Part shown: positions 1 through 64,000 of the stretch, one piece after another
Layout of the letters: each line of letters opens with the position of its first letter
Position numbering within the stretch: the stretch's first letter is position 1
IMG/VR virus record: IMGVR_UViG_3300031857_000053
Coordinates: 43,267-107,266 of that record
DNA from: a virus
Reading direction: 5' to 3' (one strand)
DNA: 64,000 nucleotides
Position numbers and translations under genes: made by a program
The notes under the pieces: model-generated
What the model was told of the DNA's origin: nothing
The model's database searches: none
The model's input: the letters and a program-made list of their open reading frames with translations, nothing else

Positions 1-1519
1 AAAAAATGATCAAGAATTACTTGATCAACAAATAAAGCTAATTAAAGATAGATTTTCTAATCCTAAAGTAGCTGCAGCATTAAAACAAAAAATGTTAGAG
101 GCATATGATAAAGATAAAGAATTTGGTAAAGATCAAGGATATCTTGGTAAGCAACCTGGTTTTACAAGAGCTGATATTGAGAACATGACTGAAGAAGAAC
201 TTGCTAAAAAGTTTATTGAGCTTAATGAAAGAAATCTAAAAACAGCTAAATTATTTAATGTAAACAAAGAAGAATTAAAAAAAGTATATGAATGTTTTGA
301 TACTGAAAGTGGTAAATTACTTAGTAATAGTAAGTGTAAAGATGTTCCATATAAAACTTTAGATGAAGCATTTGCAAAAGCGGGACTACCACTTCCTCAA
401 GAAAAAGCTGCTAGAAATAAAGAAGTTGGTATTCAACAATTATCTTATATAGGCTTTACCGAGTTATTAAAAGATAGAGATGCGGGTACTATAAAAGATG
501 AAGAAACTAAAGAACTTATAAAACCTTTTATTCAAGATCAATTAGGAGCAAGTGATGAAAAATTTGGAGGTAAAGAAAAACAAAACTTTTCTAAAGCAGA
601 TGGAGTATATACTAATACTACTGCAGGTGAAATAGCTGGTATAGCTGGAGATGATATTATTGGAGAAGGATTAGTTGCAGAGGAAGATACAGAGATTGAA
701 GAAGATGTTACTGTAAAAGATCCTCAGTATGTTTCACAATCTGGAGAAGCTCCTATTTTTAAACAAGATTTAATTAAAATAGCAGGTGCTCTTGGTGATG
801 CTGCAAGATTAAAAAAGTATATGGCTTGGCAAGCTACTCCGGGTACTTTTACTGGGGAGCCTACTTTTTATAGTCCCGAAAGAGAACTAGCAAAGATAGG
901 TGAGCAATCAGCTATGGCTATGAATAGTCTTGCAACCTTTGCAGGTCCTCAAGCTTTATCATCTAGATTATCTGGTGTTACTGGACAAGCTGGTGCTGCT
1001 GCTGCTGATGTATTAGGAAAATATAATAATCTTAATGTTGGTGTTCAGAATCAATTTGAGATGCAAAAAGCTCAAATTTTAAATCAAGCTGCTCAACAGA
1101 AAGCTGCTTTAAAGACAGCTCTTTTTGATAAGAATACAATAGCTAATCAACAGTTTGATAATAGTAAAGCTTTAGCTCGTCAAAATATAAGACAAGGATA
1201 TATTGATGCAATTACTAATGCTGTTAATGCGGCTAATCTAAACTTAGTTTACGATCAATATAAAACTGATCCAAGAAAAGGTGGTCTTGTTAGTTTTACT
1301 AATGGTAAACCAGTTACTCCAGAATACAATCCAGCAGATATGGCTACTCAATTTAATACTCTTAAGAGTAAACTTCCAGGTGTAGATGACGCTACAATCT
1401 ATAAGTTATTGACTGGAGATAGAGGTACTACAGCTAGTAACAATAGTCAATACTTAAAAGATCTTAATACTACTATGAACTTTAATGCTGGACCATATGC
1501 TCAGCAAGAGGAAGTATAA
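1..1519 (+). CDS. Virion-associated (cargo/ring module) protein, 5' end missing
   Basis: The reading frame is open from base 2, so the gene starts outside the window; at least 505 residues are present. The first ATG inside is at 92, but the codons before it continue in frame without a stop and look like normal coding sequence. The protein is hydrophilic and rich in Lys, Glu and Ala. A middle part (about residues 200-240) is acidic, and the C-terminal half (about 320-420) is rich in Ala, Gln and Asn and likely helical. No enzymatic motif was recognised. Its place directly upstream of the giant cargo and RNA polymerase genes of a crAss-like phage suggests a virion protein packaged or ejected with DNA. 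That role is inferred from position only. Confidence 0.7.
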   Translation, partial: KNDQELLDQQIKLIKDRFSNPKVAAALKQKMLEAYDKDKEFGKDQGYLGKQPGFTRADIENMTEEELAKKFIELNERNLKTAKLFNVNKEELKKVYECFDTESGKLLSNSKCKDVPYKTLDEAFAKAGLPLPQEKAARNKEVGIQQLSYIGFTELLKDRDAGTIKDEETKELIKPFIQDQLGASDEKFGGKEKQNFSKADGVYTNTTAGEIAGIAGDDIIGEGLVAEEDTEIEEDVTVKDPQYVSQSGEAPIFKQDLIKIAGALGDAARLKKYMAWQATPGTFTGEPTFYSPERELAKIGEQSAMAMNSLATFAGPQALSSRLSGVTGQAGAAAADVLGKYNNLNVGVQNQFEMQKAQILNQAAQQKAALKTALFDKNTIANQQFDNSKALARQNIRQGYIDAITNAVNAANLNLVYDQYKTDPRKGGLVSFTNGKPVTPEYNPADMATQFNTLKSKLPGVDDATIYKLLTGDRGTTASNNSQYLKDLNTTMNFNAGPYAQQEEV

Positions 1520-1534
1520 TATTTTAAATAAACT

Positions 1535-1566
1535 TTATAAGTGTAATAAACTTATAATATTTTTGG
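1535..1566 (+). promoter_or_regulatory. Intergenic hairpin followed by -7-like box
   Basis: A perfect 8-bp hairpin (TTATAAGT, 7-nt loop, ACTTATAA) is followed directly by TATTTTTGG. This contains TAnnTTTG, the -7 consensus of Bacteroidota primary sigma promoters, 21 bp before the ATG at 1587. No good TTG -33 element is seen at the usual spacing. The site may be a weak terminator for the upstream gene, a promoter for the cargo genes, or both. Confidence 0.35.
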
Positions 1567-1586
1567 ATAAATTTACAACATAAATT

Positions 1587-4500
1587 ATGGCAACTTATAT
1601 ACAAGGTGTAACCGATTATCTTCCACAGATCCAACCTTTCCAACCGGATCTAAATTTTCTTGGAAATATTCTTCAAACAAAACAAAGTCGTTACGATGCG
1701 GCACATAAACAGTTAAGTAATGTTTACGGAACAATGCTTAATTCGCCAATGTTACGTGATAAAAATATAAGTAATAGAGATAATTTTTTTAAGATGATTC
1801 AACAGGATATCCATAAGATGTCCGGAGTAGATCTTTCTTTACAGCAAAATGTAGATTCAGCTCAACAAGTTTTTAAAGCATTATATGATGATCAGGATAT
1901 AGTTAAAGATATGACCTGGACTCGTAATTATAGAAATCAAAAAGAAAGAGGAGCTGCTTTTAAACTTTGTACTGATCCAGAAAAGTGTGGTGGTGGATGG
2001 TGGGAAGGTGGAGATCAATATCTCGATTATAAAGCTCAAGAATTTAAAAATGCTACTGATGAAGATGCTAGAAATTTTGGAGATGTAGAATATGTTCCTT
2101 ATCAAAATTTCCAAAAAGATGCGATGAAGTGGGCAAAGGATATGGGATTTGAAATTAAGTATGATGATTTTTCAAAAGCACCTGGATATATAACTCATAT
2201 AAAAAATGGTGAGGCAATGATCCAACCTTTAGCAAAACATTTTTTATCTGTATTTGGAAGTGATCCTAAGTATACAAAATACTTTGAAGCATTAGCATAT
2301 AATACAAGAAAAGCTTGGGTTAATGCTAAGATTGGAGAATATAATAGTGAAGAAGAAGCAAGCTTAGCTTATATGGAGCAATTCTATACTGCTATTAATA
2401 ATCAAGTAAAAGATGGTAAAAAACAAGCTGATGAAGATTCAGATGCAGCACAAGCTAAACTTACAATGGCTGAGAAGAATGCTGCAGAACAAGGAATCCA
2501 AGGTGATGAAAATGATTGGTTGCGTCAATTAAGCGGTTATAAAGATGAAGTAGAATCTATTAATAAAGTAAAAGATATTTATACTAATGCTGAGAATACT
2601 CTTAGCAATATGAATATTAACGCGAATAACATCAATCTTTATCTTTCTAATTTTGATAAGATGATGGGTCTTCAAATGTTGGAGAGAGAATCTATTAATG
2701 CTTCTTCTGCTTATGCTAATCTTACTACTGAGGTTAGCTATGATGTAGATGCTAAACAATTAGCCGCAAGTGAGAGAGCTTACAATGAGCAAAAAGCTAT
2801 AATGGAAGAAGGTTATGTAAAATATGATGAAAGTGGTAATCCTATTGAATATGTGCCGGGTAGAAAAGCTATGAAAGAAGCGTGGCTCGAAAGAGAAAAA
2901 GCAGGAATTGAAGGAGGTGTTACTACAGAACAAAGAAAAAGTTTAGCTAGAGAATATTTAGGAGGAGGATCAGAAGATGTTACATTTCTTCCTAAAGTAG
3001 CAGGTGCACAAACAGGTGAATTAGTTCCAGATTTAGCTACTAAAACTAATCTTGCAAAATCTAAAGCATTAGATGAAGAAAGTGTAAATTATAAAGCTAG
3101 TGCTAATGATTTTATTTTTACTCATTTTAAAAATTATTATCAAAATAGTGCTGAAGCATTACAAAAACCTGATATTCAAAGAACATTAGGACAAGTCCTT
3201 TATTTAACTGATAAAAGTATAAAACCATCAGATTGGAATAAAGTAGTTAAAGGATTTCTTAATGGAGATCCAGAAGCAATGACTAAAGTAGAACAAGCAT
3301 ATAAATCAAATCCTGATATAGTATATAAAGCACTTTCAAAATTTTCTAGACCTAGTAAAATAAAAGCTTCTGGAAAAGGTCAATATAGTACTTTTTATAG
3401 CACAGCTTTTTCTAATATTACTAGTGATCCTGCTTATTTAGAAAACCTTGGAGCAATTGAAAAAAATATTCAAGAAACTACACAGGCTCAAGAAGGAATG
3501 AAGAATCTTCAAAATGAAAATAATAAAGTTGCAACAAGTATTTTTAAAGCGCAAAATAAAAATCTTCCTTTTGTAAATCTTATTCCAGAATTAGTTAAAG
3601 CTGCAAAATATGGAACTTATAATCCTATTAATTCTCCATTTACAGAAGGTTCTTTAAATACACCTGCTGCTCATACTATAGATAATTGGACTAGTTTATT
3701 ATCAAGTTTTTATAAAACAGCAAGAGGAAAAGTTATATCTGATTTTGCGGATAAAAGAGCAGAAGCTATTAAAGATAATCCTTTATTAAATCAACTTACT
3801 GCAGAAGGTGGAAGATTAGTTTATAAAAGAACTAACACTGCTTTAGATGAAGTTAATAAAATTTTCTTAGGAAAAAATACTGGAAAGTGGACACCTATTG
3901 ATGATAAAGATGGAATAATTAATCAAAGATTAATAGCTTTTGAAAAAGCTCAAGCTGATCCAACTTTATATAATAATCCTGATTCAGAAATTAATAATCT
4001 TTATAAAGATTGGCGTAAAAGTAAAATAAAAAATATTAGTTGGACAGGTGGTCTTGAAAATTTATTTATCCTTAAGCCAGGAAAAAAGAATCTTTCAGAG
4101 ATTCAAAATCCTTTAAGAGCAATAAAAGAAGGATTTACAGGTTCTATGGATGAGTTTATAGAAACTGAAATTAAACCATATAAATTGGGAACAGTTAAAG
4201 ATAAAATAGCTTTTGATGTTCTTAAAGTTTATAATAATGAAGATACTAAAAAATCTTGGTTATCTGCTTATGCTGAAAAAGCTAATTCTTGGATGGATCC
4301 AGATTATCAAGATTACTCAGATAGAAGTACTAGTTATGCTTCTGCAGTTTTTGAAATGAAGTTTAGTCCTGCAGAACCTACTGCAAATTTAGAAGCTTTA
4401 AGTTTAATTAAAGCTATTAATAATGCTAAGTCACAAGGAGAATTAAAAATAGCAAGATATGGAGGGTTTCATGATAAAGAAGCTTTTATGACATCTTATG

Positions 4501-5129
4501 AAGAAAATGGTGAATTTTATGAAGAACAATATAATCAAATTAATAATGATTTGAGAAGACAGCTTCAAGATCCAAAACTTGCAACAAAAGATGATGCTTT
4601 AAATTTAGATATAAAAATAGCTCCTAATGTTGCTTTTGGAGAAAAAGGAATGACAGCTGTTGAGATAAGAGTTCCTCAATCATATATTAATGCTCGTGCA
4701 ACAAGTAATAAAGAAGGTCGTAATTTATTTACTAAAGAGTGGGGTAAAAATAAATTAATATTTCTTATGCCAGATACATTTTTACCAGAAGATATTAGAG
4801 CTAAAACTACAGGTAATAATGATGATATTGCTATGAGAGGTTTACCAAAAACTTCTTATCCAGTGAATGATGGTGGAATAGTTGAATTTACAAAAGTTAT
4901 TCCTGATCCTAGTCAACCTAATAATTATACATATACTGCACAGGTAACATTTTTTGTACCTGATCCTAATAATCCAGGTAATATAATACCGGTTTATGGT
5001 ACACCAAAAACAGGTATAGGAAAAGATGTAGATTTTACAGCTTTAAAAAATGAACAAATAAGAATTCTTGAAGAACAAGCTCGTAAAAATAGACAAGATC
5101 CAAATTTTAAAAAAAAATTAAATCAATAA
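1587..5129 (+). CDS. crAss-like phage virion cargo protein (1180 aa)
   Basis: This is a large hydrophilic virion protein of crAss-like phages. The N-terminal ~60 residues, with YLPQIQPFQPDLNFLGNIL at about 12-30 and a following segment on processing-like SRYDAAHKQL, match the conserved start of the crAss cargo protein family as I know it. The rest is mostly predicted helix with repeated Lys/Glu/Ala/Asn-rich stretches, no signal peptide, no membrane segment and no recognised catalytic motif. The family is thought to be packed in the capsid or tail and ejected into the host. The start at 1587 is the only sensible one, and the gene is separated by 11 bp from the next. Assignment to the cargo family is fairly sure; the molecular function is unknown. 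Confidence 0.75.
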   Translation: MATYIQGVTDYLPQIQPFQPDLNFLGNILQTKQSRYDAAHKQLSNVYGTMLNSPMLRDKNISNRDNFFKMIQQDIHKMSGVDLSLQQNVDSAQQVFKALYDDQDIVKDMTWTRNYRNQKERGAAFKLCTDPEKCGGGWWEGGDQYLDYKAQEFKNATDEDARNFGDVEYVPYQNFQKDAMKWAKDMGFEIKYDDFSKAPGYITHIKNGEAMIQPLAKHFLSVFGSDPKYTKYFEALAYNTRKAWVNAKIGEYNSEEEASLAYMEQFYTAINNQVKDGKKQADEDSDAAQAKLTMAEKNAAEQGIQGDENDWLRQLSGYKDEVESINKVKDIYTNAENTLSNMNINANNINLYLSNFDKMMGLQMLERESINASSAYANLTTEVSYDVDAKQLAASERAYNEQKAIMEEGYVKYDESGNPIEYVPGRKAMKEAWLEREKAGIEGGVTTEQRKSLAREYLGGGSEDVTFLPKVAGAQTGELVPDLATKTNLAKSKALDEESVNYKASANDFIFTHFKNYYQNSAEALQKPDIQRTLGQVLYLTDKSIKPSDWNKVVKGFLNGDPEAMTKVEQAYKSNPDIVYKALSKFSRPSKIKASGKGQYSTFYSTAFSNITSDPAYLENLGAIEKNIQETTQAQEGMKNLQNENNKVATSIFKAQNKNLPFVNLIPELVKAAKYGTYNPINSPFTEGSLNTPAAHTIDNWTSLLSSFYKTARGKVISDFADKRAEAIKDNPLLNQLTAEGGRLVYKRTNTALDEVNKIFLGKNTGKWTPIDDKDGIINQRLIAFEKAQADPTLYNNPDSEINNLYKDWRKSKIKNISWTGGLENLFILKPGKKNLSEIQNPLRAIKEGFTGSMDEFIETEIKPYKLGTVKDKIAFDVLKVYNNEDTKKSWLSAYAEKANSWMDPDYQDYSDRSTSYASAVFEMKFSPAEPTANLEALSLIKAINNAKSQGELKIARYGGFHDKEAFMTSYEENGEFYEEQYNQINNDLRRQLQDPKLATKDDALNLDIKIAPNVAFGEKGMTAVEIRVPQSYINARATSNKEGRNLFTKEWGKNKLIFLMPDTFLPEDIRAKTTGNNDDIAMRGLPKTSYPVNDGGIVEFTKVIPDPSQPNNYTYTAQVTFFVPDPNNPGNIIPVYGTPKTGIGKDVDFTALKNEQIRILEEQARKNRQDPNFKKKLNQ

Positions 5130-5140
5130 ACTAAAGAGAG

Positions 5141-8100
5141 ATGGCAGATGTAATTTCAGAAGATATTAATTTATCTCTTCCAGATCCAGCAAATCTTGCA
5201 GCATCTGTTGCAGGTGGTGTAATGAATCCTCTTCTTAAAGAGTCTATTGATATTGATTTACCACAACCTCCTCCAAGATATCCAGTTGGTGTATCAGCAA
5301 CAAATATGATACCTACTCAGACTAATGCATTAACTGATTCTAATAGTTTAATAGAGCAAAGTAATAATAGTTTAGCAACAGCAAATCAATGGGCTCGTAA
5401 TCCATATCAATATGGTAAGTTAAAAACTTATAATGCTGATTCTGATGGAGCAAACTTTGCAAGATATGCAGCAGTACCTAGAGTGTTTAAAGAACAAGGC
5501 TTTTCTTTATATAGAGATAATGAAGCACTATATAATGAGAATGCTACATGGTGGGATTATTTTAAAAGAAGTGCCGGTGCATCTTGGGAACTATTTAAAA
5601 CAGGGTTTACAGATATGTTACCTTGGAATGCTTGGGATGGTAAATCATCAGATCTTGTAGCAGCAAAAGAGATGGAAAGATGGCACGCAATTGGTGCCGA
5701 TAGTAGATCTGGAGTAGGATCTTTTATAAATAATATGACAGTAGATTCTGGATACACTTTTGGTATTCTTGGTGAATTTGCTGCAGAAGAAATAGCTCTT
5801 TGGGGAGCAACAGCTCTTTCTGGTGGAGCTCTTGGTGAAGTTGCTTTAACAAGAACTGGTAAAAAAATAGATGATGTTATAGATGCACTTAGTATAGAAA
5901 AATTTAGAGCAAAAGTAAATAAAGCTTATGATTGGATGAAGAGTCCTGATAAGATGAAAGATATTTATAGTTATGCTAAAGGAACTCTTAAACGTGCTGG
6001 TAAAACTTTAATACCTCAAACAGGAAGTTTTATAGCTAATGATATCATTGCTGCTGGTAAAAAAGGAGATCTTGTTTTTAATATGGCAAAAGCTTCAAAA
6101 GGATTTGGCGCTTTTTACCGAGATAGTCGAGCTGTAGCTGCAGTTTTATCTGAAGCATCTTTAGAAGGTGGTAGTGCAGAACTCATGGTAAGAGATCAAT
6201 TGATTGATGGATTCTATGATAAAAACGGTAGACTTCCTAATGATAAAGAGATGTCGGCAATTTACAGTGAAGCAGCTAATGCTGGTAGAGAAACATATCT
6301 TTGGAATTTACCAGCTCTTTATATTTCAAATCAAATAGTTTTTGAAACAGCTCTTAAAGGATTTAAACCTGCTGCTGTATTTAGAGAGGAATTAAGAACA
6401 GGATTAAGTGGACGATTGGCTTTTAATGAAGCTTGGAAAAAAGCTGGTGTAAAAGCTTGGACTACTGTTGAAGAAGGAGCACTACAAAGTTTTAAAAATA
6501 TATTTAATCCTACTACATATAAACCTAAAAATCTTTTAAGAAATACTGTTGGTAAATTTGCTCTTTATACTAAAGAAAATTTAGCAGAAGGTTTACAAGA
6601 GGTATATCAAGATGCTGTTCAAAAGACAATGGTAGATTATTATTCTGCTAGATTTACGCATCCTGCTCTTTCTGGATCTAGATCTGTGTGGGGAGAGTTT
6701 GCAAAAAATATTGGTAATCCTAATTTAGAAACTTTTGCATCTGGATTTTTAATGGGATCTATGGTACAGATTCCACAAAAAATTGCTTTTAATTATTTAC
6801 CTAAACAATTTTATAAACTTACAAATAGAGCTGAGTATGATAAAAATATGGCTCTACAACAAGAGCATACCGATAAAGTAGTAGATGCTATGAATTATTT
6901 TACTATGGGTGAAAAGTATTATGATTCTATTAATGAAAATGCGGTAGTTCAATTAAATGGTAATGCTGAAGCTCAACAAGCTAATATGGCTGGTGATAAA
7001 AAAGCTTTTGGTGATATAACAGATGAGACAGAAGGAAATCACTTTATGACTTTACTTGAAAGTGGTAAATTAGATATTCTTGTAGATCAATTTAAAGATC
7101 TTAAAGGTCTTAATAAAGAAGCTTTAGAAGAAGCTTTTGGTCCAGTAGATAAATCTATAGCTGAAGATTCATATACATTTTATCAAAATAGACTTGATAA
7201 CATGATTAAGAAATCTGAACAATTAAAAAAATTATACGAGACTGCAGAAAGAGAAATAGGTGATGGTCCTTTTCATCCTAGTACAGTTGATGGAAAAAAA
7301 GATCCTAAATTATATGAAGCCATGATGCAAGGAGCTATTGCTCACAAGATGGCTAAAAGAGATTTTGTATTACAAAATTATTCTTTCTATAGAACTCTTC
7401 AGAGAGTAGATAGTCTTACTAATAATTTAGTTTCAAATAGTGAGTTAGCTAAAACATCAGCTTCAGATTTAATGTTAGCTACTTCTCCTCAATTGATGGT
7501 CGATGAAATAGCTATTACAAAAAAATTATTAGAAGGTTATAAAACAATTGAAAAAGATCCTGATAATAAATCAAAGATTCAATCACTTGAAGAAAGATTA
7601 GAATATCTAGAAGAATTACAAAGTGCAATAGAAGGTATTACAGTAGCTCAAAAATTAGAACCTAGTAGAGAATTAGGTACTCAAGTAAAAGAAATAGAAG
7701 ATGCTGATAAAGCAGCTAGAATAGATGAAGGTACTGTAGTTAAAAATAAAAAAGGAAAAGAGCATAAAGTATCTTATGTAAAAAAAGGTGATGCATATAA
7801 TAGTAAAGGTGAAAAAATTGGAAAGTTAAAAGATCTTGATATTGTTAGTCAACCGGAAGGCAAAGAGGAAAAAGATGCTATGACATATGCAACAGAAAGA
7901 TTATTCAATGCATATTCACAGTGGATGAAATACTCAGCTAAAGTAAATAACAATGATAATGTAACAGATAGAGCTATTGAAAAATCATTTGCTGATTTCC
8001 GAGATATTTATTTATTAAAACAAGATTCTAAATTTTTAGGTGAAACTATTCAAACTCTTTTAAATCCTAATTATTTTAGAGTATATACTGAAAGATTAAG

Positions 8101-10645
8101 AAATGTTATTGCTGATATAGATAAATCTCGAAAAACTTTATTAAAAAATTCTTATGAAAGATTTTTAAGATTAAGAAAGATGAATGATTTATTCAATCAG
8201 CTTTATGAGATGAAAGTTTTTTTAGATGAGAGAGGAATGCAAGATGTTTTAAATAATCGTGTTCCATCTATATTTTTTAATATTCCTAAAGCTAAAGATA
8301 GTATAACACCAGTATCTTTTGATTCTGAAAAATATAGACAGATCTTAGATTTATTTGAAAAATATGAACAAACATCTGGTAAGCAATTTGAAAATAAACC
8401 AATTGTTGAAGCAATTCCATTTATTAGTGAGACTATCAATTATAATATAGAGAATAGGGAAAAAGGAGAAGATAAAAGAACTTTAGCTGAGCATGCTGCA
8501 TATTGGGGATTTGATCCTGAGATGAAAACTATAACTTCAATTAAAACATTAGATGTTTTAAAAAAGATAGTTGATAGTCCTTATTCTACTTATAAAGAAA
8601 AAGCTTTAGCTAGAAGATTACTTACTATTGTTAAAGCTAATAGTGAAATAAAATTTGAAAAACTTTCACGTCCAAATAAAGCATTATATACCGATGAAGG
8701 AAAAATGGGAATGAGTGTAGATCCTAGATATTCATCTTCTGATTTTGGAATTACAAAAAACTTTTCATTACCTATTGAAGCAATTATTCTTAATACAGTT
8801 ATTAAGGATATTACAGCTTATGATATGTCAAAAAATCTTGCTTTTAAAAATGATGTTGCTAAATTATTTGAAGCAGCTAAAGAAGAATTTAAAAAGAATA
8901 GACCAGCGAATGCTACTTTATTTGGAGATAAAGTTGATTTTGAATTTTATGGTTTAAGAAATCAAGAAGATTTTGTAGCGGAAGCTCTTACTAATGATCG
9001 CTTTGCAACGTGGTTAAAAACTATTGATTATCAAACTACCGGTAAATCTGCGTGGCAAGAACTATTAGATATGCTTAGTCAATTCTTTGCAAAGATTTTA
9101 GGTATATCAAAAGATAATACTCTTTTAGATGAAGTAGTATATGTCGTTACTAAACATATTGATAAAATAGAAGGAGTTACTGAAGATAGTTTAGCTCAAG
9201 AAGCTAAATACAAAGCAGCAACTCAAGCTGGGACAAATGTTCCAGGTGGTATATCTAAAGATAGTACTATTAACGAACTTGCTGCAGCAGGTGTTTTAAA
9301 AGAACTTGTTGCTGATTACAAAAGAATTAATAGTGAGAGACAAGTTGTAGCTCCAGATTCTGTATACGATCCACTTTATGATCAGCGTCCAGAGTCAGAG
9401 CTTATTGAAACTGAAGGATTCAAAAGATATCTTGACTCTACATCAGCAAGTAATATTATTAGTGCTCACAATAGAAAGAAAGGTATTACTCCATCAACTA
9501 CAATAACTACTCCTACTACTACTCCTGTTTCTGATATAGAAGCTAAGAGAGCTGATATAGAAAAAAGAAGAAAAGAAAGTCTAAATGCTATTAAACAAAG
9601 ACCTAATGAAACTTTGTTTACAGCTCCTTATTATAAAGAAGGATATAATTTTAAACAGCTTCCTACAGACTCAGCTATGAGAACTGAAGCTGAAGAAAAA
9701 GAATATTATGAAATATTAAAAAACAATAATGCGTTAACTGATGTATCTATTCAAGTTAAAACTAGAGAGGAGGCTGAAAAATTAATCAACGCTAAATATG
9801 ATACAGAACTAGCTGCTTTAGAAAAAGCTCCTGTTACTACTGTTGATACAACACCAGTTAATAAAAGAACTAAAGAAAGACTTCTTACTAAAGGTTATAA
9901 TTATTCTGATATTGATAGTATGAATCAGCAACAAGCTGAAGCATTATTAGTAGAAGGATATACTAAGAAAGAAAAACTAGAAGCTATAGCTGCAGAAGAA
10001 GAATTGCAAAAACAAATTAAACGCGAAAAAGAATTACTTACTAAGGTTGAATTAATGGCATCTATTATAAAAGATATTAATGAAGCTGAATATTTAACTG
10101 ACCTTGCTGCTGTACAAAATAGAGTTTCAGATATTATTAATCGTACTCCAGGTGTTTTAGATATAAATGCAATAGAAAGAGGAATTGAGTCTAAGAAAAA
10201 ATCACTTAGTGCTAATATTGCTTTAGATAAAATGATTGTTAATGAGTTTATTAGATTAGATAACAATCAATTAGTAAAAGTAATTGAAATAAATAATAAT
10301 GGTATTAAAGTACAAACTACAGGAAAAATAGAAGATGGTGCTTCTCAAGTTGAATTTTGGATTAACAAAAAACAATTTGATAAAGATCAAAGAGAACCAA
10401 ATAAAAGATATGTTATGTATAAAGATCAACCAGGTATAGAAGAAGTCACAGGTATACCGGTAACTTCACAAGAAGATGTTGAATCTACAAAAGAGAATGT
10501 TACTAGTGCTAGAACATTAGTTTCTGATGAAGATTTACAAAATGAATTTAAAGAAGTAGAATCTCAAGAAATAGTTGATCTAGAAAAGGATTTTCTTGAT
10601 ACCTTAGATCAGTGTTTACCGGGTAGTCAACTTTCCATTTTTTAA
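5141..10645 (+). CDS. Giant virion cargo protein with degenerate zincin-like domain (1834 aa)
   Basis: A multi-region virion protein lying immediately upstream of the RNA polymerase gene. The first ~50 residues are Pro/Leu/Asp-rich. Residues ~130-560 contain Gly/Ala/Leu-rich helices (around 205-230 a possible hydrophobic helix pair) typical of phage ejection proteins. Residues about 1205-1320 resemble the zincin-like metallopeptidase region of phage polyvalent proteins: a segment at the usual HExxH place followed by the conserved FVAEAL element near 1277. Here the active-site segment reads VIKDITAY, so the catalytic His and Glu are missing. Residues 1400-1640 are low-complexity Thr/Pro/Glu/Lys linker. 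The gene begins after a purine-rich AAAGAGAG leader and ends 18 bp before the polymerase gene. The zincin reading is an inference from pattern. Confidence 0.7.
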   Translation: MADVISEDINLSLPDPANLAASVAGGVMNPLLKESIDIDLPQPPPRYPVGVSATNMIPTQTNALTDSNSLIEQSNNSLATANQWARNPYQYGKLKTYNADSDGANFARYAAVPRVFKEQGFSLYRDNEALYNENATWWDYFKRSAGASWELFKTGFTDMLPWNAWDGKSSDLVAAKEMERWHAIGADSRSGVGSFINNMTVDSGYTFGILGEFAAEEIALWGATALSGGALGEVALTRTGKKIDDVIDALSIEKFRAKVNKAYDWMKSPDKMKDIYSYAKGTLKRAGKTLIPQTGSFIANDIIAAGKKGDLVFNMAKASKGFGAFYRDSRAVAAVLSEASLEGGSAELMVRDQLIDGFYDKNGRLPNDKEMSAIYSEAANAGRETYLWNLPALYISNQIVFETALKGFKPAAVFREELRTGLSGRLAFNEAWKKAGVKAWTTVEEGALQSFKNIFNPTTYKPKNLLRNTVGKFALYTKENLAEGLQEVYQDAVQKTMVDYYSARFTHPALSGSRSVWGEFAKNIGNPNLETFASGFLMGSMVQIPQKIAFNYLPKQFYKLTNRAEYDKNMALQQEHTDKVVDAMNYFTMGEKYYDSINENAVVQLNGNAEAQQANMAGDKKAFGDITDETEGNHFMTLLESGKLDILVDQFKDLKGLNKEALEEAFGPVDKSIAEDSYTFYQNRLDNMIKKSEQLKKLYETAEREIGDGPFHPSTVDGKKDPKLYEAMMQGAIAHKMAKRDFVLQNYSFYRTLQRVDSLTNNLVSNSELAKTSASDLMLATSPQLMVDEIAITKKLLEGYKTIEKDPDNKSKIQSLEERLEYLEELQSAIEGITVAQKLEPSRELGTQVKEIEDADKAARIDEGTVVKNKKGKEHKVSYVKKGDAYNSKGEKIGKLKDLDIVSQPEGKEEKDAMTYATERLFNAYSQWMKYSAKVNNNDNVTDRAIEKSFADFRDIYLLKQDSKFLGETIQTLLNPNYFRVYTERLRNVIADIDKSRKTLLKNSYERFLRLRKMNDLFNQLYEMKVFLDERGMQDVLNNRVPSIFFNIPKAKDSITPVSFDSEKYRQILDLFEKYEQTSGKQFENKPIVEAIPFISETINYNIENREKGEDKRTLAEHAAYWGFDPEMKTITSIKTLDVLKKIVDSPYSTYKEKALARRLLTIVKANSEIKFEKLSRPNKALYTDEGKMGMSVDPRYSSSDFGITKNFSLPIEAIILNTVIKDITAYDMSKNLAFKNDVAKLFEAAKEEFKKNRPANATLFGDKVDFEFYGLRNQEDFVAEALTNDRFATWLKTIDYQTTGKSAWQELLDMLSQFFAKILGISKDNTLLDEVVYVVTKHIDKIEGVTEDSLAQEAKYKAATQAGTNVPGGISKDSTINELAAAGVLKELVADYKRINSERQVVAPDSVYDPLYDQRPESELIETEGFKRYLDSTSASNIISAHNRKKGITPSTTITTPTTTPVSDIEAKRADIEKRRKESLNAIKQRPNETLFTAPYYKEGYNFKQLPTDSAMRTEAEEKEYYEILKNNNALTDVSIQVKTREEAEKLINAKYDTELAALEKAPVTTVDTTPVNKRTKERLLTKGYNYSDIDSMNQQQAEALLVEGYTKKEKLEAIAAEEELQKQIKREKELLTKVELMASIIKDINEAEYLTDLAAVQNRVSDIINRTPGVLDINAIERGIESKKKSLSANIALDKMIVNEFIRLDNNQLVKVIEINNNGIKVQTTGKIEDGASQVEFWINKKQFDKDQREPNKRYVMYKDQPGIEEVTGIPVTSQEDVESTKENVTSARTLVSDEDLQNEFKEVESQEIVDLEKDFLDTLDQCLPGSQLSIF

Positions 10646-10663
10646 TTAAAAAACTATAAAGAC

Positions 10664-13600
10664 ATGATTTGTAATTTAGCTAATAATGAATCTTATAAAC
10701 CTTTCCGAAAATATATCTTTAAAAAGTTATCTCTAGCTCCAGAAGGTTTTACATTAGAATCTTTTACTAAAGATATCTATAGAAAAGTATATGATAATAC
10801 TACTGGTACTCCTGAAGATAAACATGCTAATGCTATTAATCATGTTGCAATAGGAACTATATTTTTAAATCGTATTCAAGCATTAGAACCTTCAGTTTAT
10901 GATACTATTAAAGATATAGATTTTAATAAATTTATAAAACTTGTAAATAATATTAGTAAATCAGAACCTGATTTTTCTTCATTAGAAGAAATGTTAGGTT
11001 TGAAAAATAATCCTGTTGAAGAACTTAAAGAACTTAATGCTGCAGCTGCTGAATCTAGAGATAACAGTACAGCGGGTATACAGATGACATTATTTGAAGG
11101 TAGCGATATTAAAGTTAACGAAGAAGATGAACCAGCTGATACCACAAATAATAATATGGTAACTGCTACTGAAGAATATCAAGGTAAAGATACTGTTCAA
11201 GCGGATCAAGATAGAGAAACTATAAATATAGATAATCCTAAATCTCCAGATTATTATAAAGCGAATCCTTTATATAGATTTTATTATAAAGTTAAAAGAG
11301 GTGTTTTAAAATTATTACAAAGACCAGGAACTAATTTTGATAGTTCTCAAATTACTATTCCTTATAATGGAAAGAAAGGTGTATACTTAACAGTAATGAG
11401 TTCTAGTAAATTAAGTAGAGATGATTTTAAAGAAGATCCTACAATAGGAGGTAGCAATGATAAAAAGTTTATTTACGATGCTGGTGAACCAGTGTTTGTT
11501 TTAACTGATGTAGATGGTATTCCAGTTAAGTTTAATGAAGAAGGTCAATTTGATGAAAATGGTAAATTATCTTATCATAAATTTAGAAATATTTATTCAA
11601 CTCAAGTAAAAGATGGTAAAGTTTCTTTATACAAAAGTGCTAATCTAAATGCTTTAGATGATGTAAAAAGAGTAGATCTTTTAAAACAAAAATTAATGAA
11701 GCTTAATCCAGGGCTTAGTGAAAAAAATGCTAAAGCTCAAGCTGAAAAAACAATACTTGATCAACTTCAAATTATATATGATATTAGACAAGCTCTTAAA
11801 GCTAATCCAAATTTAATAGTTAAGACTGTTATAAATGGTGGTTCAATGGGAGCTGTAAAAAAAGATATGAGTGTCAAAACACCTCTTGAGAATTTAACAA
11901 TAGGTAATAGAGATTTTACTATTTATGCTGTAAAAAGTGATAGCGAAAATTCTGGATACACTTATACTAACACTGATGCTACAGGTTCTTATGATGTTGA
12001 AATAACTCGTCCTGATATTAGTCAAGTTGAAGGATTAACAGATACAATTGTTTCTATATTATTTGATAAAGGTATAAGTAAAGATAAAGGAGTTTCAAAA
12101 GCTATTACTGCTGAAACTAGAAAAGAATTATTACAAAATTATATATTTACTAGAACTGAAGGTTTAGATATGTTTGTTAATGAAGATGGTGGGTATACTG
12201 TTAAAATAGGAGGACAAGAAATTTATAGATTAAAAAATAAAAATTATACTTCAGTTGAAGAAGCTGCTCTTCTTGAAAAAAGAAAAAGTGCTGAAAAATT
12301 AGTTCGAGAATATTTTACTACGCTTGCTCCTCAAGCTGAGATCTTAGAAAAAGATCTTAATGATGTTGACATGAAAAATATAATTGAAGGAACTATTGAT
12401 AAAGTTAGAGATCAATTTAAAAAAGGATATGTTTTTTATAATACAGAAAATAAAAAGTATTATAGAATAGGTTATCCTATACATCATATTAATGCTAAAT
12501 ATCAAAATGCTACTTATCCTGGTTTAACTCTTTCTAAAGAAGGAAACAATACAATATTTACAATTGATCGTAATGCTTCATATAATAACTATATAAAGAA
12601 AAATTTTACAATACCTTTTGAGTTAAATGAGAGTGGAGAGATTCCATCTCTTAATGCTTTTTATACTTATGAGTATGCTGAGGGTGAATTAAATAAAATA
12701 TATAAGCCAGCTGAATCTACATCAGCTCAACCATCTACTAGTGTTAAACCTGCTACTAGAAAAACATACTCTGGGAAAGTAACTAAGTTGACACTTAATC
12801 AAATATTTGTATTTGGAAGTAATCCTGAAGGAAGACATGGTGCTGGTGCTGCTAAAGATGCTAAAGATTTATTTGGTGCAAAGTATGGACAAGGAAGAGG
12901 GATGCAAGGTCAATCTTATGCACTTGTAACTAAGAATCTTAAAGCTGGATTTGTTGAACCTAGCACAGGTATAACATATAAAAAAGCAGGAGAAAAGAGT
13001 GTTTCAAAAGAACAAATAATTGAAAACATAAAAGAGCTATATTCAGTTGCTAAAGAAAATACAAATAAAGAATTTTTAATACCTGATTACTCTAAAAGCA
13101 ATCTTAATGGTTATACAGGTCAAGAAATGGCAGATATGTTTAGTGCTGCTGGACCTATACCAAATAATATTGTGTTTCATAAAAACTTTGATAAATTAAT
13201 TACTACTCAACCATCTACTAGTGTTAATCCATTAGTAGAAGCAGGAATTAAACCTTCTGATATGTTTGGTAATGCTGCTAAAGATATTCAGATGGCATCT
13301 GAATCTACTCAGTTTATTGGATTTGGTACAATAATGAAAGAAGGTAATGTATCTTCTACAGATAAATATGCTAAAGCTTGGGGTACTAAAGCTAATACAG
13401 GAGTGTATACAGCTGGTGATACTATAATGGTATCAGGAAGTGGTAACTTTGGTAGAGGAGGTGTTGATAAAACTGTTGAAGCACAAGCTATTAGAAAAAC
13501 ACTTAGTGAAAAATATAAACCTTTATTAGATAAGGCTATAGAAGCAGGTGCATCTTTTAGAATTGGTAATCAATATGCAAAAGGTAATTTGTCAGATCAA

Positions 13601-16600
13601 TTAGTTGCAGATTATTTACAAAAAAAGGGTTATACTGAAGAAAAACTTAATGGTTATTCTAGATGGGTATCTCCTACCAAAACTACTCAACCATCTACTA
13701 GTGTTAATAAAGGTGTAGAAATATCTTCTAATGCTAAAGGTTTAGCAGCGGCACTCACTAATCCTACAGAGTTAGCTAAATCAAAAGGTAATATTAAACA
13801 ATCTTATCCTATATATTTTCAATGGTTAGATAAAAATGGAGAAGTAAGAGATTCAAACTTTAAAGATGTTGAACAAGCTTATCAAAAATTAAAAGATAAT
13901 TCTGAAGCTAAAACAAAACCTACTAAAGAAAATAGTAATAATTATAAACTAATGGTAGATTTGATAAAAGCTAAATTAGAACAACATCCCAGATTAGTTT
14001 TAGAAATAACTAAACAAGGAGGTTCAGCTTGGATATTATCTTCTACACATCAACCAACTAAACAAAATACTGTTTGGGAAACAGGTGGACAAAACTGGTT
14101 TATTCAAGCTCTCAATGATGCTTATTTATCTACACAACCATCTACTAGTGTTTCTGTAGATACTAAAGCTGATATTACTTTACCTACTACACCTGATCAA
14201 CAAAATACTAATTCTATTGATCAAGCTCTTAATATTATTGATGATGCAATTAATAATTTTGATAAACTTAAAGCTTTAAAACTTATTGATCAAAAAGCTA
14301 CAGTAGAACAAATAGAAGCAGCTAAAAAGTGGTGGGAAAACCATCCTATGTCTAGTAAAATTCCGCTCTATGTTTTATTCAATGCTGTTAATACTAAAAA
14401 TCCAACATCAATTGCTAATTGGACATTAGATGGTATTACACTATATCAAGGTGCTGATTACTCTGATTTGTATCACGAAGCATGGCACGGGTTTACTCAG
14501 ATGTTTTTAACTAAAGAACAGAAAGAAAATCTTTATAAAGAAGTAGGAAAAAAATCTGGTGGTTTTACAGATTATAAAGGAAACTATACTTTATTTAAAG
14601 ATGCTAAACCAAAACAACTAGAAGAATATTTAGCTGAAGATTTTAGAAATTATATGTTATCTGGAGGTAAGAAGATTGCTGGTAAAGCTCCTGTTAGAAA
14701 TAAAATTTTTAAGTTTATTGCTGATATATTAGAATGGTTATTTGGAAATCTTACAAGAGAACAAATAGCTAATGGTACAGAAAGCTTAAGCACTATTCAT
14801 GACTTATATGAAAAACTTCGTGTAGGTAATCTTAGTGAGTATACTTTCTCTCAAAGCAATGCTCAATATGATAAGCTTAGTAAAGGAGAGATTTTAGCTA
14901 CAAGAAATACTGATAAACCTGTTGACGATATAGATACTAAAAACTATATCTTAAATATGGTTGATTCTTTTTTATCTCAATATGTTGATAGAGTTTCTGA
15001 AGGAAAAAGAAAAAAATATATTGCTAATGCTAGACTTCAAGCTGAAGCTAGAGGAGAAACTTTTGTAGAATCTACAGCAGAACTTTCATATAAATATACC
15101 GCAACATTATTAAAAACAGCAGAAGGTAGAAAGTTAGCTTATGGTTATGCTCAAGAAATGATTAAAGCTATTCATGATGGACTTGTATTATTACAACAAA
15201 ATGAAAGTAGTGAAATTATTCGTGCTAATAGAAAAAAAATAATTGATACTTTAAGTTGGACTTATAATAACTTTGGAGATATAAATAATCTTAAAAATAA
15301 TAAGATAGATAAGGAGGGTAGATTTCAAAATGTTATTGCGTTTCATACTGCTAAAAGTAGATTATTTACTAAACAAGAAAAAGAACTTTTCTTTAGTGAA
15401 GATGCGCTTAATGAAGAAGATTTATTTTTAATTGGAAGAGATGGTTTAGGAAGTGTAGGTGGTAATGAAAAATCATCTAAAGAATTAGCATCAGAAGATA
15501 TCCTTATTATGATGAATAGTTTACATGAGGTAGATGCTAAAGGTAATACTATATATGTAGAAGGAACTGAAGTTGAAATAGAAACTAAACAAGGTGTTAA
15601 GCTTAAGATAGGTGTACCTAAGCTTCAAGATTTTGATGTTACTTGGAATATTCTATCTAAGAAATTAGAAAATAATCAAGATGCTGAGAACATGTACGCG
15701 ATCTTAAGTGATCTTGCAAAGTCAAAACCTAATCTTCCATTTAAACAATTATTAAATAAACTTGGTCCAATAAAAACTGCGGGATCAGCAGAGTTTAGAT
15801 TATGGACTAATTTTTGGCAAACTTTTAATTTATCTAGAGTTGGTTTAGTATATACTAAAGTTAATATAACAACTAAAACAGAGAGTAAAGGTGAGGTTAA
15901 AGAATTAAATTTTGATAATTGGGAATTTACAGCTAGACCTACTAAAGCTACCACTAGTATAAATACAATTAAAAAAAATTGGGATTATGCTTTTAGAATG
16001 AAAGATAAAGGTGATTATATCGGTAAAGATTCTCTTGGACAAAATTATCTTTTATTAGATAAGATTTTAGAAGATTTTAAAGATAATATAAAAGGAAAAG
16101 AATTTGAGTTTTTTAAAGCAATAGGTATAGATTTTGATACAAATAATGAAGATATTCTTAAAGAAGTTTCTTCTAAAAATTCTTTAGATACAGCTAAAAG
16201 AATTTATAATATTATTAAAGCTTTATCTAATGCTAAATATAAAGAAGAACCTCTTATAGGAAAACCTAAATATACTATATATGCTCCATCTCAATTATTT
16301 AAAGAAATATATGAAATAGGTGAAGATAAACAATATGTTTGGAAAGATAAATTTGAAATAGATTCTCAAGGTAATAGACGTAAAGTAGGAACTGAAAAAA
16401 AATTTTTAGTAGATATAGGTTATAAAACATCAGGAGAAGGAACAAGATTTGATAACTTAGCTGAAATTCAAGCTGAGTATTCTGATAAATGGGGAACTAA
16501 TCAAGTTACAAATGCAGAAGGTAATACTCAATTTGATTTAACATTAAATAATTTTCTTACTGTTTTAAAGAATACACTTAATCAAGTACAAGATGTAAAA

Positions 16601-19600
16601 GATGCTAACGGCAAAGTTATTATACCTGCATATAAAGTTTTAATTAGTCTTCCATGGATGAGTAATTTAGATGTAGATAAAAATCCAGATGCTGAGTCTT
16701 CTATTTTATTAAATTCTTTATTTGATCTTAATAAAAATAGTACAAAATATGGTGAAAGAATAAAAGATGAAAAAACTAAATCTGGATATGTAGAAGTACA
16801 ATTAAAAAATCTTAGTGGAGTAGCATTTAATAAAGATGATGTTTATGATGAAAAGAAATCTACTTCTTTATTTAATTCAGATCCTTTAACAAAACTAGTA
16901 GCAGATTTTCATACTGGTTTGATGAATGGAAATTTTGAGTTAATGCGTCACTCAGATAAAGGAACATCTTTTAGTTTCTTTACTACTTCTTTAGATAAAA
17001 AGAATATTAATAATAGAAATAAATATTTATATGTTGATACTGCAGATTTTGTTACAAGTTTAGGAACAAAGAATGCTATTAATAAATATATTTTTCCAAC
17101 TTTAAATTCAGAATTTAAGCGAATAAAAAAGTTTAGAAATATTAAACAAGCAGTAGAAGATGCTAGAAAAGAAACTGATCCGGAAAAAAAGAAGGATATG
17201 TTTAAAGCAATTGGTAATACTGATTTTAATTATATAGAAAAAGGATCTTCTTTTGTAACATTTCAAGGTGTTTTATCTCCAGAAACTAAAGTAAAAATAC
17301 TTAAGCAACTAGATAAAAATAGTTTAACAGAATACTTAAATACTCCAGAAGGTTTTGAATTAAAAGTTGAAATTGGAAAAGATATTCAAAATTATTTTAA
17401 TAATCAAATTGAAGCTGTAAGTAAAAAGTTTCCTGTTAGAAGAAGTGGTGTTAAACTTATAAGTGGTGATATTATTAAAAAAATAAAAGATCATGTTACA
17501 GCTAATTATACTGAAGGATTAGGTCTTTCACAAACAGGAAAAGATATACTTAGAAATACTGATTTTAATAAAGTAGCTTTAAGATCTTTTGTAATTAATT
17601 CTTGGATACATAATACTGAAAGTATCAAATTAGTTTATGGAAACCTTGCTCAATATAATATGGCTAAGGAAGAATTTCATAAGAGAAATGCTGGTTCAAG
17701 TTCTACTGGTACACTTTATAGAACTGATAAAGCTGCAATGGATTATGTAAATAATATTCTTAATGGTGGTGATACATATGCTAAATCAATAGGACAAACT
17801 AATAGATATTATGATGGAACTCTTAATACAGCAATTGTACAAGATAGTGTTCAAAGATCTGTTTATATAGAAGATTATTCTAAAGACTTAATTGCTGAAC
17901 AATTAAAAAGAAATGGTGGAAATCAACGAGAAGCTGAGAAAAAAGTTTTTGGTTACGATGAAAAAAATAATAAAGTTGGTACTCTAGAAAAACCAATTAA
18001 GGGTGGATTAATTACAGCATATACTGATATGAAAGAAGGAGATGGTCAAGGTTGGGTAACTTTTGATTCATATAGAATGCTATTAAACTTAGAAGGTAAG
18101 TGGTCAGATTCACAAGAAAATTTATATCAAAAAATAGTAAAAGGTGAACAAGTTTCTAGTGCTGATATAGCTTTCTTTTTTCCTCCACAAAAGTTACAAT
18201 ACTGGGGACCTCTTGGTAACAGATTATCTGGTAAAGCTGCAATAGGACAAAAGATTAATTCTGATGTACAGCTTACAGCTATGCACAAGTTTTCTTTAGT
18301 ACCACTTATTCCTACTGTAATTAAAGATAAAAGAATTCAAAAGCTCCACGATAAGATGGTTCGAGAGCAAGTGGATTATGTAACATTTGAATCCGGATCA
18401 AAGATTAGTAATATTACAAGTGCTGAAAAGTTTGGAGAGAATGGCAAACAAACTTTTGATCTTTTTTACGCAGATAATAAGCGTAATATTAGTGAGGAAC
18501 CATTTACAATCAATCCTATTTATGTAAACTATTTAAAGAATCAGTTAGAGATAGCACCTAAGTTTAAAAAGAAAGTAACTTTTTCTACTCAGCTTAGAAA
18601 ACTTATTGAAGATGGTTTAGTAGAGAATGGTGTGCCAATTGATTTTGGAAGAAATTTATCTCGTGAAAAAAGAATTGAAGCTTGGGATGCTATTACAACA
18701 GAAGATGCTAAGATGGCCGCATCTCCTAAGTATAAGATCTATAAAACATATGAGAATAAATTAAAGAAACTTACCGAGCTTAAAAGAGATCAACTTTTAG
18801 AAGAGATGGGTTGGAAGATGGTGAATGGTAAACCAGTTGGTACAATAGAGAACTTAGTTAGATTTGTTAAAGCTGAATTAGAAAGACAAAATTTAGGAGA
18901 TCATGAAATAGATTTCTTAGATGTAGTTGATGGTGGTACAAAGCTTAAAACAGATGCTTCATTTTCTTTGTCTGCAGATAAGATTGAAAAGTTACTTAAT
19001 TCTATTGTAGTAAATAGATTGATCAAACAAAAAATTAATGGTGAAGCTTTAATCCAAGTATCTACTGCTGGTTATGAAAATAATGAAGCTTGGGATGCAG
19101 CAAGAGGTGCTACTGAAGAAGAGTTAGAAAAGTGGGGAACAGATGATCTTCCTACTTATAGAAAAGGAAAAGATGGAATTACTAAAGCAATGAAAGTGAA
19201 AGTTGCTTTACAAGGAAAGTTTTTATCTCTACTTAATCTTAATCATAATGATGGTCAAACTATAGCTGTTTATGATATTGTTAATGGTAAAAAAGTTCTT
19301 AATCTAGAATCATCTAGAACAAGACTTAATTCCATGATTAAAAATGAAGAGTGGTTAAATAAAGAAAATCATCGTAAGATGATTACTATGGTTGGTGTTC
19401 GTATTCCAGTACAAGGATTAAATTCTATGGAGTTTATGGAAGTATACGAATTCTTACCAGAGGAAGCAGGTAATATTATTATACCTCCAACAGAGATTGT
19501 AGCTAAATCAGGAGCTGACTTCGATATCGATAAGCTTACAGTGATGATGCCTAATATAAAAACCAAAATAAATAAAGCTAAAATTACTAATGCTTTATTA

Positions 19601-22600
19601 AGAGAACTTGGTGAAAAAAATCCAACTTTAGATTTTAGTAGAGATAATATTAATATGCTACTTGATTTTGAAAAAGGATCTGGTGGCGCATATACTCTTA
19701 CCGAAGAAGATTTAAATACACTTCGTATTCTAGAAGAAACTAGTGAAGTAAGTGTAGTTTATCCTACTGGAGATAATTCTATAGAAGGATTAGAGAATGA
19801 TCTTATTTGGAATATAAAAGATATTTTAGCATTGCCGGAAAACTTTGTTAATCTTATTACACCTAATAGTACTGATACAGTTCAACCAATTGCTACTAAA
19901 CTTGCACCTTTAGTTAAAGATTATGATCAGATGCAGAAAACAGCTGGTGATATTACTACTTTATCTAAAGAAGATCAAGCTTTATTAAATGAGAATCCTA
20001 ATGTGATGGAAGGAACTAGAGTATTGGAAATACTTTATAATATTTCTAAGCAACAGTATAATCAGATTGGTAAAGAGACTTTAGGTATTGGAGCTGTAGA
20101 TAATACTTTCAATATTCTATTGAATAGAATTGGAGCTTATATGAATGCTTATGCTACTGTAAAATCATTTAATGGTAAAAATAAAACTACAATTAGACAA
20201 ACATTAAAGTTTAAACATAATACTCTTAATATAAATGGTCAAGATGTTATTTCTTTATCGCATTTATACGATAATAATGATTTAAATAGAGTTTCAGATA
20301 TTATCTCTCAAATGATGAATGGTTGGGTGGACGTTGCAAAAGATGCTTGGATTTTTGATATTCAAGGTAACAAGGATCTTTCTCCTACACTTTTGTTTAT
20401 GATTCAAGCGGGTGTCTCAATAGAGAATGCTATTTATATGGTTTCTCAACCTATGGTAAGAGAATATATAAGATTAAAGAAGACCGCTCAAAGTAGTGTA
20501 TCAGATGTTATTACTGATGTTGATACTAAATATCCAGGTTTTGCAGCAAAGAAAATGATCATTGATAAATACTTTTCACAAGATGCAGATTTTGGTTCTC
20601 AAATTGCTGCAGCAAATGATATTATAAATGATGAAGTACGTGAAAAAAAATTAAATGCGATCTATGGTAATGTTAATGTCGCTAATACTAGTGCTGAAAT
20701 TATAAATAGAGTTTTTGGTGATAATGATATTGATACTAAAAAGATGGAAGAGAATATTCAAAAATATTCTGCTGCTGAAAAAAATGGAGAAGATACTAAT
20801 AAATTATTGTTTAATGATGAATATCAAAAAGCTATATTTTTACATTTCTTACAGATAGAACAGATGGGATCTGCTCTTACTAATGTTAAAAAGAATATGA
20901 ATTTTGACACTAAAAAAGATGCTAGTATCTATGAGGCACAAAATAGAATGGTTATGATTGATGCTCTTTCAAAAGAAGATCGATTCCCATCAAAGATGAT
21001 AGATAAACTTATTACAGATTCTCCTATATCAAGTTTCTATATACAAGAATTTCAAACACAGATTTGGGAAAAATTATTACCACTTCGAACTAATGAAGTA
21101 TTTAATAAATGGTTAAGTGGTAAGATGGGTGATCAAGACTTTAAAAATTATGTTGAAGAGAATTTTGGAGAAAATATGATGGAAAAAGCTATTCTTTCTT
21201 TGAGAAATAATCTTGTACCATATATATTTCAAAATGAACTTAAACAATTTGATTTAAGAACTTTAGATGGATATAAAGGAAACATAGTTGAAATAAGTGA
21301 AAAAGGAGAAACAGAACAAGAAAATCTTACTAAAAAACAACAAAAAGAAGGAGTTAGTGTTCTAAGTATTGGAGCTTTCTTTAAAGATGGAAAAATGTTT
21401 ATTGATAAAAAAAGTTTAGATAATCAATATAACAATGCTTCTTATTTAGGTAATGAAAATAGCACTTATAAAGAATTAGGATTAGCACCAGTTAGTGTTG
21501 GAACTTTTAGTTCTTTAAGCGAATATCATCACTTTGTAGTAGAGAGAGAATATCTTAGAAATCTATATAAGAATACAGATAATGTTAAAGATAATATAGA
21601 ATACAAAGAAGCTCTTAATGATGCTTTTGAAAAAAATCCAAAAGGAGAAGAAAGTGAAGATGCGTATAAAAAAAGAATAAGTAAAATTGCTTTTGAAAGT
21701 TTCTTAAGAGATAAAGCTTTAGATAATATATTTAATAATACAAAATTATTTACAGGGAATAAAACAGCTGCAGATAAATTAGGTTATATAAAATCTCAGT
21801 ATAAAGATCTTTTACAAACATATCCTGTATTACAAGTTCTTAATCCTTTATCTACAATATCTGCCGGTAAACTTTATTCTAATATACAATTACAAGATAA
21901 CTTAGATGATTCAGAAAAAGTTAATTCTTATTATAAAAATATTAGAGATCTAGCAGATCCTACCGTGGTAAAAGTTCCTGGAGATCCTGAAGCTAATAAA
22001 TATATAAGTGATTTCTTTACTAGTTTACCTATTATTGGAACATTACAATCAGGTTCTAATACTAAAACTAGATCTTCTTTTACTAGATTAATGCCTTATG
22101 ATTTATATCTAAGATTAATTGAAAAACCTGCTCAAAAATATGTTGAAAATATGAGTGATCTTTTATTAGATGTTTATTATTATAAGTGGTCTCAGCAAAA
22201 TTCAATCTTAAATAAAAATAAAAATAAGTTTGAAGATTATTATATTACTGAAATTACTTTAGATCGTCTTTTAAAAAGTTCTAGAAAAAATCTTGATAAA
22301 GTAGAAATAGAAAAACAAATTAGAGGTTTACAAGATAAAAATCAAAGATTTGGATTAAGAGAAACTGAAGATATTTTTTATAAACAACCTAGTGGAGCAA
22401 GTATACTTGATACATATAAACTACTTAAAAGAGATGATAAAGAAACTGATGAAAGCTATAATCCTAGAAAAGTTAAATATATGCGCGAGTTATTAGAAGC
22501 TAATCCTGATAAGATTTTTGTTTATAATAATGAGAAAGGTCTTGATAGATCTATACCTAAACAGGGAACATCAGATAGGTTATTTAGAAATCAAGGGCAA

Positions 22601-23038
22601 TCTAATGCTTTTGGATTGAATACTTATAATCAATATAATCTTACAGAAACTACTTTTATTAAAGATGTTGATGGTGATGTTAATCCTAATTTTAAAATAG
22701 ATTTTGATGCTCAAGTAAAAGAATTACTTCGTCTTCAAAATGAAGAAGGAAAAGAAATAGTTTTTCCATCATCTGGATTTTTACAAGAACAAATGGGTTA
22801 TCAATTAGAAGAATCTAATTCTTTAGGTAAGAATACTTATAGTTCTATAGTAGAAAAAAAATTAGGACAAAAAACTTACGAATATGCTTCTCAAGTTTTA
22901 TTTGAGAAATTTGGCTACGTTAATAGAAATTACGATATTACACCCATTGGAAAATTAGTAATAGGAGCTAAACAAAAAGAAAGTAAATCTATTAGTGATG
23001 AAATGGTTAGAGATTTAATGTCACATTGTTATTCATAA
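10664..23038 (+). CDS. Giant virion RNA polymerase fusion protein (4124 aa)
   Basis: This is the single-chain crAss-like virion RNA polymerase fused to several other domains. The catalytic Mg-binding loop DFDID is at residues 2952-2956, after the conserved PPTEIVAKSGA stretch; in characterised crAss-like polymerases this motif replaces the cellular NADFDGD loop. The enzyme is packaged and ejected and transcribes early phage genes. Other parts in order: N-terminal region (1-690); four QPSTSV linkers at 689, 849, 1009 and 1158 bounding three modules; the first module (about 710-845) with FVFGSNPEGRHGAGAA resembles A1S_2505-type phage proteins with a macro-like look; a zincin-like HEAWH at 1271-1275 with EEYLAED downstream; then the polymerase body to about 3300; and a long helical tail. 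At 4124 residues it is about twice the length of the structurally known phi14:2 enzyme. The core call is firm; the accessory domain calls are moderate. Confidence 0.9.
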   Translation: MICNLANNESYKPFRKYIFKKLSLAPEGFTLESFTKDIYRKVYDNTTGTPEDKHANAINHVAIGTIFLNRIQALEPSVYDTIKDIDFNKFIKLVNNISKSEPDFSSLEEMLGLKNNPVEELKELNAAAAESRDNSTAGIQMTLFEGSDIKVNEEDEPADTTNNNMVTATEEYQGKDTVQADQDRETINIDNPKSPDYYKANPLYRFYYKVKRGVLKLLQRPGTNFDSSQITIPYNGKKGVYLTVMSSSKLSRDDFKEDPTIGGSNDKKFIYDAGEPVFVLTDVDGIPVKFNEEGQFDENGKLSYHKFRNIYSTQVKDGKVSLYKSANLNALDDVKRVDLLKQKLMKLNPGLSEKNAKAQAEKTILDQLQIIYDIRQALKANPNLIVKTVINGGSMGAVKKDMSVKTPLENLTIGNRDFTIYAVKSDSENSGYTYTNTDATGSYDVEITRPDISQVEGLTDTIVSILFDKGISKDKGVSKAITAETRKELLQNYIFTRTEGLDMFVNEDGGYTVKIGGQEIYRLKNKNYTSVEEAALLEKRKSAEKLVREYFTTLAPQAEILEKDLNDVDMKNIIEGTIDKVRDQFKKGYVFYNTENKKYYRIGYPIHHINAKYQNATYPGLTLSKEGNNTIFTIDRNASYNNYIKKNFTIPFELNESGEIPSLNAFYTYEYAEGELNKIYKPAESTSAQPSTSVKPATRKTYSGKVTKLTLNQIFVFGSNPEGRHGAGAAKDAKDLFGAKYGQGRGMQGQSYALVTKNLKAGFVEPSTGITYKKAGEKSVSKEQIIENIKELYSVAKENTNKEFLIPDYSKSNLNGYTGQEMADMFSAAGPIPNNIVFHKNFDKLITTQPSTSVNPLVEAGIKPSDMFGNAAKDIQMASESTQFIGFGTIMKEGNVSSTDKYAKAWGTKANTGVYTAGDTIMVSGSGNFGRGGVDKTVEAQAIRKTLSEKYKPLLDKAIEAGASFRIGNQYAKGNLSDQLVADYLQKKGYTEEKLNGYSRWVSPTKTTQPSTSVNKGVEISSNAKGLAAALTNPTELAKSKGNIKQSYPIYFQWLDKNGEVRDSNFKDVEQAYQKLKDNSEAKTKPTKENSNNYKLMVDLIKAKLEQHPRLVLEITKQGGSAWILSSTHQPTKQNTVWETGGQNWFIQALNDAYLSTQPSTSVSVDTKADITLPTTPDQQNTNSIDQALNIIDDAINNFDKLKALKLIDQKATVEQIEAAKKWWENHPMSSKIPLYVLFNAVNTKNPTSIANWTLDGITLYQGADYSDLYHEAWHGFTQMFLTKEQKENLYKEVGKKSGGFTDYKGNYTLFKDAKPKQLEEYLAEDFRNYMLSGGKKIAGKAPVRNKIFKFIADILEWLFGNLTREQIANGTESLSTIHDLYEKLRVGNLSEYTFSQSNAQYDKLSKGEILATRNTDKPVDDIDTKNYILNMVDSFLSQYVDRVSEGKRKKYIANARLQAEARGETFVESTAELSYKYTATLLKTAEGRKLAYGYAQEMIKAIHDGLVLLQQNESSEIIRANRKKIIDTLSWTYNNFGDINNLKNNKIDKEGRFQNVIAFHTAKSRLFTKQEKELFFSEDALNEEDLFLIGRDGLGSVGGNEKSSKELASEDILIMMNSLHEVDAKGNTIYVEGTEVEIETKQGVKLKIGVPKLQDFDVTWNILSKKLENNQDAENMYAILSDLAKSKPNLPFKQLLNKLGPIKTAGSAEFRLWTNFWQTFNLSRVGLVYTKVNITTKTESKGEVKELNFDNWEFTARPTKATTSINTIKKNWDYAFRMKDKGDYIGKDSLGQNYLLLDKILEDFKDNIKGKEFEFFKAIGIDFDTNNEDILKEVSSKNSLDTAKRIYNIIKALSNAKYKEEPLIGKPKYTIYAPSQLFKEIYEIGEDKQYVWKDKFEIDSQGNRRKVGTEKKFLVDIGYKTSGEGTRFDNLAEIQAEYSDKWGTNQVTNAEGNTQFDLTLNNFLTVLKNTLNQVQDVKDANGKVIIPAYKVLISLPWMSNLDVDKNPDAESSILLNSLFDLNKNSTKYGERIKDEKTKSGYVEVQLKNLSGVAFNKDDVYDEKKSTSLFNSDPLTKLVADFHTGLMNGNFELMRHSDKGTSFSFFTTSLDKKNINNRNKYLYVDTADFVTSLGTKNAINKYIFPTLNSEFKRIKKFRNIKQAVEDARKETDPEKKKDMFKAIGNTDFNYIEKGSSFVTFQGVLSPETKVKILKQLDKNSLTEYLNTPEGFELKVEIGKDIQNYFNNQIEAVSKKFPVRRSGVKLISGDIIKKIKDHVTANYTEGLGLSQTGKDILRNTDFNKVALRSFVINSWIHNTESIKLVYGNLAQYNMAKEEFHKRNAGSSSTGTLYRTDKAAMDYVNNILNGGDTYAKSIGQTNRYYDGTLNTAIVQDSVQRSVYIEDYSKDLIAEQLKRNGGNQREAEKKVFGYDEKNNKVGTLEKPIKGGLITAYTDMKEGDGQGWVTFDSYRMLLNLEGKWSDSQENLYQKIVKGEQVSSADIAFFFPPQKLQYWGPLGNRLSGKAAIGQKINSDVQLTAMHKFSLVPLIPTVIKDKRIQKLHDKMVREQVDYVTFESGSKISNITSAEKFGENGKQTFDLFYADNKRNISEEPFTINPIYVNYLKNQLEIAPKFKKKVTFSTQLRKLIEDGLVENGVPIDFGRNLSREKRIEAWDAITTEDAKMAASPKYKIYKTYENKLKKLTELKRDQLLEEMGWKMVNGKPVGTIENLVRFVKAELERQNLGDHEIDFLDVVDGGTKLKTDASFSLSADKIEKLLNSIVVNRLIKQKINGEALIQVSTAGYENNEAWDAARGATEEELEKWGTDDLPTYRKGKDGITKAMKVKVALQGKFLSLLNLNHNDGQTIAVYDIVNGKKVLNLESSRTRLNSMIKNEEWLNKENHRKMITMVGVRIPVQGLNSMEFMEVYEFLPEEAGNIIIPPTEIVAKSGADFDIDKLTVMMPNIKTKINKAKITNALLRELGEKNPTLDFSRDNINMLLDFEKGSGGAYTLTEEDLNTLRILEETSEVSVVYPTGDNSIEGLENDLIWNIKDILALPENFVNLITPNSTDTVQPIATKLAPLVKDYDQMQKTAGDITTLSKEDQALLNENPNVMEGTRVLEILYNISKQQYNQIGKETLGIGAVDNTFNILLNRIGAYMNAYATVKSFNGKNKTTIRQTLKFKHNTLNINGQDVISLSHLYDNNDLNRVSDIISQMMNGWVDVAKDAWIFDIQGNKDLSPTLLFMIQAGVSIENAIYMVSQPMVREYIRLKKTAQSSVSDVITDVDTKYPGFAAKKMIIDKYFSQDADFGSQIAAANDIINDEVREKKLNAIYGNVNVANTSAEIINRVFGDNDIDTKKMEENIQKYSAAEKNGEDTNKLLFNDEYQKAIFLHFLQIEQMGSALTNVKKNMNFDTKKDASIYEAQNRMVMIDALSKEDRFPSKMIDKLITDSPISSFYIQEFQTQIWEKLLPLRTNEVFNKWLSGKMGDQDFKNYVEENFGENMMEKAILSLRNNLVPYIFQNELKQFDLRTLDGYKGNIVEISEKGETEQENLTKKQQKEGVSVLSIGAFFKDGKMFIDKKSLDNQYNNASYLGNENSTYKELGLAPVSVGTFSSLSEYHHFVVEREYLRNLYKNTDNVKDNIEYKEALNDAFEKNPKGEESEDAYKKRISKIAFESFLRDKALDNIFNNTKLFTGNKTAADKLGYIKSQYKDLLQTYPVLQVLNPLSTISAGKLYSNIQLQDNLDDSEKVNSYYKNIRDLADPTVVKVPGDPEANKYISDFFTSLPIIGTLQSGSNTKTRSSFTRLMPYDLYLRLIEKPAQKYVENMSDLLLDVYYYKWSQQNSILNKNKNKFEDYYITEITLDRLLKSSRKNLDKVEIEKQIRGLQDKNQRFGLRETEDIFYKQPSGASILDTYKLLKRDDKETDESYNPRKVKYMRELLEANPDKIFVYNNEKGLDRSIPKQGTSDRLFRNQGQSNAFGLNTYNQYNLTETTFIKDVDGDVNPNFKIDFDAQVKELLRLQNEEGKEIVFPSSGFLQEQMGYQLEESNSLGKNTYSSIVEKKLGQKTYEYASQVLFEKFGYVNRNYDITPIGKLVIGAKQKESKSISDEMVRDLMSHCYS
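12728..14152 (+). repeat. Four in-frame 18-bp direct repeats bounding three protein modules
   Basis: The 18-bp sequence CAACCATCTACTAGTGTT is present perfectly at 12728-12745, 13208-13225, 13688-13705 and 14135-14152. Start-to-start distances are 480, 480 and 447 bp, all multiples of three, and every copy encodes QPSTSV. The middle two copies match over about 27 bp. The segments between are unrelated in sequence, so the repeats are joints between modules, not the ends of a tandem duplication. Confidence 0.95.
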
Positions 23039-23041
23039 GAT

Positions 23042-26000
23042 ATGTTAGTTTGCCCAAATAAAAACACAACTGAGTGGAAAGATCTTGTAGCCACCGTAGG
23101 AGAATTTGAAGCTTTTAGAGACTTCATAGAAAGTGATTATAATATTAGAGATCCTAAAGTAGTTTTAGAAAAACTTATTAAAAGAGGTATAACTACTACT
23201 TCTGAAAAAGTTATTGAATCTTCTATTCAAGAAGTAAAACCAGGAGTACCAGAACTATTTGATTCTAATCCTGAATTAGCTAATGTTGTATATGAAGCTT
23301 TAGGGTTTATTGCAAACATTAATAAATTAAAAATTCAAGATTTTAAAACTAAAATAGGCAACTCTGAAAATATTCAAGATGTAGTAGAAAAACTTAAAAA
23401 GTATGTAGAAGAATTTAAAGATGCTTATTTTGTAAATTCCACAAATGAAGATATTCAATCTGATATTTATTTTATAAAAAAAGAAGCAGAAGATAAGTTA
23501 AAACAATTTCAAAAAATAGACGACAATATTAAATTTGAACTTGTTACAACAAAAGGATTATCTAATAAACAAATAGATGTATATAAATCTGTTATTGATT
23601 TTATAAGTAAAAATCCTACGGCTAACCCAAATTCTGAAAACTATAATCCTAAAGTAATAGAATCATATTTAAAATATGAGCATGAACTAACAGACAAAGA
23701 ATTAAGAAATATATTTAAAGGCAAAGAAAAACAAAGGCTTTTAGATTTTATATTTTCACAATTAAGTTTAGCTCAAGCAAGTACAGAAGAAGGAATAAGT
23801 GAGTTGCCTGAAAATTTAGTAGAAAAAGAACTATCTAAAGTAACCCCACAACAAAAACAACAAGCTCTACAACTCTACTCTCAATATCTTGATTCTATAT
23901 TTCCTCAAAATACCATAGTATATAGAGGTAGTGAAAAAGGAAGAACACAATTTAATACAAGAGGATTTTTCACAGAAAAACTATCTTATGCTAAAGAATA
24001 TGCCTTCGATAAGGGATTTGTTGCTAAATCTGGTGAAGGTATAGTTAATACATTCTTGATTAATACAGCTAATGTAAAGAATGTAGGAGAAATGAATACT
24101 AAATCTATAGAAAATGAAACACAAGATTCTGTGTTAAAAGGTGTAGACAAAGGTAGAGCTAGAGAATCAGGTGTAGTATATGCAACTACTTCAAAGAACT
24201 TACATGAATTAGGTGGTAAACAAGATATAGAAGGATTTAAAGAGTTTGTTAATGAACCACAAACTATTATTAAAGAAAGTGTATCAAATCCTTTAGTAGA
24301 AGATTTTTTTAAAATTAATGAGCAGGAGATGACCATTACTCCATTAGATACTAATAATGCTAATGCAGTAGGGGCACTAACAGCTTTAGCTACTCAATTA
24401 TCAGAACAATTAGTAGTAGATGGTGAAAAATTTAAATATCAATTTATAACAGAAGAACAAGCTGCTGCTTTACTTGCTGATAGAAATGAAGAGTGGGATC
24501 CAAGTAAAAAAGCTTTTTTCGTTGGCGATACTGTTTATTTAGTTGGAACAAACCTTAATCTAAATGATGTATTCCACGAGTTCTCTCATCCTTTCCTTAG
24601 AAGTATAGCTAAAGCTAATCCACAATTATTTGAAAAACTTTATCAAACTTTAGCATCTACTCCAGAAGGACAACTTATTATAGATTTTGTAAAAAATAAT
24701 TATAATGTAGAAGAAGGTAGTATCTATTTTAAAGAAGAAGTATTAGTACAAGCTCTTACTGCTATTGCAGATATAAATAGAAACAACTTAGTTCCTAGTT
24801 CAGGATTCTCAAACTTTATTAAAAATCTATTATACCAAATAAAGCAATTTATTAGAAAAGTATTTGGATCTAAAGCTGATGCTAAATCTCCAATAAAAAT
24901 ATCCAGCTTAAATGAAAATACAACTTTGAGAGAATTATCTGAAATGCTTAAGGGTGGTACCAAGTTTGAGATTGTAGAAGATAGTTTAACGGAAGAAGAT
25001 TTTGTAGCTTATAATAAATCGCGTGATGAGATTCTTACAGATTTAATGAAGCTAAAACAATCAGATAAGATAGCATTAACAGTTCTTGCTCATGATACAG
25101 CTCTAAAACAAATTGAGACAGTAATGAGAAGTGGGAATTATGCTGAGATAGCTAACCTATTAGCTGATGAATTTAAGCGAGGAGATCTTAATGAGATTAA
25201 GCGTAACTTAGTAAAGTTTGCTAAGCCTATGGAGGATATGCTTCTTGATAAAAAGAATGCTATCGAATATACCAAAGCTCATGTTGAAGCTTTCATGGCT
25301 TCTCTTTTAAGGATGGATAAAATGCTTAAGACAATAGAGAAGCATTTAGAAAGTTTGAGATCAGATATGGATAATATTGATAATCTTCAAAAAGCTTTTT
25401 ATTATGATTATCTTCTTTCAGATTGGAAAAAATTTGTTGATCAATTAAGAGAAGCTGCAGATGGAGCAAGGATACCATCTGATTCCGCATTAGAAAGTTT
25501 AATATCTAGTCTTGATGGTTCAATTAGAAAAGCTAAAACATTAACTGGAGAATTTTATCAAGAAGGATCTAAAGATGTTTTATATGCTCAGTTATTACCA
25601 ATGGCAGAAAAACTAGCTGAGAAGTATAGTAAAATTTTTGAAAGTTTAAATAAACCGGGTAAGGTTGCTTCTGATAAAATACAAAATATGTACTATAAAG
25701 AGTACTATGGTATGACAAAAGCAGAACACGAGAGACATACAACACTCGAAGATCTTAATAGAAAAGGTACTTTAGGAACACAAGAACTTAAAGAGCTTGA
25801 AGGTTTAAGATTGTTATCGATGAATGGTGCCCAGATTACAAAATATAAAATTGAGATGGCGCTTAAGGGTACATATCGCGATGCTAATGTTTGGAACTCT
25901 TTCTTCGAAGGATATACTTTTAATACCGATCCTGTAATAGGTGGTTTTGCAACTTTTGTTAAAGATGCTATGTCGGATGCTATAGCTAATGCTATGGATA

Positions 26001-29000
26001 AGATGAATAATTATGCTGCAGATATGAGTGGTCTATTAACAGCAGCTGGTTATAATCCTTCTAATCCAACAGGTCTTATTGATAAAATAGGAAGACCAGA
26101 ACTTATAGGTAGAGTAAATCCGGATACAAAAGAATGGGAAGAAAAACCAGTTTGGACTTTGATGAGTTTACATAAAAATTGGAAAATTGAATTAGATAGA
26201 AAGCGTAGAGATATAGATAATGCTCAAAGAGATTATATAGAAAATGGTACTGATGAAAATAAGAAAAAACTTTCTGATGCTATTGCTTCTAGAAAAAAAT
26301 TAATGCGAGATTATTTTTATCAAGAGTATGATCAAAAAGTTTATTTACGTGAAAGATTATTAGAAGATCCTTTAGGTAGAGCTGCAGCTTATGAGATAGA
26401 AAAAGTAATGGATGAGATTACTAAATTAAATCGTTTAGCTATAAATCAACTTGAAGAAATTAAAATTGCTGAAAAATTAGATTTATTATGGCAAGATTAT
26501 AATCAATTATTTTCTGAGATTGATCTTAATGGTAATCGTAAAACAGGTGAAGCTTTATTAATTGCAAAAAGATTAAAAGAATATCGTGCTGCAGATATTG
26601 ATCCAGCTACAGGTAAATCTTTTAGAGAATCTAAATTAATTCGTGGATTATTTGAAAATACATTAGCTCAATTTGAACAAGAACTTATAGATATTGAAAA
26701 GCTTGTTCCAGGTTCTGATGAATTTAAATTAAGACGTAGCGAGTGGATAAGAAAAAATACTCGTGTAGTTGTTAAACCAGAATTTTATGAGCAAATAAAA
26801 ATTTGGACTGCTGCTGTTGCTGAGATCTTAGCTAAGTTACCTGATGCAGAAAGAAAAAAAGTTACTATTGCTCAGATCATGAGTGATATTACTGATTTAA
26901 CATCTGGTAATAGAGATGAAAGTGGACAAATAAATGGTACTAATTTTACTCCAGATGCTGCTTCTTTTATTAAAGGGCAACAAGAGAAAATGATTAAAGC
27001 TCAAGAAGAATTTGATGGTATCAATGGTTTAACTAAAAAAGAATCTAAATATCTTTCTTATCTATTTGATATCATTAATGAAGGTGGTGTATTAGATGCT
27101 GATGAAAAAGCTGATATGAAAGCTCTTTTAGAAAAGAAAAAAGATGGATTAAGTTTCTTTGATAAACAAACTTTATACGCTTTATTTGCTAAACTTAGAG
27201 ATTTTAAAAAGAAAGATGCTACTTCTTATTATACAGCTATTTTTAATAATCATTTAAGTAAACTTGATACTAATATACTTCAACCATTATTAGAAGGAAG
27301 AAATATAAATAGTGCTACAGCTAATTTAGTTTTAGAAGAGTATATAGTTAATAATTTAATTAATCAAAATACTCCGGAAGGACAACAATTTAAAGATTGG
27401 TTTTTAAAAAACCATATACAAAAAGAAGTCTATGATAAAGATTTAGGGGAAACAAAAAAAGTTTGGGAAAGAATTTATATTTGGAATATAAATAAACCAG
27501 TTGATGAAAATTATTATGATAAACATACTTTTGTAAATTCTAATGGAGAGTCAGAAACATTACCTGGATTACCAGCTTATAAATATTATAAGAGTGTTGT
27601 AAAATCTCAATATAGAACAGAAAGAATAATTGGTAAAACAGTGGATAATATGAGAAACTGGTTACCAAGAGAAGATGTTCCAAATAGTCCATATATCAAT
27701 GAAGATTATTTAAGATTACAAAAAGAAGATCCTGCGCATTTTGCTGTTCTTGAAAAGATGAAAGAACATCATATAAAAAATCAAGAGGGATTAGGTTATA
27801 AAAGTCGTCTTTATTTAGATGTTCCACGTTATAGAAAAAATAATGCAGAGTTACTTAAGACTAGAAGTATAAAACAACTTTCTAAATTAGCTGCTCAAGG
27901 TAATCTACCTTTTCTTTCAATTATAATGGAAAGAGCTAGAGATTTCTTTAGAAGAGCTAAAGATGAATATGGTTCTCAATATGGTTGGGATGATACTAAG
28001 ATGTTAGTTAGAGCTGATATGTTTAGCAATGATGTAATTAGTGTTCCTATTACAGGTTTATATGATCTTAATATTGATGATGTATCTACAGATCTTAATG
28101 AGTCTATTAATAGATATATGTTTTCTGCAGAAAGACAAAAAAAATTAATTGAGATTAGTCCTATTGCTAAAGCTTTAAGACAAACACTTAATGATCCAAA
28201 AAACATGCTTGATGATACCACTAAATTAGATAAGTGGAATTTTCTTAATAGAGGAATGATGACCTATATAAAAAAGAAAGGTTATTATGTTAGAAAAAGC
28301 GCTGTAAATAATTTTATTGAAAGAGAGTTTGAAGGTAAAACAACTGCTGGTTGGAGTAAGGATATTCCTTGGATGCAAAATTTAGCTAATCTAGTATTAG
28401 GAAGAGCTTCTTTTGCTTTTTTTGCTTTGAATATTCCATCAGCTTTAAAGAATGTTTTTAGTGCTAAATATCAATCTATGATTGAATCATCTGGTGGACA
28501 ATATGTAGATAGGATGAGTCTTCTTAGAGGTGAAGGATGGGGTTTTAAAACTATGATGCAAGTTTCATCAGAGATATATAAACGTGGAGTTAAGCCTTTG
28601 AATATGCAAATTGCAGATAGCTTTGATATTGTTTCTGATAGAGCTGAACAAAAGTTACCAGAGTCTATGTCTAGAAACTTTACTGAAGATGTAGCTAGTA
28701 TGACTTGGTTATATAATTTTAGAAAGTGGACTGAAGATGAGGCTCAAATGCAATTGGGATCATCTATGTTATACAAGAGAAAGATTATGATGGCGGGTAA
28801 AGAAGTTAGTTATATGGAAGCTTGGCAGCTTAAAGATAATAAACTTGCTCTTAAAGATGGTATAGATATTAGATATGCAAATAAGCCTACTGAATATTTA
28901 GTTCAAGAAGGAGATACACTTTCTTCACTTGCTAAAAAATTCAATATGCCAGAGGATGCTATTAAGAGATTATATGAAGAAGAAGATCTTTACGAAGGTA

Positions 29001-29923
29001 AAAAAATCAAAATAAACAATATCTACTTTAAAGAGATGCGTAACCAGATCAATACTGTGAAGGTTAAGCTTAATGGTGCCTATGGTCAATTTGATCAACC
29101 AGAAGCTCAGCGTTACCTTGCTTATCGTATGATCTCTTTCTTAAAGAGATATTTTACTCCTATGTTAATCAATCGTTGGGGATATAGTAGCCAAGGAGGA
29201 CAAATACGTGGTAGGATGAACTATGGTCTTAATGATCTAGATACAGGTTTCTATACTAGTAGTATCCGATCTGTTTATCGTATTGCTAGAACAGGTGGAG
29301 AATATTGGCACTATATGACACCTGAAGAAAGAGGAGCTTGGGCTAAGTGGGTTACTGAGATTGGTGGAATTATAGCTATCTCAATATTACTAGGGCCTCT
29401 ATTTGGATGGGATCCAGAAGATGAGGAGAGATTTGAAAAGCTTAGACAAAAGAGTGGTGCTATGCCATTACTAGGTCTTACTGAAGATGATCCTGATCAT
29501 CCATTTAAAGTAGGTGGATGGTTAGAGACACAAGGATTGATGTTAGCTTTAGGTGTTAAAGCCGAAGCACAAGCTTTTGTTCCTTGGCCAGGTATGGGAT
29601 TAAATCAATATTATGGTACCCTTACCGATGCTAGTTCAATAGGATTTGGTGCTACTCTTAAATCATATATGGAGATGTTAGAGTTTGCTTATTATGATAT
29701 GACAGGTAGCTCAAAAGGTACCTACGCGAAAGATGCTGGTGCATATAGATGGCAACAAGAAGGAGGATCTAAGTTTATTACAACACTAATGAAAACAATA
29801 GGATTTACTGGTGGTACTGTTGAACCTTGGAGATCAATTAAGAATAATCCTCAGATGAATCCGGGTGGTGGTAAAAAGAAAGATGAAGATGAAAATCAAA
29901 GTGAGAAAAGTGGTGAAAAATAA
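23042..29923 (+). CDS. Giant virion protein with ART-like, zincin-like and LysM domains (2293 aa)
   Basis: The last gene of the left block, starting 3 bp after the polymerase gene. Residues ~293-400 (YRGSEKGRTQF, then GFFTEKLSYAKEYA) resemble ADP-ribosyltransferase-like domains of phage polyvalent proteins. A zincin-like site HEFSH is at 512-516, followed by KEEVLVQAL, a plausible third metal ligand. A long helical region covers ~640-1900. A LysM-like module is at about 1952-1995 (YLVQEGDTLSSLAKKF and a closing GKKIKI). A hydrophobic segment (~2110-2125, IIAISILLGPLFGW) lies near the C-terminus, and the tail is charged (KKKDEDENQSEKSGEK). The gene is followed by the bidirectional terminator. 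It probably travels in the virion with the polymerase. Domain calls come from motif recognition only. Confidence 0.75.
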   Translation: MLVCPNKNTTEWKDLVATVGEFEAFRDFIESDYNIRDPKVVLEKLIKRGITTTSEKVIESSIQEVKPGVPELFDSNPELANVVYEALGFIANINKLKIQDFKTKIGNSENIQDVVEKLKKYVEEFKDAYFVNSTNEDIQSDIYFIKKEAEDKLKQFQKIDDNIKFELVTTKGLSNKQIDVYKSVIDFISKNPTANPNSENYNPKVIESYLKYEHELTDKELRNIFKGKEKQRLLDFIFSQLSLAQASTEEGISELPENLVEKELSKVTPQQKQQALQLYSQYLDSIFPQNTIVYRGSEKGRTQFNTRGFFTEKLSYAKEYAFDKGFVAKSGEGIVNTFLINTANVKNVGEMNTKSIENETQDSVLKGVDKGRARESGVVYATTSKNLHELGGKQDIEGFKEFVNEPQTIIKESVSNPLVEDFFKINEQEMTITPLDTNNANAVGALTALATQLSEQLVVDGEKFKYQFITEEQAAALLADRNEEWDPSKKAFFVGDTVYLVGTNLNLNDVFHEFSHPFLRSIAKANPQLFEKLYQTLASTPEGQLIIDFVKNNYNVEEGSIYFKEEVLVQALTAIADINRNNLVPSSGFSNFIKNLLYQIKQFIRKVFGSKADAKSPIKISSLNENTTLRELSEMLKGGTKFEIVEDSLTEEDFVAYNKSRDEILTDLMKLKQSDKIALTVLAHDTALKQIETVMRSGNYAEIANLLADEFKRGDLNEIKRNLVKFAKPMEDMLLDKKNAIEYTKAHVEAFMASLLRMDKMLKTIEKHLESLRSDMDNIDNLQKAFYYDYLLSDWKKFVDQLREAADGARIPSDSALESLISSLDGSIRKAKTLTGEFYQEGSKDVLYAQLLPMAEKLAEKYSKIFESLNKPGKVASDKIQNMYYKEYYGMTKAEHERHTTLEDLNRKGTLGTQELKELEGLRLLSMNGAQITKYKIEMALKGTYRDANVWNSFFEGYTFNTDPVIGGFATFVKDAMSDAIANAMDKMNNYAADMSGLLTAAGYNPSNPTGLIDKIGRPELIGRVNPDTKEWEEKPVWTLMSLHKNWKIELDRKRRDIDNAQRDYIENGTDENKKKLSDAIASRKKLMRDYFYQEYDQKVYLRERLLEDPLGRAAAYEIEKVMDEITKLNRLAINQLEEIKIAEKLDLLWQDYNQLFSEIDLNGNRKTGEALLIAKRLKEYRAADIDPATGKSFRESKLIRGLFENTLAQFEQELIDIEKLVPGSDEFKLRRSEWIRKNTRVVVKPEFYEQIKIWTAAVAEILAKLPDAERKKVTIAQIMSDITDLTSGNRDESGQINGTNFTPDAASFIKGQQEKMIKAQEEFDGINGLTKKESKYLSYLFDIINEGGVLDADEKADMKALLEKKKDGLSFFDKQTLYALFAKLRDFKKKDATSYYTAIFNNHLSKLDTNILQPLLEGRNINSATANLVLEEYIVNNLINQNTPEGQQFKDWFLKNHIQKEVYDKDLGETKKVWERIYIWNINKPVDENYYDKHTFVNSNGESETLPGLPAYKYYKSVVKSQYRTERIIGKTVDNMRNWLPREDVPNSPYINEDYLRLQKEDPAHFAVLEKMKEHHIKNQEGLGYKSRLYLDVPRYRKNNAELLKTRSIKQLSKLAAQGNLPFLSIIMERARDFFRRAKDEYGSQYGWDDTKMLVRADMFSNDVISVPITGLYDLNIDDVSTDLNESINRYMFSAERQKKLIEISPIAKALRQTLNDPKNMLDDTTKLDKWNFLNRGMMTYIKKKGYYVRKSAVNNFIEREFEGKTTAGWSKDIPWMQNLANLVLGRASFAFFALNIPSALKNVFSAKYQSMIESSGGQYVDRMSLLRGEGWGFKTMMQVSSEIYKRGVKPLNMQIADSFDIVSDRAEQKLPESMSRNFTEDVASMTWLYNFRKWTEDEAQMQLGSSMLYKRKIMMAGKEVSYMEAWQLKDNKLALKDGIDIRYANKPTEYLVQEGDTLSSLAKKFNMPEDAIKRLYEEEDLYEGKKIKINNIYFKEMRNQINTVKVKLNGAYGQFDQPEAQRYLAYRMISFLKRYFTPMLINRWGYSSQGGQIRGRMNYGLNDLDTGFYTSSIRSVYRIARTGGEYWHYMTPEERGAWAKWVTEIGGIIAISILLGPLFGWDPEDEERFEKLRQKSGAMPLLGLTEDDPDHPFKVGGWLETQGLMLALGVKAEAQAFVPWPGMGLNQYYGTLTDASSIGFGATLKSYMEMLEFAYYDMTGSSKGTYAKDAGAYRWQQEGGSKFITTLMKTIGFTGGTVEPWRSIKNNPQMNPGGGKKKDEDENQSEKSGEK

Positions 29924-29948
29924 CAATAAAGAAATTTACAAGCTTTGG

Positions 29949-29988
29949 AAAAAAAAGAAGAGAGGGAATAAACCCTCTCTTTCTTTTT
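29949..29988. terminator. Bidirectional rho-independent terminator between the two gene blocks
   Basis: A perfect 8-bp stem, AGAGAGGG (29959-29966) and CCCTCTCT (29973-29980), with a 6-nt loop. It is followed by TTCTTTTT on the + side and preceded by an A-run that gives a T-run on the - strand. It ends both convergent blocks. Confidence 0.9.
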
Positions 29989-29995
29989 AACTTAA

Positions 29996-30805
29996 TTACA
30001 CTTGAGCTTCTGAACTAAATTCGATTTCTTGTTGATTAGGTTCTTCTGTTTGAGGTTCAGCAATTGGTGTTGGTTGTATGTAGCCTGGGGTGATATTATA
30101 CATATCACATAGGAACCAGTGTATAAGTCTTTGTTGATCTAGCCAGCTCTTAGGATGAGACCTTTGTAAGCTAAAGATAATATGACAATATAAAATCCAT
30201 AAGCTATCCTTATTAGCCGTGTATTTGTAAGTAGGTTTTTTGATCTCACTACAAACAATGTTAAGCTGTTCTGATGATAGTAAATTGTGCTCAACATAAA
30301 GCACTCCCATAATCTCGGCTCTAGTTCGAGTTGTTAGGATTATATTCTTCATAGCCTCCTTGTCTTGCACTAGTATATCATAATATTTTTGGGCTGATTG
30401 TATTTGGTTTTTGATTGTTGTTATTGTTTCTGTATCGGCATCCCCTGTGTGTTTTCTTCCCCATGTTCCTAGGTTTCCAGATAAAACAATACTCCCCGAT
30501 GTTGGCAAATATCCACCTGTTGCACATTTGAATCTCATCGATTTATCATATGAATTTGCCCAAGCAAACATCATCTTCATTTCTTGATCTTCTCCTCCTT
30601 TTAGGTGTATACGACCCGAGGCTACTTGGCATTCGTGAGAAGCTTTATACTCCTCACTTTCTATTGAAAATCCCGCGTCTGTTAACGCTTTATTTACTTC
30701 ATCAATAACAAACTGATGTGGTATTACTGTGTAGGTACTAGCATGATTTGGTAGAGCAGCATTTATTAGTGTGCTCTTAGGTACAATGTTTATTCTTCTT
30801 GACAT
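29996..30805 (-). CDS. Conserved phage protein, possibly DUF932-like
   Basis: A 269-residue protein, the last gene of the - strand replication block. The middle segment FAWANSYDKSMRFKCATGGY (about 85-105), with a basic/aromatic pattern followed by a helical part, resembles DUF932-type phage/plasmid proteins found beside replication genes; I am not certain of the family. The C-terminus is Glu/Gln/Pro-rich and likely disordered. It follows the DNA polymerase gene after 4 bp, so it is probably co-expressed with it. No catalytic residues were identified. Confidence 0.65.
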   Translation of the reverse strand: MSRRINIVPKSTLINAALPNHASTYTVIPHQFVIDEVNKALTDAGFSIESEEYKASHECQVASGRIHLKGGEDQEMKMMFAWANSYDKSMRFKCATGGYLPTSGSIVLSGNLGTWGRKHTGDADTETITTIKNQIQSAQKYYDILVQDKEAMKNIILTTRTRAEIMGVLYVEHNLLSSEQLNIVCSEIKKPTYKYTANKDSLWILYCHIIFSLQRSHPKSWLDQQRLIHWFLCDMYNITPGYIQPTPIAEPQTEEPNQQEIEFSSEAQV

Positions 30806-30809
30806 AAGA

Positions 30810-32729
30810 TTAATTATAGATTATTTCTATTTGATTATTTTTCTTGGGGATGACACTAGCTATCTCTTTATAGATACTTTTTAGATAGTAGCTTTCATCT
30901 ATAGAATACTCTTCCCAATTTTTATTTTCTACTTTATTAAATACTTCTTGCATCCACTGACCAGCTTCTAATTGGATCTCTCGCTTATCGGTTTTATTTA
31001 CTTTAATTATCTTACAACCTTTAGATGTTATATAATATCTTAAAGTATTTTGTAAATCTCCGTAAACAATTTCTTGATTAACTACACAAGTTTGTTTGAA
31101 GCCCCAATCTCCTTTTATTTTTACACCAGCACAGTAGTCAAAAATATTTTTGTTTTCTGTTAGTGTTTTCTCAGGTGGGATATCATAGACTAGATAATTA
31201 TATACAGCTTTTCTTACTACTAGAAAACTTTTATTTTTATGTAAAGCGATATCTTCAAATTCAAATCTACCTTTACATTTTGGTTTCTTATTTGGATCCT
31301 CAAATACTGCGATATAATTATTTACATCAGCTAGAAATATCTTTTTATATTGTTCATGTTCTAGTTCTAAACTAGTCATATTCTCCCATTGCTTACATAT
31401 CTCTAGATACTTTTCCTTTTTATCTTTAGGTATCATCATCTCTAGACCATCTGTATTTTGCATTACTGGTATACTTCCAGGGATACCTTCTGATAACATC
31501 TCATATAGCATAGTTAATAATAGCTGACCATTAATTGTGATCTGCATACCAAATTGCGCATCATATAGAAAAGATGTAGGATCGATACTTAATCCATATG
31601 TACTATTCAGGATGATTTTGTAGACATAGTTCTTTGGATCTTTCTTGGGGATTTTTTTCCTCTCTTCGAAAAACCATTCATATAAACTACAAAAGTGATC
31701 CTTTGGTAAATGAGCCGGAGCCCAACCATTGCGGATGGCTAAATTAGGATAGAAGCTTGTTACATCAGAGCTCATGATAATCATATCCTCTGTTGCTTCA
31801 TAGATTCCATTTTTATTGGCACCGTGTAGTCCGCCAAGACCATATTCTGTTAGCATATTCTTATGCTTAAGCTTAAACTTAAATGCTCCTTTTATATTTC
31901 TAGGATCTATTATAAGATTCTCATAAGCTCTAAGAAGTGGTTTGAATTCTGGTTGATTAAATTTGACATATGGTAATAGTATATCTTTTACCTTAATTTC
32001 TTTTCTATTTGTTTTGAGTTGTTTGAGATCATACTTTGACTCTCCTAGTTTTTTACTTAGAAAATGTAAAAATAGTTCTTTGGATATTTTTGGTTCAGAG
32101 GCGCTGTATAAGTTGATCTTGTATTCATCAGTAAGGGTAGCTCTAAGGTTTACTTGTGAAGAAGATCTGTGAAGTATTTCTTTAGTTGATTTTACATCAT
32201 TACAACAATAATCTATTATTAGATTAATCTCTTTCATTGTTGTTATCTCAGTTGTGTGATGTATAGGCATCTCTTGAATATTCATCCAATCCATAGAATA
32301 CTGTATCCACTTTAGTCCCGATCTTTTAGCAGCATTGTCCCAGTGATTTAGTTTAAAAACATCTACTTGTTTTATTGATAGATTTTTTTCACTATACTCA
32401 GGAAACTCTCCTGTATTAGATCTTTCAATTGTTTTCTGAGCTTGTTTATAAATATCTTTTGCTATGTCTTCTGCGTGAGACTCTAGTAAGATAGTTTTAT
32501 TTTTTAATATATATTCCGTGATTTGCGAGTCAAAGGATAATCCATTAAAGGATACATGCCACTCTTGCTCACTAATATTTTTTTCTAAAAATTTTATTAA
32601 TTCAGCTATATGATTAGCTTTTTTATGGACAATAAATATCATCCTATTTGTGCTTGATACTTCTTCAAACACTGCTACAAAACAATTACTAAGTGTTTCG
32701 TAGTCCATTACCCAATGTGTTTTTTCCAT
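30810..32729 (-). CDS. Family B DNA polymerase
   Basis: Replicative DNA polymerase with 3'-5' exonuclease. The exonuclease motifs are visible: DYE at 9-11 (Exo I), FNGLSFD at 61-67 (Exo II) and YCCND at 174-178 (Exo III). Polymerase motif A is DVTSFYP at 322-328, motif B is KIILNSTYG at 371-379, and motif C is NTDG at 425-428. Motif C has Asn where most family B enzymes have the first Asp of DTD; the second Asp (427), the one that pairs with motif A Asp322 in catalysis, is kept. At 639 residues it is compact. There is no terminal-protein region that I can recognise. Preceded by a terminator hairpin at 32773-32797. Confidence 0.9.
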   Translation of the reverse strand: MEKTHWVMDYETLSNCFVAVFEEVSSTNRMIFIVHKKANHIAELIKFLEKNISEQEWHVSFNGLSFDSQITEYILKNKTILLESHAEDIAKDIYKQAQKTIERSNTGEFPEYSEKNLSIKQVDVFKLNHWDNAAKRSGLKWIQYSMDWMNIQEMPIHHTTEITTMKEINLIIDYCCNDVKSTKEILHRSSSQVNLRATLTDEYKINLYSASEPKISKELFLHFLSKKLGESKYDLKQLKTNRKEIKVKDILLPYVKFNQPEFKPLLRAYENLIIDPRNIKGAFKFKLKHKNMLTEYGLGGLHGANKNGIYEATEDMIIMSSDVTSFYPNLAIRNGWAPAHLPKDHFCSLYEWFFEERKKIPKKDPKNYVYKIILNSTYGLSIDPTSFLYDAQFGMQITINGQLLLTMLYEMLSEGIPGSIPVMQNTDGLEMMIPKDKKEKYLEICKQWENMTSLELEHEQYKKIFLADVNNYIAVFEDPNKKPKCKGRFEFEDIALHKNKSFLVVRKAVYNYLVYDIPPEKTLTENKNIFDYCAGVKIKGDWGFKQTCVVNQEIVYGDLQNTLRYYITSKGCKIIKVNKTDKREIQLEAGQWMQEVFNKVENKNWEEYSIDESYYLKSIYKEIASVIPKKNNQIEIIYN

Positions 32730-32766
32730 AATGGATTGTTCAGTTAAGCTGTTCCCCCGATTATAG

Positions 32767-32797
32767 ATAGAAAAAGCGAGACATTATATCTCGCTTT
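32767..32797 (-). terminator. Rho-independent terminator upstream of the DNA polymerase gene
   Basis: On the - strand the stem AAAGCGAGA / TCTCGCTTT (9 bp, 7-nt loop) is followed by a short T-run (TTTTTC). It lies downstream of the 126-aa gene and 40 bp before the DNA polymerase start, so the polymerase probably has its own promoter in this gap or depends on read-through. Confidence 0.8.
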
Positions 32798-32817
32798 ATC
32801 TTCTGAGTTATTTTTGA

Positions 32818-33198
32818 TTATTGTTCTACTTCTTCTTTTACTTTCATATCAATGAAGTATTTTTTATAATCAAATGAATCTAAATTAATAGCAAAGAGTT
32901 CGATTATATTACTAATCTCTTCTTTATTAATCATAAAGTATTCATATTCTACATTGACAAGTTTTCTTTCTTGTGCTGGTTGGTTGGTTCCCTTAACCAT
33001 GACGATATTACCTTTATCATCCACCTTATCGATAAACTTAAACATTTGTTTAGCTTGTTTATTCATGATACCAAGTCCTTGATGACGCGGCATGAAAATC
33101 ATTTCTAGGTAAGGACAATCCGAGGTTATCGGCATTAGTCTAAAAGTTGGGATACCTTCCCAATCTGATGAATAGAGTAACATTGATTTAGCTGACAT
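32818..33198 (-). CDS. Hypothetical protein (126 aa)
   Basis: Not recognised. An acidic-ended protein with mixed alpha/beta composition; the N-terminal half has a pattern of short beta strands (FRLMPI, YLEMIFMPRH), the C-terminal half is helical with charged residues. It sits between the replication genes and the terminator before the DNA polymerase, 27 bp after the 193-aa gene. No metal-binding or catalytic motif is visible. Confidence 0.7.
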   Translation of the reverse strand: MSAKSMLLYSSDWEGIPTFRLMPITSDCPYLEMIFMPRHQGLGIMNKQAKQMFKFIDKVDDKGNIVMVKGTNQPAQERKLVNVEYEYFMINKEEISNIIELFAINLDSFDYKKYFIDMKVKEEVEQ

Positions 33199-33225
33199 AT
33201 ACTTTTTTTTATTGGTTTTTACAAA

Positions 33226-33807
33226 TTAAGATAATCCCTTTATCATATGCAAATCTTTTATTTCTGCAAATAGATTTTCTTTTTCTAAATCTGGTTTGGA
33301 ACATAATTCTTTTACATTTTTCAATATGTTGTACATCTCTTTATAATCTTTTTGATCAACAATCAATAGCTCAACATATAGAGTATGAAATCTTTCAGGG
33401 TATAAATAGCTATCTATTATTCCTCTATTATTTACTCCAAAAAAGTTTCTAATCTTTTGTTTAAGATCATTACTTAATTTTGAGTATTTACCATTTATAA
33501 AATTATCCCAATCATTTTGCATATGACTAAAATCAAATGTATAAATCCCCATACCATCTTTTGTAATTTTGAAATCGTGAAACATTTTATGTCCCATCAG
33601 CTTATCCTTTTCGAATCTTTTAAATTCTTCATCATCTCGTAAATGATACACACACGATAGTTTTCTATCCTCCAATTTGTATCTATCGTTCCAACTTGTA
33701 TAAGTTTGGATTGGTGTAACACTACTACCTCTTTTCAATTCTAGAGCAGGATATAGAAATAACCTGCTCTTTTGAATATAATCTTTGTATACGGATAAAC
33801 CTCCCAT
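33226..33807 (-). CDS. Hypothetical protein (193 aa)
   Basis: Not recognised. Rich in Tyr, Phe, Asp and Lys, without Cys pairs or nucleotide-binding loops. The middle (KITKDGMGIYTFDFSHMQND) looks like beta structure. It follows the PD-(D/E)XK nuclease gene after 15 bp and is read in the same operon as the recombination genes, so a role in DNA metabolism or its control is possible but unproven. Confidence 0.7.
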   Translation of the reverse strand: MGGLSVYKDYIQKSRLFLYPALELKRGSSVTPIQTYTSWNDRYKLEDRKLSCVYHLRDDEEFKRFEKDKLMGHKMFHDFKITKDGMGIYTFDFSHMQNDWDNFINGKYSKLSNDLKQKIRNFFGVNNRGIIDSYLYPERFHTLYVELLIVDQKDYKEMYNILKNVKELCSKPDLEKENLFAEIKDLHMIKGLS

Positions 33808-33822
33808 GGTTTTTAAAATATT

Positions 33823-34860
33823 TTAAAGTAAGACATTGGTTGTTGCTAGCTCGTATGGAAGATCATATCTATTATTTGAATAGTGCCAATCTGCTTTCTT
33901 AAGTTCTTTCTCTAGGTTCTCCTCCCAAGCTTTCATTGTATTCTCTGATACACCAAAGCAATAACTTTGTTTGTATTTATCAATAACAATAAAAGTAAAC
34001 TTTATATCCCACTCATTAGGATCAAGACCATTTGCTAATAGAAATGTTTCCGTGACTAGTTTTTTATACAATGCTGCTTGTATCCATAGTTTGTAAAACT
34101 CTACGGTTTCAGGAAACTCGGATAATGTTTTAGATGTGGTTTTTAAGTCATTAATCTTAATGCTTTTATTTGTGCTATCTATAACTAGATTATCTAGAAT
34201 TCCTTTTAATCCGGTATTGCGAGACTCTTCCTTTTCTATTTGGATACCAAACTCATTGAATACTTGGCTATTTTCTCCAAGATTTAATTTTCCTAAGAGG
34301 GTCATTATTTCTTCATTTTCTTTGAGTTGCTCTACAATATCTACACATGCACTATGAGTTGGAAGATCTACGATACTTTTATCTTGCCGATTAAATAAAA
34401 ATTCGAAGTATTCTTGATGAGAGTCTGTTATAATTTTTTCTATTCTTTGCTCATCTGTTTTGAGTGATTGATAAAGGTTTACTTCTTTGAGGATATCAAT
34501 AATAGCATCTTTGTGATCTGATAATTGATTCTTTGCGGGCTCTTCGAATCCACCTACAGTAGTAAGATTAAGTTGAAGTTGGAATACTTGTTCGATAACT
34601 TTTTTTGGATTTTCGCTTGGTTGATTTCCCGGTAGAAGTATAAACTGATTTTTAAAATTATCAGGATCCAACAACAAGCAATGGATAAGTTTACCCATTA
34701 GCGTTGCTGAAGTTTCTACATCTTCCTTTTGTCCTAATATATAATGGTTATAAAATAGATTAGGTGAGTATAAAAGTTTATTTAAACTTGAATAACTAAA
34801 ATAAAAATCTTTTAGATAAAAGTTTTCTTCTGCTGTTTTTTGTTCTATTGTTTTATTCAT
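33823..34860 (-). CDS. PD-(D/E)XK superfamily nuclease (RecB/exonuclease VIII-like)
   Basis: A probable DNA exonuclease for recombination or end processing. The N-terminal FSYSSLNKLLYSPNLFY with TLMGKLIHCLLL (about 22-65) is the typical SSL/G-x-x-H start of Cas4/RecB/DUF3799-like nucleases. The catalytic core is around 215-240: GILDNLV gives the first Asp and INDLKTTSK the D-x-K motif; a downstream Gln/Tyr (KLWIQAALYKK) fits motif III. No four-Cys iron-sulfur cluster set was seen. It neighbours the Sak4-like and RuvC-like genes, consistent with a phage recombination module. Confidence 0.8.
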   Translation of the reverse strand: MNKTIEQKTAEENFYLKDFYFSYSSLNKLLYSPNLFYNHYILGQKEDVETSATLMGKLIHCLLLDPDNFKNQFILLPGNQPSENPKKVIEQVFQLQLNLTTVGGFEEPAKNQLSDHKDAIIDILKEVNLYQSLKTDEQRIEKIITDSHQEYFEFLFNRQDKSIVDLPTHSACVDIVEQLKENEEIMTLLGKLNLGENSQVFNEFGIQIEKEESRNTGLKGILDNLVIDSTNKSIKINDLKTTSKTLSEFPETVEFYKLWIQAALYKKLVTETFLLANGLDPNEWDIKFTFIVIDKYKQSYCFGVSENTMKAWEENLEKELKKADWHYSNNRYDLPYELATTNVLL

Positions 34861-34868
34861 AATTTAAT

Positions 34869-35999
34869 TTAAAATAGATAATCTTCTGTTTCATTTTCAT
34901 CATCATCATTATCTTCAATATCTTCTTCTTTTTTTTCTTCATCATTTACAAAACATCCTTTTTCCATAGCTTTTTGTAATTCTTCAGTAGGAGTAATTAC
35001 ATCAGCTACAAAATAATCACTATTAGTATTTACTCTAATTGAATCATCTTTTTTACCAAGTGCTAAAACAATATCCATATTTTCTTTAGTGATTTGTTTA
35101 TGGTCTGATAATATTTGAATTACATGATCAATATTTAAATAATACCAATTACGTTTTATATTTAAAAATTCTAGGAGTGATTTGAAGTTTACGTGACTAC
35201 ACTCTTTTTTGTATTTAAGTGTATTTCCGTGGTTCTTGAGTAGGAAGAGCAAATATACTAAAGAAGTTTCATAATCACAATTTGCCATAAGCTCAATTGC
35301 TAACACATTATTGTTATCATCTGAAGATTCTAGCATCTCACTTATTTCTTCATAGCCTTTTTCATCTATAGTAACAGCGTTTGAAATATACTTTTGTAAT
35401 TCTTTATCTTGTATAAAAGGTTTATCAGTATTTACTAAAAAATCTAATAACTCTAGATGAGTTTCTTTAACTGTCCAATAATGTTTACCATTATATCTAC
35501 TTCTATCTTCAGAAGATAACATCCACCAATCAAGATCAATAAAATCATTAGGATGTTCTATTGTTAAATTAAGAACATCTTTAATTTTATCTGTTGAAAT
35601 ATTTGGATTATCTTCTTTTGCTTCAATTATTTTTTCTTTTATAATTGGTGTATAATCTTCACACTGTATATAGTAAGAATATTTTTTGCTTATAAGTTTA
35701 TCTATAGCATTTTCATTATACACTATTACATCAGCTGATTTTATATTCTTTACTATACTTATAAAATCAGCTTCTTTTATTTTATTTAATTTAAATCTTG
35801 GTAAGATACAATTAGGAATAAAATATATTTTCTCTCCACCTTTTAATGTTGTTATTGATTTAGTTGCAAATAAATCTCTAAAGCAATCATCATTAAATGT
35901 TTTAGCTGGAACTATATATTTTGTTTTTTCTTTGCTAAGCGTCAACTGAAGATTATAACCTGTTGTTGCATGAGCTTTTTTAAAAAGTTCTTTTATCAT
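34869..35999 (-). CDS. Hypothetical protein with acidic C-terminal tail (376 aa)
   Basis: Not recognised. The N-terminal ~200 residues are alpha/beta; the middle is helical. The last ~25 residues are almost all Glu, Asp, Asn and Lys and end in DYLF, which resembles the acidic tail plus aromatic end of proteins that contact replication partners (as in ssDNA-binding proteins). Its start overlaps the upstream gene by 4 bp (ATGA), implying translational coupling. It may be a replication accessory protein, but this is only inference from the tail and neighbours. Confidence 0.7.
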   Translation of the reverse strand: MIKELFKKAHATTGYNLQLTLSKEKTKYIVPAKTFNDDCFRDLFATKSITTLKGGEKIYFIPNCILPRFKLNKIKEADFISIVKNIKSADVIVYNENAIDKLISKKYSYYIQCEDYTPIIKEKIIEAKEDNPNISTDKIKDVLNLTIEHPNDFIDLDWWMLSSEDRSRYNGKHYWTVKETHLELLDFLVNTDKPFIQDKELQKYISNAVTIDEKGYEEISEMLESSDDNNNVLAIELMANCDYETSLVYLLFLLKNHGNTLKYKKECSHVNFKSLLEFLNIKRNWYYLNIDHVIQILSDHKQITKENMDIVLALGKKDDSIRVNTNSDYFVADVITPTEELQKAMEKGCFVNDEEKKEEDIEDNDDDENETEDYLF

Positions 36000-36481
36000 A
36001 TATCTTTTTTTAAATGAGGATATTCATCTTTAGCATCATATGTAATATTAAATAATTTTGTTATTATTAAATCTTTCATTCGGTTTTCTATATGATTATG
36101 TAGTGCTTCTTTATAGTTCTTTTGTATAAAATCATCTACAAAATTTATATCTTTTTCTAATAATTTTCTTACAAATTGTAATTCACTCCAGGAATATACT
36201 TCTCTATAAGAGAATACTTTATTTAGATCTCTTCCTTTTTTTGTTCTAAGATTTGCAAAATTAGTAACTACTGTATAGTTATAATGTATCATTTGATATA
36301 AATAATGCCAATTAGATGGGATAGTAAGATTAACATTTAATATTAAATTTTGACCCATTATAATATTTTCGGTATCTCTACTAGTTAACATACCTTTTAT
36401 TGTATCAGCTTGTTCTTGTGTTAACACTAAGCTCCCAATAGGGAGCTCAGTATTAGGATAACATTTTACTTCTTTTATCAT
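35996..36481 (-). CDS. Hypothetical protein (161 aa)
   Basis: Not recognised. It begins 6 bp after the MoxR-like ATPase gene and ends with TGA inside the next start codon, so the three genes are tightly linked. The sequence is mostly helical and contains a basic cluster (NLRTKKGRDLNK). Its N-terminal LTQEQADTIKGMLTSRDTEN segment resembles a short helical repeat also seen in neighbouring hypothetical proteins (for example at 34869 and 39183: SSDDNNNVLAIELMANCDYE, GNDEESYIVGLTLINNCDIE), suggesting a shared small domain. Confidence 0.7.
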   Translation of the reverse strand: MIKEVKCYPNTELPIGSLVLTQEQADTIKGMLTSRDTENIIMGQNLILNVNLTIPSNWHYLYQMIHYNYTVVTNFANLRTKKGRDLNKVFSYREVYSWSELQFVRKLLEKDINFVDDFIQKNYKEALHNHIENRMKDLIITKLFNITYDAKDEYPHLKKDI

Positions 36482-36487
36482 ATAAAA

Positions 36488-37969
36488 TTATTTTACGGCC
36501 ATCTTGATAACTTCAGGATTAACCATTATCTTTTGAAACTTTTGTTTGTTACCATTTAAGATTTTCTTTACCATATGATATTTTAAATCATTAGTAAATA
36601 GATCTGGTTCAGTTACTAGGAAAGTGATTCTATCAATAATCTTTTGTGTAATACTATTCTTCTCAGCATAGAATAAACTATAGTTGATAATTCTTGTAGC
36701 CATGATTGCAGCAATATCTGCGCGATAGTTATCTCCACTACCAATAGATGACATGAGCTTATCACTAATTGTTTTATTATTATCACCAAGTAAGATCTCT
36801 TTTGGCTCAATTAATTTATCAAGTTTATTATGAATAAAGCTTGTAAACATTGTAGTAAATTCTGTACCAACACTACCTTCTCCAATATTCTGAATTAGTG
36901 GTAGATTGTTTTCAAAATCTTTAATTGAGCTAATCGAGTTATAGAAGTTTACAATACTACGAGCATTGGTATTATGTGTAACAAGTTCTGGGTGCATCAA
37001 CATAAAATTGATACAACGAGTATCTATCTGATCATTCTCAGCCCATGTTCCCCATACTTCCATATCAAACTTTAGATTAACACTAATGAATCTGGTTCTT
37101 TGCGCAGTGTCAATACTGTTTACTAAATAGTCTCCATTATCTGGATTAGCGGTTAAAACAATATGCCAATCTTTTGGTAACTTCCAAGAGATATATTCTT
37201 GTCTATCTACAAGCTCCATTACAGCTTGGATAAATCTTACATCTGCTCTATTCCAGTCATCAAGAATTAGGATACCACCACCTTGCTTATCAGCAATCCA
37301 CTCTGGTGGGCAATAACTCATTCTCTTTTTTCCGGTAAACTTATATCCTCTTTTTACATATTCATCAATAGCTTGTTCATCAATCCATAGATAGTCTCCT
37401 TCTTCAGCACTTGGTTCTTCAATAACAGATACTATTTCATCAACGGTCTCTATAACTTCAACCTCTTCTTCTACTTCGCGCTCAACTTCTACTTCTTTTG
37501 GAACCATCTTTGCAATCTTAGTTTCAACTTCTTTGGTAACAAATTTGCCATTTTCAAGTACTTGTTTCTTAGAAATCTGTACATCAAACTCTTCTACCAT
37601 TTGAGTCTCAAGTTCTGTAATCATTTTCTTTACAACTTTCTTTACCATACGAGTAGTTGGTGCACTTACTTTCTTTACAGCAGGAGCTACTTGAATAGAT
37701 CCTTCTTTAGACAATTGAAATTGTCTTACAGGAAATCCTACAAGATCTCCTAACTCTTCTATCTGTGCTAAGTTTAACTTTACACAGTTTAAACCTGTCT
37801 CGTTTGCTAATTGCAATATAGAACTTGTCTTACCAATACCTGAATCACCGATTACTTCTACGGCTACTGGTTTCTTTCCAGAAGCTTGAAGAAATCTATT
37901 GTTACTAATAATGTGATTCATGAAGCTTTTTAGATCTTCAATGTTTAAGTTTACTTGATTATTATTCAT
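36488..37969 (-). CDS. MoxR-like AAA+ ATPase
   Basis: An AAA+ ATPase of the MoxR/dynein-related type. Walker A is GDSGIGKT at 41-48 and Walker B is GILILDDWNRAD at about 232-243; a sensor-like NPDNGD follows. Such ATPases act as chaperones that remodel complexes together with a VWA-domain partner, and the next gene downstream (3 bp) encodes exactly that. Residues ~95-190 form a charged, Val/Glu/Lys-rich insertion between Walker A and B, probably a coiled arm. Conserved in crAss-like replication modules; the substrate is not known. Confidence 0.85.
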   Translation of the reverse strand: MNNNQVNLNIEDLKSFMNHIISNNRFLQASGKKPVAVEVIGDSGIGKTSSILQLANETGLNCVKLNLAQIEELGDLVGFPVRQFQLSKEGSIQVAPAVKKVSAPTTRMVKKVVKKMITELETQMVEEFDVQISKKQVLENGKFVTKEVETKIAKMVPKEVEVEREVEEEVEVIETVDEIVSVIEEPSAEEGDYLWIDEQAIDEYVKRGYKFTGKKRMSYCPPEWIADKQGGGILILDDWNRADVRFIQAVMELVDRQEYISWKLPKDWHIVLTANPDNGDYLVNSIDTAQRTRFISVNLKFDMEVWGTWAENDQIDTRCINFMLMHPELVTHNTNARSIVNFYNSISSIKDFENNLPLIQNIGEGSVGTEFTTMFTSFIHNKLDKLIEPKEILLGDNNKTISDKLMSSIGSGDNYRADIAAIMATRIINYSLFYAEKNSITQKIIDRITFLVTEPDLFTNDLKYHMVKKILNGNKQKFQKIMVNPEVIKMAVK

Positions 37970-37971
37970 TT

Positions 37972-39183
37972 TTAGTTTAATTTAATTGTTACACCTGGTA
38001 GGTGATCTGTTTCTTTTGATTTACTTGATAATACCCATAATACTTTATTTGCTTTAGTAGAGGGAGCGGGTGCTTCTCCATCTGTAAGATAGATTAAACA
38101 AGAATATTTTTTAGTATTCTCTGCATAATAATCCATAACAGGATCAAAACTAGTTCCTCCTCGGCCATATATTTTCTTTTCAGCTTTTGGATTATACTTT
38201 TCAATCTTTTGTATAGCAACATCAGCATGTGCAACAGTAACTTCAGCACCTGTTTTAAAGATATGATGGATCTCTTGCATAAACTCAGTGAGCTCATCAT
38301 CACTAACTGATCCTGAAGTGTCAACACCTACAAGAACATGCTTTTTATATTTTATCTTCAGACCTGGATTATCTTCATATCTTTTATTGAATTTTCTCCG
38401 TGTCTTTTTAGTGTAGGTTTTGATATTACCACCAGCAAATCTTCTAAGGTAACCTCTCCAATCAAACTTAGGTGGTTCCGTATAATTAATTTCATCTAGT
38501 ATATTACATATCTCACCTGGGATTGTTCCTCTACTTTTTTCTATCTGTTCTTTTAACTCATTTAAAAGAGTTTGAGTATGTTTATTTAGAAGCTTCTTTG
38601 TAGCTTCATCCATAGGTTTACCATCTTTATTTTCCCAGTCATGTTGTGGTAGATTTACTTCTGTTTCATCTCCATTCCCATCGCTTAACACTATTGTTAC
38701 TCCTTGAGACTCTAACATTGAATTTAGATTAGGACAACTTTTATTCTTTGAAGCTTTCATAAGCTCATCATAATAATAGTGTGTACCTTTTTTCTTTTCT
38801 AGATTTAACTCAGGAAATAAACTAAGGAGCATGCCACCCGGAGGTAACCAATCTTCATCTATATACTGATTAATTTCTAAATCCATTGCTATGTTTCTTA
38901 CTTTAGCATCTCTTAATCCTTCATAGTTGGTAAGGTGAAAGAAAGCAATATGTAATAGCTCATGTTTTAATAATCCTTTTCTATGGTCACTTGATAAAGT
39001 TTTCCAAAACTCAGGATTAATTTCAAGATTATATGTAATACCATTTATATATACACCAGCTGTTTCTAGCTTATTATTAAACTTTCTTTGTAACATAATT
39101 AAGAATAGTCCATAGAAAGGTTCCTTAAGCATAAGGTCTTTAGATGTCTTTGCTAAACTATCTACTAGTTCTTGATTTGTCAT
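37972..39183 (-). CDS. VWA-domain protein with zincin-like N-terminal domain (DUF2201-type)
   Basis: Partner of the MoxR-like ATPase. The N-terminal half has a zinc-protease-like HELLH at 74-78; the C-terminal half has a von Willebrand factor A fold with the MIDAS motif DTSGS at 288-292 and a second acidic site LTDGEAP. This architecture matches VWA-like metallopeptidase-associated proteins (DUF2201 type). Together the pair may remodel phage or host complexes during replication. Whether HELLH is active as a protease is unknown. Expression is coupled to its neighbours, overlapping the upstream gene end by 1 bp. Confidence 0.85.
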   Translation of the reverse strand: MTNQELVDSLAKTSKDLMLKEPFYGLFLIMLQRKFNNKLETAGVYINGITYNLEINPEFWKTLSSDHRKGLLKHELLHIAFFHLTNYEGLRDAKVRNIAMDLEINQYIDEDWLPPGGMLLSLFPELNLEKKKGTHYYYDELMKASKNKSCPNLNSMLESQGVTIVLSDGNGDETEVNLPQHDWENKDGKPMDEATKKLLNKHTQTLLNELKEQIEKSRGTIPGEICNILDEINYTEPPKFDWRGYLRRFAGGNIKTYTKKTRRKFNKRYEDNPGLKIKYKKHVLVGVDTSGSVSDDELTEFMQEIHHIFKTGAEVTVAHADVAIQKIEKYNPKAEKKIYGRGGTSFDPVMDYYAENTKKYSCLIYLTDGEAPAPSTKANKVLWVLSSKSKETDHLPGVTIKLN

Positions 39184-39587
39184 TATATTTTAATTTTAAT
39201 TTTTATATCTTCAATAAAAACCCAACCTAATCCAGCACTATTTATAAAAGATTTTTTAATTATTTCTTCTATTTCTTCAGTAAATAATTTTATTTTTTCT
39301 TTTGAAAAATATCCAGGAACAATTTCATCTTTATTCTTCATAAAATCATATATAGCTTTTAGATTCATTTGAATATCTAGATTTTCTTTTTTCAAAATAC
39401 TCATAAGATTAGGCGCATGAGTAGTCCAATATTTAGCATTAAGATTTGCTTTTCTTTTTATTAATAATATTTGTAATAAATTTTCTTCTATATCACAATT
39501 ATTAATTAATGTTAATCCTACTATATAACTTTCTTCATCATTGCCATATAAGAGTTCTTCTATTTTTTTTAATGTTTCTTTTTCCAT
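39183..39587 (-). CDS. Hypothetical protein (134 aa)
   Basis: Not recognised. Helical, with an N-terminal segment (EELLYGNDEESYIVGLTLINNCDIE) resembling segments in the 376-aa and 161-aa proteins downstream; this may be a short structural repeat. Overlaps the VWA gene start by 1 bp and the upstream DUF6915-like gene by 1 bp, so it belongs to the same transcript. Confidence 0.65.
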   Translation of the reverse strand: MEKETLKKIEELLYGNDEESYIVGLTLINNCDIEENLLQILLIKRKANLNAKYWTTHAPNLMSILKKENLDIQMNLKAIYDFMKNKDEIVPGYFSKEKIKLFTEEIEEIIKKSFINSAGLGWVFIEDIKIKIKI

Positions 39588-39928
39588 TAATCTTCTAGGT
39601 TTAATGTTTTAATCATCCACAGTTCAGGTTTTTCTAAACCTTTTAACCATTCTTTTGCTGAAGGAATATATCCATTACAATCTTCTTTTACATGTTGTTC
39701 ACCAACATAGCGAGTGTATACTGTTTTACCTTCACTATTCTTAAAGCTTTTTCCAAATACTCTTTCACATTCGAAGATACCTTCTGAGTGATGACGAAAG
39801 AGTCTGTGATTAGAGTGACCTATCCAAGCTTTAGTTTCATCAAACCAATTATGGATATCTATATAATCTTCGGGTATACCTCCGAATTTTTTTACAGAAC
39901 TTTTACAGTGTACTAATGGATGTGCCAT
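39587..39928 (-). CDS. DUF6915-like protein
   Basis: A small protein of 113 residues with the family pattern MAHPLVHCKSSVKKFGG, IHNWFDETKAWIG, RHHSEGIFECERVFG and a central RYVGEQHVKED. This matches DUF6915, a family common in phages and plasmids. Several conserved His (4, 7, 42, 45-46 and near 79) and Glu residues could bind metal, but no activity is known. Lies between the acidic DUF6878-like gene and the VWA cluster. Confidence 0.75.
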   Translation of the reverse strand: MAHPLVHCKSSVKKFGGIPEDYIDIHNWFDETKAWIGHSNHRLFRHHSEGIFECERVFGKSFKNSEGKTVYTRYVGEQHVKEDCNGYIPSAKEWLKGLEKPELWMIKTLNLED

Positions 39929-39930
39929 AA

Positions 39931-40353
39931 TTAATCTTCTATTTTACCTTCTGAGGAACAATCATGTATATCGGTATATCTAGTATAATGATAAGAGTCA
40001 TAGGAACTATCTTCTGTTGAGATATATAATTGACCATATCCACCATCATTATTACACCAGTCTTCTAAATCATTTAGTACTTTATTATATGCTTGATTTG
40101 CTATTAAATTATATAATTCTGTATCTAATTCTATTCGATCTTCTATATCGTAACAAGTATTATAACTAATTACATTTTCTAAATCTCTAGGTATTGGAAT
40201 TATGTCTTCAATATCTCCACTATCTCCACTACCATCATATACTATACATATATGAGAATAACCTTGGGCTGCAAGGTTAAATAAAATGTGACTAAATGTG
40301 CTATCTAAAGGGATTGTTACATTAAGTTTTTCTTTTTTTTCTGTTGTCTCCAT
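39931..40353 (-). CDS. DUF6878-like acidic protein
   Basis: The start METTEKKEKLNVTI at 40353 is preferred over the ATG at 40386 because the longer form would overlap the RuvC-like gene and adds a low-quality N-terminus. The protein has the motif YDGSGDSGDIEDI followed later by WCNNDGGYGQLYI, the pattern of DUF6878 proteins in mobile elements. It is strongly acidic and has a Ser/Tyr/His-rich C-terminus. Function unknown; an acidic DNA-mimic role would be speculation. Confidence 0.7.
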   Translation of the reverse strand: METTEKKEKLNVTIPLDSTFSHILFNLAAQGYSHICIVYDGSGDSGDIEDIIPIPRDLENVISYNTCYDIEDRIELDTELYNLIANQAYNKVLNDLEDWCNNDGGYGQLYISTEDSSYDSYHYTRYTDIHDCSSEGKIED

Positions 40354-40363
40354 AGTTATTATA

Positions 40364-40876
40364 TTATAAATTATTTCTTCTAGCATATTCTGCCATTAAT
40401 ACTGCGTCTATTAAACCATCGTGAGGAACTGTGGATCTATCTCCAAAAGTTAATTTAAGCTCAGGAAAAATCCTTTTAATAGCCATTAAAGCCATTGCTT
40501 TAGTATCTCTTACTTGTTTCTTTCCTGTCTTACTTGATTTGGTAATTTGATCAATACCTTGAAACATTTGTTTTTGCCAATCTACTGCTCTTACTTTAGT
40601 GTAAGGTATACTTTGACAAATACAACTCATTTCTACAGCACCGGATTGTTCACCCATAGAAAATGCTGTTTGCTTTGAGCTACCAAAGATTACTCCTAGC
40701 TTTTCAAATACAACATATGATTGATATCCTACTTGATTTAATGCACCGGGTATAGAAGAATAATCAAGTTCTGTTTTAATCATTGGCATTTTTTCTACTA
40801 TTATTTTACCATCAGGAAATATAGAAGCTATTGCTCCGTGTTTTCCTATATCGATTCCGATATATACTTTACTCAT
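40364..40876 (-). CDS. RuvC-like Holliday junction resolvase
   Basis: RNase H-fold endonuclease expected to resolve branched DNA before packaging. GIDIGKHGAI at 7-16 supplies the first catalytic Asp (9); YVVFEKLG near 55-62 supplies the Glu; the C-terminal VPHDGLIDAVLMAEYA supplies the last acidic residues. The segment SMGEQSGAVE and the basic stretch SSKTGKKQVRDTKA fit phage RuvC-like proteins. Length 170 is usual for RuvC. Five bp after the primase gene, within the replication operon. Confidence 0.85.
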   Translation of the reverse strand: MSKVYIGIDIGKHGAIASIFPDGKIIVEKMPMIKTELDYSSIPGALNQVGYQSYVVFEKLGVIFGSSKQTAFSMGEQSGAVEMSCICQSIPYTKVRAVDWQKQMFQGIDQITKSSKTGKKQVRDTKAMALMAIKRIFPELKLTFGDRSTVPHDGLIDAVLMAEYARRNNL

Positions 40877-40881
40877 AGTTT

Positions 40882-41877
40882 TTATTTAATATTTAGTGTC
40901 TCTCTTAGCATAGGAGTTATTATACTTTTTACTTCTTCTATACCTATTTTTTTAACAGCATCTGACAAATCTTTTTCTATCTCTAGATGAAGAAATGGGA
41001 TGTTGTATTTTTCTTTATACTTATTCATAGCTTTTATACCTGCTTCATCATTGTCGAAAAGAGTACAAATATTTTTATACTTATGTTTATAAGCTTCAAT
41101 AACTTGTTCTCCAATTAAAGTATTCTCGCTATCTGGTGCAACACACTCTACATTATTATATCCAAGAGCTCTAAGAGACATCATATCTTTAAGTGAACTA
41201 CATATTACAAGATATTCTGCTTGATAAGTTAGTTGTTCAGTTCCCTGGATATATTCTTTTATCTTAATAAACTTGCTATCTTTTACTTTAGGTTGATAGA
41301 TCTTATATAAAGTTCCATCAGTTCTAAAATATCCATAGATAAAACTTCCTTTGATATTTAGTTCTTTTGTTTCACCATCTTCTTCTTTAATCATCTTATA
41401 AGAGTCTAATGCAGAAACATCATAAAATTTCAAGAGCTTTGATCCTATACCATAACTCATCCAATAGTTTTTATCTAAAGTGTTCCATCCCCGTGTAGTA
41501 AATTCTTTTACTTGATATCGAGTTCTTACTTTAAATTCTCTTAGGTTATAATCTTCTTGGTTATTTAGAGACCATTGATTATAATCTTCTATTATTTTAT
41601 GTGCTGCTTCACCACGATCTTTTAGATTAAAGATCAATTCTACTAATCTAATTGCATCACCCGATTTATCCTGAGAGGAAAAATCTTTAAACTTATAGCT
41701 ACCTGCTGAACTTGCATAATAAATAAACATCGAGGGATTCTTTTCCCCCGGATTAAATATCGATGCAATCTTTACATCTTGTCCAGTTAATTTTTCATCT
41801 AGCTTTAAGTAATATTCAAAGACCCATTCTCTAGGTATTTCTGTTAGTTTTGATATGAGGGATTTGGTTCTTAACAT
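40882..41877 (-). CDS. DnaG-type Toprim primase
   Basis: Primes lagging-strand synthesis. The N-terminal ~95 residues resemble the CHC2-type zinc ribbon fold (NPGEKNPSMFIY, KFKDFSSQDKSGDAIRLVELI) but with no zinc-binding Cys. The Toprim domain is at about 225-305: LVICSSLKDMMSLRALGY and the metal-binding TLFDNDEAGIKAM. The usual Toprim Glu is replaced in the ICSSLKD motif, a variant I associate with this phage primase family. The start codon is only a few bases after a terminator hairpin. Confidence 0.8.
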   Translation of the reverse strand: MLRTKSLISKLTEIPREWVFEYYLKLDEKLTGQDVKIASIFNPGEKNPSMFIYYASSAGSYKFKDFSSQDKSGDAIRLVELIFNLKDRGEAAHKIIEDYNQWSLNNQEDYNLREFKVRTRYQVKEFTTRGWNTLDKNYWMSYGIGSKLLKFYDVSALDSYKMIKEEDGETKELNIKGSFIYGYFRTDGTLYKIYQPKVKDSKFIKIKEYIQGTEQLTYQAEYLVICSSLKDMMSLRALGYNNVECVAPDSENTLIGEQVIEAYKHKYKNICTLFDNDEAGIKAMNKYKEKYNIPFLHLEIEKDLSDAVKKIGIEEVKSIITPMLRETLNIK

Positions 41878-41881
41878 AAAT

Positions 41882-41905
41882 AAAAAAGGGAGACTCTCGC
41901 CTCCC
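41882..41905 (-). terminator. Terminator hairpin directly before the primase start
   Basis: On the - strand GGGAG-GCGAGAGT-CTCCC is followed by TTTTTT, then four bases and the primase ATG. Because the next gene starts at once, it may act as a partial terminator or as a hairpin that reduces or protects downstream message. Confidence 0.75.
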
Positions 41906-41923
41906 CGCTTATTTGATTAAACA

Positions 41924-42592
41924 TTATAGTTTGAATCCACCTGTTGAATCATCATTAGATCCGAAGTCAGGAAGATTTTCTTCTTTCTTTTTTCTTATGT
42001 GATCAGCTTCTTTGAACTTTATTAGTTTGGTCTGTGGTTTAATAGCAGATTCAAACGGAACACCAGTCTTAGAATACTTTGGTAGAAAAAGATCATAAGA
42101 AGTATAACCTTCTTTATTAAGATATTCTTTTGCAGCTAAACAAATATTTAACCATTTATCTTTAAATACTTTATCGTCATTAAACTTTTCAACTAAAGAA
42201 TTAATTGTTTTATGTTTACCATCTTGACTATCTAGCCAACTATCTAATCCTATTTCATTACAAAGATTTTTCAAGAATTTTAAGATCTCTGTATCTCTGT
42301 TAATTTTAATACCGCTTTTAGTTTCACCATCAACATAAGCCCATTCACTTGCTCTTACCTTTCCTACTTGTCCTTTGTGACGACCTAAAGATTCATTATC
42401 TTTATTAATCCAAAAACCTTCGAAATCATCTCCTTGGTTTTCTCCTTCGAGATGAAGTATAAGATTTAAGGCTCCTGGTTTGAACTTAAATTCTTCTAGC
42501 GTTACCGCATTAATTTTAACTTTTAAATTTCCTGGTTGTAGAGTCTTCGGTGTACCACCGCCTCCTGTTTTGATGTCTTTTGTGCTTAACAT
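41924..42592 (-). CDS. Possible single-stranded DNA-binding protein
   Basis: A 222-residue protein with a Gly-rich start (TGGGGTPKTLQPGNLKVKIN), a beta-rich first half of likely OB-fold type (LNLILHLEGENQGDDFEGFW), and an acidic C-terminal tail rich in Asp/Asn/Gly ending in GGFKL. The tail, the location between Sak4-like and primase genes, and similarity in layout to crAss replication modules suggest a phage ssDNA-binding protein. No diagnostic signature is visible, so this is an inference. Followed by a terminator hairpin. Confidence 0.6.
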   Translation of the reverse strand: MLSTKDIKTGGGGTPKTLQPGNLKVKINAVTLEEFKFKPGALNLILHLEGENQGDDFEGFWINKDNESLGRHKGQVGKVRASEWAYVDGETKSGIKINRDTEILKFLKNLCNEIGLDSWLDSQDGKHKTINSLVEKFNDDKVFKDKWLNICLAAKEYLNKEGYTSYDLFLPKYSKTGVPFESAIKPQTKLIKFKEADHIRKKKEENLPDFGSNDDSTGGFKL

Positions 42593-42607
42593 TTTTTTTA
42601 ATTTTAA

Positions 42608-43369
42608 TTAGTCAATATAAATTTTATCCCAATAAGTTATTAATCCTTCATCTGTCATCTCAGAGACAACAATTTCTTTGTTCCGTAAATGTTCTGGTCT
42701 TGCTCCACAAGATACTTCATCTGTAGTTTTAAAACTCAAAATATTTTGATCACCTTTTCTGTAAAGATAACCAATAGCATCAGATTGTGAACTGGTAATT
42801 CTTTTAAGTTTACCTGTTAGATCTAGATCCATACTATTAAAATCAGTTCCATTTTTCTCTAATAATACATCTTTGATATGTCCTATTAGAATTATTCTTG
42901 GAGCTAATGTTTTAATATACTCTATGATCTTGGTAAAAGCTTCTCTTAGCCATGGATATCCTGCTCCGTTGGGCATATTAAGTATTGTTCCATACTTAGG
43001 TTTCCCTTCTGTGAGCCAATTCTTTCCCATTGGTGTAGCTTGATATAACTTTTCAGCATAAGGAAGACACATTTCTTCTAAAGCAGTAATAGTATCTACC
43101 GCAATATATTTATATGGATTTCCACTTGCTTTGATTTCTTCTCCGTAATCTCTTATATCTTCCCAACTATTGATTTCTACCTTGAGTGCGTCTAAATACT
43201 TGGTTCCTTTTTCAAGATCCATTATTAAACAATTATCAAGTTGAGAAAATAAACTTGTTTTACCAACTTTTGGCTTGGAGAATATAATAAGATTAGAAGG
43301 ACTCTTTTGAGAAGCTGCTATCTTTGCTTTTGGTAATTCTATTACCCGTTTTTTTTCTTTTTCACTCAT
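42608..43369 (-). CDS. Sak4-like RecA-fold ATPase (AAA_24)
   Basis: A RecA-type ATPase for annealing/strand exchange or helicase loading. Walker A is FSKPKVGKTS (about 29-38); the acidic LIMDLEKGTKYLDA follows; Walker B is YIAVDTITALEEM around 102-114; and RIILIGHIKD supplies a sensor-like segment. This order (GxPKvGKT, D.E.G, .vDs.t, .i.iGH.k) is that of Sak4/AAA_24 phage proteins. It overlaps the upstream gene by 4 bp (ATGA) and lies next to the putative ssDNA-binding protein, its expected partner. Confidence 0.85.
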   Translation of the reverse strand: MSEKEKKRVIELPKAKIAASQKSPSNLIIFSKPKVGKTSLFSQLDNCLIMDLEKGTKYLDALKVEINSWEDIRDYGEEIKASGNPYKYIAVDTITALEEMCLPYAEKLYQATPMGKNWLTEGKPKYGTILNMPNGAGYPWLREAFTKIIEYIKTLAPRIILIGHIKDVLLEKNGTDFNSMDLDLTGKLKRITSSQSDAIGYLYRKGDQNILSFKTTDEVSCGARPEHLRNKEIVVSEMTDEGLITYWDKIYID

Positions 43370-43899
43370 GATTTATTGATTAGATTATTTAGCCAATTTT
43401 TATTGCTGATTGGTTTCTTCCACATAATAGCTGCATAATCTCTTATTGTAATCTCATTCATAGAAGCATCTTCATCAGCATTAGCAAAGCTAAATTCTTT
43501 AACCTTACTTGTTTCTTTGTACTTTTGATCAATGATTATTTCGGGTGCATTATTTTTCACTAAGATTAATTCTGATACTGGTATCATATATCTTACTGTA
43601 CCATCTTTTTCTAAAGCTTCATACTCTTCTTGATAATTAGGATTAAATCTCCATTTATAAAGAGTTCTTTCAGGATCTTCTGGTAATAGATCTGATGAAG
43701 TTAACTCTGTATATATATCCATACCTTTACCTATTTCACTAGGAAAAAATCCTACGTGTTTTTCAGTAACTCCCGGATATTTATACGCAAGTTTTGGAAT
43801 AAAATTAGGATCTGCAATACCTAATGATTTAAAAGTTTCTTGGTGAAAATCTTTAAGGGCTTTTAATCTTTCCCTTCTTTCTTCTGGGTTTAGACTCAT
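43366..43899 (-). CDS. Conserved hypothetical replication-module protein (177 aa)
   Basis: Not recognised by function. It lies between DnaB-like helicase (2 bp) and Sak4-like ATPase (4-bp overlap), so it is translated with replication proteins. The N-terminus is helical and basic (NPEERRERLKALKDFHQETF). The middle has GVTEKHVGFFPSEIGKGMDI, possibly beta. The tight coupling suggests a loader or accessory protein, but there is no motif to prove it. Confidence 0.7.
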   Translation of the reverse strand: MSLNPEERRERLKALKDFHQETFKSLGIADPNFIPKLAYKYPGVTEKHVGFFPSEIGKGMDIYTELTSSDLLPEDPERTLYKWRFNPNYQEEYEALEKDGTVRYMIPVSELILVKNNAPEIIIDQKYKETSKVKEFSFANADEDASMNEITIRDYAAIMWKKPISNKNWLNNLINKS

Positions 43900-43901
43900 A
43901 G

Positions 43902-44906
43902 TTATACTTTTACATTTGTTACTATTCTTTTTTCTTGTGTTGGTGGTGTATCCATTTCACTAACTTTCATTCTATCAAACTCTGCTTTCATAAAGCTCAA
44001 CCTTGTATCTCCATTTCTAGCTTTTAGAAAATGAAATACTAGAGTATTTATATCATCAATGATATAGCGATCGGGTCCATAAAATCTTATCTTTTGTTTA
44101 CCTGGTCTATTAACTCCTACAACAGTGTCGGCATGTTGCAATAGAGCATCAGCTCCATAGATATCAGAATCTAAAATATAGTTCCCATATTTACCATCTT
44201 CATTTCTTTCAGGTTTATCCATATTTCTATTAAGCTGACTAAGAATGATGAAAGCAATTGGATATTTTCTTTTGAGTGCTGTGAGTGCTTCTCCGAGTGC
44301 AAATAGTGTTTCGTGTTTGTCTTTTTCGAATGATGCTTTGTTGATTAACAATGAGTGGTCAAGAGTGATAATTGTGTTGGTGTATTGCCTAAATATGTTT
44401 CCTTTCTCATCTTTTATTTGAGTTGAATGGGCTTCCATATACTCAGCAATTGTTTCACGGAACTCGTTAACAGTAAGTGATTCTTCTACTACATCTATTG
44501 GATATTTGGTCATGGTTTTAGCATAATCAAAACACTTTACTAGATCTTCGTTTGTAATCTTACCATCTGCGCTACATAAATACTTGTAAGGTCTACCAAC
44601 AAAAGCTGAGAAAGATCTCATTGCTGATACTCTTCCAACCATTTCTAAACTAAATTCTAGTACTCTAAAATTTTGATTAGGATTAAGGTTAAAAGATTCT
44701 CTGACGATCTGATCTTTTATTAGTGTCTTACCAGTACCTGGTCTAGCGCCTATGACTGTGGTCGAGTTCCATTCTATTCCATCAGCAATAGCATCATTGA
44801 ATTTATACCAAGGTGTTTTAAGACTAGTAATTTTACCGTCTCTTCTACCTTGCATATAGTCGATAGCTTGCTGATAAGAATTTTTAAGTTCTTTCCACTT
44901 TTTCAT
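43902..44906 (-). CDS. DnaB-like replicative helicase
   Basis: A DnaB C-terminal-domain helicase without the usual N-terminal DnaB domain. Walker A is VIGARPGTGKT; LEFSLEM follows; Walker B is TIITLDHSLLI; the H4-like IAFIILSQLNRNMDKPERN and the HADTVVGVNRPGK segment near the arginine finger are clear. The start MKKWKELKNSYQQA at 44906 is chosen because homologous helicases begin near this point; an in-frame ATG at 44951 would add 15 poorly conserved residues encoded by leader sequence. A Bacteroidota-type promoter lies about 85 bp upstream. Confidence 0.85.
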   Translation of the reverse strand: MKKWKELKNSYQQAIDYMQGRRDGKITSLKTPWYKFNDAIADGIEWNSTTVIGARPGTGKTLIKDQIVRESFNLNPNQNFRVLEFSLEMVGRVSAMRSFSAFVGRPYKYLCSADGKITNEDLVKCFDYAKTMTKYPIDVVEESLTVNEFRETIAEYMEAHSTQIKDEKGNIFRQYTNTIITLDHSLLINKASFEKDKHETLFALGEALTALKRKYPIAFIILSQLNRNMDKPERNEDGKYGNYILDSDIYGADALLQHADTVVGVNRPGKQKIRFYGPDRYIIDDINTLVFHFLKARNGDTRLSFMKAEFDRMKVSEMDTPPTQEKRIVTNVKV

Positions 44907-44991
44907 TTTGTTTTTTTTAGAGGTGACTATTCCCCGGCTTGTTATTATCAAGCTTAACTAAGGGATCTAAAATTGCTGATTGAATTGTCTA

Positions 44992-45022
44992 CAAATCTAA
45001 CATTGCTTTTTTATATTTCCAA
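44992..45022 (-). promoter_or_regulatory. Bacteroidota-type promoter upstream of the helicase gene
   Basis: On the - strand, TTG (45022-45020), a 20-bp spacer and TAGATTTG (44999-44992) match the -33 TTG and -7 TAnnTTTG consensus of Bacteroidota primary sigma. Transcription would start near 44985 and give a ~80-nt leader with a small hairpin (GCTTG / CAAGC). It would drive helicase and the replication genes behind it using host RNA polymerase. Confidence 0.65.
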
Positions 45023-45094
45023 GAAAAAAAGGGAAATAATTTCTTACATATCTTACATAGATTTCAACACTAAGATATTAGAATATGGTCTTAG

Positions 45095-45727
45095 CTATAC
45101 TACTTTATCTTTGAAACTTATTGGGGTTTCATCTTCCATATCTCCATCTTCTAATAGTGCACAATAATCAGCTAGATCCGAGCCAATTACATTACCATCT
45201 TTCTTTCTAATAAAATACATAGATGTTCTTGTGTATTTATAATTTTCTTGCTCTTGTTTATCTAAGTAAAAAGCGGTTGCTTTAAGAACTGTTTCCCAGC
45301 TATATTCAAAATTTTCAAAAAACCATCTAAAGTTTTGTTCTAAATTATTTATAGAAGATCTAAGATATTTTCCGTGCCCACCTTTCTTTTTAGGAAAGGT
45401 ATCATTATAAGTTTTTAAATTTTCTGTGTATTCTTTCCCCATTAACTGGCTACTTGTTTTCTTTTTATGGATTTTAAAATAGCTATCAACTTTTGCTATT
45501 AAACTAATAGCTTTTGGTTGGAGTTCATAAGAAATGTTATCATCAGTAGAAATATTCTTTACCCAGAAATTATCTTCTAAAATTTTTAAATCTTGATGAA
45601 CATTAATAATACTAGGAGATATACTTTCTTTCATAGAACAGAGTAGATAGAACTGATTAGGAGTTATTTTCTCTATAACTATTTGATTAAAGAGTTCTAA
45701 TATGTGTATTGATGTTTTTTCTTTCAT
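45095..45727 (-). CDS. Possible winged-helix replication protein (210 aa)
   Basis: Not firmly recognised. The N-terminal ~80 residues (LELFNQIVIEKITPNQFYLL, DLKILEDNFWVKN, ELQPKAISLIAKV) look like a winged-helix DNA-binding domain; the middle is a Lys-rich linker; the C-terminal part (LEQNFRWFFENFEYSWETVL) is helical with aromatic residues. Similar proteins in crAss-like phages sit next to the helicase and may initiate replication or load helicase. Its own gene is the first of the replication block, placed divergently from the spanin-like genes. Confidence 0.6.
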   Translation of the reverse strand: MKEKTSIHILELFNQIVIEKITPNQFYLLCSMKESISPSIINVHQDLKILEDNFWVKNISTDDNISYELQPKAISLIAKVDSYFKIHKKKTSSQLMGKEYTENLKTYNDTFPKKKGGHGKYLRSSINNLEQNFRWFFENFEYSWETVLKATAFYLDKQEQENYKYTRTSMYFIRKKDGNVIGSDLADYCALLEDGDMEDETPISFKDKVV

Positions 45728-45736
45728 ATATTTTAG

Positions 45737-45744
45737 TATTTTTG
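45737..45744 (+). promoter_or_regulatory. Possible -7 box for the spanin-like genes
   Basis: TATTTTTG fits TAnnTTTG and lies 18 bp before the ATG at 45763. The nearest upstream TTG (45709-45711) gives a 25-bp spacer, longer than usual. The same TATTTTTGG string is used before the + strand gene at 48278 and before the cargo gene at 1587. Confidence 0.35.
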
Positions 45745-45762
45745 GTTTTATAAAATCTTATT

Positions 45763-46080
45763 ATGTTTAAAGCTATTCATATACTCATTGTAATCTTACT
45801 AATTGTAATAGCAATATTATCATGGAAACTTATTAATGATTCAGATGAGGTTACTACAGAATTGGGTGATCAAAATCTTAAGGATTCTATTGCTGTTTTG
45901 AATGACAAACTTAATAAAAGTTTTGCTAAAGAACTAGAATTAATAAAAGAAAATGATAGCTTAGAGTCGATTGAACAACAAGTAATATATAGAACCAATG
46001 AGAAAATTAAATTTATTTTTTCTACTACTGATCCTTCAGTACTCGACTCAATTATTCGCGCAGGTTGGAAAACCAAATAG
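45763..46080 (+). CDS. Putative inner-membrane spanin-like protein
   Basis: A 105-residue type II membrane protein: a hydrophobic helix at residues 5-23 (IHILIVILLIVIAILSW), then a coiled-coil-like region (NDKLNKSFAKELELIKENDS) expected in the periplasm. This is the layout of Rz-type i-spanins that join the membranes at lysis. It is one of the few + strand genes in the right block and ends in TAG. The next gene starts inside it in another frame, as in Rz/Rz1 pairs. No sequence signature proves the spanin function. Confidence 0.6.
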   Translation: MFKAIHILIVILLIVIAILSWKLINDSDEVTTELGDQNLKDSIAVLNDKLNKSFAKELELIKENDSLESIEQQVIYRTNEKIKFIFSTTDPSVLDSIIRAGWKTK

Positions 46081-46408
46081 TGATACTATAAGATGTTATG
46101 GTATAAAAGAATTACAAAAGATTGCAGCTACAGTGGAGTATGCTAACAGTTGTGATACTTTGCTTTCTAATGCTAATCTTAAGATAGCTAATAGAGATAA
46201 ACATATTCAAGAGAAAATCTTTCAAGTAAAGAATCTGCAGGATCAGATAGCTTATAAGGATACACTTATTGTGAATAGAGAAAAAAAAATAGGAGAACTT
46301 GGTAGTGAGATAATCGAACTAAATGAGCATAAAAAAATGCTTAAGTTAGCTTGGGCATCTACTACGGCTCTCCTTTCGGGTATCTTAATTAGTTTTATTT
46401 TATTCTGA
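45998..46408 (+). CDS. Putative spanin-partner membrane protein
   Basis: A 136-residue protein overlapping the preceding gene by 83 bp in another frame. It has an N-terminal signal peptide-like stretch (LNLFFLLLILQYSTQLFAQ), a coiled coil at about 60-112, and a C-terminal membrane helix (TTALLSGILISFILF). There is no lipobox Cys, so it is not a standard o-spanin; the arrangement (N-terminal signal, coiled coil, C-terminal anchor) is closer to a u-spanin with the lipoprotein signal replaced. It converges with the next - strand gene with one base between them. Confidence 0.6.
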   Translation: MRKLNLFFLLLILQYSTQLFAQVGKPNSDTIRCYGIKELQKIAATVEYANSCDTLLSNANLKIANRDKHIQEKIFQVKNLQDQIAYKDTLIVNREKKIGELGSEIIELNEHKKMLKLAWASTTALLSGILISFILF

Positions 46409-46409
46409 T

Positions 46410-46631
46410 TTAAAGATTATTGATTTCTTCTTTAACATCTTTCCAATAATAATACATATCCTTTTCTATATTCCAATTATCTGGATGTAGTATATCTATT
46501 ATCTCATCCACAGCAATAAGTGCACACTTCTTAGCATTTGACTTTATTGTTTTAATACTATTATCTATTCCGCTTTCTGAATACTTAGTAAAACTGTTTA
46601 CAAGTTCTCTTGCTTTATCTCTAGGTGCCAT
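46410..46631 (-). CDS. Small helical phage protein
   Basis: A 73-residue protein with DKARELVNSF, KKCALIAVDEIIDIL and YYYWKDVKEEINNL. This pattern is widespread in small proteins of Bacteroidota phages and prophages, but its function is unknown. Likely an all-helical fold. It ends next to the spanin-like gene on the other strand. Confidence 0.65.
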   Translation of the reverse strand: MAPRDKARELVNSFTKYSESGIDNSIKTIKSNAKKCALIAVDEIIDILHPDNWNIEKDMYYYWKDVKEEINNL

Positions 46632-46634
46632 AGC

Positions 46635-47189
46635 TTATTTTAGTTTAAGTTTACCATCTACTATTTCTACTTCCCACTTTGTTTTAAGTTGGAGGGATTG
46701 GATATATTTATCAAGCTCAACAACAGCTGAACTACAAGACATATTTGTTATAGCTCCTTCTACAAGTATTTGTCTTATTTTATTTATATCCTTCTCCGTG
46801 TATTTCTTTTCCTTGTTATCTTCAAGAGCTTGGTTATAACCTTCTATCCAATTTGTAGTTTTACATACATTTGGATTAGCTAAATTAGCTGCTAATATTT
46901 CTAAATCCACCTCACCAATTAGTTCTTTTACTTCAAAAATATTCAATGGTCTAACTTTACTAAATCCCATTCCTGATAATCCATTTTCACTTAATAGTTC
47001 AAGTGGTTGTGTTGAGTGGGTGATTTTTTTATACTCTCTATCGTATGGTCTATATTGCCAGTATACCTCATCAGATACAACAAATTTCCTTATCTGTTTG
47101 GCATCTTCAATATACCAGTCATCTACCTCTATCTTTGAATCATCCACTACTACATAGTGGTCTTCTTTTATCTTAATTAGTTTCTGCAT
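46635..47189 (-). CDS. Conserved Bacteroidota phage protein (184 aa)
   Basis: A 184-residue protein with the familiar pattern DDWYIEDAKQIRKF, KKITHSTQPLE, FEVKELIGEVD, WIEGYNQALEDNKEKKYTE and a final WEVEIVDGKLKLK. This is very common in phages of Bacteroidota, with variable middle parts. No catalytic motif or known role. It is 3 bp upstream of the 73-aa gene in one transcript. Confidence 0.7.
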   Translation of the reverse strand: MQKLIKIKEDHYVVVDDSKIEVDDWYIEDAKQIRKFVVSDEVYWQYRPYDREYKKITHSTQPLELLSENGLSGMGFSKVRPLNIFEVKELIGEVDLEILAANLANPNVCKTTNWIEGYNQALEDNKEKKYTEKDINKIRQILVEGAITNMSCSSAVVELDKYIQSLQLKTKWEVEIVDGKLKLK

Positions 47190-47244
47190 AGCTTATTTTA
47201 GTTTAAAGTGTTTAAAGTACAATATAAAAATTCATATGTTACTT

Positions 47245-47520
47245 TTATAGTCCTTCTTGATCATAAATTTCATCTTCAGATTCTTCCATCATTCCTATAA
47301 CTACTTTATAAGCTTGATACATGCCTATAAAAATAAGTAATATACCAATATACATCATTATATTTACTGCAGTATCTATATATGATGTGATTTCTTTATT
47401 TGGTGTGTCACCAATAATTTCAATAAATAAATAAGATAAGGTTTTTATTATCCAGGTAACGGATCCCCAAAATAAAAAGAACATACCTAATCTATTATAA
47501 GATTTAATAATTTTTACCAT
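47245..47520 (-). CDS. Small membrane protein with two transmembrane helices
   Basis: A 91-residue protein with hydrophobic helices at about 11-34 (LGMFFLFWGSVTWIIKTLSYLF region) and 50-72 (NIMMYIGILLIFIGMYQAY region), and an acidic C-terminus (EESEDEIYDQ). It starts 7 bp inside the end of the glycosylase gene. A holin or membrane modulator is possible but there is no specific evidence. Confidence 0.6.
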   Translation of the reverse strand: MVKIIKSYNRLGMFFLFWGSVTWIIKTLSYLFIEIIGDTPNKEITSYIDTAVNIMMYIGILLIFIGMYQAYKVVIGMMEESEDEIYDQEGL

Positions 47521-48227
47521 GTGATTTGTTGTTTATTGTTGCTAATTAATATTTCATTTATTTTTCCGAAGATGTTTCCAGATTCCCAAACTTGTAGATT
47601 ATTTTGACTAGCTGATGCTGGATGAGTACAAAATAGTTTATAATTATTATCTGGTATAGAGCTTTCCCATTCGCGGGATTTTTTACCTAGAAAAACATAT
47701 ATCATATCTTTCTTCTTGTGTGAAAGGATATCAAATAGATATGCGATAAAGGGGCTCCATAGATTTTGGTGTTGATCTATTTTATTAATAGTAGTAGTAA
47801 GAGAGAGATTAAGAAGTAATACTCCTTGGTTAGCCCAACATTTTAAATCAGTAATAATCTCTTTGTCCTCTTCCTGGTAGATGTTTTGATTAATATCTCG
47901 TAGCATATAACGTAATGAAGCTTGGAGTTTATGGTTATTACTACAGGAAAAAGCTAGACCATCAGCTACATCAGGGTAGGGATAAGGTTCGGGTGATAGT
48001 AAAACCACCTTGAGACTATTGTAAGGACACTCCTCGAAACATCTAAAGACTTGTTTAAGAACGGGAGTGAATCTTTTGTTGTCTTTGGCTTGTTCTAATA
48101 GAGTGTTTAAGATGTTTGTAAAATCACCACTTAGGATGAATCCTTTGAGTGGGTCACTCCATCCCGAGGGTACTAATCTTTGATAGAGTTTCTTTTGTAC
48201 ATCTTGTATGTTTACTCTTTCTAGCAT
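47514..48227 (-). CDS. Uracil-DNA glycosylase-like protein with altered active site
   Basis: A family 1-type uracil-DNA glycosylase fold: VVLLSPEPYPYPDVADGLAFS at 74-94, GVLLLNLSLTT at 135-145 and THPASAS at 201-207 occupy the positions of the three canonical motifs (GQDPYH, LLLN, HPSPLS). The catalytic Asp is replaced by Glu80 and the motif His by Pro83, while Asn140 and His202 are retained. Phage glycosylases may repair uracil or be remodelled to bind DNA or other proteins. The first ATG at 48227 gives a normal length of 237. Confidence 0.75.
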   Translation of the reverse strand: MLERVNIQDVQKKLYQRLVPSGWSDPLKGFILSGDFTNILNTLLEQAKDNKRFTPVLKQVFRCFEECPYNSLKVVLLSPEPYPYPDVADGLAFSCSNNHKLQASLRYMLRDINQNIYQEEDKEIITDLKCWANQGVLLLNLSLTTTINKIDQHQNLWSPFIAYLFDILSHKKKDMIYVFLGKKSREWESSIPDNNYKLFCTHPASASQNNLQVWESGNIFGKINEILISNNKQQITW

Positions 48228-48243
48228 ATGTAAATTTAAACTT

Positions 48244-48273
48244 TTGTTATTTAAATAAAAAATTGTATTTTTG
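48244..48273 (+). promoter_or_regulatory. Bacteroidota-type promoter with near-zero leader
   Basis: TTG at 48244-48246, a 19-bp spacer and TATTTTTG at 48266-48273 match the Bacteroidota -33/-7 consensus well. The gene's ATG starts only 5 bp later (48278), so transcription would begin at or next to the start codon and the message may be leaderless. Confidence 0.65.
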
Positions 48274-48277
48274 GTAT

Positions 48278-48619
48278 ATGAAAATAAAGGTACCAGCGTT
48301 TGAGACCAAGTCTCTTGTAAAGTTAGAAATCCCAGGGGTTTTCTATCAAAGGATTCAGAGTTTAATGTTTTACTTTATTAGTCTACACTCGAAGGAAGAG
48401 TTTGAAGTTTCTTTCAATAAGCTTACTGCGGGTAATAAACCTGAGAATGCTTTAGACTTACACCTTCAAACTCTTCTTACTCTTGTTTCTGAGACCGAGC
48501 AAGCTATGCAAAAGCAAAACTTAACTACTATGGAAGTGGTGGATATTGATGAGAGTTCTTTATCTGAACAATCTTTAGCTGATATCAAATCTAAGTTTGA
48601 GGTTGTTGATGGAAATTAA
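48278..48619 (+). CDS. Hypothetical acidic protein on the opposite strand (113 aa)
   Basis: Starts at MKIKVPAFETKSL just after a good promoter; an upstream in-frame ATG at 48149 lies inside the glycosylase gene on the other strand and is rejected. The protein is mixed: a beta-like N-terminus, helical centre (LHLQTLLTLVSETEQAM) and acidic C-terminus. Not recognised. It is one of the few + strand genes in the right block and overlaps the tail of the converging 136-aa gene by 29 bp. Confidence 0.7.
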   Translation: MKIKVPAFETKSLVKLEIPGVFYQRIQSLMFYFISLHSKEEFEVSFNKLTAGNKPENALDLHLQTLLTLVSETEQAMQKQNLTTMEVVDIDESSLSEQSLADIKSKFEVVDGN

Positions 48620-49001
48620 TTCCAACAGTTTCTCCAATTTGATTAATAGCTTCTATTACTAAACCTAGTTCATCTTTTGAACAGTCTCCTAAAGATTTAC
48701 ATATCATAAACATTTCATCTCCTATCTGTTTTTTTATACAAAGACCAGCTTGTCTTTTTACTTCAAGTTTCATATCTTCGAAGGTATATCCTAATTCTTT
48801 TGCTAGTTCTCGAATACACACATGTATTTTAGCTAATTGAGGCACGGTGCCATTATCTTCATTAGCTTCCATGAATACTTCTACTTGTTGACTCTCGCTT
48901 ATTCCATCTAGAAAAAGCTTATACTTTTCTGGAGAAATAGGAGTTAATGTTCCAAGTAAATTCTTTATAAATTTACCATGATAGATATTATGTTTACTCA
49001 T
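48591..49001 (-). CDS. NinB-like or hypothetical phage protein (136 aa)
   Basis: A 136-residue protein. The central part (QLAKIHVCIRELAKELGYTFEDMKLEVKR) and the following helical half resemble NinB/Orf-type recombination proteins in layout, but the match is weak and I am not sure. Gln-rich extreme C-terminus. Its stop codon lies inside the end of the + strand gene at 48278-48619. Confidence 0.55.
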   Translation of the reverse strand: MSKHNIYHGKFIKNLLGTLTPISPEKYKLFLDGISESQQVEVFMEANEDNGTVPQLAKIHVCIRELAKELGYTFEDMKLEVKRQAGLCIKKQIGDEMFMICKSLGDCSKDELGLVIEAINQIGETVGINFHQQPQT

Positions 49002-49003
49002 AA

Positions 49004-49144
49004 CTATTTATTTTTACCTAGTAATCTTTGTTTCTTTTTATACTCAGCAATTGCTTTCTTTACTTCAAGTTTTTCTTCAGCAGTTTTTTTAAAAGTTTGC
49101 ATACCCCCAACTTGAGGTCTATTTTCTATTGTAATATTTTCCAT
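49004..49144 (-). CDS. Small basic protein (46 aa)
   Basis: An open frame from ATG at 49144 to TAG at 49004 that fills the gap between two coding genes, ending 2 bp before the next start. The product is basic and helical (EEKLEVKKAIAEYKKKQRLL). Leader AAATTAT-type A/T-rich sequence matches neighbouring starts. Not recognised. Confidence 0.6.
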   Translation of the reverse strand: MENITIENRPQVGGMQTFKKTAEEKLEVKKAIAEYKKKQRLLGKNK

Positions 49145-49165
49145 TTTTTATTATAATTTTATTAG

Positions 49166-49417
49166 TTATATATCATCAGCATTATTAAGAAACCCAAGCA
49201 TCTTGTTGCGCTCTTCAATTTCTTCTAATCTTCCACCTTTAAGTTCAATAATAGATTCTGTTCCTAATTCTAAATCAGTCTCTACTTCTTCATAAAAGCG
49301 TATTACTTTCTCAAGCTTATTAGCAAATCCTTTGGTCACTGGTTGATCTCTAAGGATAGACTGGAGATACTTAAGCATCTCCTTGTCTTTACATATATCT
49401 TTAAGACTTACTTTCAT
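49166..49417 (-). CDS. Hypothetical protein (83 aa)
   Basis: Not recognised. Charged helical protein (KDKEMLKYLQSILRD, IRFYEEVETDLELG, GRLEEIEERNKML), following the GroES-like gene after 2 bp and probably translated with it. Confidence 0.65.
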   Translation of the reverse strand: MKVSLKDICKDKEMLKYLQSILRDQPVTKGFANKLEKVIRFYEEVETDLELGTESIIELKGGRLEEIEERNKMLGFLNNADDI

Positions 49418-49419
49418 GA

Positions 49420-49701
49420 TTAATCTTTTTTCCAGATTATTGATATGTCTCTATCTGGGACCATAAAGAAGTAGTCTTTCTCTATTTGGATTACTTCAGC
49501 GCGTTCTAATGCTGTACCAATATATACGCGATCACCTACTACAACATTGGTAACTTCATCACCAACATGTGTAACCTCAAGCGCAGTATAACTTTTCATT
49601 AGATCTGCATCAATAGAAGCTTTATCTGCTTCACTTAATTCAATCTTTGATTCTTTTCTTGCTGGTTTCTTTACCAGTACTCTTTTACCTAGTAGTTTCA
49701 T
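49420..49701 (-). CDS. groES: GroES-like co-chaperonin
   Basis: A 93-residue Cpn10-like protein that may replace or supplement host GroES to fold phage proteins. MKLLGKRVLVKKPARKES matches the GroES start (PLxDRVLVKK), ALEVTHVGDEVTNVVVGDRVYIG matches the VxAVGxG...VKVGDxVxF part, and AEVIQIEKDYFFMVPDRDI matches the closing strand. The start at 49701 is chosen to fit the GroES fold; an upstream in-frame ATG at 49755 falls inside the radical SAM gene. The mobile loop segment (about 15-30) is short and Lys/Ser/Glu-rich. No GroEL gene is seen in the window. Confidence 0.75.
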   Translation of the reverse strand: MKLLGKRVLVKKPARKESKIELSEADKASIDADLMKSYTALEVTHVGDEVTNVVVGDRVYIGTALERAEVIQIEKDYFFMVPDRDISIIWKKD

Positions 49702-49727
49702 ATTTATTTGTTTTGGGTTTATGTAAT

Positions 49728-50591
49728 TTAAAATATATATCTTATCGTGTTCCAAGGGATAATTTGATCATGTAACTCAGTCCATTCTTTTATATACTGA
49801 GCTTTGAGATTGTATTTATACCTTATGTTTTCACCACCATACTGTGATACTTTATCCTCTTGGATCTCTGGGTTCCATAGTAGATGTTCTCCTGGTAGAT
49901 TGTTAGCTACGTTATACTGATGTTTAGCTTCATTGTGTGTAAGGAAAATTACCTCAGCTTTGACCTTGTCTTTGTGGTCTTCTTTAACAAAGTAATTGAT
50001 AATGTTAAACAAGTTTCTGTAGCTGTCTAACCAACCATCTGTTACTATTACCGGAGAGAAGTTTATATGCACATCATACCCAGCATAAATGAATTTGTCT
50101 ATAGCTTTTATTCTGTCTAAGATAAGACTTGTATTAGGCTCTAGATAATCTGCATATACTTGTGGCATGAGACTAAATCTTATCCTGATTTTACCTTGTG
50201 GGTGTACATAGTACAACAAGTTCTCATTTACATACTTGGTAGCAAAGGATCCCATCGCTCTAGGATGATTCTTAAAGAAGTCAAATATCTTTTGCCACTC
50301 GTGATACTTAGCATGTAAAGCAAAATCTTCATTGCAGGATATATCATAAGTGATATATTCTGGGTGAGTTTGATTAGGTTTTTCTACATCGGCAAAGGTA
50401 CAATGATTATTTATCTCTGTAAGAATATCCATAGTGTTTGTGGCTATATCTAATCCCTCAGATTTATGTCTTTTCATATAACAGTAAGTACAGTTATATA
50501 AACAACCATGACCAAAGGAAGGGCTGATATAATCAGTTGACCTTCCCGATGATCTTATGGTCATAGACTTTCTAGTTACGTGTGTTACCAT
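49728..50591 (-). CDS. Radical SAM enzyme of the spore photoproduct lyase type
   Basis: An iron-sulfur radical SAM protein with the cluster motif C30-x3-C34-x2-C37 in GHGCLYNCTYCYM. The N-terminal VTRKSMTIRSSGRSTDYISPSFGH and the SFAT, IRIRFSL, KAIDKFIYAGYDVHINFSP blocks follow spore photoproduct lyase-type proteins. These repair thymine photoproducts in spores; in phages the family likely acts on DNA damage or modification, but the substrate here is unknown. The start at 50591 keeps the conserved VxxKS segment and overlaps the 70-aa gene by 20 bp; an internal ATG at 50564 would remove that overlap. Confidence 0.8.
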   Translation of the reverse strand: MVTHVTRKSMTIRSSGRSTDYISPSFGHGCLYNCTYCYMKRHKSEGLDIATNTMDILTEINNHCTFADVEKPNQTHPEYITYDISCNEDFALHAKYHEWQKIFDFFKNHPRAMGSFATKYVNENLLYYVHPQGKIRIRFSLMPQVYADYLEPNTSLILDRIKAIDKFIYAGYDVHINFSPVIVTDGWLDSYRNLFNIINYFVKEDHKDKVKAEVIFLTHNEAKHQYNVANNLPGEHLLWNPEIQEDKVSQYGGENIRYKYNLKAQYIKEWTELHDQIIPWNTIRYIF

Positions 50592-50784
50592 CCTGTTTTA
50601 TTTTATCAGCATAATCTTCTAAAGCTTGTCTATAACCAGCTTCAAAAGCTTCTTTTATTTCTTCATATCTTTCATATTTAGAAATATGATCACCCTTTTC
50701 CATGTGATACTTATTGTCTGCATATTTATGAGCATCAGCCCATGGATTGTTTGCTAACTCTTTGATTGTTAATTCTTTACTCAT
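50572..50784 (-). CDS. Small helical phage protein (70 aa)
   Basis: Begins MSKELTIKELANNPWADAHKYAD and ends EAFEAGYRQALEDYADKIKQ. The last part (GYRQALEDYA) recurs in many small Bacteroidota phage proteins. Overlaps the radical SAM gene by 20 bp, suggesting joint translation. Function unknown. Confidence 0.65.
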   Translation of the reverse strand: MSKELTIKELANNPWADAHKYADNKYHMEKGDHISKYERYEEIKEAFEAGYRQALEDYADKIKQDGNTRN

Positions 50785-50817
50785 AGGTTTAATTTATTGA
50801 AGTGTACTTAGCGACAA

Positions 50818-51190
50818 GTTACCAGCAATGCTACAACCATTGTCCAGTAAGTAAATCTGCATCTCCGTTCATAAAATCTTCGTCAGTTGGCTCTCTGCTT
50901 TCTCCGAATGTTTCTTTTTCGGCATCCCAACCGCATTTACTACAACTTTGATAATCAAAATCAATATCATCGTAGTGTCTGCCACATTTAGGGCAATCCT
51001 TATGCGGTTGGTTTTCGTAGTATTCATCATCGTAGAAATCATCTTCCAAATCCGCACTGCTGGTAACAGCACCTTGTTGCAATGCGGGATTTTTCGGTTC
51101 ATTTAAGTTTTCTGCTTCCATTGAAATTTTATTTTAAGTTGATAATTATAGGTTTCAAAATCCCGCACTGACAACAAGCTGCGGAACGTT
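50818..51190. repeat. Inverted repeats around an apparently acquired segment
   Basis: GTTACCAGCAATGC at 50818-50831 and GCACTGCTGGTAAC at 51054-51067 form an inverted repeat (13 of 14 match). A second inverted pair, GCGGGATTTT near 51082 and AAAATCCCGC near 51157, lies to the right. The flanks (for example GCGGAACGTTAGCACC at 51181-51196) have a composition unlike the rest of the phage. Confidence 0.6.
50831..51121 (-). CDS. Zinc-ribbon protein in host-like DNA
   Basis: A 96-residue acidic protein with two zinc knuckles, CPKCG near 43-47 and CSKCG near 60-64, a DYQS/CSKCGW layout typical of single zinc ribbons. Codon use and GC are higher than those of the neighbours. The start MEAENLNEPKNPALQQGAV and the flanking sequence resemble small cassette genes of Bacteroidota genomes, suggesting recent transfer. 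Function unknown. Confidence 0.65.
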   Translation of the reverse strand: MEAENLNEPKNPALQQGAVTSSADLEDDFYDDEYYENQPHKDCPKCGRHYDDIDFDYQSCSKCGWDAEKETFGESREPTDEDFMNGDADLLTGQWL

Positions 51191-51200
51191 AGCACCAATT

Positions 51201-51401
51201 TTAAGAAGTGCTATTACTAACAATTTCATCATTCAAAAACTTTTCTACGCTTTCTCTTCTTGGTGTTTTCAAAATTATAATTTGACTCCCATCGGTGTCG
51301 TGCAAATGAAATAACACTTGTGCTTCAAATTTCATACCCACATCACCATTTTTAGGTGAAATAGTTACTACTTTTAATTCTGTATCTTTAAATTTATTCA
51401 T
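51201..51401 (-). CDS. Hypothetical protein (66 aa) at the edge of the acquired segment
   Basis: Not recognised. Predicted beta-rich fold (ELKVVTISPKNGDVGMKFEA, VLFHLHDTDGSQIIIL). It overlaps the GH73-like gene end by 8 bp. Its C-terminal codons are followed by the higher-GC segment. Confidence 0.6.
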   Translation of the reverse strand: MNKFKDTELKVVTISPKNGDVGMKFEAQVLFHLHDTDGSQIIILKTPRRESVEKFLNDEIVSNSTS

Positions 51402-51711
51402 AGTTTAAGTTAATATGTTTAAGTTTCCAGATGTATTTAGGATCTTCAGCATAGCCAATTTTAGTTAAGAAAGTATAGTAATTTCCTCTTTTATATCGCG
51501 AATATATTTGTTTTGCATATTCTTCACAAGCTTGTTCTACAGATTCAAATTCTTGTATTTTTCCTTTGTAACTTAATCCAAAAGGATTACACTTGTTTAT
51601 AAAAGCATCAGATTTTAACCATCCAGTTTCTAATACAGCTTGCTTAGTAACAATTTCTGCGTGTTCACACGGCATATACTGGCACATAAGTGTAAAAATA
51701 AATTTTAGCAT
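51394..51711 (-). CDS. GH73-like glucosaminidase (probable lysin)
   Basis: A 105-residue protein with QAVLETGWLKSDAFINKCNPFGL at 24-46, the FlgJ/LytD-type (GH73) active site with Glu28 as the probable catalytic acid and the characteristic NPFG turn. Expected to cleave peptidoglycan at lysis or entry. It is unusually short, and has no separate wall-binding domain or signal peptide beyond a weakly hydrophobic start. It lies beside a lipoprotein and a tiny membrane protein gene, consistent with a lysis cassette. Confidence 0.75.
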   Translation of the reverse strand: MLKFIFTLMCQYMPCEHAEIVTKQAVLETGWLKSDAFINKCNPFGLSYKGKIQEFESVEQACEEYAKQIYSRYKRGNYYTFLTKIGYAEDPKYIWKLKHINLNYE

Positions 51712-51722
51712 AAGCTATTAGT

Positions 51723-52043
51723 TTATTTATTTCTTCTTTCTTCATTAATTAGATATAAAGCATAACCTACTGAATCAGTTTCAGCCACCTTTTGGATTGC
51801 TTGTTTCTCACTTAATCCTGCTTCTGTAAATCTAATTGCGCGATCATAAAATTCTTCTAGATGAACACGTGCTTCATGAGTAGAGTCTGCTAATCTATTA
51901 AGTGAGTCAGAGCTTTTTCTTAATCTTTGGATTTTTTCTCTAGATTCTTTTTCCTCTTTTGTTTCGGTTGGTTGTTCTTCTTTAGGAGAACAAGAGAAAA
52001 TTAATAAAGCTAATGCTGCAATAGTTAAAGTTGTTTTTTTCAT
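51723..52043 (-). CDS. Lipoprotein (possible o-spanin)
   Basis: An outer-membrane-type lipoprotein: MKKTTLTIAALALLIFSCS has a lipobox with Cys18. The mature part is charged and helical (EKESREKIQRLRKSSDSLNRL), rich in heptad-like repeats. Placed between a GH73-like lysin and a 29-residue membrane protein, it may be an o-spanin or a superinfection lipoprotein. It is followed after 20 bp by the tiny gene on the upstream side. Confidence 0.7.
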   Translation of the reverse strand: MKKTTLTIAALALLIFSCSPKEEQPTETKEEKESREKIQRLRKSSDSLNRLADSTHEARVHLEEFYDRAIRFTEAGLSEKQAIQKVAETDSVGYALYLINEERRNK

Positions 52044-52063
52044 GTTGTTTTTTATTTATTTAT

Positions 52064-52153
52064 TTATTTTAGTAAAGCAAGAATTGATATGATTAAGCTC
52101 ATACAAGCTATAAGTAATGCAATAGTGCTACGATTACTATATCTTTTTTTCAT
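52064..52153 (-). CDS. 29-residue membrane microprotein
   Basis: Open frame from ATG 52153 to TAA 52064: MKKRYSNRSTIALLLACMSL region then a hydrophobic helix of about 18 residues and a final Lys. Basic start followed by a single transmembrane segment is typical of tiny phage membrane proteins. It overlaps the end of the 156-aa gene by 17 bp and precedes the lipoprotein gene. A holin or antiholin role is possible, not shown. Confidence 0.55.
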   Translation of the reverse strand: MKKRYSNRSTIALLIACMSLIISILALLK

Positions 52154-52607
52154 ATTTAATTTTATTTAATTTTCTAATATAGATTAGTTGTTCATCAATT
52201 GATTTGAATGTATTATTTGATTCTATCTTTTGAATTAATCTTTCTTTATAAGATCTAGATTCAGTGTGTTGATAGAACCTTTCTCTTTCAATATCTTTTA
52301 ATGAATAATCTAATTTTTTTATTACACCATCATTACAAAACTTTTCTAAATCATCTTCTGTTAATTCAGTATAATATCCTGTAAACTTAGATTTAAGTTT
52401 TGCTTTTGGTTGATTATATTTATCAGTAGCCGGCATTACTTTTATCCTTTCGGTATAATCTGAAAATACAATATAGATAACATCTCTTACTACTTCAGAT
52501 GGTAATTGAAGCAACCTTGCTGTATGTAATATTGTTCTATTTTCTTTGATACAATAGCGATAAATTTTTTTACGCAATGTCAAAGACATACGAGTACATG
52601 GTGTCAT
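52137..52607 (-). CDS. Helix-turn-helix-like small protein (156 aa)
   Basis: Not firmly recognised. The N-terminal 45 residues (RKKIYRYCIKENRTILHTARLLQLPSEVVRDVI) have the spacing of a helix-turn-helix domain, so DNA binding is possible. The rest is Lys/Glu-rich and probably helical, ending in KIKYEKKI. It is transcribed with the lysis-type genes downstream; a regulator of them would fit but is speculative. Confidence 0.6.
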   Translation of the reverse strand: MTPCTRMSLTLRKKIYRYCIKENRTILHTARLLQLPSEVVRDVIYIVFSDYTERIKVMPATDKYNQPKAKLKSKFTGYYTELTEDDLEKFCNDGVIKKLDYSLKDIERERFYQHTESRSYKERLIQKIESNNTFKSIDEQLIYIRKLNKIKYEKKI

Positions 52608-52624
52608 GATATTTTAATTATTAT

Positions 52625-52936
52625 TTATACTGCTTCTGGGAATTCTACTGCTTCTTTTTCAGCTTCTCTCATTATTTTTTCTAATTTCTCTTCTACCCAA
52701 GCATCTTCTACAAATTGATCTACAATAATACCAAATCTATTTGCAGCAAAATATTGATAAGGGAAACAAGAATCAAGATCTATTTCTGCTAATTTATAAC
52801 CTAAAAGATTTCCTTGCATACGCATTTTACTAACTTCTATTACTGTATACTGATGACCTTTGGTAATCCATTTGGAGGTTGGAATACCATCGGGTCTATT
52901 AGCATCATCTATACAAAGTACTTCAAATGGTTTCAT
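52625..52936 (-). CDS. Hypothetical protein (103 aa)
   Basis: Not recognised. Compact N-terminal domain (FEVLCIDDANRPDGIPTSKW, GHQYTVIEV) probably beta-rich, followed by a helical acidic tail (EEKLEKIMREAEKEAVEF). Overlaps the upstream gene by 14 bp. Confidence 0.6.
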   Translation of the reverse strand: MKPFEVLCIDDANRPDGIPTSKWITKGHQYTVIEVSKMRMQGNLLGYKLAEIDLDSCFPYQYFAANRFGIIVDQFVEDAWVEEKLEKIMREAEKEAVEFPEAV

Positions 52937-53207
52937 CTTTTACTGTTTCAAAATAATTAGGATTCCATTCTGGATTAGTACACATAGATTTTTCCAATTC
53001 ACCACGTTGTTCTGATTCAAATCTTAATTGTTTATGATACTCTTCTTCTGTTTTAATTTCAAAACTTTTTCCAAGATTTTTTATTAATTGCCAATCATTA
53101 TCATATACACCTAGATCAATGATTAATCCTTTTTCTGTAGGCATAGTGAAAAATTGTAAATTAAATACTTGATTATCTTTTTTTACTTTTAAACTTGTAG
53201 TAGCCAT
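52923..53207 (-). CDS. Hypothetical protein (94 aa)
   Basis: Not recognised. A small mixed alpha/beta protein with a beta-like first half (TTSLKVKKDNQVFNLQFFTM). One base separates it from the next gene upstream. No catalytic motif. Confidence 0.6.
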   Translation of the reverse strand: MATTSLKVKKDNQVFNLQFFTMPTEKGLIIDLGVYDNDWQLIKNLGKSFEIKTEEEYHKQLRFESEQRGELEKSMCTNPEWNPNYFETVKDETI

Positions 53208-53208
53208 T

Positions 53209-53388
53209 TTAATTAGATTTTATCTTTTTATTGCAAAATAAACATTTCCAAGTGGATATTCCAGTTCTTTTTCCGGATCTTTTTATTATGGTAAATTGAT
53301 GTATACAATTTTCATTGACTTTTTTTTTCGAGGCACTAATATAAGATTTTTTTTTCTTAGTGGTACTCTTTTTTTTATTTTTTATCAT
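53209..53388 (-). CDS. Small basic protein with possible zinc-binding motif
   Basis: The start MIKNKKKSTTKKKK at 53388 is preferred over an ATG at 53421 that overlaps the ClpS-like gene. About 59 residues, very Lys-rich, with CIHQ and WKCLFCNKK giving a possible Cys/His zinc site. Likely nucleic-acid binding. Codons repeat AAA and TTT, so the exact start is uncertain. Confidence 0.5.
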   Translation of the reverse strand: MIKNKKKSTTKKKKSYISASKKKVNENCIHQFTIIKRSGKRTGISTWKCLFCNKKIKSN

Positions 53389-53393
53389 AATAA

Positions 53394-53684
53394 TTAGATC
53401 ATTTTTACAGATAAACCGCAATCTAATAGAGCAAAATATACATCTTGCAATTGACTTATGGTTCCTCTTTTAATCTCACATTTTCCTTTGTAATGAGTGA
53501 GTATGGCACATTGTTCTGCTTGTTCTAAACTATGTTTACAATATTTTATTAAACAATCTATAACATGATCAAAACTATTATACTCATCGTTTATAAGTAG
53601 CAATGTTTTTTCATCATTTATTCCTAGAACTTCTACAGTTTCTTCTTCTATTTCTACTTCAGGAAATAATATTAATTTTAGCAT
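53394..53684 (-). CDS. clpS: ClpS-like N-degron adaptor
   Basis: A 96-residue protein strikingly like ClpS, the adaptor that brings N-degron substrates to ClpAP/ClpCP. LLLINDEYNSFDHVIDCLIK (28-47) matches the LVNDDYTPMEFVIDVL block with the Asn32/Asp33 pair, and ILTHYKGKCEI (61-71) carries the His64 of the substrate pocket. A helix (LEQAEQCAI) lies between, as expected. Phage-encoded ClpS could redirect the host protease; the pocket Met region is not conserved enough to predict specificity. Confidence 0.75.
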   Translation of the reverse strand: MLKLILFPEVEIEEETVEVLGINDEKTLLLINDEYNSFDHVIDCLIKYCKHSLEQAEQCAILTHYKGKCEIKRGTISQLQDVYFALLDCGLSVKMI

Positions 53685-53707
53685 AGTTAAATAAATTATA
53701 ATGTTAT

Positions 53708-53788
53708 CTAAAATAGAAACACTTTACCGGGATTTATTTATTGTATTATAATACCCGGTTTTAAAGTGTTTGTGTCTTTCTATTTTAG
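53708..53788 (-). repeat. Long inverted repeat between helicase and ClpS-like genes
   Basis: CTAAAATAGAAACACTTTACCGGG (24 bp) is matched by its reverse complement interrupted by a small insertion: 12 bp at the base, 7 in the middle and 6 at the top, with an AT-rich loop of about 22 nt. It overlaps the end of the SF2 helicase gene. No long T-run follows on either side, so it may be a processing or protective hairpin, an attenuator or a recombination scar. Confidence 0.7.
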
Positions 53789-54870
53789 TGTTCTACAATT
53801 TTAATCTTTGTTTTATCAAATCCTTCTAAAGCTGAAAATACCCACTTCTCATCAACAGTGCCCATATAACATAGGATATGTATAGTAGCGGTATCATCAG
53901 GATTTAATCTTAATAATCTTCCAATTCTCTGGGAAGCTTTTCTCTCGTTGCCATAAGCGTGGAGAATAATACCTTCTTTGAGATTGGGGATGTTTACACC
54001 TTCGTTTAGTTGTAATACAGCGCTTAGCTTAGTAATCTTACCATCTTTGAAATCTAATAGATTTTGTTCGGAGTCTGGATTTTTACTGTGATAGCTATGT
54101 TTACATAGACGATCGGCTTGCTCTTGTGTGTTTGCAAATAATATACACTTGTTGGTGGTGTTGGATAGAAGCTTGGATGATAGTAACTCTTTACTCGGAA
54201 ACTCCATCATCGCTTTCATCCGCATCACGGTCATAATTTGTTGTTCTTTTTTGTGTACAGCATCATCTATTCTCTTAGACCAATATTGATATGTGTTGAA
54301 CTCTGAATCATACCAGCTATTATTTTTCTTAGTCACTAGCATTGTTTTAGCTGTGTTTAGTGTTAGCTTGTGTATTATGATTTCATAGTTGTTCAAGATT
54401 TTATCTTCTATAGCGTTATCTGTTTCATATGTATATACTATTGGACAGTAATTGTTCACCATCTTTCCTTTTTCAGATAAAGCATATCTAGGTGGTGAGC
54501 CCGTTAATCCAATAATTTTCCCTTTGAAATTATTTAGCCATAGTTGGTGAGAGAATAATAAAGAGTGACACTCATCTAAATAAATAACATCATAGTCTAG
54601 ATCTTGTTTGCTTAACGAGAGATAGGTACTAAGGTGTATGTGTGGAATCAGGTGTGCTAGATTATGTTTCTTTGCTTCCTGTATCCATTCTTTTAATATA
54701 GATTTCTTTGATGCTACGATTAAGAATTTAGATGCGAGATTATGATTATGATCCATGTGCATTAGACCTATGAGAGTTTTACCAACTCCCATAGATACTC
54801 CTACACCAGCTCTTTTAAGTGGTAATATTGTTTGCAATGCTTCATGTTGTATCTCGTCTCTTGTTTTCAT
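53785..54870 (-). CDS. Superfamily 2 DNA helicase/translocase
   Basis: A helicase of the DEAD/SNF2-related (UvsW/SSL2-like) type. Motifs in order: VSMGVGKT at 25-32 (Walker A), YLDECH at 97-102 (DECH), GLTGSPPRY (III), NKCILFANTQEQAD (IV), LSAVLQLNEGVNIPN (V) and SQRIGRLLRLNPDD (VI). Such enzymes remodel forks and D-loops; in crAss-like genomes one is a core gene. The stop codon lies inside the long inverted repeat. Confidence 0.85.
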   Translation of the reverse strand: MKTRDEIQHEALQTILPLKRAGVGVSMGVGKTLIGLMHMDHNHNLASKFLIVASKKSILKEWIQEAKKHNLAHLIPHIHLSTYLSLSKQDLDYDVIYLDECHSLLFSHQLWLNNFKGKIIGLTGSPPRYALSEKGKMVNNYCPIVYTYETDNAIEDKILNNYEIIIHKLTLNTAKTMLVTKKNNSWYDSEFNTYQYWSKRIDDAVHKKEQQIMTVMRMKAMMEFPSKELLSSKLLSNTTNKCILFANTQEQADRLCKHSYHSKNPDSEQNLLDFKDGKITKLSAVLQLNEGVNIPNLKEGIILHAYGNERKASQRIGRLLRLNPDDTATIHILCYMGTVDEKWVFSALEGFDKTKIKIVEH

Positions 54871-54914
54871 GTTGATGTTTTTAAATAGATATTTCAGAGA
54901 AGAATTTTGTTTTG

Positions 54915-55283
54915 CTAATTGTTTTCATAAGATTTAATTTCTGGGAGTTTCATCTCCTTTGCTCTCTCTAAAGATAGCCAAATAAAGCCTCTTTTTATTT
55001 CTTCTTCAGTAAAATAATTCTTAGCACTTTCTACACTAATAGCCCATTGATCACCGGATCTATATGGATTATCTGGATTTGTTGTTTTTGAACTATCGAT
55101 TCCTATAATTAAGAAATAGCTATTCATAAAAGTTGCACACGATTCACAGAAACTAATGGAGCGAGGGGCCTCCGAAGGAAGGATATCACCCTCGCTTATA
55201 TCCATATCATATTCTATAAATATAGCACAAGCTTTACAAGTTTTTCTTTTTAAAGAGAGGTTGATGTTATCTAACTCGTTCAT
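54915..55283 (-). CDS. Zinc-finger-like protein (122 aa)
   Basis: Not recognised by function. Contains CKACAIFIEYD and FCESCATF, two CxxC pairs that may bind one zinc ion, and a C-terminal acidic/helical part (TEEEIKRGFIWLSLERAKEM). In the operon between helicase and a second zinc-ribbon gene. Confidence 0.6.
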   Translation of the reverse strand: MNELDNINLSLKRKTCKACAIFIEYDMDISEGDILPSEAPRSISFCESCATFMNSYFLIIGIDSSKTTNPDNPYRSGDQWAISVESAKNYFTEEEIKRGFIWLSLERAKEMKLPEIKSYENN

Positions 55284-55288
55284 TGTTG

Positions 55289-55513
55289 TTATTTAAATTT
55301 AACTCGATTATTACCTGTTTTTGTAAATTGTTCTCTACAACCTTTGCAGAAAAGATTTATTGCGGATTCTTCTATAAGCATATGCTTTGTACAATTAGGA
55401 CATAGTATCTCCGTGGTACATAACTTTTCCGCATATTGTTTTAAATACTCCGCAGGGTTAGTATCTGGAGCTTCTTCTTGCATCTGCATAAATACTTCTT
55501 TCATTCTTCCCAT
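55289..55513 (-). CDS. Zinc-ribbon protein (74 aa)
   Basis: A small protein with CPNCTKHMLIEESAINLFCKGC: CxxC-x14-16-CxxC, a classic zinc ribbon. Basic C-terminus (TKTGNNRVKFK). Possibly a nucleic-acid or partner-binding adaptor; not assigned to a family. Confidence 0.6.
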   Translation of the reverse strand: MGRMKEVFMQMQEEAPDTNPAEYLKQYAEKLCTTEILCPNCTKHMLIEESAINLFCKGCREQFTKTGNNRVKFK

Positions 55514-55537
55514 AATAATTAGTTTTTAGTAATTAAT

Positions 55538-55951
55538 TTAAAGTTTAGATTTTGATAGTTTCATTTCCCTAGCTTCTCTTGGATGTGTTTCTATCCACAT
55601 ATGACAAGATCTGCATAAAGCTAACCAGTTTGTTTCATCTAAGTAAAGATCTCCTATTCTCCCAGCTGTATGGTGCACATCAGTTGAGTGGTTAGTACAG
55701 ATACCTGGTAGGTTTGCTTTACAGAGAGGGTGAGAGCTTAAGAATATTTTTCTTTTAGCTGAGTATTCAGCCTCTTGCTTTATTCTTTTTTGGGAACGAG
55801 AAGGAAGCGCTTTCCGCTTCACCGTTGGTTTAGTACGGGGACTTGTAGCATGAGCACTCCAGCACTGCTTACAGTAACGCTTCCTTTGATGATTTTTCCA
55901 AATCACCTTCTCGATCCCGCATCCATCACACGGTTTCTTGTTGACTTTCAT
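55538..55951 (-). CDS. HNH endonuclease
   Basis: An HNH nuclease with two zinc sites. The start MKVNKKPCDGCGIEK (55951) is preferred to an ATG 30 bp upstream since it begins at the first zinc finger. N-terminal CDGCG...YCKQC is one zinc knuckle; the HNH domain follows with PLCKANLPGIC, VHHTAGRIGD, NWLALCRSCH. This fits phage HNH proteins that nick DNA during packaging or recombination. There is no intron evidence. The gene overlaps the upstream frame by 26 bp. Confidence 0.75.
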   Translation of the reverse strand: MKVNKKPCDGCGIEKVIWKNHQRKRYCKQCWSAHATSPRTKPTVKRKALPSRSQKRIKQEAEYSAKRKIFLSSHPLCKANLPGICTNHSTDVHHTAGRIGDLYLDETNWLALCRSCHMWIETHPREAREMKLSKSKL

Positions 55952-56174
55952 CAGATGTGTTGTCCTGTTTATCTTGGACATTGTTAATTGGAGTAAACTT
56001 TTTACCTATAAATAAACCATTTCTAAATGTTTTATTTAGGATGATAACACTTGATCTTATCTCATTGATATCATTTTCCTGTTTAGCTAATTGTTTTAGG
56101 AGTTGCTCCTCCATTTCATTTTCTGGTGCTATTAGCAGTGATACACCGCCATTAACTAAGAATTCTGTTTTCAT
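55926..56174 (-). CDS. Hypothetical coiled-coil-like protein (82 aa)
   Basis: Not recognised. Contains a helical heptad-like stretch (ENEMEEQLLKQLAKQENDINE) and a Gln/Asp/Ser-rich C-terminus. Overlaps the preceding gene end by 23 bp and the HNH start by 26 bp. Confidence 0.55.
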   Translation of the reverse strand: MKTEFLVNGGVSLLIAPENEMEEQLLKQLAKQENDINEIRSSVIILNKTFRNGLFIGKKFTPINNVQDKQDNTSDESQQETV

Positions 56175-56619
56175 GTTTAATAGTTTTTAATGTGTGAGGG
56201 TTAAAAAAATCTTGTGGTAATATACCTTCTGCGCATAGTCTCATAGCAATTTCTTTTTTACTTAGATGTAAATTTTTATTACTAAGAGTGCATTTAAAAT
56301 TTGGATCTGGAGAATCAAAATTATCTAATAAAGCTTTTGTAATTGGAGAGTGATGAAAATATTTCTTAAAAAAGTTATTGGTTAACTCAATTAAGAGTTC
56401 TTGTTTCCACATATTAAGTAGATGTTGAGTTTTCTTGTGAACTTTTATGATGCGCTTTCTCTTCATATAGTTCATACTCTTAATCTTACTTTCACTGTAG
56501 ATTGATAAGCCAAACATAGCTCTTTGAAATAGCAAATTTTGAGTAGCATTAAAATCTTTAGTTTCTCCAATGTGTTGCTTGGTACCTTTAGAAATGATGG
56601 TGTTGTTTGTTTTTTCCAT
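56152..56619 (-). CDS. Hypothetical basic protein (155 aa)
   Basis: Not recognised. Rich in Lys, Asn and Leu with an FGLSIYSESKIKSMNYMKRKR basic stretch, likely helical; ends in a Lys/Leu/His-rich region. First gene of a small operon downstream of the terminator at 56682-56721. Confidence 0.6.
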   Translation of the reverse strand: MEKTNNTIISKGTKQHIGETKDFNATQNLLFQRAMFGLSIYSESKIKSMNYMKRKRIIKVHKKTQHLLNMWKQELLIELTNNFFKKYFHHSPITKALLDNFDSPDPNFKCTLSNKNLHLSKKEIAMRLCAEGILPQDFFNPHTLKTIKHENRILS

Positions 56620-56681
56620 GTGATAGAATTATCGTTATTATTATAATTGATTTTCTTCTTCGTTTTCTTTGTAGGTATTTC

Positions 56682-56721
56682 AAAAAAAAAGCTAGATACA
56701 AGGAATAACATCCTTGTATCT
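56682..56721 (-). terminator. Strong rho-independent terminator
   Basis: Stem AGATACAAGGA/TCCTTGTATCT (11 bp, 6-nt loop) followed on the - strand by AGCTTTTTTTTT. It ends the transcript of the 154-aa protein gene. Confidence 0.9.
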
Positions 56722-56743
56722 AATCTTTTTTATTTCAGCTATC

Positions 56744-57208
56744 TTATAGTTGTAAACTAGAAGAAGAGTTTTCTACTTCTTCTGAAGAAGCGGCATAAGC
56801 TGCTTTGATATCTTCAGAATTAGTATGAGCAACTGTAACATCACTAGCTCTTAAATCGAAAGTAAAGAATGCTTTGCGATAGATAGGTTCACCATCTACA
56901 CAACACACGATTCCAGTTTTACCTGCAATCTTATAATCTCTCTCAGGATCTTCTGAGTTGAAAGGAGTTGTTGATTCCTTAATTATAATCTTACCATCTA
57001 CTTGTTCACCATTAGTCCATCCAAAACCTTTAAGGTCTTTAACAGTACCAGGGATCAGAGCGCTAACTCTTTTCTTACGCGCAAATCCGCGCTCATCAAT
57101 AATCATACGATCTTGTTCTACACGGATATATCCGTATTCAGGATTGCTCTTTGAGGTTACAATCACATTGCCTGCTGGGTCAGCAGATACTCTAACTTTT
57201 GAGTTCAT
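56744..57208 (-). CDS. Conserved phage protein (154 aa), function unknown
   Basis: A beta-rich protein, for example SKVRVSADPAGNVIVTSKSN, EQDRMIIDERGFARKKRVSA and KAFFTFDLRASDVTVAHT, with a Ser/Glu-rich C-terminus. Similar proteins occur in crAss-like phages of Bacteroidota. It is flanked by terminators on both sides, so it is expressed as a separate unit. A DNA-binding role is possible, not shown. Confidence 0.7.
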   Translation of the reverse strand: MNSKVRVSADPAGNVIVTSKSNPEYGYIRVEQDRMIIDERGFARKKRVSALIPGTVKDLKGFGWTNGEQVDGKIIIKESTTPFNSEDPERDYKIAGKTGIVCCVDGEPIYRKAFFTFDLRASDVTVAHTNSEDIKAAYAASSEEVENSSSSLQL

Positions 57209-57243
57209 TTTAATTGAATTTAAATTGGTTATTGTGAACTATG

Positions 57244-57282
57244 AATTAATAAAGCCCAACCAGTAGTTCTTCTGATTAGGCT
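57244..57282 (-). terminator. Terminator hairpin downstream of the 95-aa gene
   Basis: On the - strand AGCCTAATCAG/CTGGTTGGGCT (11 pairs, two G-U) with an 8-nt loop, then TTTATTAATT. Separates the 95-aa gene from the 154-aa gene. Confidence 0.7.
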
Positions 57283-57314
57283 ATTTGCATAGGGTCATCG
57301 CTTCAGGAACGCGA

Positions 57315-57602
57315 CTATTCTATTTCTTCGATGTTGTCTGCGATATCCGGATATTCATCTTCAATATCCTCTTCTAAAGAGTCACCATGCAAGGGCTCAT
57401 CATATTCGGGTGAATAATCTATGGATTGGTCTTCTTCAACTTGTGGTCTACCTTTTTTTTTGATAGATGATTTATACCAAGGAGAACTAGCATAACTACC
57501 AACATTTTGACTCATAAGATATTGAATATCTTGATCAGTGAGGTCTAGATATTCCTCAATTGTAATGTGTATTACTTTGCCGTTTGGTAACTGGTAGATC
57601 AT
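57315..57602 (-). CDS. Conserved crAss-like phage acidic protein (95 aa)
   Basis: Begins MIYQLPNGKVIHITIEEYL and contains DLTDQDIQYLMSQNVGSYAS-type sequence and a PWYKSSIKKKGR segment, a pattern I know from crAss-like genomes. The C-terminal 40 residues are almost all Glu, Asp, Ser and Ile. The role is unknown; the protein may bind a basic partner or act as a decoy. Confidence 0.7.
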   Translation of the reverse strand: MIYQLPNGKVIHITIEEYLDLTDQDIQYLMSQNVGSYASSPWYKSSIKKKGRPQVEEDQSIDYSPEYDEPLHGDSLEEDIEDEYPDIADNIEEIE

Positions 57603-57650
57603 CTTGCCACCAAATATAATTAAAAAAGTTTAACACATAGAAAGTTTAAA

Positions 57651-58091
57651 CTAAATTTCACTTATTGTAATCTCTTCAATAGGGTTTACGTAATATTCAC
57701 TAATTTGACTTTGGTCTTTAACTTCTTTATCTTCTTTATCTAAATACTCATATTCTACTCTATAACAATTTTTATTTACAGGGAATATTTCTATAATAGA
57801 AGCTCTTATTTGTTCTTGAAAAATTCTTTTTTCTTCTTTCATTTTATCTAAATTCATTCTCCAAATAGGTAAGATATCTAGTTTCACCCATATTTCTTGT
57901 CCTATTTTATAATCAAACTTTCTATTTATACCTAAAAAAGATTTATAGACACACTCGATTCCCATATCAGTAGTACTAAGATGGTCGATGATGGTTTTAG
58001 ATATTAATTTTTTATTAGGAGAGTCTTTTAAACTATTTAAGAGTAGTAACTCTATGTCTTTATCAGTGATTTCTATATTTATTTTTTTCAT
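57651..58091 (-). CDS. Hypothetical protein (146 aa)
   Basis: Not recognised. Mixed alpha/beta protein with a charged centre (EEKRIFQEQIRASIIEIFPV) and a C-terminal SQISEYYVNPIEEITISEI strand region. It is the last gene before the RNA-rich terminal region and lies downstream of a terminator at 58110-58141. Confidence 0.65.
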   Translation of the reverse strand: MKKINIEITDKDIELLLLNSLKDSPNKKLISKTIIDHLSTTDMGIECVYKSFLGINRKFDYKIGQEIWVKLDILPIWRMNLDKMKEEKRIFQEQIRASIIEIFPVNKNCYRVEYEYLDKEDKEVKDQSQISEYYVNPIEEITISEI

Positions 58092-58109
58092 AGTTGATGG
58101 TTTAGTATA

Positions 58110-58141
58110 AAAAATAAAGCCCGATATTTCTATCGAGCTTT
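58110..58141 (-). terminator. Strong terminator with GAAA loop
   Basis: AAAGC-U-CGATA / GAAA / TATCG-G-GCTTT (one G-U), then ATTTTTT on the - strand. It ends the structured element or any transcript entering from the right. Confidence 0.85.
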
Positions 58142-58437
58142 ATGCAAGGGGTTTTGGGAGCGCTCTATGATTTAGTAATAAACCTAAATTAAAAACTGAA
58201 TCATCTAACATTAGACTCCCAAATATTTTGAGGTGAACAAATATATAAATAAAAGAGGTAACAACTGGGCTACTCCCCAACTATTATTGCTCTTATCCTC
58301 ATGTGACTGAGATTCCGTAATAACTTAGGCCTTTATTACAGATATCGGGGGTGTGCCTAAACCCGAGTTTTTTATGGTTCAAGGGGAACAATTGTATAAT
58401 TTAGTATTTTCATAGTTTACTTATTTATCCATTTAAA

Positions 58438-58463
58438 GAAAAAAAGGGCTACTTACATAGCCC
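58438..58463 (-). terminator. Terminator hairpin before the 13-codon frame
   Basis: GGGCTA-TGTAAG-TAGCCC on the - strand followed by TTTTTTTC. Lies between the DUF4313-like gene and the structured element. Confidence 0.8.
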
Positions 58464-58557
58464 TAATTTCTCTATACTCCACCATTACATAAACCGTTGC
58501 CAAAGGCAAATATTTTAATTTTTTTTGTTGGTCGATGACTCGTGACTCTAAGAGGTA

Positions 58558-58570
58558 GGATGATAGTAAA
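58558..58570. repeat. Repeated motif GGATGATAGTAAA, copy 1
   Basis: One of three perfect 13-base copies (also 62770-62782 and 63654-63666), all in intergenic DNA. Each follows a GAGG-type purine stretch by 0-3 bases and lies 20-40 bases after a T-run ending in G on the + strand. Confidence 0.6.
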
Positions 58571-58597
58571 CCCGAATCTCGTTTACTTTTGGAGTGA

Positions 58598-58885
58598 TTA
58601 GATTAAGAGTTTACATTTTGGTACCTGAACAAATCCTCGTTGTATAAACTCAATAGCTTCTGATATAACTTTAGCATCTACTAGAGCTTGATACATACCC
58701 TCGTTTTCTGAGTAATCTTTTATTAGGACTTCATCATTATTGAGTGGTTCATCGGGGAAGTTGACTGTTGCTACTGCTACTGGTGAACTATCTTCAGCAT
58801 CTACTAGTTCAATAGCTGTTCTATTATTGAGTGGGTATTTCTTTATAAGGATTTCACACTCCCATTGATTGAAATTTATTTTCAT
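58598..58885 (-). CDS. DUF4313-like small protein
   Basis: A 95-residue beta/alpha protein: LNNRTAIELVDAEDSSPVAV, EVLIKDYSENEGMYQAL and GFVQVPKCKL fit DUF4313-like phage/plasmid proteins. Function unknown. It begins after the 43-aa gene by 6 bp. Confidence 0.65.
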   Translation of the reverse strand: MKINFNQWECEILIKKYPLNNRTAIELVDAEDSSPVAVATVNFPDEPLNNDEVLIKDYSENEGMYQALVDAKVISEAIEFIQRGFVQVPKCKLLI

Positions 58886-58891
58886 ACTTAC

Positions 58892-59023
58892 TTAATTTAT
58901 TTGTAATGAGAATAATAGTATAGCATCTAGTCCTATGGTACCACGGATACCTGTTACTATGAGTCCGTGGTTAGAGGTTAGGTTTCCGTTATTGTCAACG
59001 AAGTAAAGAGAGTATTCTTTCAT
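58892..59023 (-). CDS. Small protein (43 aa)
   Basis: Open frame from ATG 59023 to TAA 58892. The product starts MKEYSLYFVDNNGNL and has a hydrophobic C-terminal half (LDAILLFSLQI). It fills the gap in the operon and starts after an A/T-rich leader (AAATTAAAATAAAAAC) like its neighbours. Not recognised. Confidence 0.55.
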   Translation of the reverse strand: MKEYSLYFVDNNGNLTSNHGLIVTGIRGTIGLDAILLFSLQIN

Positions 59024-59044
59024 AGTTTTTATTTTAATTTTTTT

Positions 59045-59250
59045 ACAATCCCCTTTGCACTCAGTTGTAACAAGGCTACATATTACCTTGCTTAGGGATT
59101 AATGTTTTCATTACAACTGCTCACCCTTGGGAAGTGAGTTGTGGTGCATTATTTAAAAATAATTTATAGTGTGGTATTAGCTGCTCCATACCACACCAGA
59201 TCTCAGCACGCTAGATCTATTCAACGTATACATAGCAGTCCGTTGAGATA
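59045..59250 (-). ncRNA. Structured noncoding RNA element, ~200 nt
   Basis: On the - strand a chain of perfect helices: TCAACG/CGTTGA (59221-59246), AGATCT/AGATCT (59198-59218), GTGTGGTAT/ATACCACAC (59169-59196, 9 bp, 10-nt loop), a compound stem ACAA+CTCAC / GTGAG+TTGT (59113-59142), CAAGG/CCTTG (59071-59090) closed by AATCCC/GGGATT (59047-59100). It lies between the 62-aa gene and the 43-aa gene and has no coding frame. Base composition is more balanced than in the flanking genes. It may be an independent RNA or the leader of the 43-aa gene. Confidence 0.65.
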
Positions 59251-59253
59251 TTA

Positions 59254-59442
59254 TTAGAAAGTTATATCTTCATTATACTCAAAGGTACCTGTTTTAATAT
59301 ACTCTAGTACTTCTTCTTTGTAGGCATATTCAATAACACTACCATCTTTAGATACAATAGTATATGTCATTTTATCCTCATGTTTTTCTTGTGGTATTAC
59401 TACATGTGTAATAATTAACCACATAAATTTAAGTTTAATCAT
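59254..59442 (-). CDS. Small hypothetical protein (62 aa)
   Basis: Starts at 59442 with a hydrophobic segment (KLKFMWLIITHVVI); an in-frame ATG at 59370 (MTYTIVSKDGSVIEYA) would give a compact 38-residue protein and may be the true start. Not recognised. Preceded by a terminator hairpin. Confidence 0.5.
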   Translation of the reverse strand: MIKLKFMWLIITHVVIPQEKHEDKMTYTIVSKDGSVIEYAYKEEVLEYIKTGTFEYNEDITF

Positions 59443-59472
59443 TTAATATGTTATTATGGATTAGAGAAAAAA

Positions 59473-59511
59473 ATAAAAAAAAACAGGAGCACACGTTATG
59501 TGGCCCCTGTT
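59473..59511 (-). terminator. Terminator hairpin
   Basis: AACAGG-GGC-CACA-TAACG-TGTG-CT-CCTGTT on the - strand followed by TTTTTTTTT. It ends the 70-aa gene's transcript. Confidence 0.85.
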
Positions 59512-59542
59512 ACGGTTAGAGGTATTAAAAATCCCTAAATCT

Positions 59543-59755
59543 TTAGATACCTAGATAGTTATCGTAATCATCTTCTATTTCCATTTCATGAATTTCTTCT
59601 TCTATGAAACATCTTTCTATATTGCTAATTGTTTTTTTGCTATTATTTTTTTTCTCCATTTTCTTACAGAAGTTAGCAAACTCGTCACCATGGATTGGTG
59701 ATCTTCTATAAATCATTACAAATTTGTCGAACATTTCTTTGTAGTTAGTTGTCAT
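59543..59755 (-). CDS. Small hypothetical protein (70 aa)
   Basis: Not recognised. Begins MTTNYKEMFDKFVMIYRRSP; centre basic and Asn-rich (KKMEKKNNSKKTISN), C-terminus acidic (EEEIHEMEIEDDYDNYLGI). Bounded by a hairpin upstream and a terminator downstream. Confidence 0.6.
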   Translation of the reverse strand: MTTNYKEMFDKFVMIYRRSPIHGDEFANFCKKMEKKNNSKKTISNIERCFIEEEIHEMEIEDDYDNYLGI

Positions 59756-59778
59756 AGGGTTGGTATTTGAGTTAGTAT

Positions 59779-59801
59779 CCGAGGGAGATTTTCTCCCCCG
59801 G
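59779..59801 (-). terminator. Intergenic GC hairpin without T-run
   Basis: CCGGGGGAGA/AAA/TCTCCCTCGG, 10 pairs with one G-U, between the 175-aa-frame gene and the 70-aa gene. With no U-run after it, a processing or leader role is as likely as termination. Confidence 0.5.
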
Positions 59802-59824
59802 TATAAGTTATTATTTTGCTAGAC

Positions 59825-60274
59825 TTATTTTGTCATAGCTATATTTAGGAAAGGATTGTTTCTAAGATGCTCATTGATTTCATCTTCAGTAAGATAACCT
59901 TGTACATCATGTTCTCTAAAGTCATACATCTCAAAGGTTCTTACTCCATCTCCATAAAGACCTGAGCCACCGCCAACAATGCTTATTTGAACTTCACCAT
60001 CTTTGATATATACCCATTGGGTAGCACCAAGTATAACAGGATGAATTTTTTGTTTAAAGTCATCAGGGAATACGGGTGTTACGGTACCGTGAAGCAAACT
60101 TTGGATGTAGTATATCTCTAACTTGAGATCTGCTATAATATCTTCTGTAGTTTCAGGGTCATTATTTTCTTGACTAACGAGTGAGTTTATAGCATCAAGT
60201 AGGTGTTGTTCCATAGCTTCAAGATCTTTGCTTGTTGCATTTTGGTAAATTGGTACAAATTTTTCTAGGTTCAT
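59825..60274 (-). CDS. Hypothetical phage protein (149 aa)
   Basis: The start MNLEKFVPIYQNATSKDL at 60274 is preferred: the upstream in-frame ATG at 60352 would place 26 residues inside the structured RNA and give a poor N-terminus. The N-terminal half is helical (LEAMEQHLLDAINSLVSQEN); the centre has VTPVFPDDFKQKIHPVILGA and a YIKDGEVQISIVGGGSGLYG stretch; the C-terminus is helical. Not recognised. Confidence 0.6.
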   Translation of the reverse strand: MNLEKFVPIYQNATSKDLEAMEQHLLDAINSLVSQENNDPETTEDIIADLKLEIYYIQSLLHGTVTPVFPDDFKQKIHPVILGATQWVYIKDGEVQISIVGGGSGLYGDGVRTFEMYDFREHDVQGYLTEDEINEHLRNNPFLNIAMTK

Positions 60275-60326
60275 AGGTTTATTATTTTGAGTGGGTTGGT
60301 TGACTTGTTTATTTAGAAGACCATTT

Positions 60327-61222
60327 AGGATATATCTACTATGATTCAACATATCCTAGGTTGATCTCAATAACCTATAGGGTTCACTCGGATGGTGTAT
60401 ACCCTACTAACTTCATGCAGTGCACCGGTATTTCTACCACGCTTTGGGCTTAAGCAAGTTTATACTCCCCCAAAGGAGTTAAAAGGCTGAGTCTTGACCT
60501 TTTACACTACCATTCTCACCTTGTTACCAAGACTAGAACACACTAGGGATTACTCCATAGTAGGTAGCAGAATCAATGTTTATACTCGTTCCCGAGTTTT
60601 TCTTATTGAGTTTCATAGACTTTAATTTCTACCAAGTGAGGTGGATGCCTCTTCATTACCTCCCGGCAACTCCTTAGATATACTCTCTCTATCTATCAAC
60701 TTTCCTTTCGGTACTCGTTGACCTGCTATATTACACGCAGATAAGATTCTTTAGCTCAATAAGTCGACACGCTTTTTGATTATTAGTTTTTAGTTAATAA
60801 CAAATGGCACTTGACGGGTTGTGGTGTCAAGTAATAGCTCACTACCTTTTGGGTAATGCGTACTATGACAACCCGATGTTGACTACCAATCAACGGTATC
60901 TTAAGATCCTGTTACCAGATCTCGCAATACTGGATAACGCAGTTCCCCCTTTGGTGAGAGAGTTCCACACTTATCCTATGAGTTCTATCCTATTGTAGTT
61001 TCCTACTCAACAGCATATGCCCATGCTGTGGTTACTCAGAGATTTCTCCATCATAACCGTTACTCACTTGCCTACTAGGACACCGGGACCCAAAGAGTCT
61101 TCAGTGCAGGACATGTGTTTGTTAACACACTACCTTTTATACCGGTCACCCGGCTTATCCCCCACTGCCATAGGCGGCAATATCTTTAAAACACAATGAC
61201 GTAAAGCATACCCCGCGGTTGC
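60327..61222 (-). ncRNA. Large ornate noncoding RNA candidate (~900 nt)
   Basis: There is no credible gene on either strand. On the - strand many perfect helices follow one another: AAGCA/TGCTT, TGCC/GGCA, CCGG-GUGA-CCGG (61142-61153, GNRA), TGTGTT/AACACA (61114-61129), ACAGCAT/ATGCTGT (61010-61029), GUAG-GAAA-CUAC (60995-61006), AGATC/GATCT (60904-60922), GTTGA/TCAAC (60878-60894), CTTGAC/GTCAAG (60810-60831), ACTCG-GGAA-CGAGT (60584-60597), AAAAGG/CCTTTT (60481-60503), ACTCC/GGAGT (60464-60479), TAGGGT/ACCCTA, TAGGTT/AACCTA and a final 7-bp AGGATAT/ATATCCT (60327-60357). Two loop pseudoknots are present: ACAACCCG with CGGGTTGT and CAAGACT with AGTCTTG. The style resembles GOLLD/ROOL/OLE-class RNAs, but I cannot assign a family. 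Confidence 0.8.
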
Positions 61223-61393
61223 TTATATATAAAGATCTCTCATCCATAGAGGATACTGAGAGTCCCTAACCTCGCGGAGGTATTCAAGATAATTCTCTAT
61301 AACTTGTTCATCCGATTCTTCTAGATCAGAGAGAGAGTCAGACAACTCATCTCCCTTAACCTCTCCTAACTCTAAATTTTTAGTATCTTCCAT
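61223..61393 (-). CDS. Small acidic protein (56 aa) at the 5' side of the large RNA
   Basis: Open frame from ATG 61393 to TAA 61223 with the product MEDTKNLELGEVKGDEL..., strongly acidic, ending WMRDLYI. Its last 60 bases also fold into perfect hairpins (ACCTC-CGC-GAGGT and CTCTCA/TGAGAG), so the 3' part may double as RNA structure. It could be a real small gene read into the RNA, or a chance frame. Not recognised. Confidence 0.5.
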   Translation of the reverse strand: MEDTKNLELGEVKGDELSDSLSDLEESDEQVIENYLEYLREVRDSQYPLWMRDLYI

Positions 61394-61435
61394 ATTAATA
61401 GAGATATATAGTTAGTTACACAATAGTTTACTGGA

Positions 61436-61590
61436 AAAAAAAGTCTTTGACTCAAGTGATAATTAGTGAGGGTGTATTAAACCCTCTTTCATTCTCTCTT
61501 GATTATCAAAGACTTATCGCGTGTTATCTAAAGTAAGAGATTAACTTAATCACTTGGAACACCTAGATTGTTCTAGATGTTCCGTGATTA
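61436..61590 (-). ncRNA. Two-hairpin 3' element with terminator
   Basis: Downstream of the 125-aa gene, on the - strand: a long hairpin TAATCAC-GGAACATCTAGA-ACAA-TCTAGGTGTTCC-AA-GTGATTA (61547-61590, about 19 pairs), then a compound terminator with outer stem AAGTCTTTGA/TCAAAGACTT (61506-61515 with 61441-61450), inner GAGGGT/ACCCTC, and TTTTTTTT. This is much larger than a simple terminator and may give a stable 3' RNA. Confidence 0.75.
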
Positions 61591-61605
61591 TATGTTTATC
61601 TTCTA

Positions 61606-61983
61606 TTATAGGTCACCGATGTTGTTACCTGCAGGTGTTCCTGCTGCTTTAGCTGTTGACTTAGAGGTCATTAACTTATCAGCTGCTGACTTAGCTAAGT
61701 GATCACCTAAATTACCACCATACTGTTGAACTAGTGAAGCTTGTTTGTCAAATTCTGACATATCAGCAACAACTTTATTGTTATCAGTGATAATTAAGCT
61801 ACCTGACTCACCAACAAAACGTGTTGTGAACCAAAGAGTTTCACCTGTTTTAGGGTCTACTCGGTGGTAGCTACCTTGTACTCTTTCATAATCTGCTAAC
61901 TCTGTAGCATTTCCTGTTACTGTGTAAACGAATACAGTGTTTCCTTTTGCACTCTTGTAGGTGCGGGCATAATTGATTTCCAT
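61606..61983 (-). CDS. Conserved phage protein, paralogue of the 62896-63282 gene (125 aa)
   Basis: Beta-rich protein with QGSYHRVDPKTGETLWFTTR, FVGESGSLIITDNNKVVADM, then a helical part (EFDKQASLVQQYGGN) and a Lys/Ala/Thr-rich C-terminal tail ending NNIGDL. It matches the 128-aa protein at 62896-63282 along its whole length. Similar proteins are common in Bacteroidota phages; function unknown. A ssDNA/RNA-binding role would fit the beta fold and flexible tail, but is not shown. Confidence 0.75.
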   Translation of the reverse strand: MEINYARTYKSAKGNTVFVYTVTGNATELADYERVQGSYHRVDPKTGETLWFTTRFVGESGSLIITDNNKVVADMSEFDKQASLVQQYGGNLGDHLAKSAADKLMTSKSTAKAAGTPAGNNIGDL

Positions 61984-62039
61984 GTTGATTTGGGTTTTTT
62001 GGGTTATTACTTTGATTTATTAATTGGTAGATATCCTGA

Positions 62040-62400
62040 ATATCTAATAATTACTTTAAGGAAAAAAAGGGTACTTAACATCTTCCATAACTACCATAGC
62101 TTTCAAAGCTTTACGAGTCACATAGGGCCCATAGGGTTAGTAAGGTACAATGATCATTATGCTACAAGGTTACGAGTTGTATACCTTATATAATGATTTA
62201 GAGAAAAAAAGGGAAAATATAGCTTAAGCAGGACGGTATTCTTTATTTAGATAAAGAGTCCCATAGGGCAAAAGAGTGATTATGTAACCACATTGTTGGA
62301 TTCGTAAGCGAGTGAGGGTCTCCATATCTTCGGGTGTAGACCAAATAAGGGAGAGCTATCTTATTGAGTGTCAAACAAGGGAAGGTTTTTGGATTATTGG
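62040..62400 (-). ncRNA. Long noncoding gap with several hairpins
   Basis: Between the 125-aa gene and the 98-aa gene there is no credible coding frame. Perfect helices on the - strand: TAAGGTA/TACCTTA (62141-62188) enclosing TACAA/TTGTA and a 10-bp palindrome AATGATCATT, TCTTTAT/ATAAAGA (62240-62257), GGTCT/AGACC near 62315-62345, AATAAG/CTTATT near 62345-62365. Two copies of CCCTATGGG and a T-run TCCCTTTTTTTCT are also present. Structure is looser than in the large RNA; it may be a leader of the 125-aa gene. Confidence 0.5.
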
Positions 62401-62404
62401 ATTC

Positions 62405-62701
62405 CTATTTTAAGCGCTTATTATTGCCTTTTCCGTTACGTGCGCGATTACTTGAGCGGGATTCTTGTTTGAGTTTACCGTCCTTAGTATGTCCAAGATC
62501 TTTACCGTCCTTATATAGTTTCTTGGCCCGGTTAACTTTGTTAAGCTCTTCGCGATAGTTTTTTCTTTCTTCTGTCGCGTGGTATTTAGTATTATACTCA
62601 TTTTTCTTAGCACGAGCTTCAGGATTAGAAGCAAAGTATTTAGCTGATTTACTTTTTCCGGTAGATTTACCTGCGAGAGAGTTTCTTTTTGACTTATTCA
62701 T
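62405..62701 (-). CDS. Small basic phage protein, degenerate HNH-like (98 aa)
   Basis: Very Lys/Arg/Asn/Ser-rich: KSTGKSKSAKYFASNPEARA, YNTKYHATEERKNYREELNK, and DGKDLGHTKDGKLKQESRSS plus NRARNGKG. The GKDxxHxKDGKxxxxSxxxNRxRN end is a recurrent motif in short phage proteins related to HNH folds. There is no complete HNH site, so it is probably a nucleic-acid-binding protein. Confidence 0.65.
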   Translation of the reverse strand: MNKSKRNSLAGKSTGKSKSAKYFASNPEARAKKNEYNTKYHATEERKNYREELNKVNRAKKLYKDGKDLGHTKDGKLKQESRSSNRARNGKGNNKRLK

Positions 62702-62769
62702 AGTAGAACAATTAGGTTACGAAGATAAAACTTTTTTTTGAGAGGGAGTGTGTCTGGAACCGAGAAGGA

Positions 62770-62782
62770 GGATGATAGTAAA
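62770..62782. repeat. Repeated motif GGATGATAGTAAA, copy 2
   Basis: Second perfect copy, here after AGAAGGAGG on the + strand. The + strand ATG in it opens a 50-codon frame that crosses a terminator and a real gene end; this is not accepted as a gene. Confidence 0.6.
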
Positions 62783-62855
62783 AAGGTTTCATCGGTCTTT
62801 GTTTCGAGCTTTGGGAGGGAAGGTTTTTTGTCTAAATCTTGTGCGATGGGCTTTT

Positions 62856-62883
62856 GAAAAAAGAAAGCCCCTTCTCAGGGGCT
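62856..62883 (-). terminator. Terminator after the 128-aa gene
   Basis: AGCCCC-TGAGAA-GGGGCT on the - strand (62883-62866), then TTCTTTTTT. Strong rho-independent form. Confidence 0.9.
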
Positions 62884-62895
62884 CTCTTGTTGGGA

Positions 62896-63282
62896 TTATA
62901 GGTCTGCTATGGTATCAGACTTAGAATCTTGTGTGGTCTTAGGTGATGCGGATGGCTCAACTAACTTGCTGGCAAGTTTGTTGGCTAGGGTATCACCGAA
63001 GTTTCCACCGAATTGCTCAGCAAGTGAACGAGCTTTCTCAAACTCGGACATATCAGCGATAACTTTGTTATTATCGGTGACGATGAGCTCTGCGGTTTCT
63101 CCTACAAATCTAGTGGTGAACCAAACAGGTGTACCTGTCTTTGGATCAACACGATGGAAGGAGCCTTGCGCAGCTTCGAAGGCTGCTAAATCTTCAGGAC
63201 TTGAAGATTCGACTTTGTACACAAAGGTTGTCTTTGTAGAACCTGGTTTTCTGTACTGACGGATGTAAGTTGCTTGCAACAT
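62896..63282 (-). CDS. Conserved phage protein, paralogue of the 61606-61983 gene (128 aa)
   Basis: Closely similar in layout and sequence to the 125-aa protein: QGSFHRVDPKTGTPVWFTTR, ELIVTDNNKVIADMSEFEKA and GGNFGDTLANKLASKL. Codons differ from the paralogue and GC is higher. C-terminus Ser/Thr/Lys-rich, ending SDTIADL. It has its own terminator, so the two paralogues are separately expressed. Function unknown. Confidence 0.75.
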   Translation of the reverse strand: MLQATYIRQYRKPGSTKTTFVYKVESSSPEDLAAFEAAQGSFHRVDPKTGTPVWFTTRFVGETAELIVTDNNKVIADMSEFEKARSLAEQFGGNFGDTLANKLASKLVEPSASPKTTQDSKSDTIADL

Positions 63283-63350
63283 AGGATATAGGGATTTAGG
63301 GGTTACGGAATTAATAAATATTTAAAAAGAAAAAAGGGAAAAATCTAAGG

Positions 63351-63379
63351 AAAAGATACCCGGTATTTCACGGGTATCT
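63351..63379 (-). terminator. Terminator after the 58-aa gene
   Basis: AGATACCCG/CGGGTATCT, 9 perfect pairs with an 8-nt loop, followed on the - strand by TTTTCC. Confidence 0.85.
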
Positions 63380-63389
63380 GTCTTAAGGA

Positions 63390-63566
63390 TTAGAATTCGT
63401 ATCCTGTATTTCCTTTATCTAGGACAATAATCGCGGTAGCGTAAGGAGATTTTGGGTCTTCCCAAATTCTCATAGTTTCGCGATTAGTTCTTGGGTATTT
63501 AACCCGCTGTGCTCTAACGGTTTTACCGTTGTGCACAATGATTTCATTAGTAATAATTGTATTCAT
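63390..63566 (-). CDS. Small hypothetical protein (58 aa)
   Basis: The start MNTIITNEIIVHNG at 63566 is preferred; an ATG 33 bp upstream would translate the T-rich leader as a hydrophobic start. Predicted beta-rich with KTVRAQRVKYPRTNRETMRI and a final DKGNTGYEF. Not recognised. Upstream leader TTTCCCTTTTTTCTTTTAAAA recurs before other genes in this region. Confidence 0.6.
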   Translation of the reverse strand: MNTIITNEIIVHNGKTVRAQRVKYPRTNRETMRIWEDPKSPYATAIIVLDKGNTGYEF

Positions 63567-63653
63567 AATTAATTTTAAAAGAAAAAAGGGAAATAACACG
63601 TGTTACAAGGGAAGGTTTCCGAGAGTATGTATTTTTTGAGGGCCGCGAGGAGC

Positions 63654-63666
63654 GGATGATAGTAAA
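63654..63666. repeat. Repeated motif GGATGATAGTAAA, copy 3
   Basis: Third perfect copy. Its surroundings include GAGGAGC on the + side and a 6-bp hairpin GATAGT/ACTATC on the - side. Confidence 0.6.
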
Positions 63667-63695
63667 ACTATCTAGGAATTTTATCTAAATAAGAA

Positions 63696-63709
63696 ATCCC
63701 CGAGGGGAT
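63696..63709 (-). terminator. Weak terminator-like hairpin
   Basis: ATCCCC/GGGGAT with a minimal loop followed by TTCTTATTT on the - strand, 9 bp after the stop of the 82-aa gene. Confidence 0.5.
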
Positions 63710-63717
63710 GAAGATGG

Positions 63718-63966
63718 CTAGTTGCCATCCTCTAATCCTCGACGAATTTCTCTGTGTTCCAAGATAAGTTTTTTGATTTTATCTAGGTTGTTGTTTAATT
63801 TTACGGCTTGTTCACCCGTAAAAATAGTCTCTTCAAGTTCTTCAATTGTATAATCATACAATGTGTCAAACTCTTCGGGGCTAATACTCTTTTTACAAAG
63901 AAGTAAATTAAGCTTGTTGATGTCATTAATAAGTGACACCTTTTGTTTGATGATTTCTGTTGTCAT
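63718..63966 (-). CDS. Small helical protein (82 aa)
   Basis: A charged helical protein (EIIKQKVSLINDINKLNLLL, EEFDTLYDYTIEELEETI, KKLILEHREIRRGL). Complete inside the window, starting after the T-rich leader TCCCCTTTTTTTTC. Not recognised. Confidence 0.6.
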   Translation of the reverse strand: MTTEIIKQKVSLINDINKLNLLLCKKSISPEEFDTLYDYTIEELEETIFTGEQAVKLNNNLDKIKKLILEHREIRRGLEDGN

Positions 63967-64000
63967 AATGATGGGTTTAAATTTAAGAAAAAAAAGGGGA

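Follow-up and report, generated by a model that had tools for sequence, protein, structure and literature searches.

A repeated in-frame DNA joint at the borders of variable modules in giant RNA polymerases of crAss-like phages

The window, by which we mean the whole stretch of 64,000 nucleotides analysed here, is part of a virus record (G000) of 107,266 bp and contains a giant open reading frame in which the 18-nucleotide sequence CAACCATCTACTAGTGTT, referred to below as the joint, is present in four exact copies, all in frame and all encoding QPSTSV (Table 1). There is no copy on the opposite strand or elsewhere in the window when up to three mismatches are allowed, and the joint-to-joint spacings of 480, 480 and 447 nt delimit three modules (M1, M2 and M3) that fall into three separate families when module fragments are clustered. 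Joints 1 to 3 match over 22 nt, and exact repeats in the gene other than the joint reach 15 nt at most; when the codons of the reading frame were shuffled 200 times, no 18-mer was present more than twice. The first-pass annotation had described four perfect in-frame joints framing three unrelated modules of 143–154 residues, in a gene otherwise free of comparable repeats, and this description holds in every part. The codon shuffles, together with the record-wide census described below, in which a reversed control pattern gave zero matches, rule out chance as the origin of the repeats.

Table 1. Positions in the window of the joints, the modules, their host gene and candidate recombination genes.
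Feature	Position	Strand	Remarks
Giant ORF, crAss-like virion RNA polymerase homologue, host of the module zone	10664..23038	+	4,124 aa; DFDID motif
Insertion zone between two conserved polymerase segments	12656..14239	+	segments at aa ~665 and ~1192
Joint 1, CAACCATCTACTAGTGTT (QPSTSV)	12728..12745	+	aa 689; GCT directly before
Module M1, A1S_2505-family domain	12746..13207	+	154 aa; NF049995, phrog_2072
Joint 2	13208..13225	+	aa 849; 27 nt around the joint same as at joint 3
Module M2, without named family	13226..13687	+	154 aa; confident AF2 model, Rossmann-like but ambiguous
Joint 3	13688..13705	+	aa 1009
Module M3, putative NADAR-like fold	13706..14134	+	143 aa; VIA Z 8.0 to 8bau
Joint 4	14135..14152	+	aa 1158; ACA directly before
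Exonuclease VIII-like protein (phrog_412), candidate partner exonuclease	33823..34860	-	
Sak4-like single-strand annealing protein (phrog_124), candidate recombinase	42608..43369	-	

The identification of the gene as a giant RNA polymerase, also made at first pass, is backed by a phmmer match (E = 7.6e-23) to PDB entry 6vr4 (6vr4_A), the RNA polymerase of a crAss-like phage (phi14:2), with which it shares a homologous core and the DxDxD motif. The window's genome also encodes a crassvirus major capsid protein (PF23898, E = 8e-24). The phi14:2 polymerase is packaged in the virion and injected, according to literature cited in PMC7886860, and by homology the window polymerase may likewise be packaged and injected, with its modules entering the host along with it. 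As separate observations, the next giant ORF (23042-29923; 2,293 aa) has near its N-terminus, without a joint, a module related to family F02, whose members follow joints in relatives; and the C-terminal part of the polymerase ORF (~22480-22785) has weak similarity, below the cut-off (E = 0.0011), to DUF7831, the family to which two of the mobile module groups also belong.

M1 is a member of the A1S_2505 family (98.3 bits against the NCBIfam cut-off of 45) and also occurs as a free-standing small gene in many phages. Genes of Aeromonas, Vibrio, Cobetia, Shewanella and Bacteroides phages, as well as genes annotated as 'putative RNA polymerase' in crAss-like phages of the gut (Kolpuevirus frurule, cr112_1), have about 70–83% DNA identity to M1; the spread of these matches indicates that the M1 domain crosses host phyla. 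For M2, methyltransferase structures stand at the top of the list of structural matches with Z below 6, and no assignment is based on them. The fold of M3 appears to resemble NADAR: its AF2 model (pLDDT 88) aligns over 115 of its 143 residues with 8bau, a NADAR structure with ADP-ribose, the next row being at Z 3.0. There is no Pfam match for M3 itself, its hhalign comparison with a NADAR module of the relatives (F22) recovers a short motif only, and the NADAR profile scores a divergent F10 member of L189 at E = 0.0072, below cut-off. Foldseek searches with the M2 and M3 models gave no significant match, and PDB sequence profiles for M1–M3 nothing credible.

The joint also occurs in other genomes. 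When IMG/VR was scanned with the 18-mer, with A or G allowed at position 3, it was present in 45 stretches, nearly all as in-frame QPSTSV inside giant ORFs, the sole exception (L006) being a chance match in an 11-codon frame. Among joint-aligned loci the five upstream bases are also conserved (C in 44, T in 49, A in 50, C in 51 and T in 52 of 53), giving a core of about 23 bp beyond which identity vanishes on both sides. The whole-record census, with two mismatches allowed, counts one to seven copies per record, clustered and on one strand only. The largest number is in L223 (G045; also L070), where seven in-frame joints lie in one ORF, at 6135-9540, and six of them are a single common variant (CAATCATC...), while L209, a close relative of L223, has the canonical form; this pattern may point to homogenisation inside the genome or to replacement of the joints en bloc. 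The joint 20-mer has no match in GTDB contigs (bacterial and archaeal genomes), an alignment search did not find the joint in the named phage isolates of INPHARED, and no description of it was found in the searchable literature, where QPSTSV returned unrelated papers only.

Most of the ORFs that carry joints are polymerase homologues, many of them aligning over long distances with the window polymerase at about 22–36% amino acid identity, while others match it only near the catalytic motif or nowhere, some of these others being short contig-end pieces. The crassvirus capsid protein was found in 17 of the 48 joint records. In most relatives the module zone lies after the polymerase core; it lies before the core in the window and in those ORFs (L184, for example) in which a homologue of the ORF upstream of the window polymerase (5141-10645) is fused to the polymerase. 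Most of these loci were discovered through the joint itself, and the joint-independent part of the comparison consists of the module scans and 29 further relatives found through the polymerase or a module. The joint is missing from 26 of these 29, and many module boundaries in relatives are decayed joints or other T/Q/P/S-rich linkers. In L071 and L072, M2 is present at 90% amino acid identity to the window with no joint at either end, which could reflect either exchange via other borders or decay of the joint. The presence of M2 in L071, and the 26 joint-free relatives, indicate that the joint is not needed for a module to be present.

Several lines of evidence bear on whether the joint is conserved for its nucleotides or for its peptide. 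The chance that TQPSTSV would be written as the joint's 21-mer is 0.004 per copy under the codon use of these ORFs. When synonymous versions were scanned, with serines allowed as TCN and AGY, the exact 21-mer was found in 48 places; other copies in giant ORFs are off by one or two nucleotides, and matches with three or more differences are all unrelated sequence. A further scan with the second serine as TCN, the form that codon use would favour, gave at least 120 matches, and among those listed none lies in a crAss-like giant ORF. Among 18-mers common to the joint-selected loci, the joint is present in 39 of 46, while no unrelated 18-mer does better than 9, a comparison biased by the selection; because the loci were chosen by the joint, comparison of synonymous sites in modules with joint identity is not counted as proof either. 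At the level of sequence comparison, the joint is conserved as DNA and not merely as protein. It has no inverted repeat and no common fold or hairpin, which rules out a hairpin or attC-like site.

The fragments flanking the joints fall into about twenty recurring module families, and 74 joints yield 65 distinct neighbour pairs of these families. They include an AlkB-type 2OG-Fe(II) oxygenase, NADAR, SLOG/cpYpsA, two DUF7831 groups and the A1S_2505-family domain, together with several without a name. The order M1-M2-M3 was not seen outside the window's virus among the relatives compared, and in L087 and L093 M1 is followed directly by M3 through a different linker. The cassette-type shuffling within a virion protein that had been suggested from the window is borne out by comparison to the extent that relatives do not keep the same three modules in the same order, and differ in modules, number and order; its other element, exchange mediated by the joints, is one that we infer.

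Exchange of modules is marked in the DNA. Joint-bearing loci share blocks of at least 85% nucleotide identity, and of the 166 ends of these blocks 76 are no more than 30 nt away from a joint; with ends distributed uniformly over the ORF, 2.2 would be expected. When the distinct ends of blocks of module size are counted, 45 are at joints and a further 16 at decayed joints, and many of the remaining 24 are outside the ORF altogether. Such blocks, 86–99% identical and ending at the joint, are present in phages whose polymerase cores are often only 23–60% identical. The F05 module, for example, is 97–99% identical over about 500 nt in L192, L198, L200 and L214, whose cores are 24–34% identical; between L200 and L214 the values are 99.4% over 503 nt and 24% amino acid identity in the core. 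The window's M2 has counterparts in the C-terminal arrays of L223 (89.9% nucleotide identity, core 29% amino acid identity) and L227 (88.1%, core 34%), and both ends of the shared blocks are at the joint in both genomes. The module-sized transfers at 97–99% identity between highly diverged phages are recent.

Whole arrays differ in the same manner. L209 and L223 have flanks that are 93–96% identical on both sides and contain two and seven modules, respectively, between them, and L200 and L213, with flanks 91–97% identical on both sides, have two different modules each. L059 represents an empty site: it aligns to amino acids 1-685 of the window polymerase and resumes at amino acid 1186, with a linker of about 20–30 residues between. 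The only close relative of the window, IMGVR_UViG_3300031758_000049, matches it without a difference over 12,801 nt (window 8336-21136), so that no exchange is observed in the window's own recent lineage.

The reading that we prefer, at a probability of about 0.8, is that crAss-like phages use the joint as a standard in-frame DNA adaptor, through which effector cassettes are exchanged by means of shared short homology. Each effector module of the polymerase would carry the near-invariant 18–23 bp CTACTCAACCATCTACTAGTGTT at its border, and because the same border sequence is on many modules and phages, crossover could occur between any two joints at co-infection, adding, dropping or swapping whole modules with the reading frame kept. 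The recombination would be of the short-homology annealing type, probably carried out by an exonuclease and an annealing recombinase that the phage itself encodes. Every exchange would copy the joint and drifted joints would cease exchanging, which would explain the frozen codons. The Sak4-like and exonuclease genes of the window are the grounds on which we infer short-homology recombination at the joints, and other exonucleases are also encoded in the genome. Sak4-like relatives are present in 16 of the 48 joint records, many of which are fragments; at G044:C1:9922-11489 the gene is seemingly split, one of its pieces containing an in-frame TGA. Sak4 anneals single strands (PMC5928155), and recombinases of this kind are tied to phage mosaicism (PMC5499656). 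The exchange described here is like that mosaicism in that relaxed short-homology exchange would give rise to mosaics in phages with a Sak4-like gene, but differs in occurring within one gene, always in frame and at a repeated standard sequence.

Other explanations of the same observations must be weighed. The joint could be the recognition site of a dedicated crAss-like phage recombinase or endonuclease, with exchange being site-specific rather than by general short homology, and the near-invariant DNA core with its sharp decay on both sides, the frozen codons, and the accumulation of up to seven copies in one genome, among them six that represent the same variant, are all features that such a site might have. 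We consider this unlikely, however, as the joint lacks an inverted repeat or common fold, variants with one to four substitutions remain at module borders, and no integrase or resolvase family match was seen among the window-genome proteins scanned (part of the ORFs). It is also conceivable that shuffling is real but rare and old, and that the identical joints were merely carried along from a single donor family that spread recently, and do not promote exchange. This would accord with the ascertainment of loci through the joint and with the many borders that have none, but we think it quite unlikely given that the modules next to joints are of about twenty unrelated kinds and the cores divergent, with identity limited to about 18–23 nt, and that the nearly identical module-sized transfers between diverged phages are recent.

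A role in the protein alone, with the joint kept as a linker that is flexible or is cut by a protease, and with modules exchanged without its help, would suit its location between folded domains and the other T/Q/P/S-rich linkers at the same borders in relatives. The frozen synonymous codons and the breakpoints at the joint on the DNA level speak against it; the codon analysis largely rules out a protein-only linker, and we regard this explanation as very improbable. Finally, all of the data are metagenome assemblies, and short repeats might produce chimeric contigs, but the arrays recur in many independent metagenome records with intact ORFs of 2,500–4,700 aa, the repeats are far below the usual assembly k-mers in size, and the two records of the window's virus are identical, such that an assembly artefact is hardly credible.

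Integron gene cassettes and polymorphic toxin cassettes (for polymorphic toxins, PMC3482391) combine a fixed adaptor with a variable payload, and the joint system does likewise. It differs from them in that the joint has no folded attachment site, no integrase was found among the window-genome proteins scanned, and the payloads are domains within one ORF, in arrays that are mid-protein or C-terminal. A further parallel is offered by the polyvalent proteins that Iyer et al. (2017, PMC5512222) described from phages and conjugative elements: these too unite numerous effector-type domains in a single, very long chain, and they are predicted to reach the host cell together with the genome. That paper mentions small cassettes that recall polymorphic toxins; the words linker and shuffling are absent from it. 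The window polymerase combines at least two effector domains (A1S_2505 and NADAR-like) in one phage polypeptide, as polyvalent proteins do, and relatives have effector-type modules that are AlkB-like, SLOG, DUF7831 and NADAR; like polyvalent proteins, it may be delivered into the host with the genome. Unlike them, its modules are on a virion RNA polymerase, with one DNA joint across divergent phages. Large multidomain proteins are known in the crAss transcription gene block (Yutin et al. 2021, PMC7886860), and the available part of that account says nothing of exchangeable modules bounded by a fixed DNA joint. Phage NADAR, SLOG and related domains, described as typically stand-alone, are proposed to counter NAD/ADP-ribose-based immunity (PMC9503650), whereas here domains of these types are embedded in the virion polymerase, and the modules may act against NAD/ADP-ribose-based host defences.

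A broader possibility, which we regard as rather improbable, is a dedicated, order-wide recombination system of the Crassvirales with a fixed in-frame DNA site, a specific phage enzyme acting on it and a common pool of virion-delivered counter-defence domains that divergent phages share; if true, this would give combinatorial arsenals inside one protein. Our preferred reading, the in-frame adaptor exchanged by short homology, would mean domain shuffling inside a single phage gene via a standard DNA adaptor among viruses with core proteins down to 23% identical, and would explain how giant crAss-like polymerases gain effector domains. One query of 18–23 bp would then be a handle with which to catalogue the pool of modules delivered with the virion, several of which belong to NAD/ADP-ribose biology, and it would become directly testable whether evolved recombination sites, lying in frame, can steer phage mosaicism.

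Follow-up and report, generated by a model that had tools for sequence, protein, structure and literature searches.

A divergent GOLLD-type RNA followed by a predicted pistol ribozyme and a conserved RNA element in a crAss-like phage

In the 64,000-nt window of viral DNA analyzed here, the − strand of a crAss-like phage carries, in this order, a divergent GOLLD RNA, a predicted pistol ribozyme that starts 4 nt behind the end of the GOLLD model, and a conserved pseudoknotted element behind the predicted cut (CDE). The sequences, the conserved folds and the order of these parts were observed directly (Table 1). The explanation that we consider probable, judged from the sequence, is that the cut frees GOLLD from the CDE mRNA. 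GOLLD and pistol are both known classes, and no paper joining the two was found in the literature searched, which took in few subscription papers and did not extend to the original pistol and GOLLD reports. In the part of a Crassvirales review covered by a word search, ribozymes appear only as introns.

Table 1. Positions of the RNA elements and genes of the locus in the window, and of related loci in other records (record names precede their positions).
Feature	Position	Strand	Match or remark
GOLLD 3' domain, full model RF02032 1-416	60484-60876	−	67.1 bits, E 7.1e-17
Candidate GOLLD 5' domain (variable half of the class)	60877-61222	−	no gene, folding z −3.18
Predicted pistol self-cleaving ribozyme RF02679, full length	60420-60479	−	33.9 bits, E 4e-4
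CDE, conserved pseudoknotted element behind predicted cut	60317-60424 (core 60424-60374)	−	model R1, 77.5 bits
Downstream gene, no assigned function	59825-60352	−	homologue in L002
Upstream neighbour gene, no assigned function, synteny marker	61606-61983	−	paralogue at 62896-63282
TROVE-type loci	L002 3816-5826; L007 7376-9225; L018 10702-12168; L012 4107-5200; L045; L046		
Predicted three-way junction RNA, pattern			GCACCA...CUCAC..AAGGGUGAG-CAGUUGUAA...UUACAACUG-AGUGCAGAG
Predicted three-way junction RNA	window 59060-59158; L064 2155-2260; L018 11095-11240	−; +; +	
Predicted three-way junction RNA, further copies	L089 30-120; L066 1800-1900	−; +	

The original prediction described a stretch without a credible gene that holds a large structured RNA on the − strand. 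This was borne out for positions 60353-61222, about 870 nt of structured RNA in which no wholly internal ORF exceeds 64 aa and in which the G+C content (0.38-0.45) lies above that of most flanking genes, in keeping with the more balanced composition noted earlier. Compared with dinucleotide shuffles, the − strand folded with a z-score of −4.64 (none of 20 shuffles as good), and the + strand of the same region folded less well (z −2.16). The four GNRA loops that had been listed are present (CCGG-GUGA-CCGG, CC-GAAA-GG, CUCG-GGAA-CGAG and GGUA-GAAA-UACC), and relatives keep the helices with compensatory changes and show no coding in the RNA. A coding sequence, or an artefact of AT/GC composition with no functional RNA, is barely credible; although single-sequence folding by itself is weak evidence for any RNA, this reading is refuted by the covariation, the significant family matches and the lack of any ORF above 64 aa. 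An assembly artefact is unlikely, because a near-identical IMG/VR contig exists (99.9%). The RNA had no blastn match in phages, and no promoter above chance level was found upstream.

The RNA had been likened to GOLLD, ROOL and OLE, perhaps as a divergent member of one of them. The covariance-model search proposed at the time now assigns it to GOLLD (E 7e-17); ROOL and OLE, which are likewise large ornate RNAs, yielded no sequence-structure match in 60200-61600 at E-values as high as 10. At Rfam gathering thresholds no match was returned in the region, and the GOLLD and pistol matches appeared in E-value mode alone, on this short 1.4-kb stretch. The curated GOLLD gathering cut-off of 150 bits is a database threshold and not a biological feature; since the score lies below it, we file the RNA as a divergent GOLLD-type RNA rather than a standard member. 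In the window copy 68 of the 79 ungapped model pairs are formed. A second crAss-like genome (G015, records L024/L064), found via the CDE pattern, holds a GOLLD of 84.0 bits (E 5.9e-22), also under the cut-off and too far from the window copy for blastn. Both matches run end to end and close with the conserved CUCAgCCU. On the Rfam structure, 58 pairs are formed in both copies and 38 of them differ on both sides, a count that leans towards structure because the alignments were fitted to the model; the E-values are independent of that.

The 346 nt on the 5' side of the model match lie outside the Rfam model and folded better than all of 100 shuffles. No sequence similarity to G015 was found in this part, as expected from the lower conservation of the 5' half of GOLLD relative to its 3' domain (PMC12286853). 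It is very improbable that we are dealing with a new large RNA class unrelated to GOLLD that matched the model by chance: a score of 67 bits is far under the cut-off and the 5' half matches nothing known, but E-values of 7e-17 and 6e-22 were obtained end to end, with the same terminal motif, in two sequences that look unrelated but come from related phages, and other phage spacers of similar size (1.1 and 1.7 kb) had no GOLLD match under the same search mode. The region's RNA is a divergent GOLLD, probably of ~740 nt, on the − strand. GOLLD is a homo-14-mer RNA nanocage (PMC12286853), and the window RNA may form such a cage. Like known GOLLDs, the window RNA has the conserved 3' domain from one end of the model to the other, a candidate variable 5' part, a phage origin and a length of the same order (~800 nt). 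It differs in scoring less than half of the canonical members, in belonging to a genome without tRNA genes and in having a pistol 4 nt behind its end.

The 107-kb record (G000) looks crAss-like, with PHROG matches for terminase, portal and head protein; the closest counterpart of the head protein is in Leptolyngbya phage Lbo-JY46, followed by those of gut Crassvirales. The loci of four canonical GOLLDs (L029-L032, 155-328 bits) hold tRNAs or a tmRNA (in one case a tRNA follows the GOLLD end after 18 nt), and in Acinetobacter phage Bestia a GOLLD-like stretch lies between tRNA genes. This proximity is common, not universal, and no tRNA gene was found in G000. The GOLLD of G015 closes with a stem and A2U7, like a terminator, and the terminal stem of the window GOLLD has no long U tract. 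It is reasonable to infer several routes to the 3' end of GOLLD, namely tRNA processing, a terminator or a ribozyme. Separately, in L030 (8488-8950) an HDV-like ribozyme match starts exactly where a phage tmRNA stops (31.4 bits, below the cut-off of 44).

The final ~60 nt of the region, together with conserved RNA beyond it, had gone unseen in the original prediction, whose reading of the feature thus stands in part. The 7-bp loop pseudoknot reported there (CUUUGGG/CCCAAAG) is confirmed and is the diagnostic pseudoknot of the pistol ribozyme. The repeated submodule of a stem followed by AUAAAC, in contrast, is not real: the copy at 60464-60479 is pistol P1 with the conserved AUAAA, and the copy at 60584-60597 is part of the GOLLD fold. 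A second pistol at 60597-60534 was rejected (11.8 bits, E 0.9). The window pistol falls 0.6 bit short of its cut-off of 34.5, and the pistols at the homologous site of G003 (51.1 bits) and G015 (42.1 bits) lie above it. The window copy comprises P1 (4 bp), the pseudoknot, P3 (4 bp) and P2 (3 bp and one mismatch), and relatives keep P1, P3 and the pseudoknot through compensatory changes, such as A-U in place of G-C in the G015 pseudoknot. The predicted cut, GG^UGCAC, is identical in all three pistols and falls in the window at the P3/P2 junction between G60425 and U60424. Described pistols (PMC4604425) have the same three stems and pseudoknot, the same conserved core and the cleavage dinucleotide at the same position; the window copy differs from them in being fused to GOLLD and in preceding a conserved element that adjoins hammerheads in relatives. 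We regard it as improbable that the window pistol is a decayed, inactive copy that leaves GOLLD, CDE and gene on one transcript; it is the weakest of the three and carries a mismatch at the P2 end, but the same mismatch occurs in the higher-scoring G015 pistol, and the window copy retains AUAAA, AAGCG, the pseudoknot and the cut site. A pattern search for a GOLLD end with a pistol returned this phage alone, besides two chance hits (L004, L005), and a GOLLD end with a hammerhead gave five hits, all unrelated.

Relatives in IMG/VR were found via the upstream neighbour gene. Including the window, a ribozyme stands directly before CDE in 8 distinct genomes, of which three have a pistol and five a hammerhead (G007, G009, G013 and G014, and an interrupted copy in G004), G004 and G009 being close relatives. 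A descriptor search recovered the core CUGANGA + GAAA with three stems in the four uninterrupted copies, and Rfam RAGATH-1-hammerhead detected that of G013 at 31.7 bits, below its cut-off of 56.3. Across 784 kb of these records, the descriptor found intact hammerheads at the CDE site only, bar one match in G015 that lies within coding sequence and looks like chance. Because all eight genomes have a ribozyme exactly there, the ribozyme travels with CDE. Moreover, the place before this conserved RNA is held by two unrelated ribozymes, suggesting that selection acts on the product and not on the ribozyme class. In G004 (L045 2970-3665) a GIY-YIG homing endonuclease gene lies in an insert in the stem II loop of the hammerhead, which its near relative G009 has in uninterrupted form; the L045 record also has a LAGLIDADG gene within its TROVE gene. 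Hammerhead-like motifs, found by chance in pattern searches, also lie between genes of unrelated phage contigs (L112 1555, and L115 3609 and L116 2430 on the reverse complement).

The sequence from 60424 onward is conserved in all these phages. In the core hairpin of CDE, 98% of cells are paired and four pairs are compensatory. The model R1, built from six CDE copies, finds two copies new to it, in G004 and G009 (E 2e-11 and 3e-11). Further pairings outside the core form a second stem, a later hairpin and a loop pseudoknot, and most relatives keep their complementarity with changed bases; these pairings were chosen by eye and are therefore weaker evidence than the core, the second stem not being found in G003 nor the loop pseudoknot in G014. 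CDE had no Rfam match and was not found in phi14:2, Lbo-JY46, csAssE-Sib or cr106_1; L023, L110 and L111 were rejected as copies. It is probably a new RNA element, and the low edge of the feature should be moved to ~60317 so as to take it in. The gene behind it had no PHROG or Pfam match, and as its listed start lies inside CDE, the ATG at 60274 is the likelier start.

For co-transcription, cutting, oligomer formation and use of the ends, we infer the following course. A single transcript would span GOLLD, pistol, CDE and the downstream gene, and the pistol would cut it at the predicted site without protein. The upstream product would be GOLLD, now able to assemble and carrying a compact folded pistol tail that ends in a 2',3'-cyclic phosphate, and the downstream product an mRNA beginning with a 5'-OH and the CDE fold. 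Here the ribozyme may stand in for the neighbouring tRNA (RNase P) or the terminator-like stem that may serve other GOLLDs. A point against this explanation is that both Rfam scores in the window, for GOLLD and for pistol, lie under the curated cut-offs.

According to the main rival, the ribozyme serves only CDE and the RNA behind it, and GOLLD merely lies upstream and ends elsewhere, for example in its own terminal stem. We give this a substantial, though less than even, chance. Most relatives have ribozyme and CDE without a detectable GOLLD, which favours the rival as regards the origin of the ribozyme; the whole-genome GOLLD search, however, misses even the window copy, and relatives without a detected GOLLD may still have one. 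GOLLD was found upstream in only two of these lineages, the window's and that of G015, where it has the terminator-like end described above and the pistol lies ~400 nt away, behind an ORF. With the 4-nt spacing confined to the window, the case for the cut maturing GOLLD draws on one lineage. In this phage the pistol, if active, must at such a distance set the end of GOLLD, trimming it whatever the ribozyme's origin, and the terminal stem without a long U tract also speaks against the rival. Release of GOLLD from the CDE mRNA stays our preferred account. More tentatively, CDE may represent a new class of pseudoknotted RNA, found in crAss-like phages and dependent on a defined 5'-OH end, with pistol and hammerhead swapped, the cut site kept and the cut also maturing the GOLLD cage RNA; if true, one ribozyme would process two ornate RNAs in the window lineage.

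There are precedents of the same logic. Hammerheads flank phage genes (PMC3088659), working alike through self-cleavage between parts of a phage transcript; they hold the homologous position in five relatives, where the window has a pistol instead. Theta (HDV-like) ribozymes adjoin phage tRNAs and are proposed to mature them in place of a protein enzyme (PMC10879173); there, too, a small ribozyme stands at the end of a phage noncoding RNA, although of another class and beside a tRNA rather than GOLLD or CDE. The locus bears on the roles of pistol and hammerhead ribozymes in phages and on GOLLD maturation, in that a small ribozyme would end a GOLLD-type RNA. The range of GOLLD now includes a crAss-like phage that has no tRNA genes and was missed by the Rfam cut-off. 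As both window copies fall below Rfam cut-offs, surveys at default thresholds undercount GOLLD and pistol.

Some relatives carry a TROVE/Ro60-like gene (phrog_850, DUF2828), and in these relatives ribozyme and CDE are followed by a ~0.4-0.6 kb spacer before the gene. This spacer holds repeated CAGCA...CUAUAAA modules and, just before the gene, a long Y RNA-like stem (GGGAGACC...GGUCUCCC). No TROVE gene was found in the window's genome, so this link does not explain the window. Upstream of the TROVE gene in L002 (3950-4067) lies a tRNA-like sequence. Its acceptor stem is GAGAGAG/CUCUCUC, its anticodon arm is of the Asn type, both D and T arms are present, and there are additional inserts; it was not called by ARAGORN and could be a YrlA-like tRNA mimic. 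Five crAss-like records share another conserved RNA, a predicted three-way junction, which closely precedes ORFs that differ from record to record; in G015 it starts ~12 nt behind the GOLLD end.
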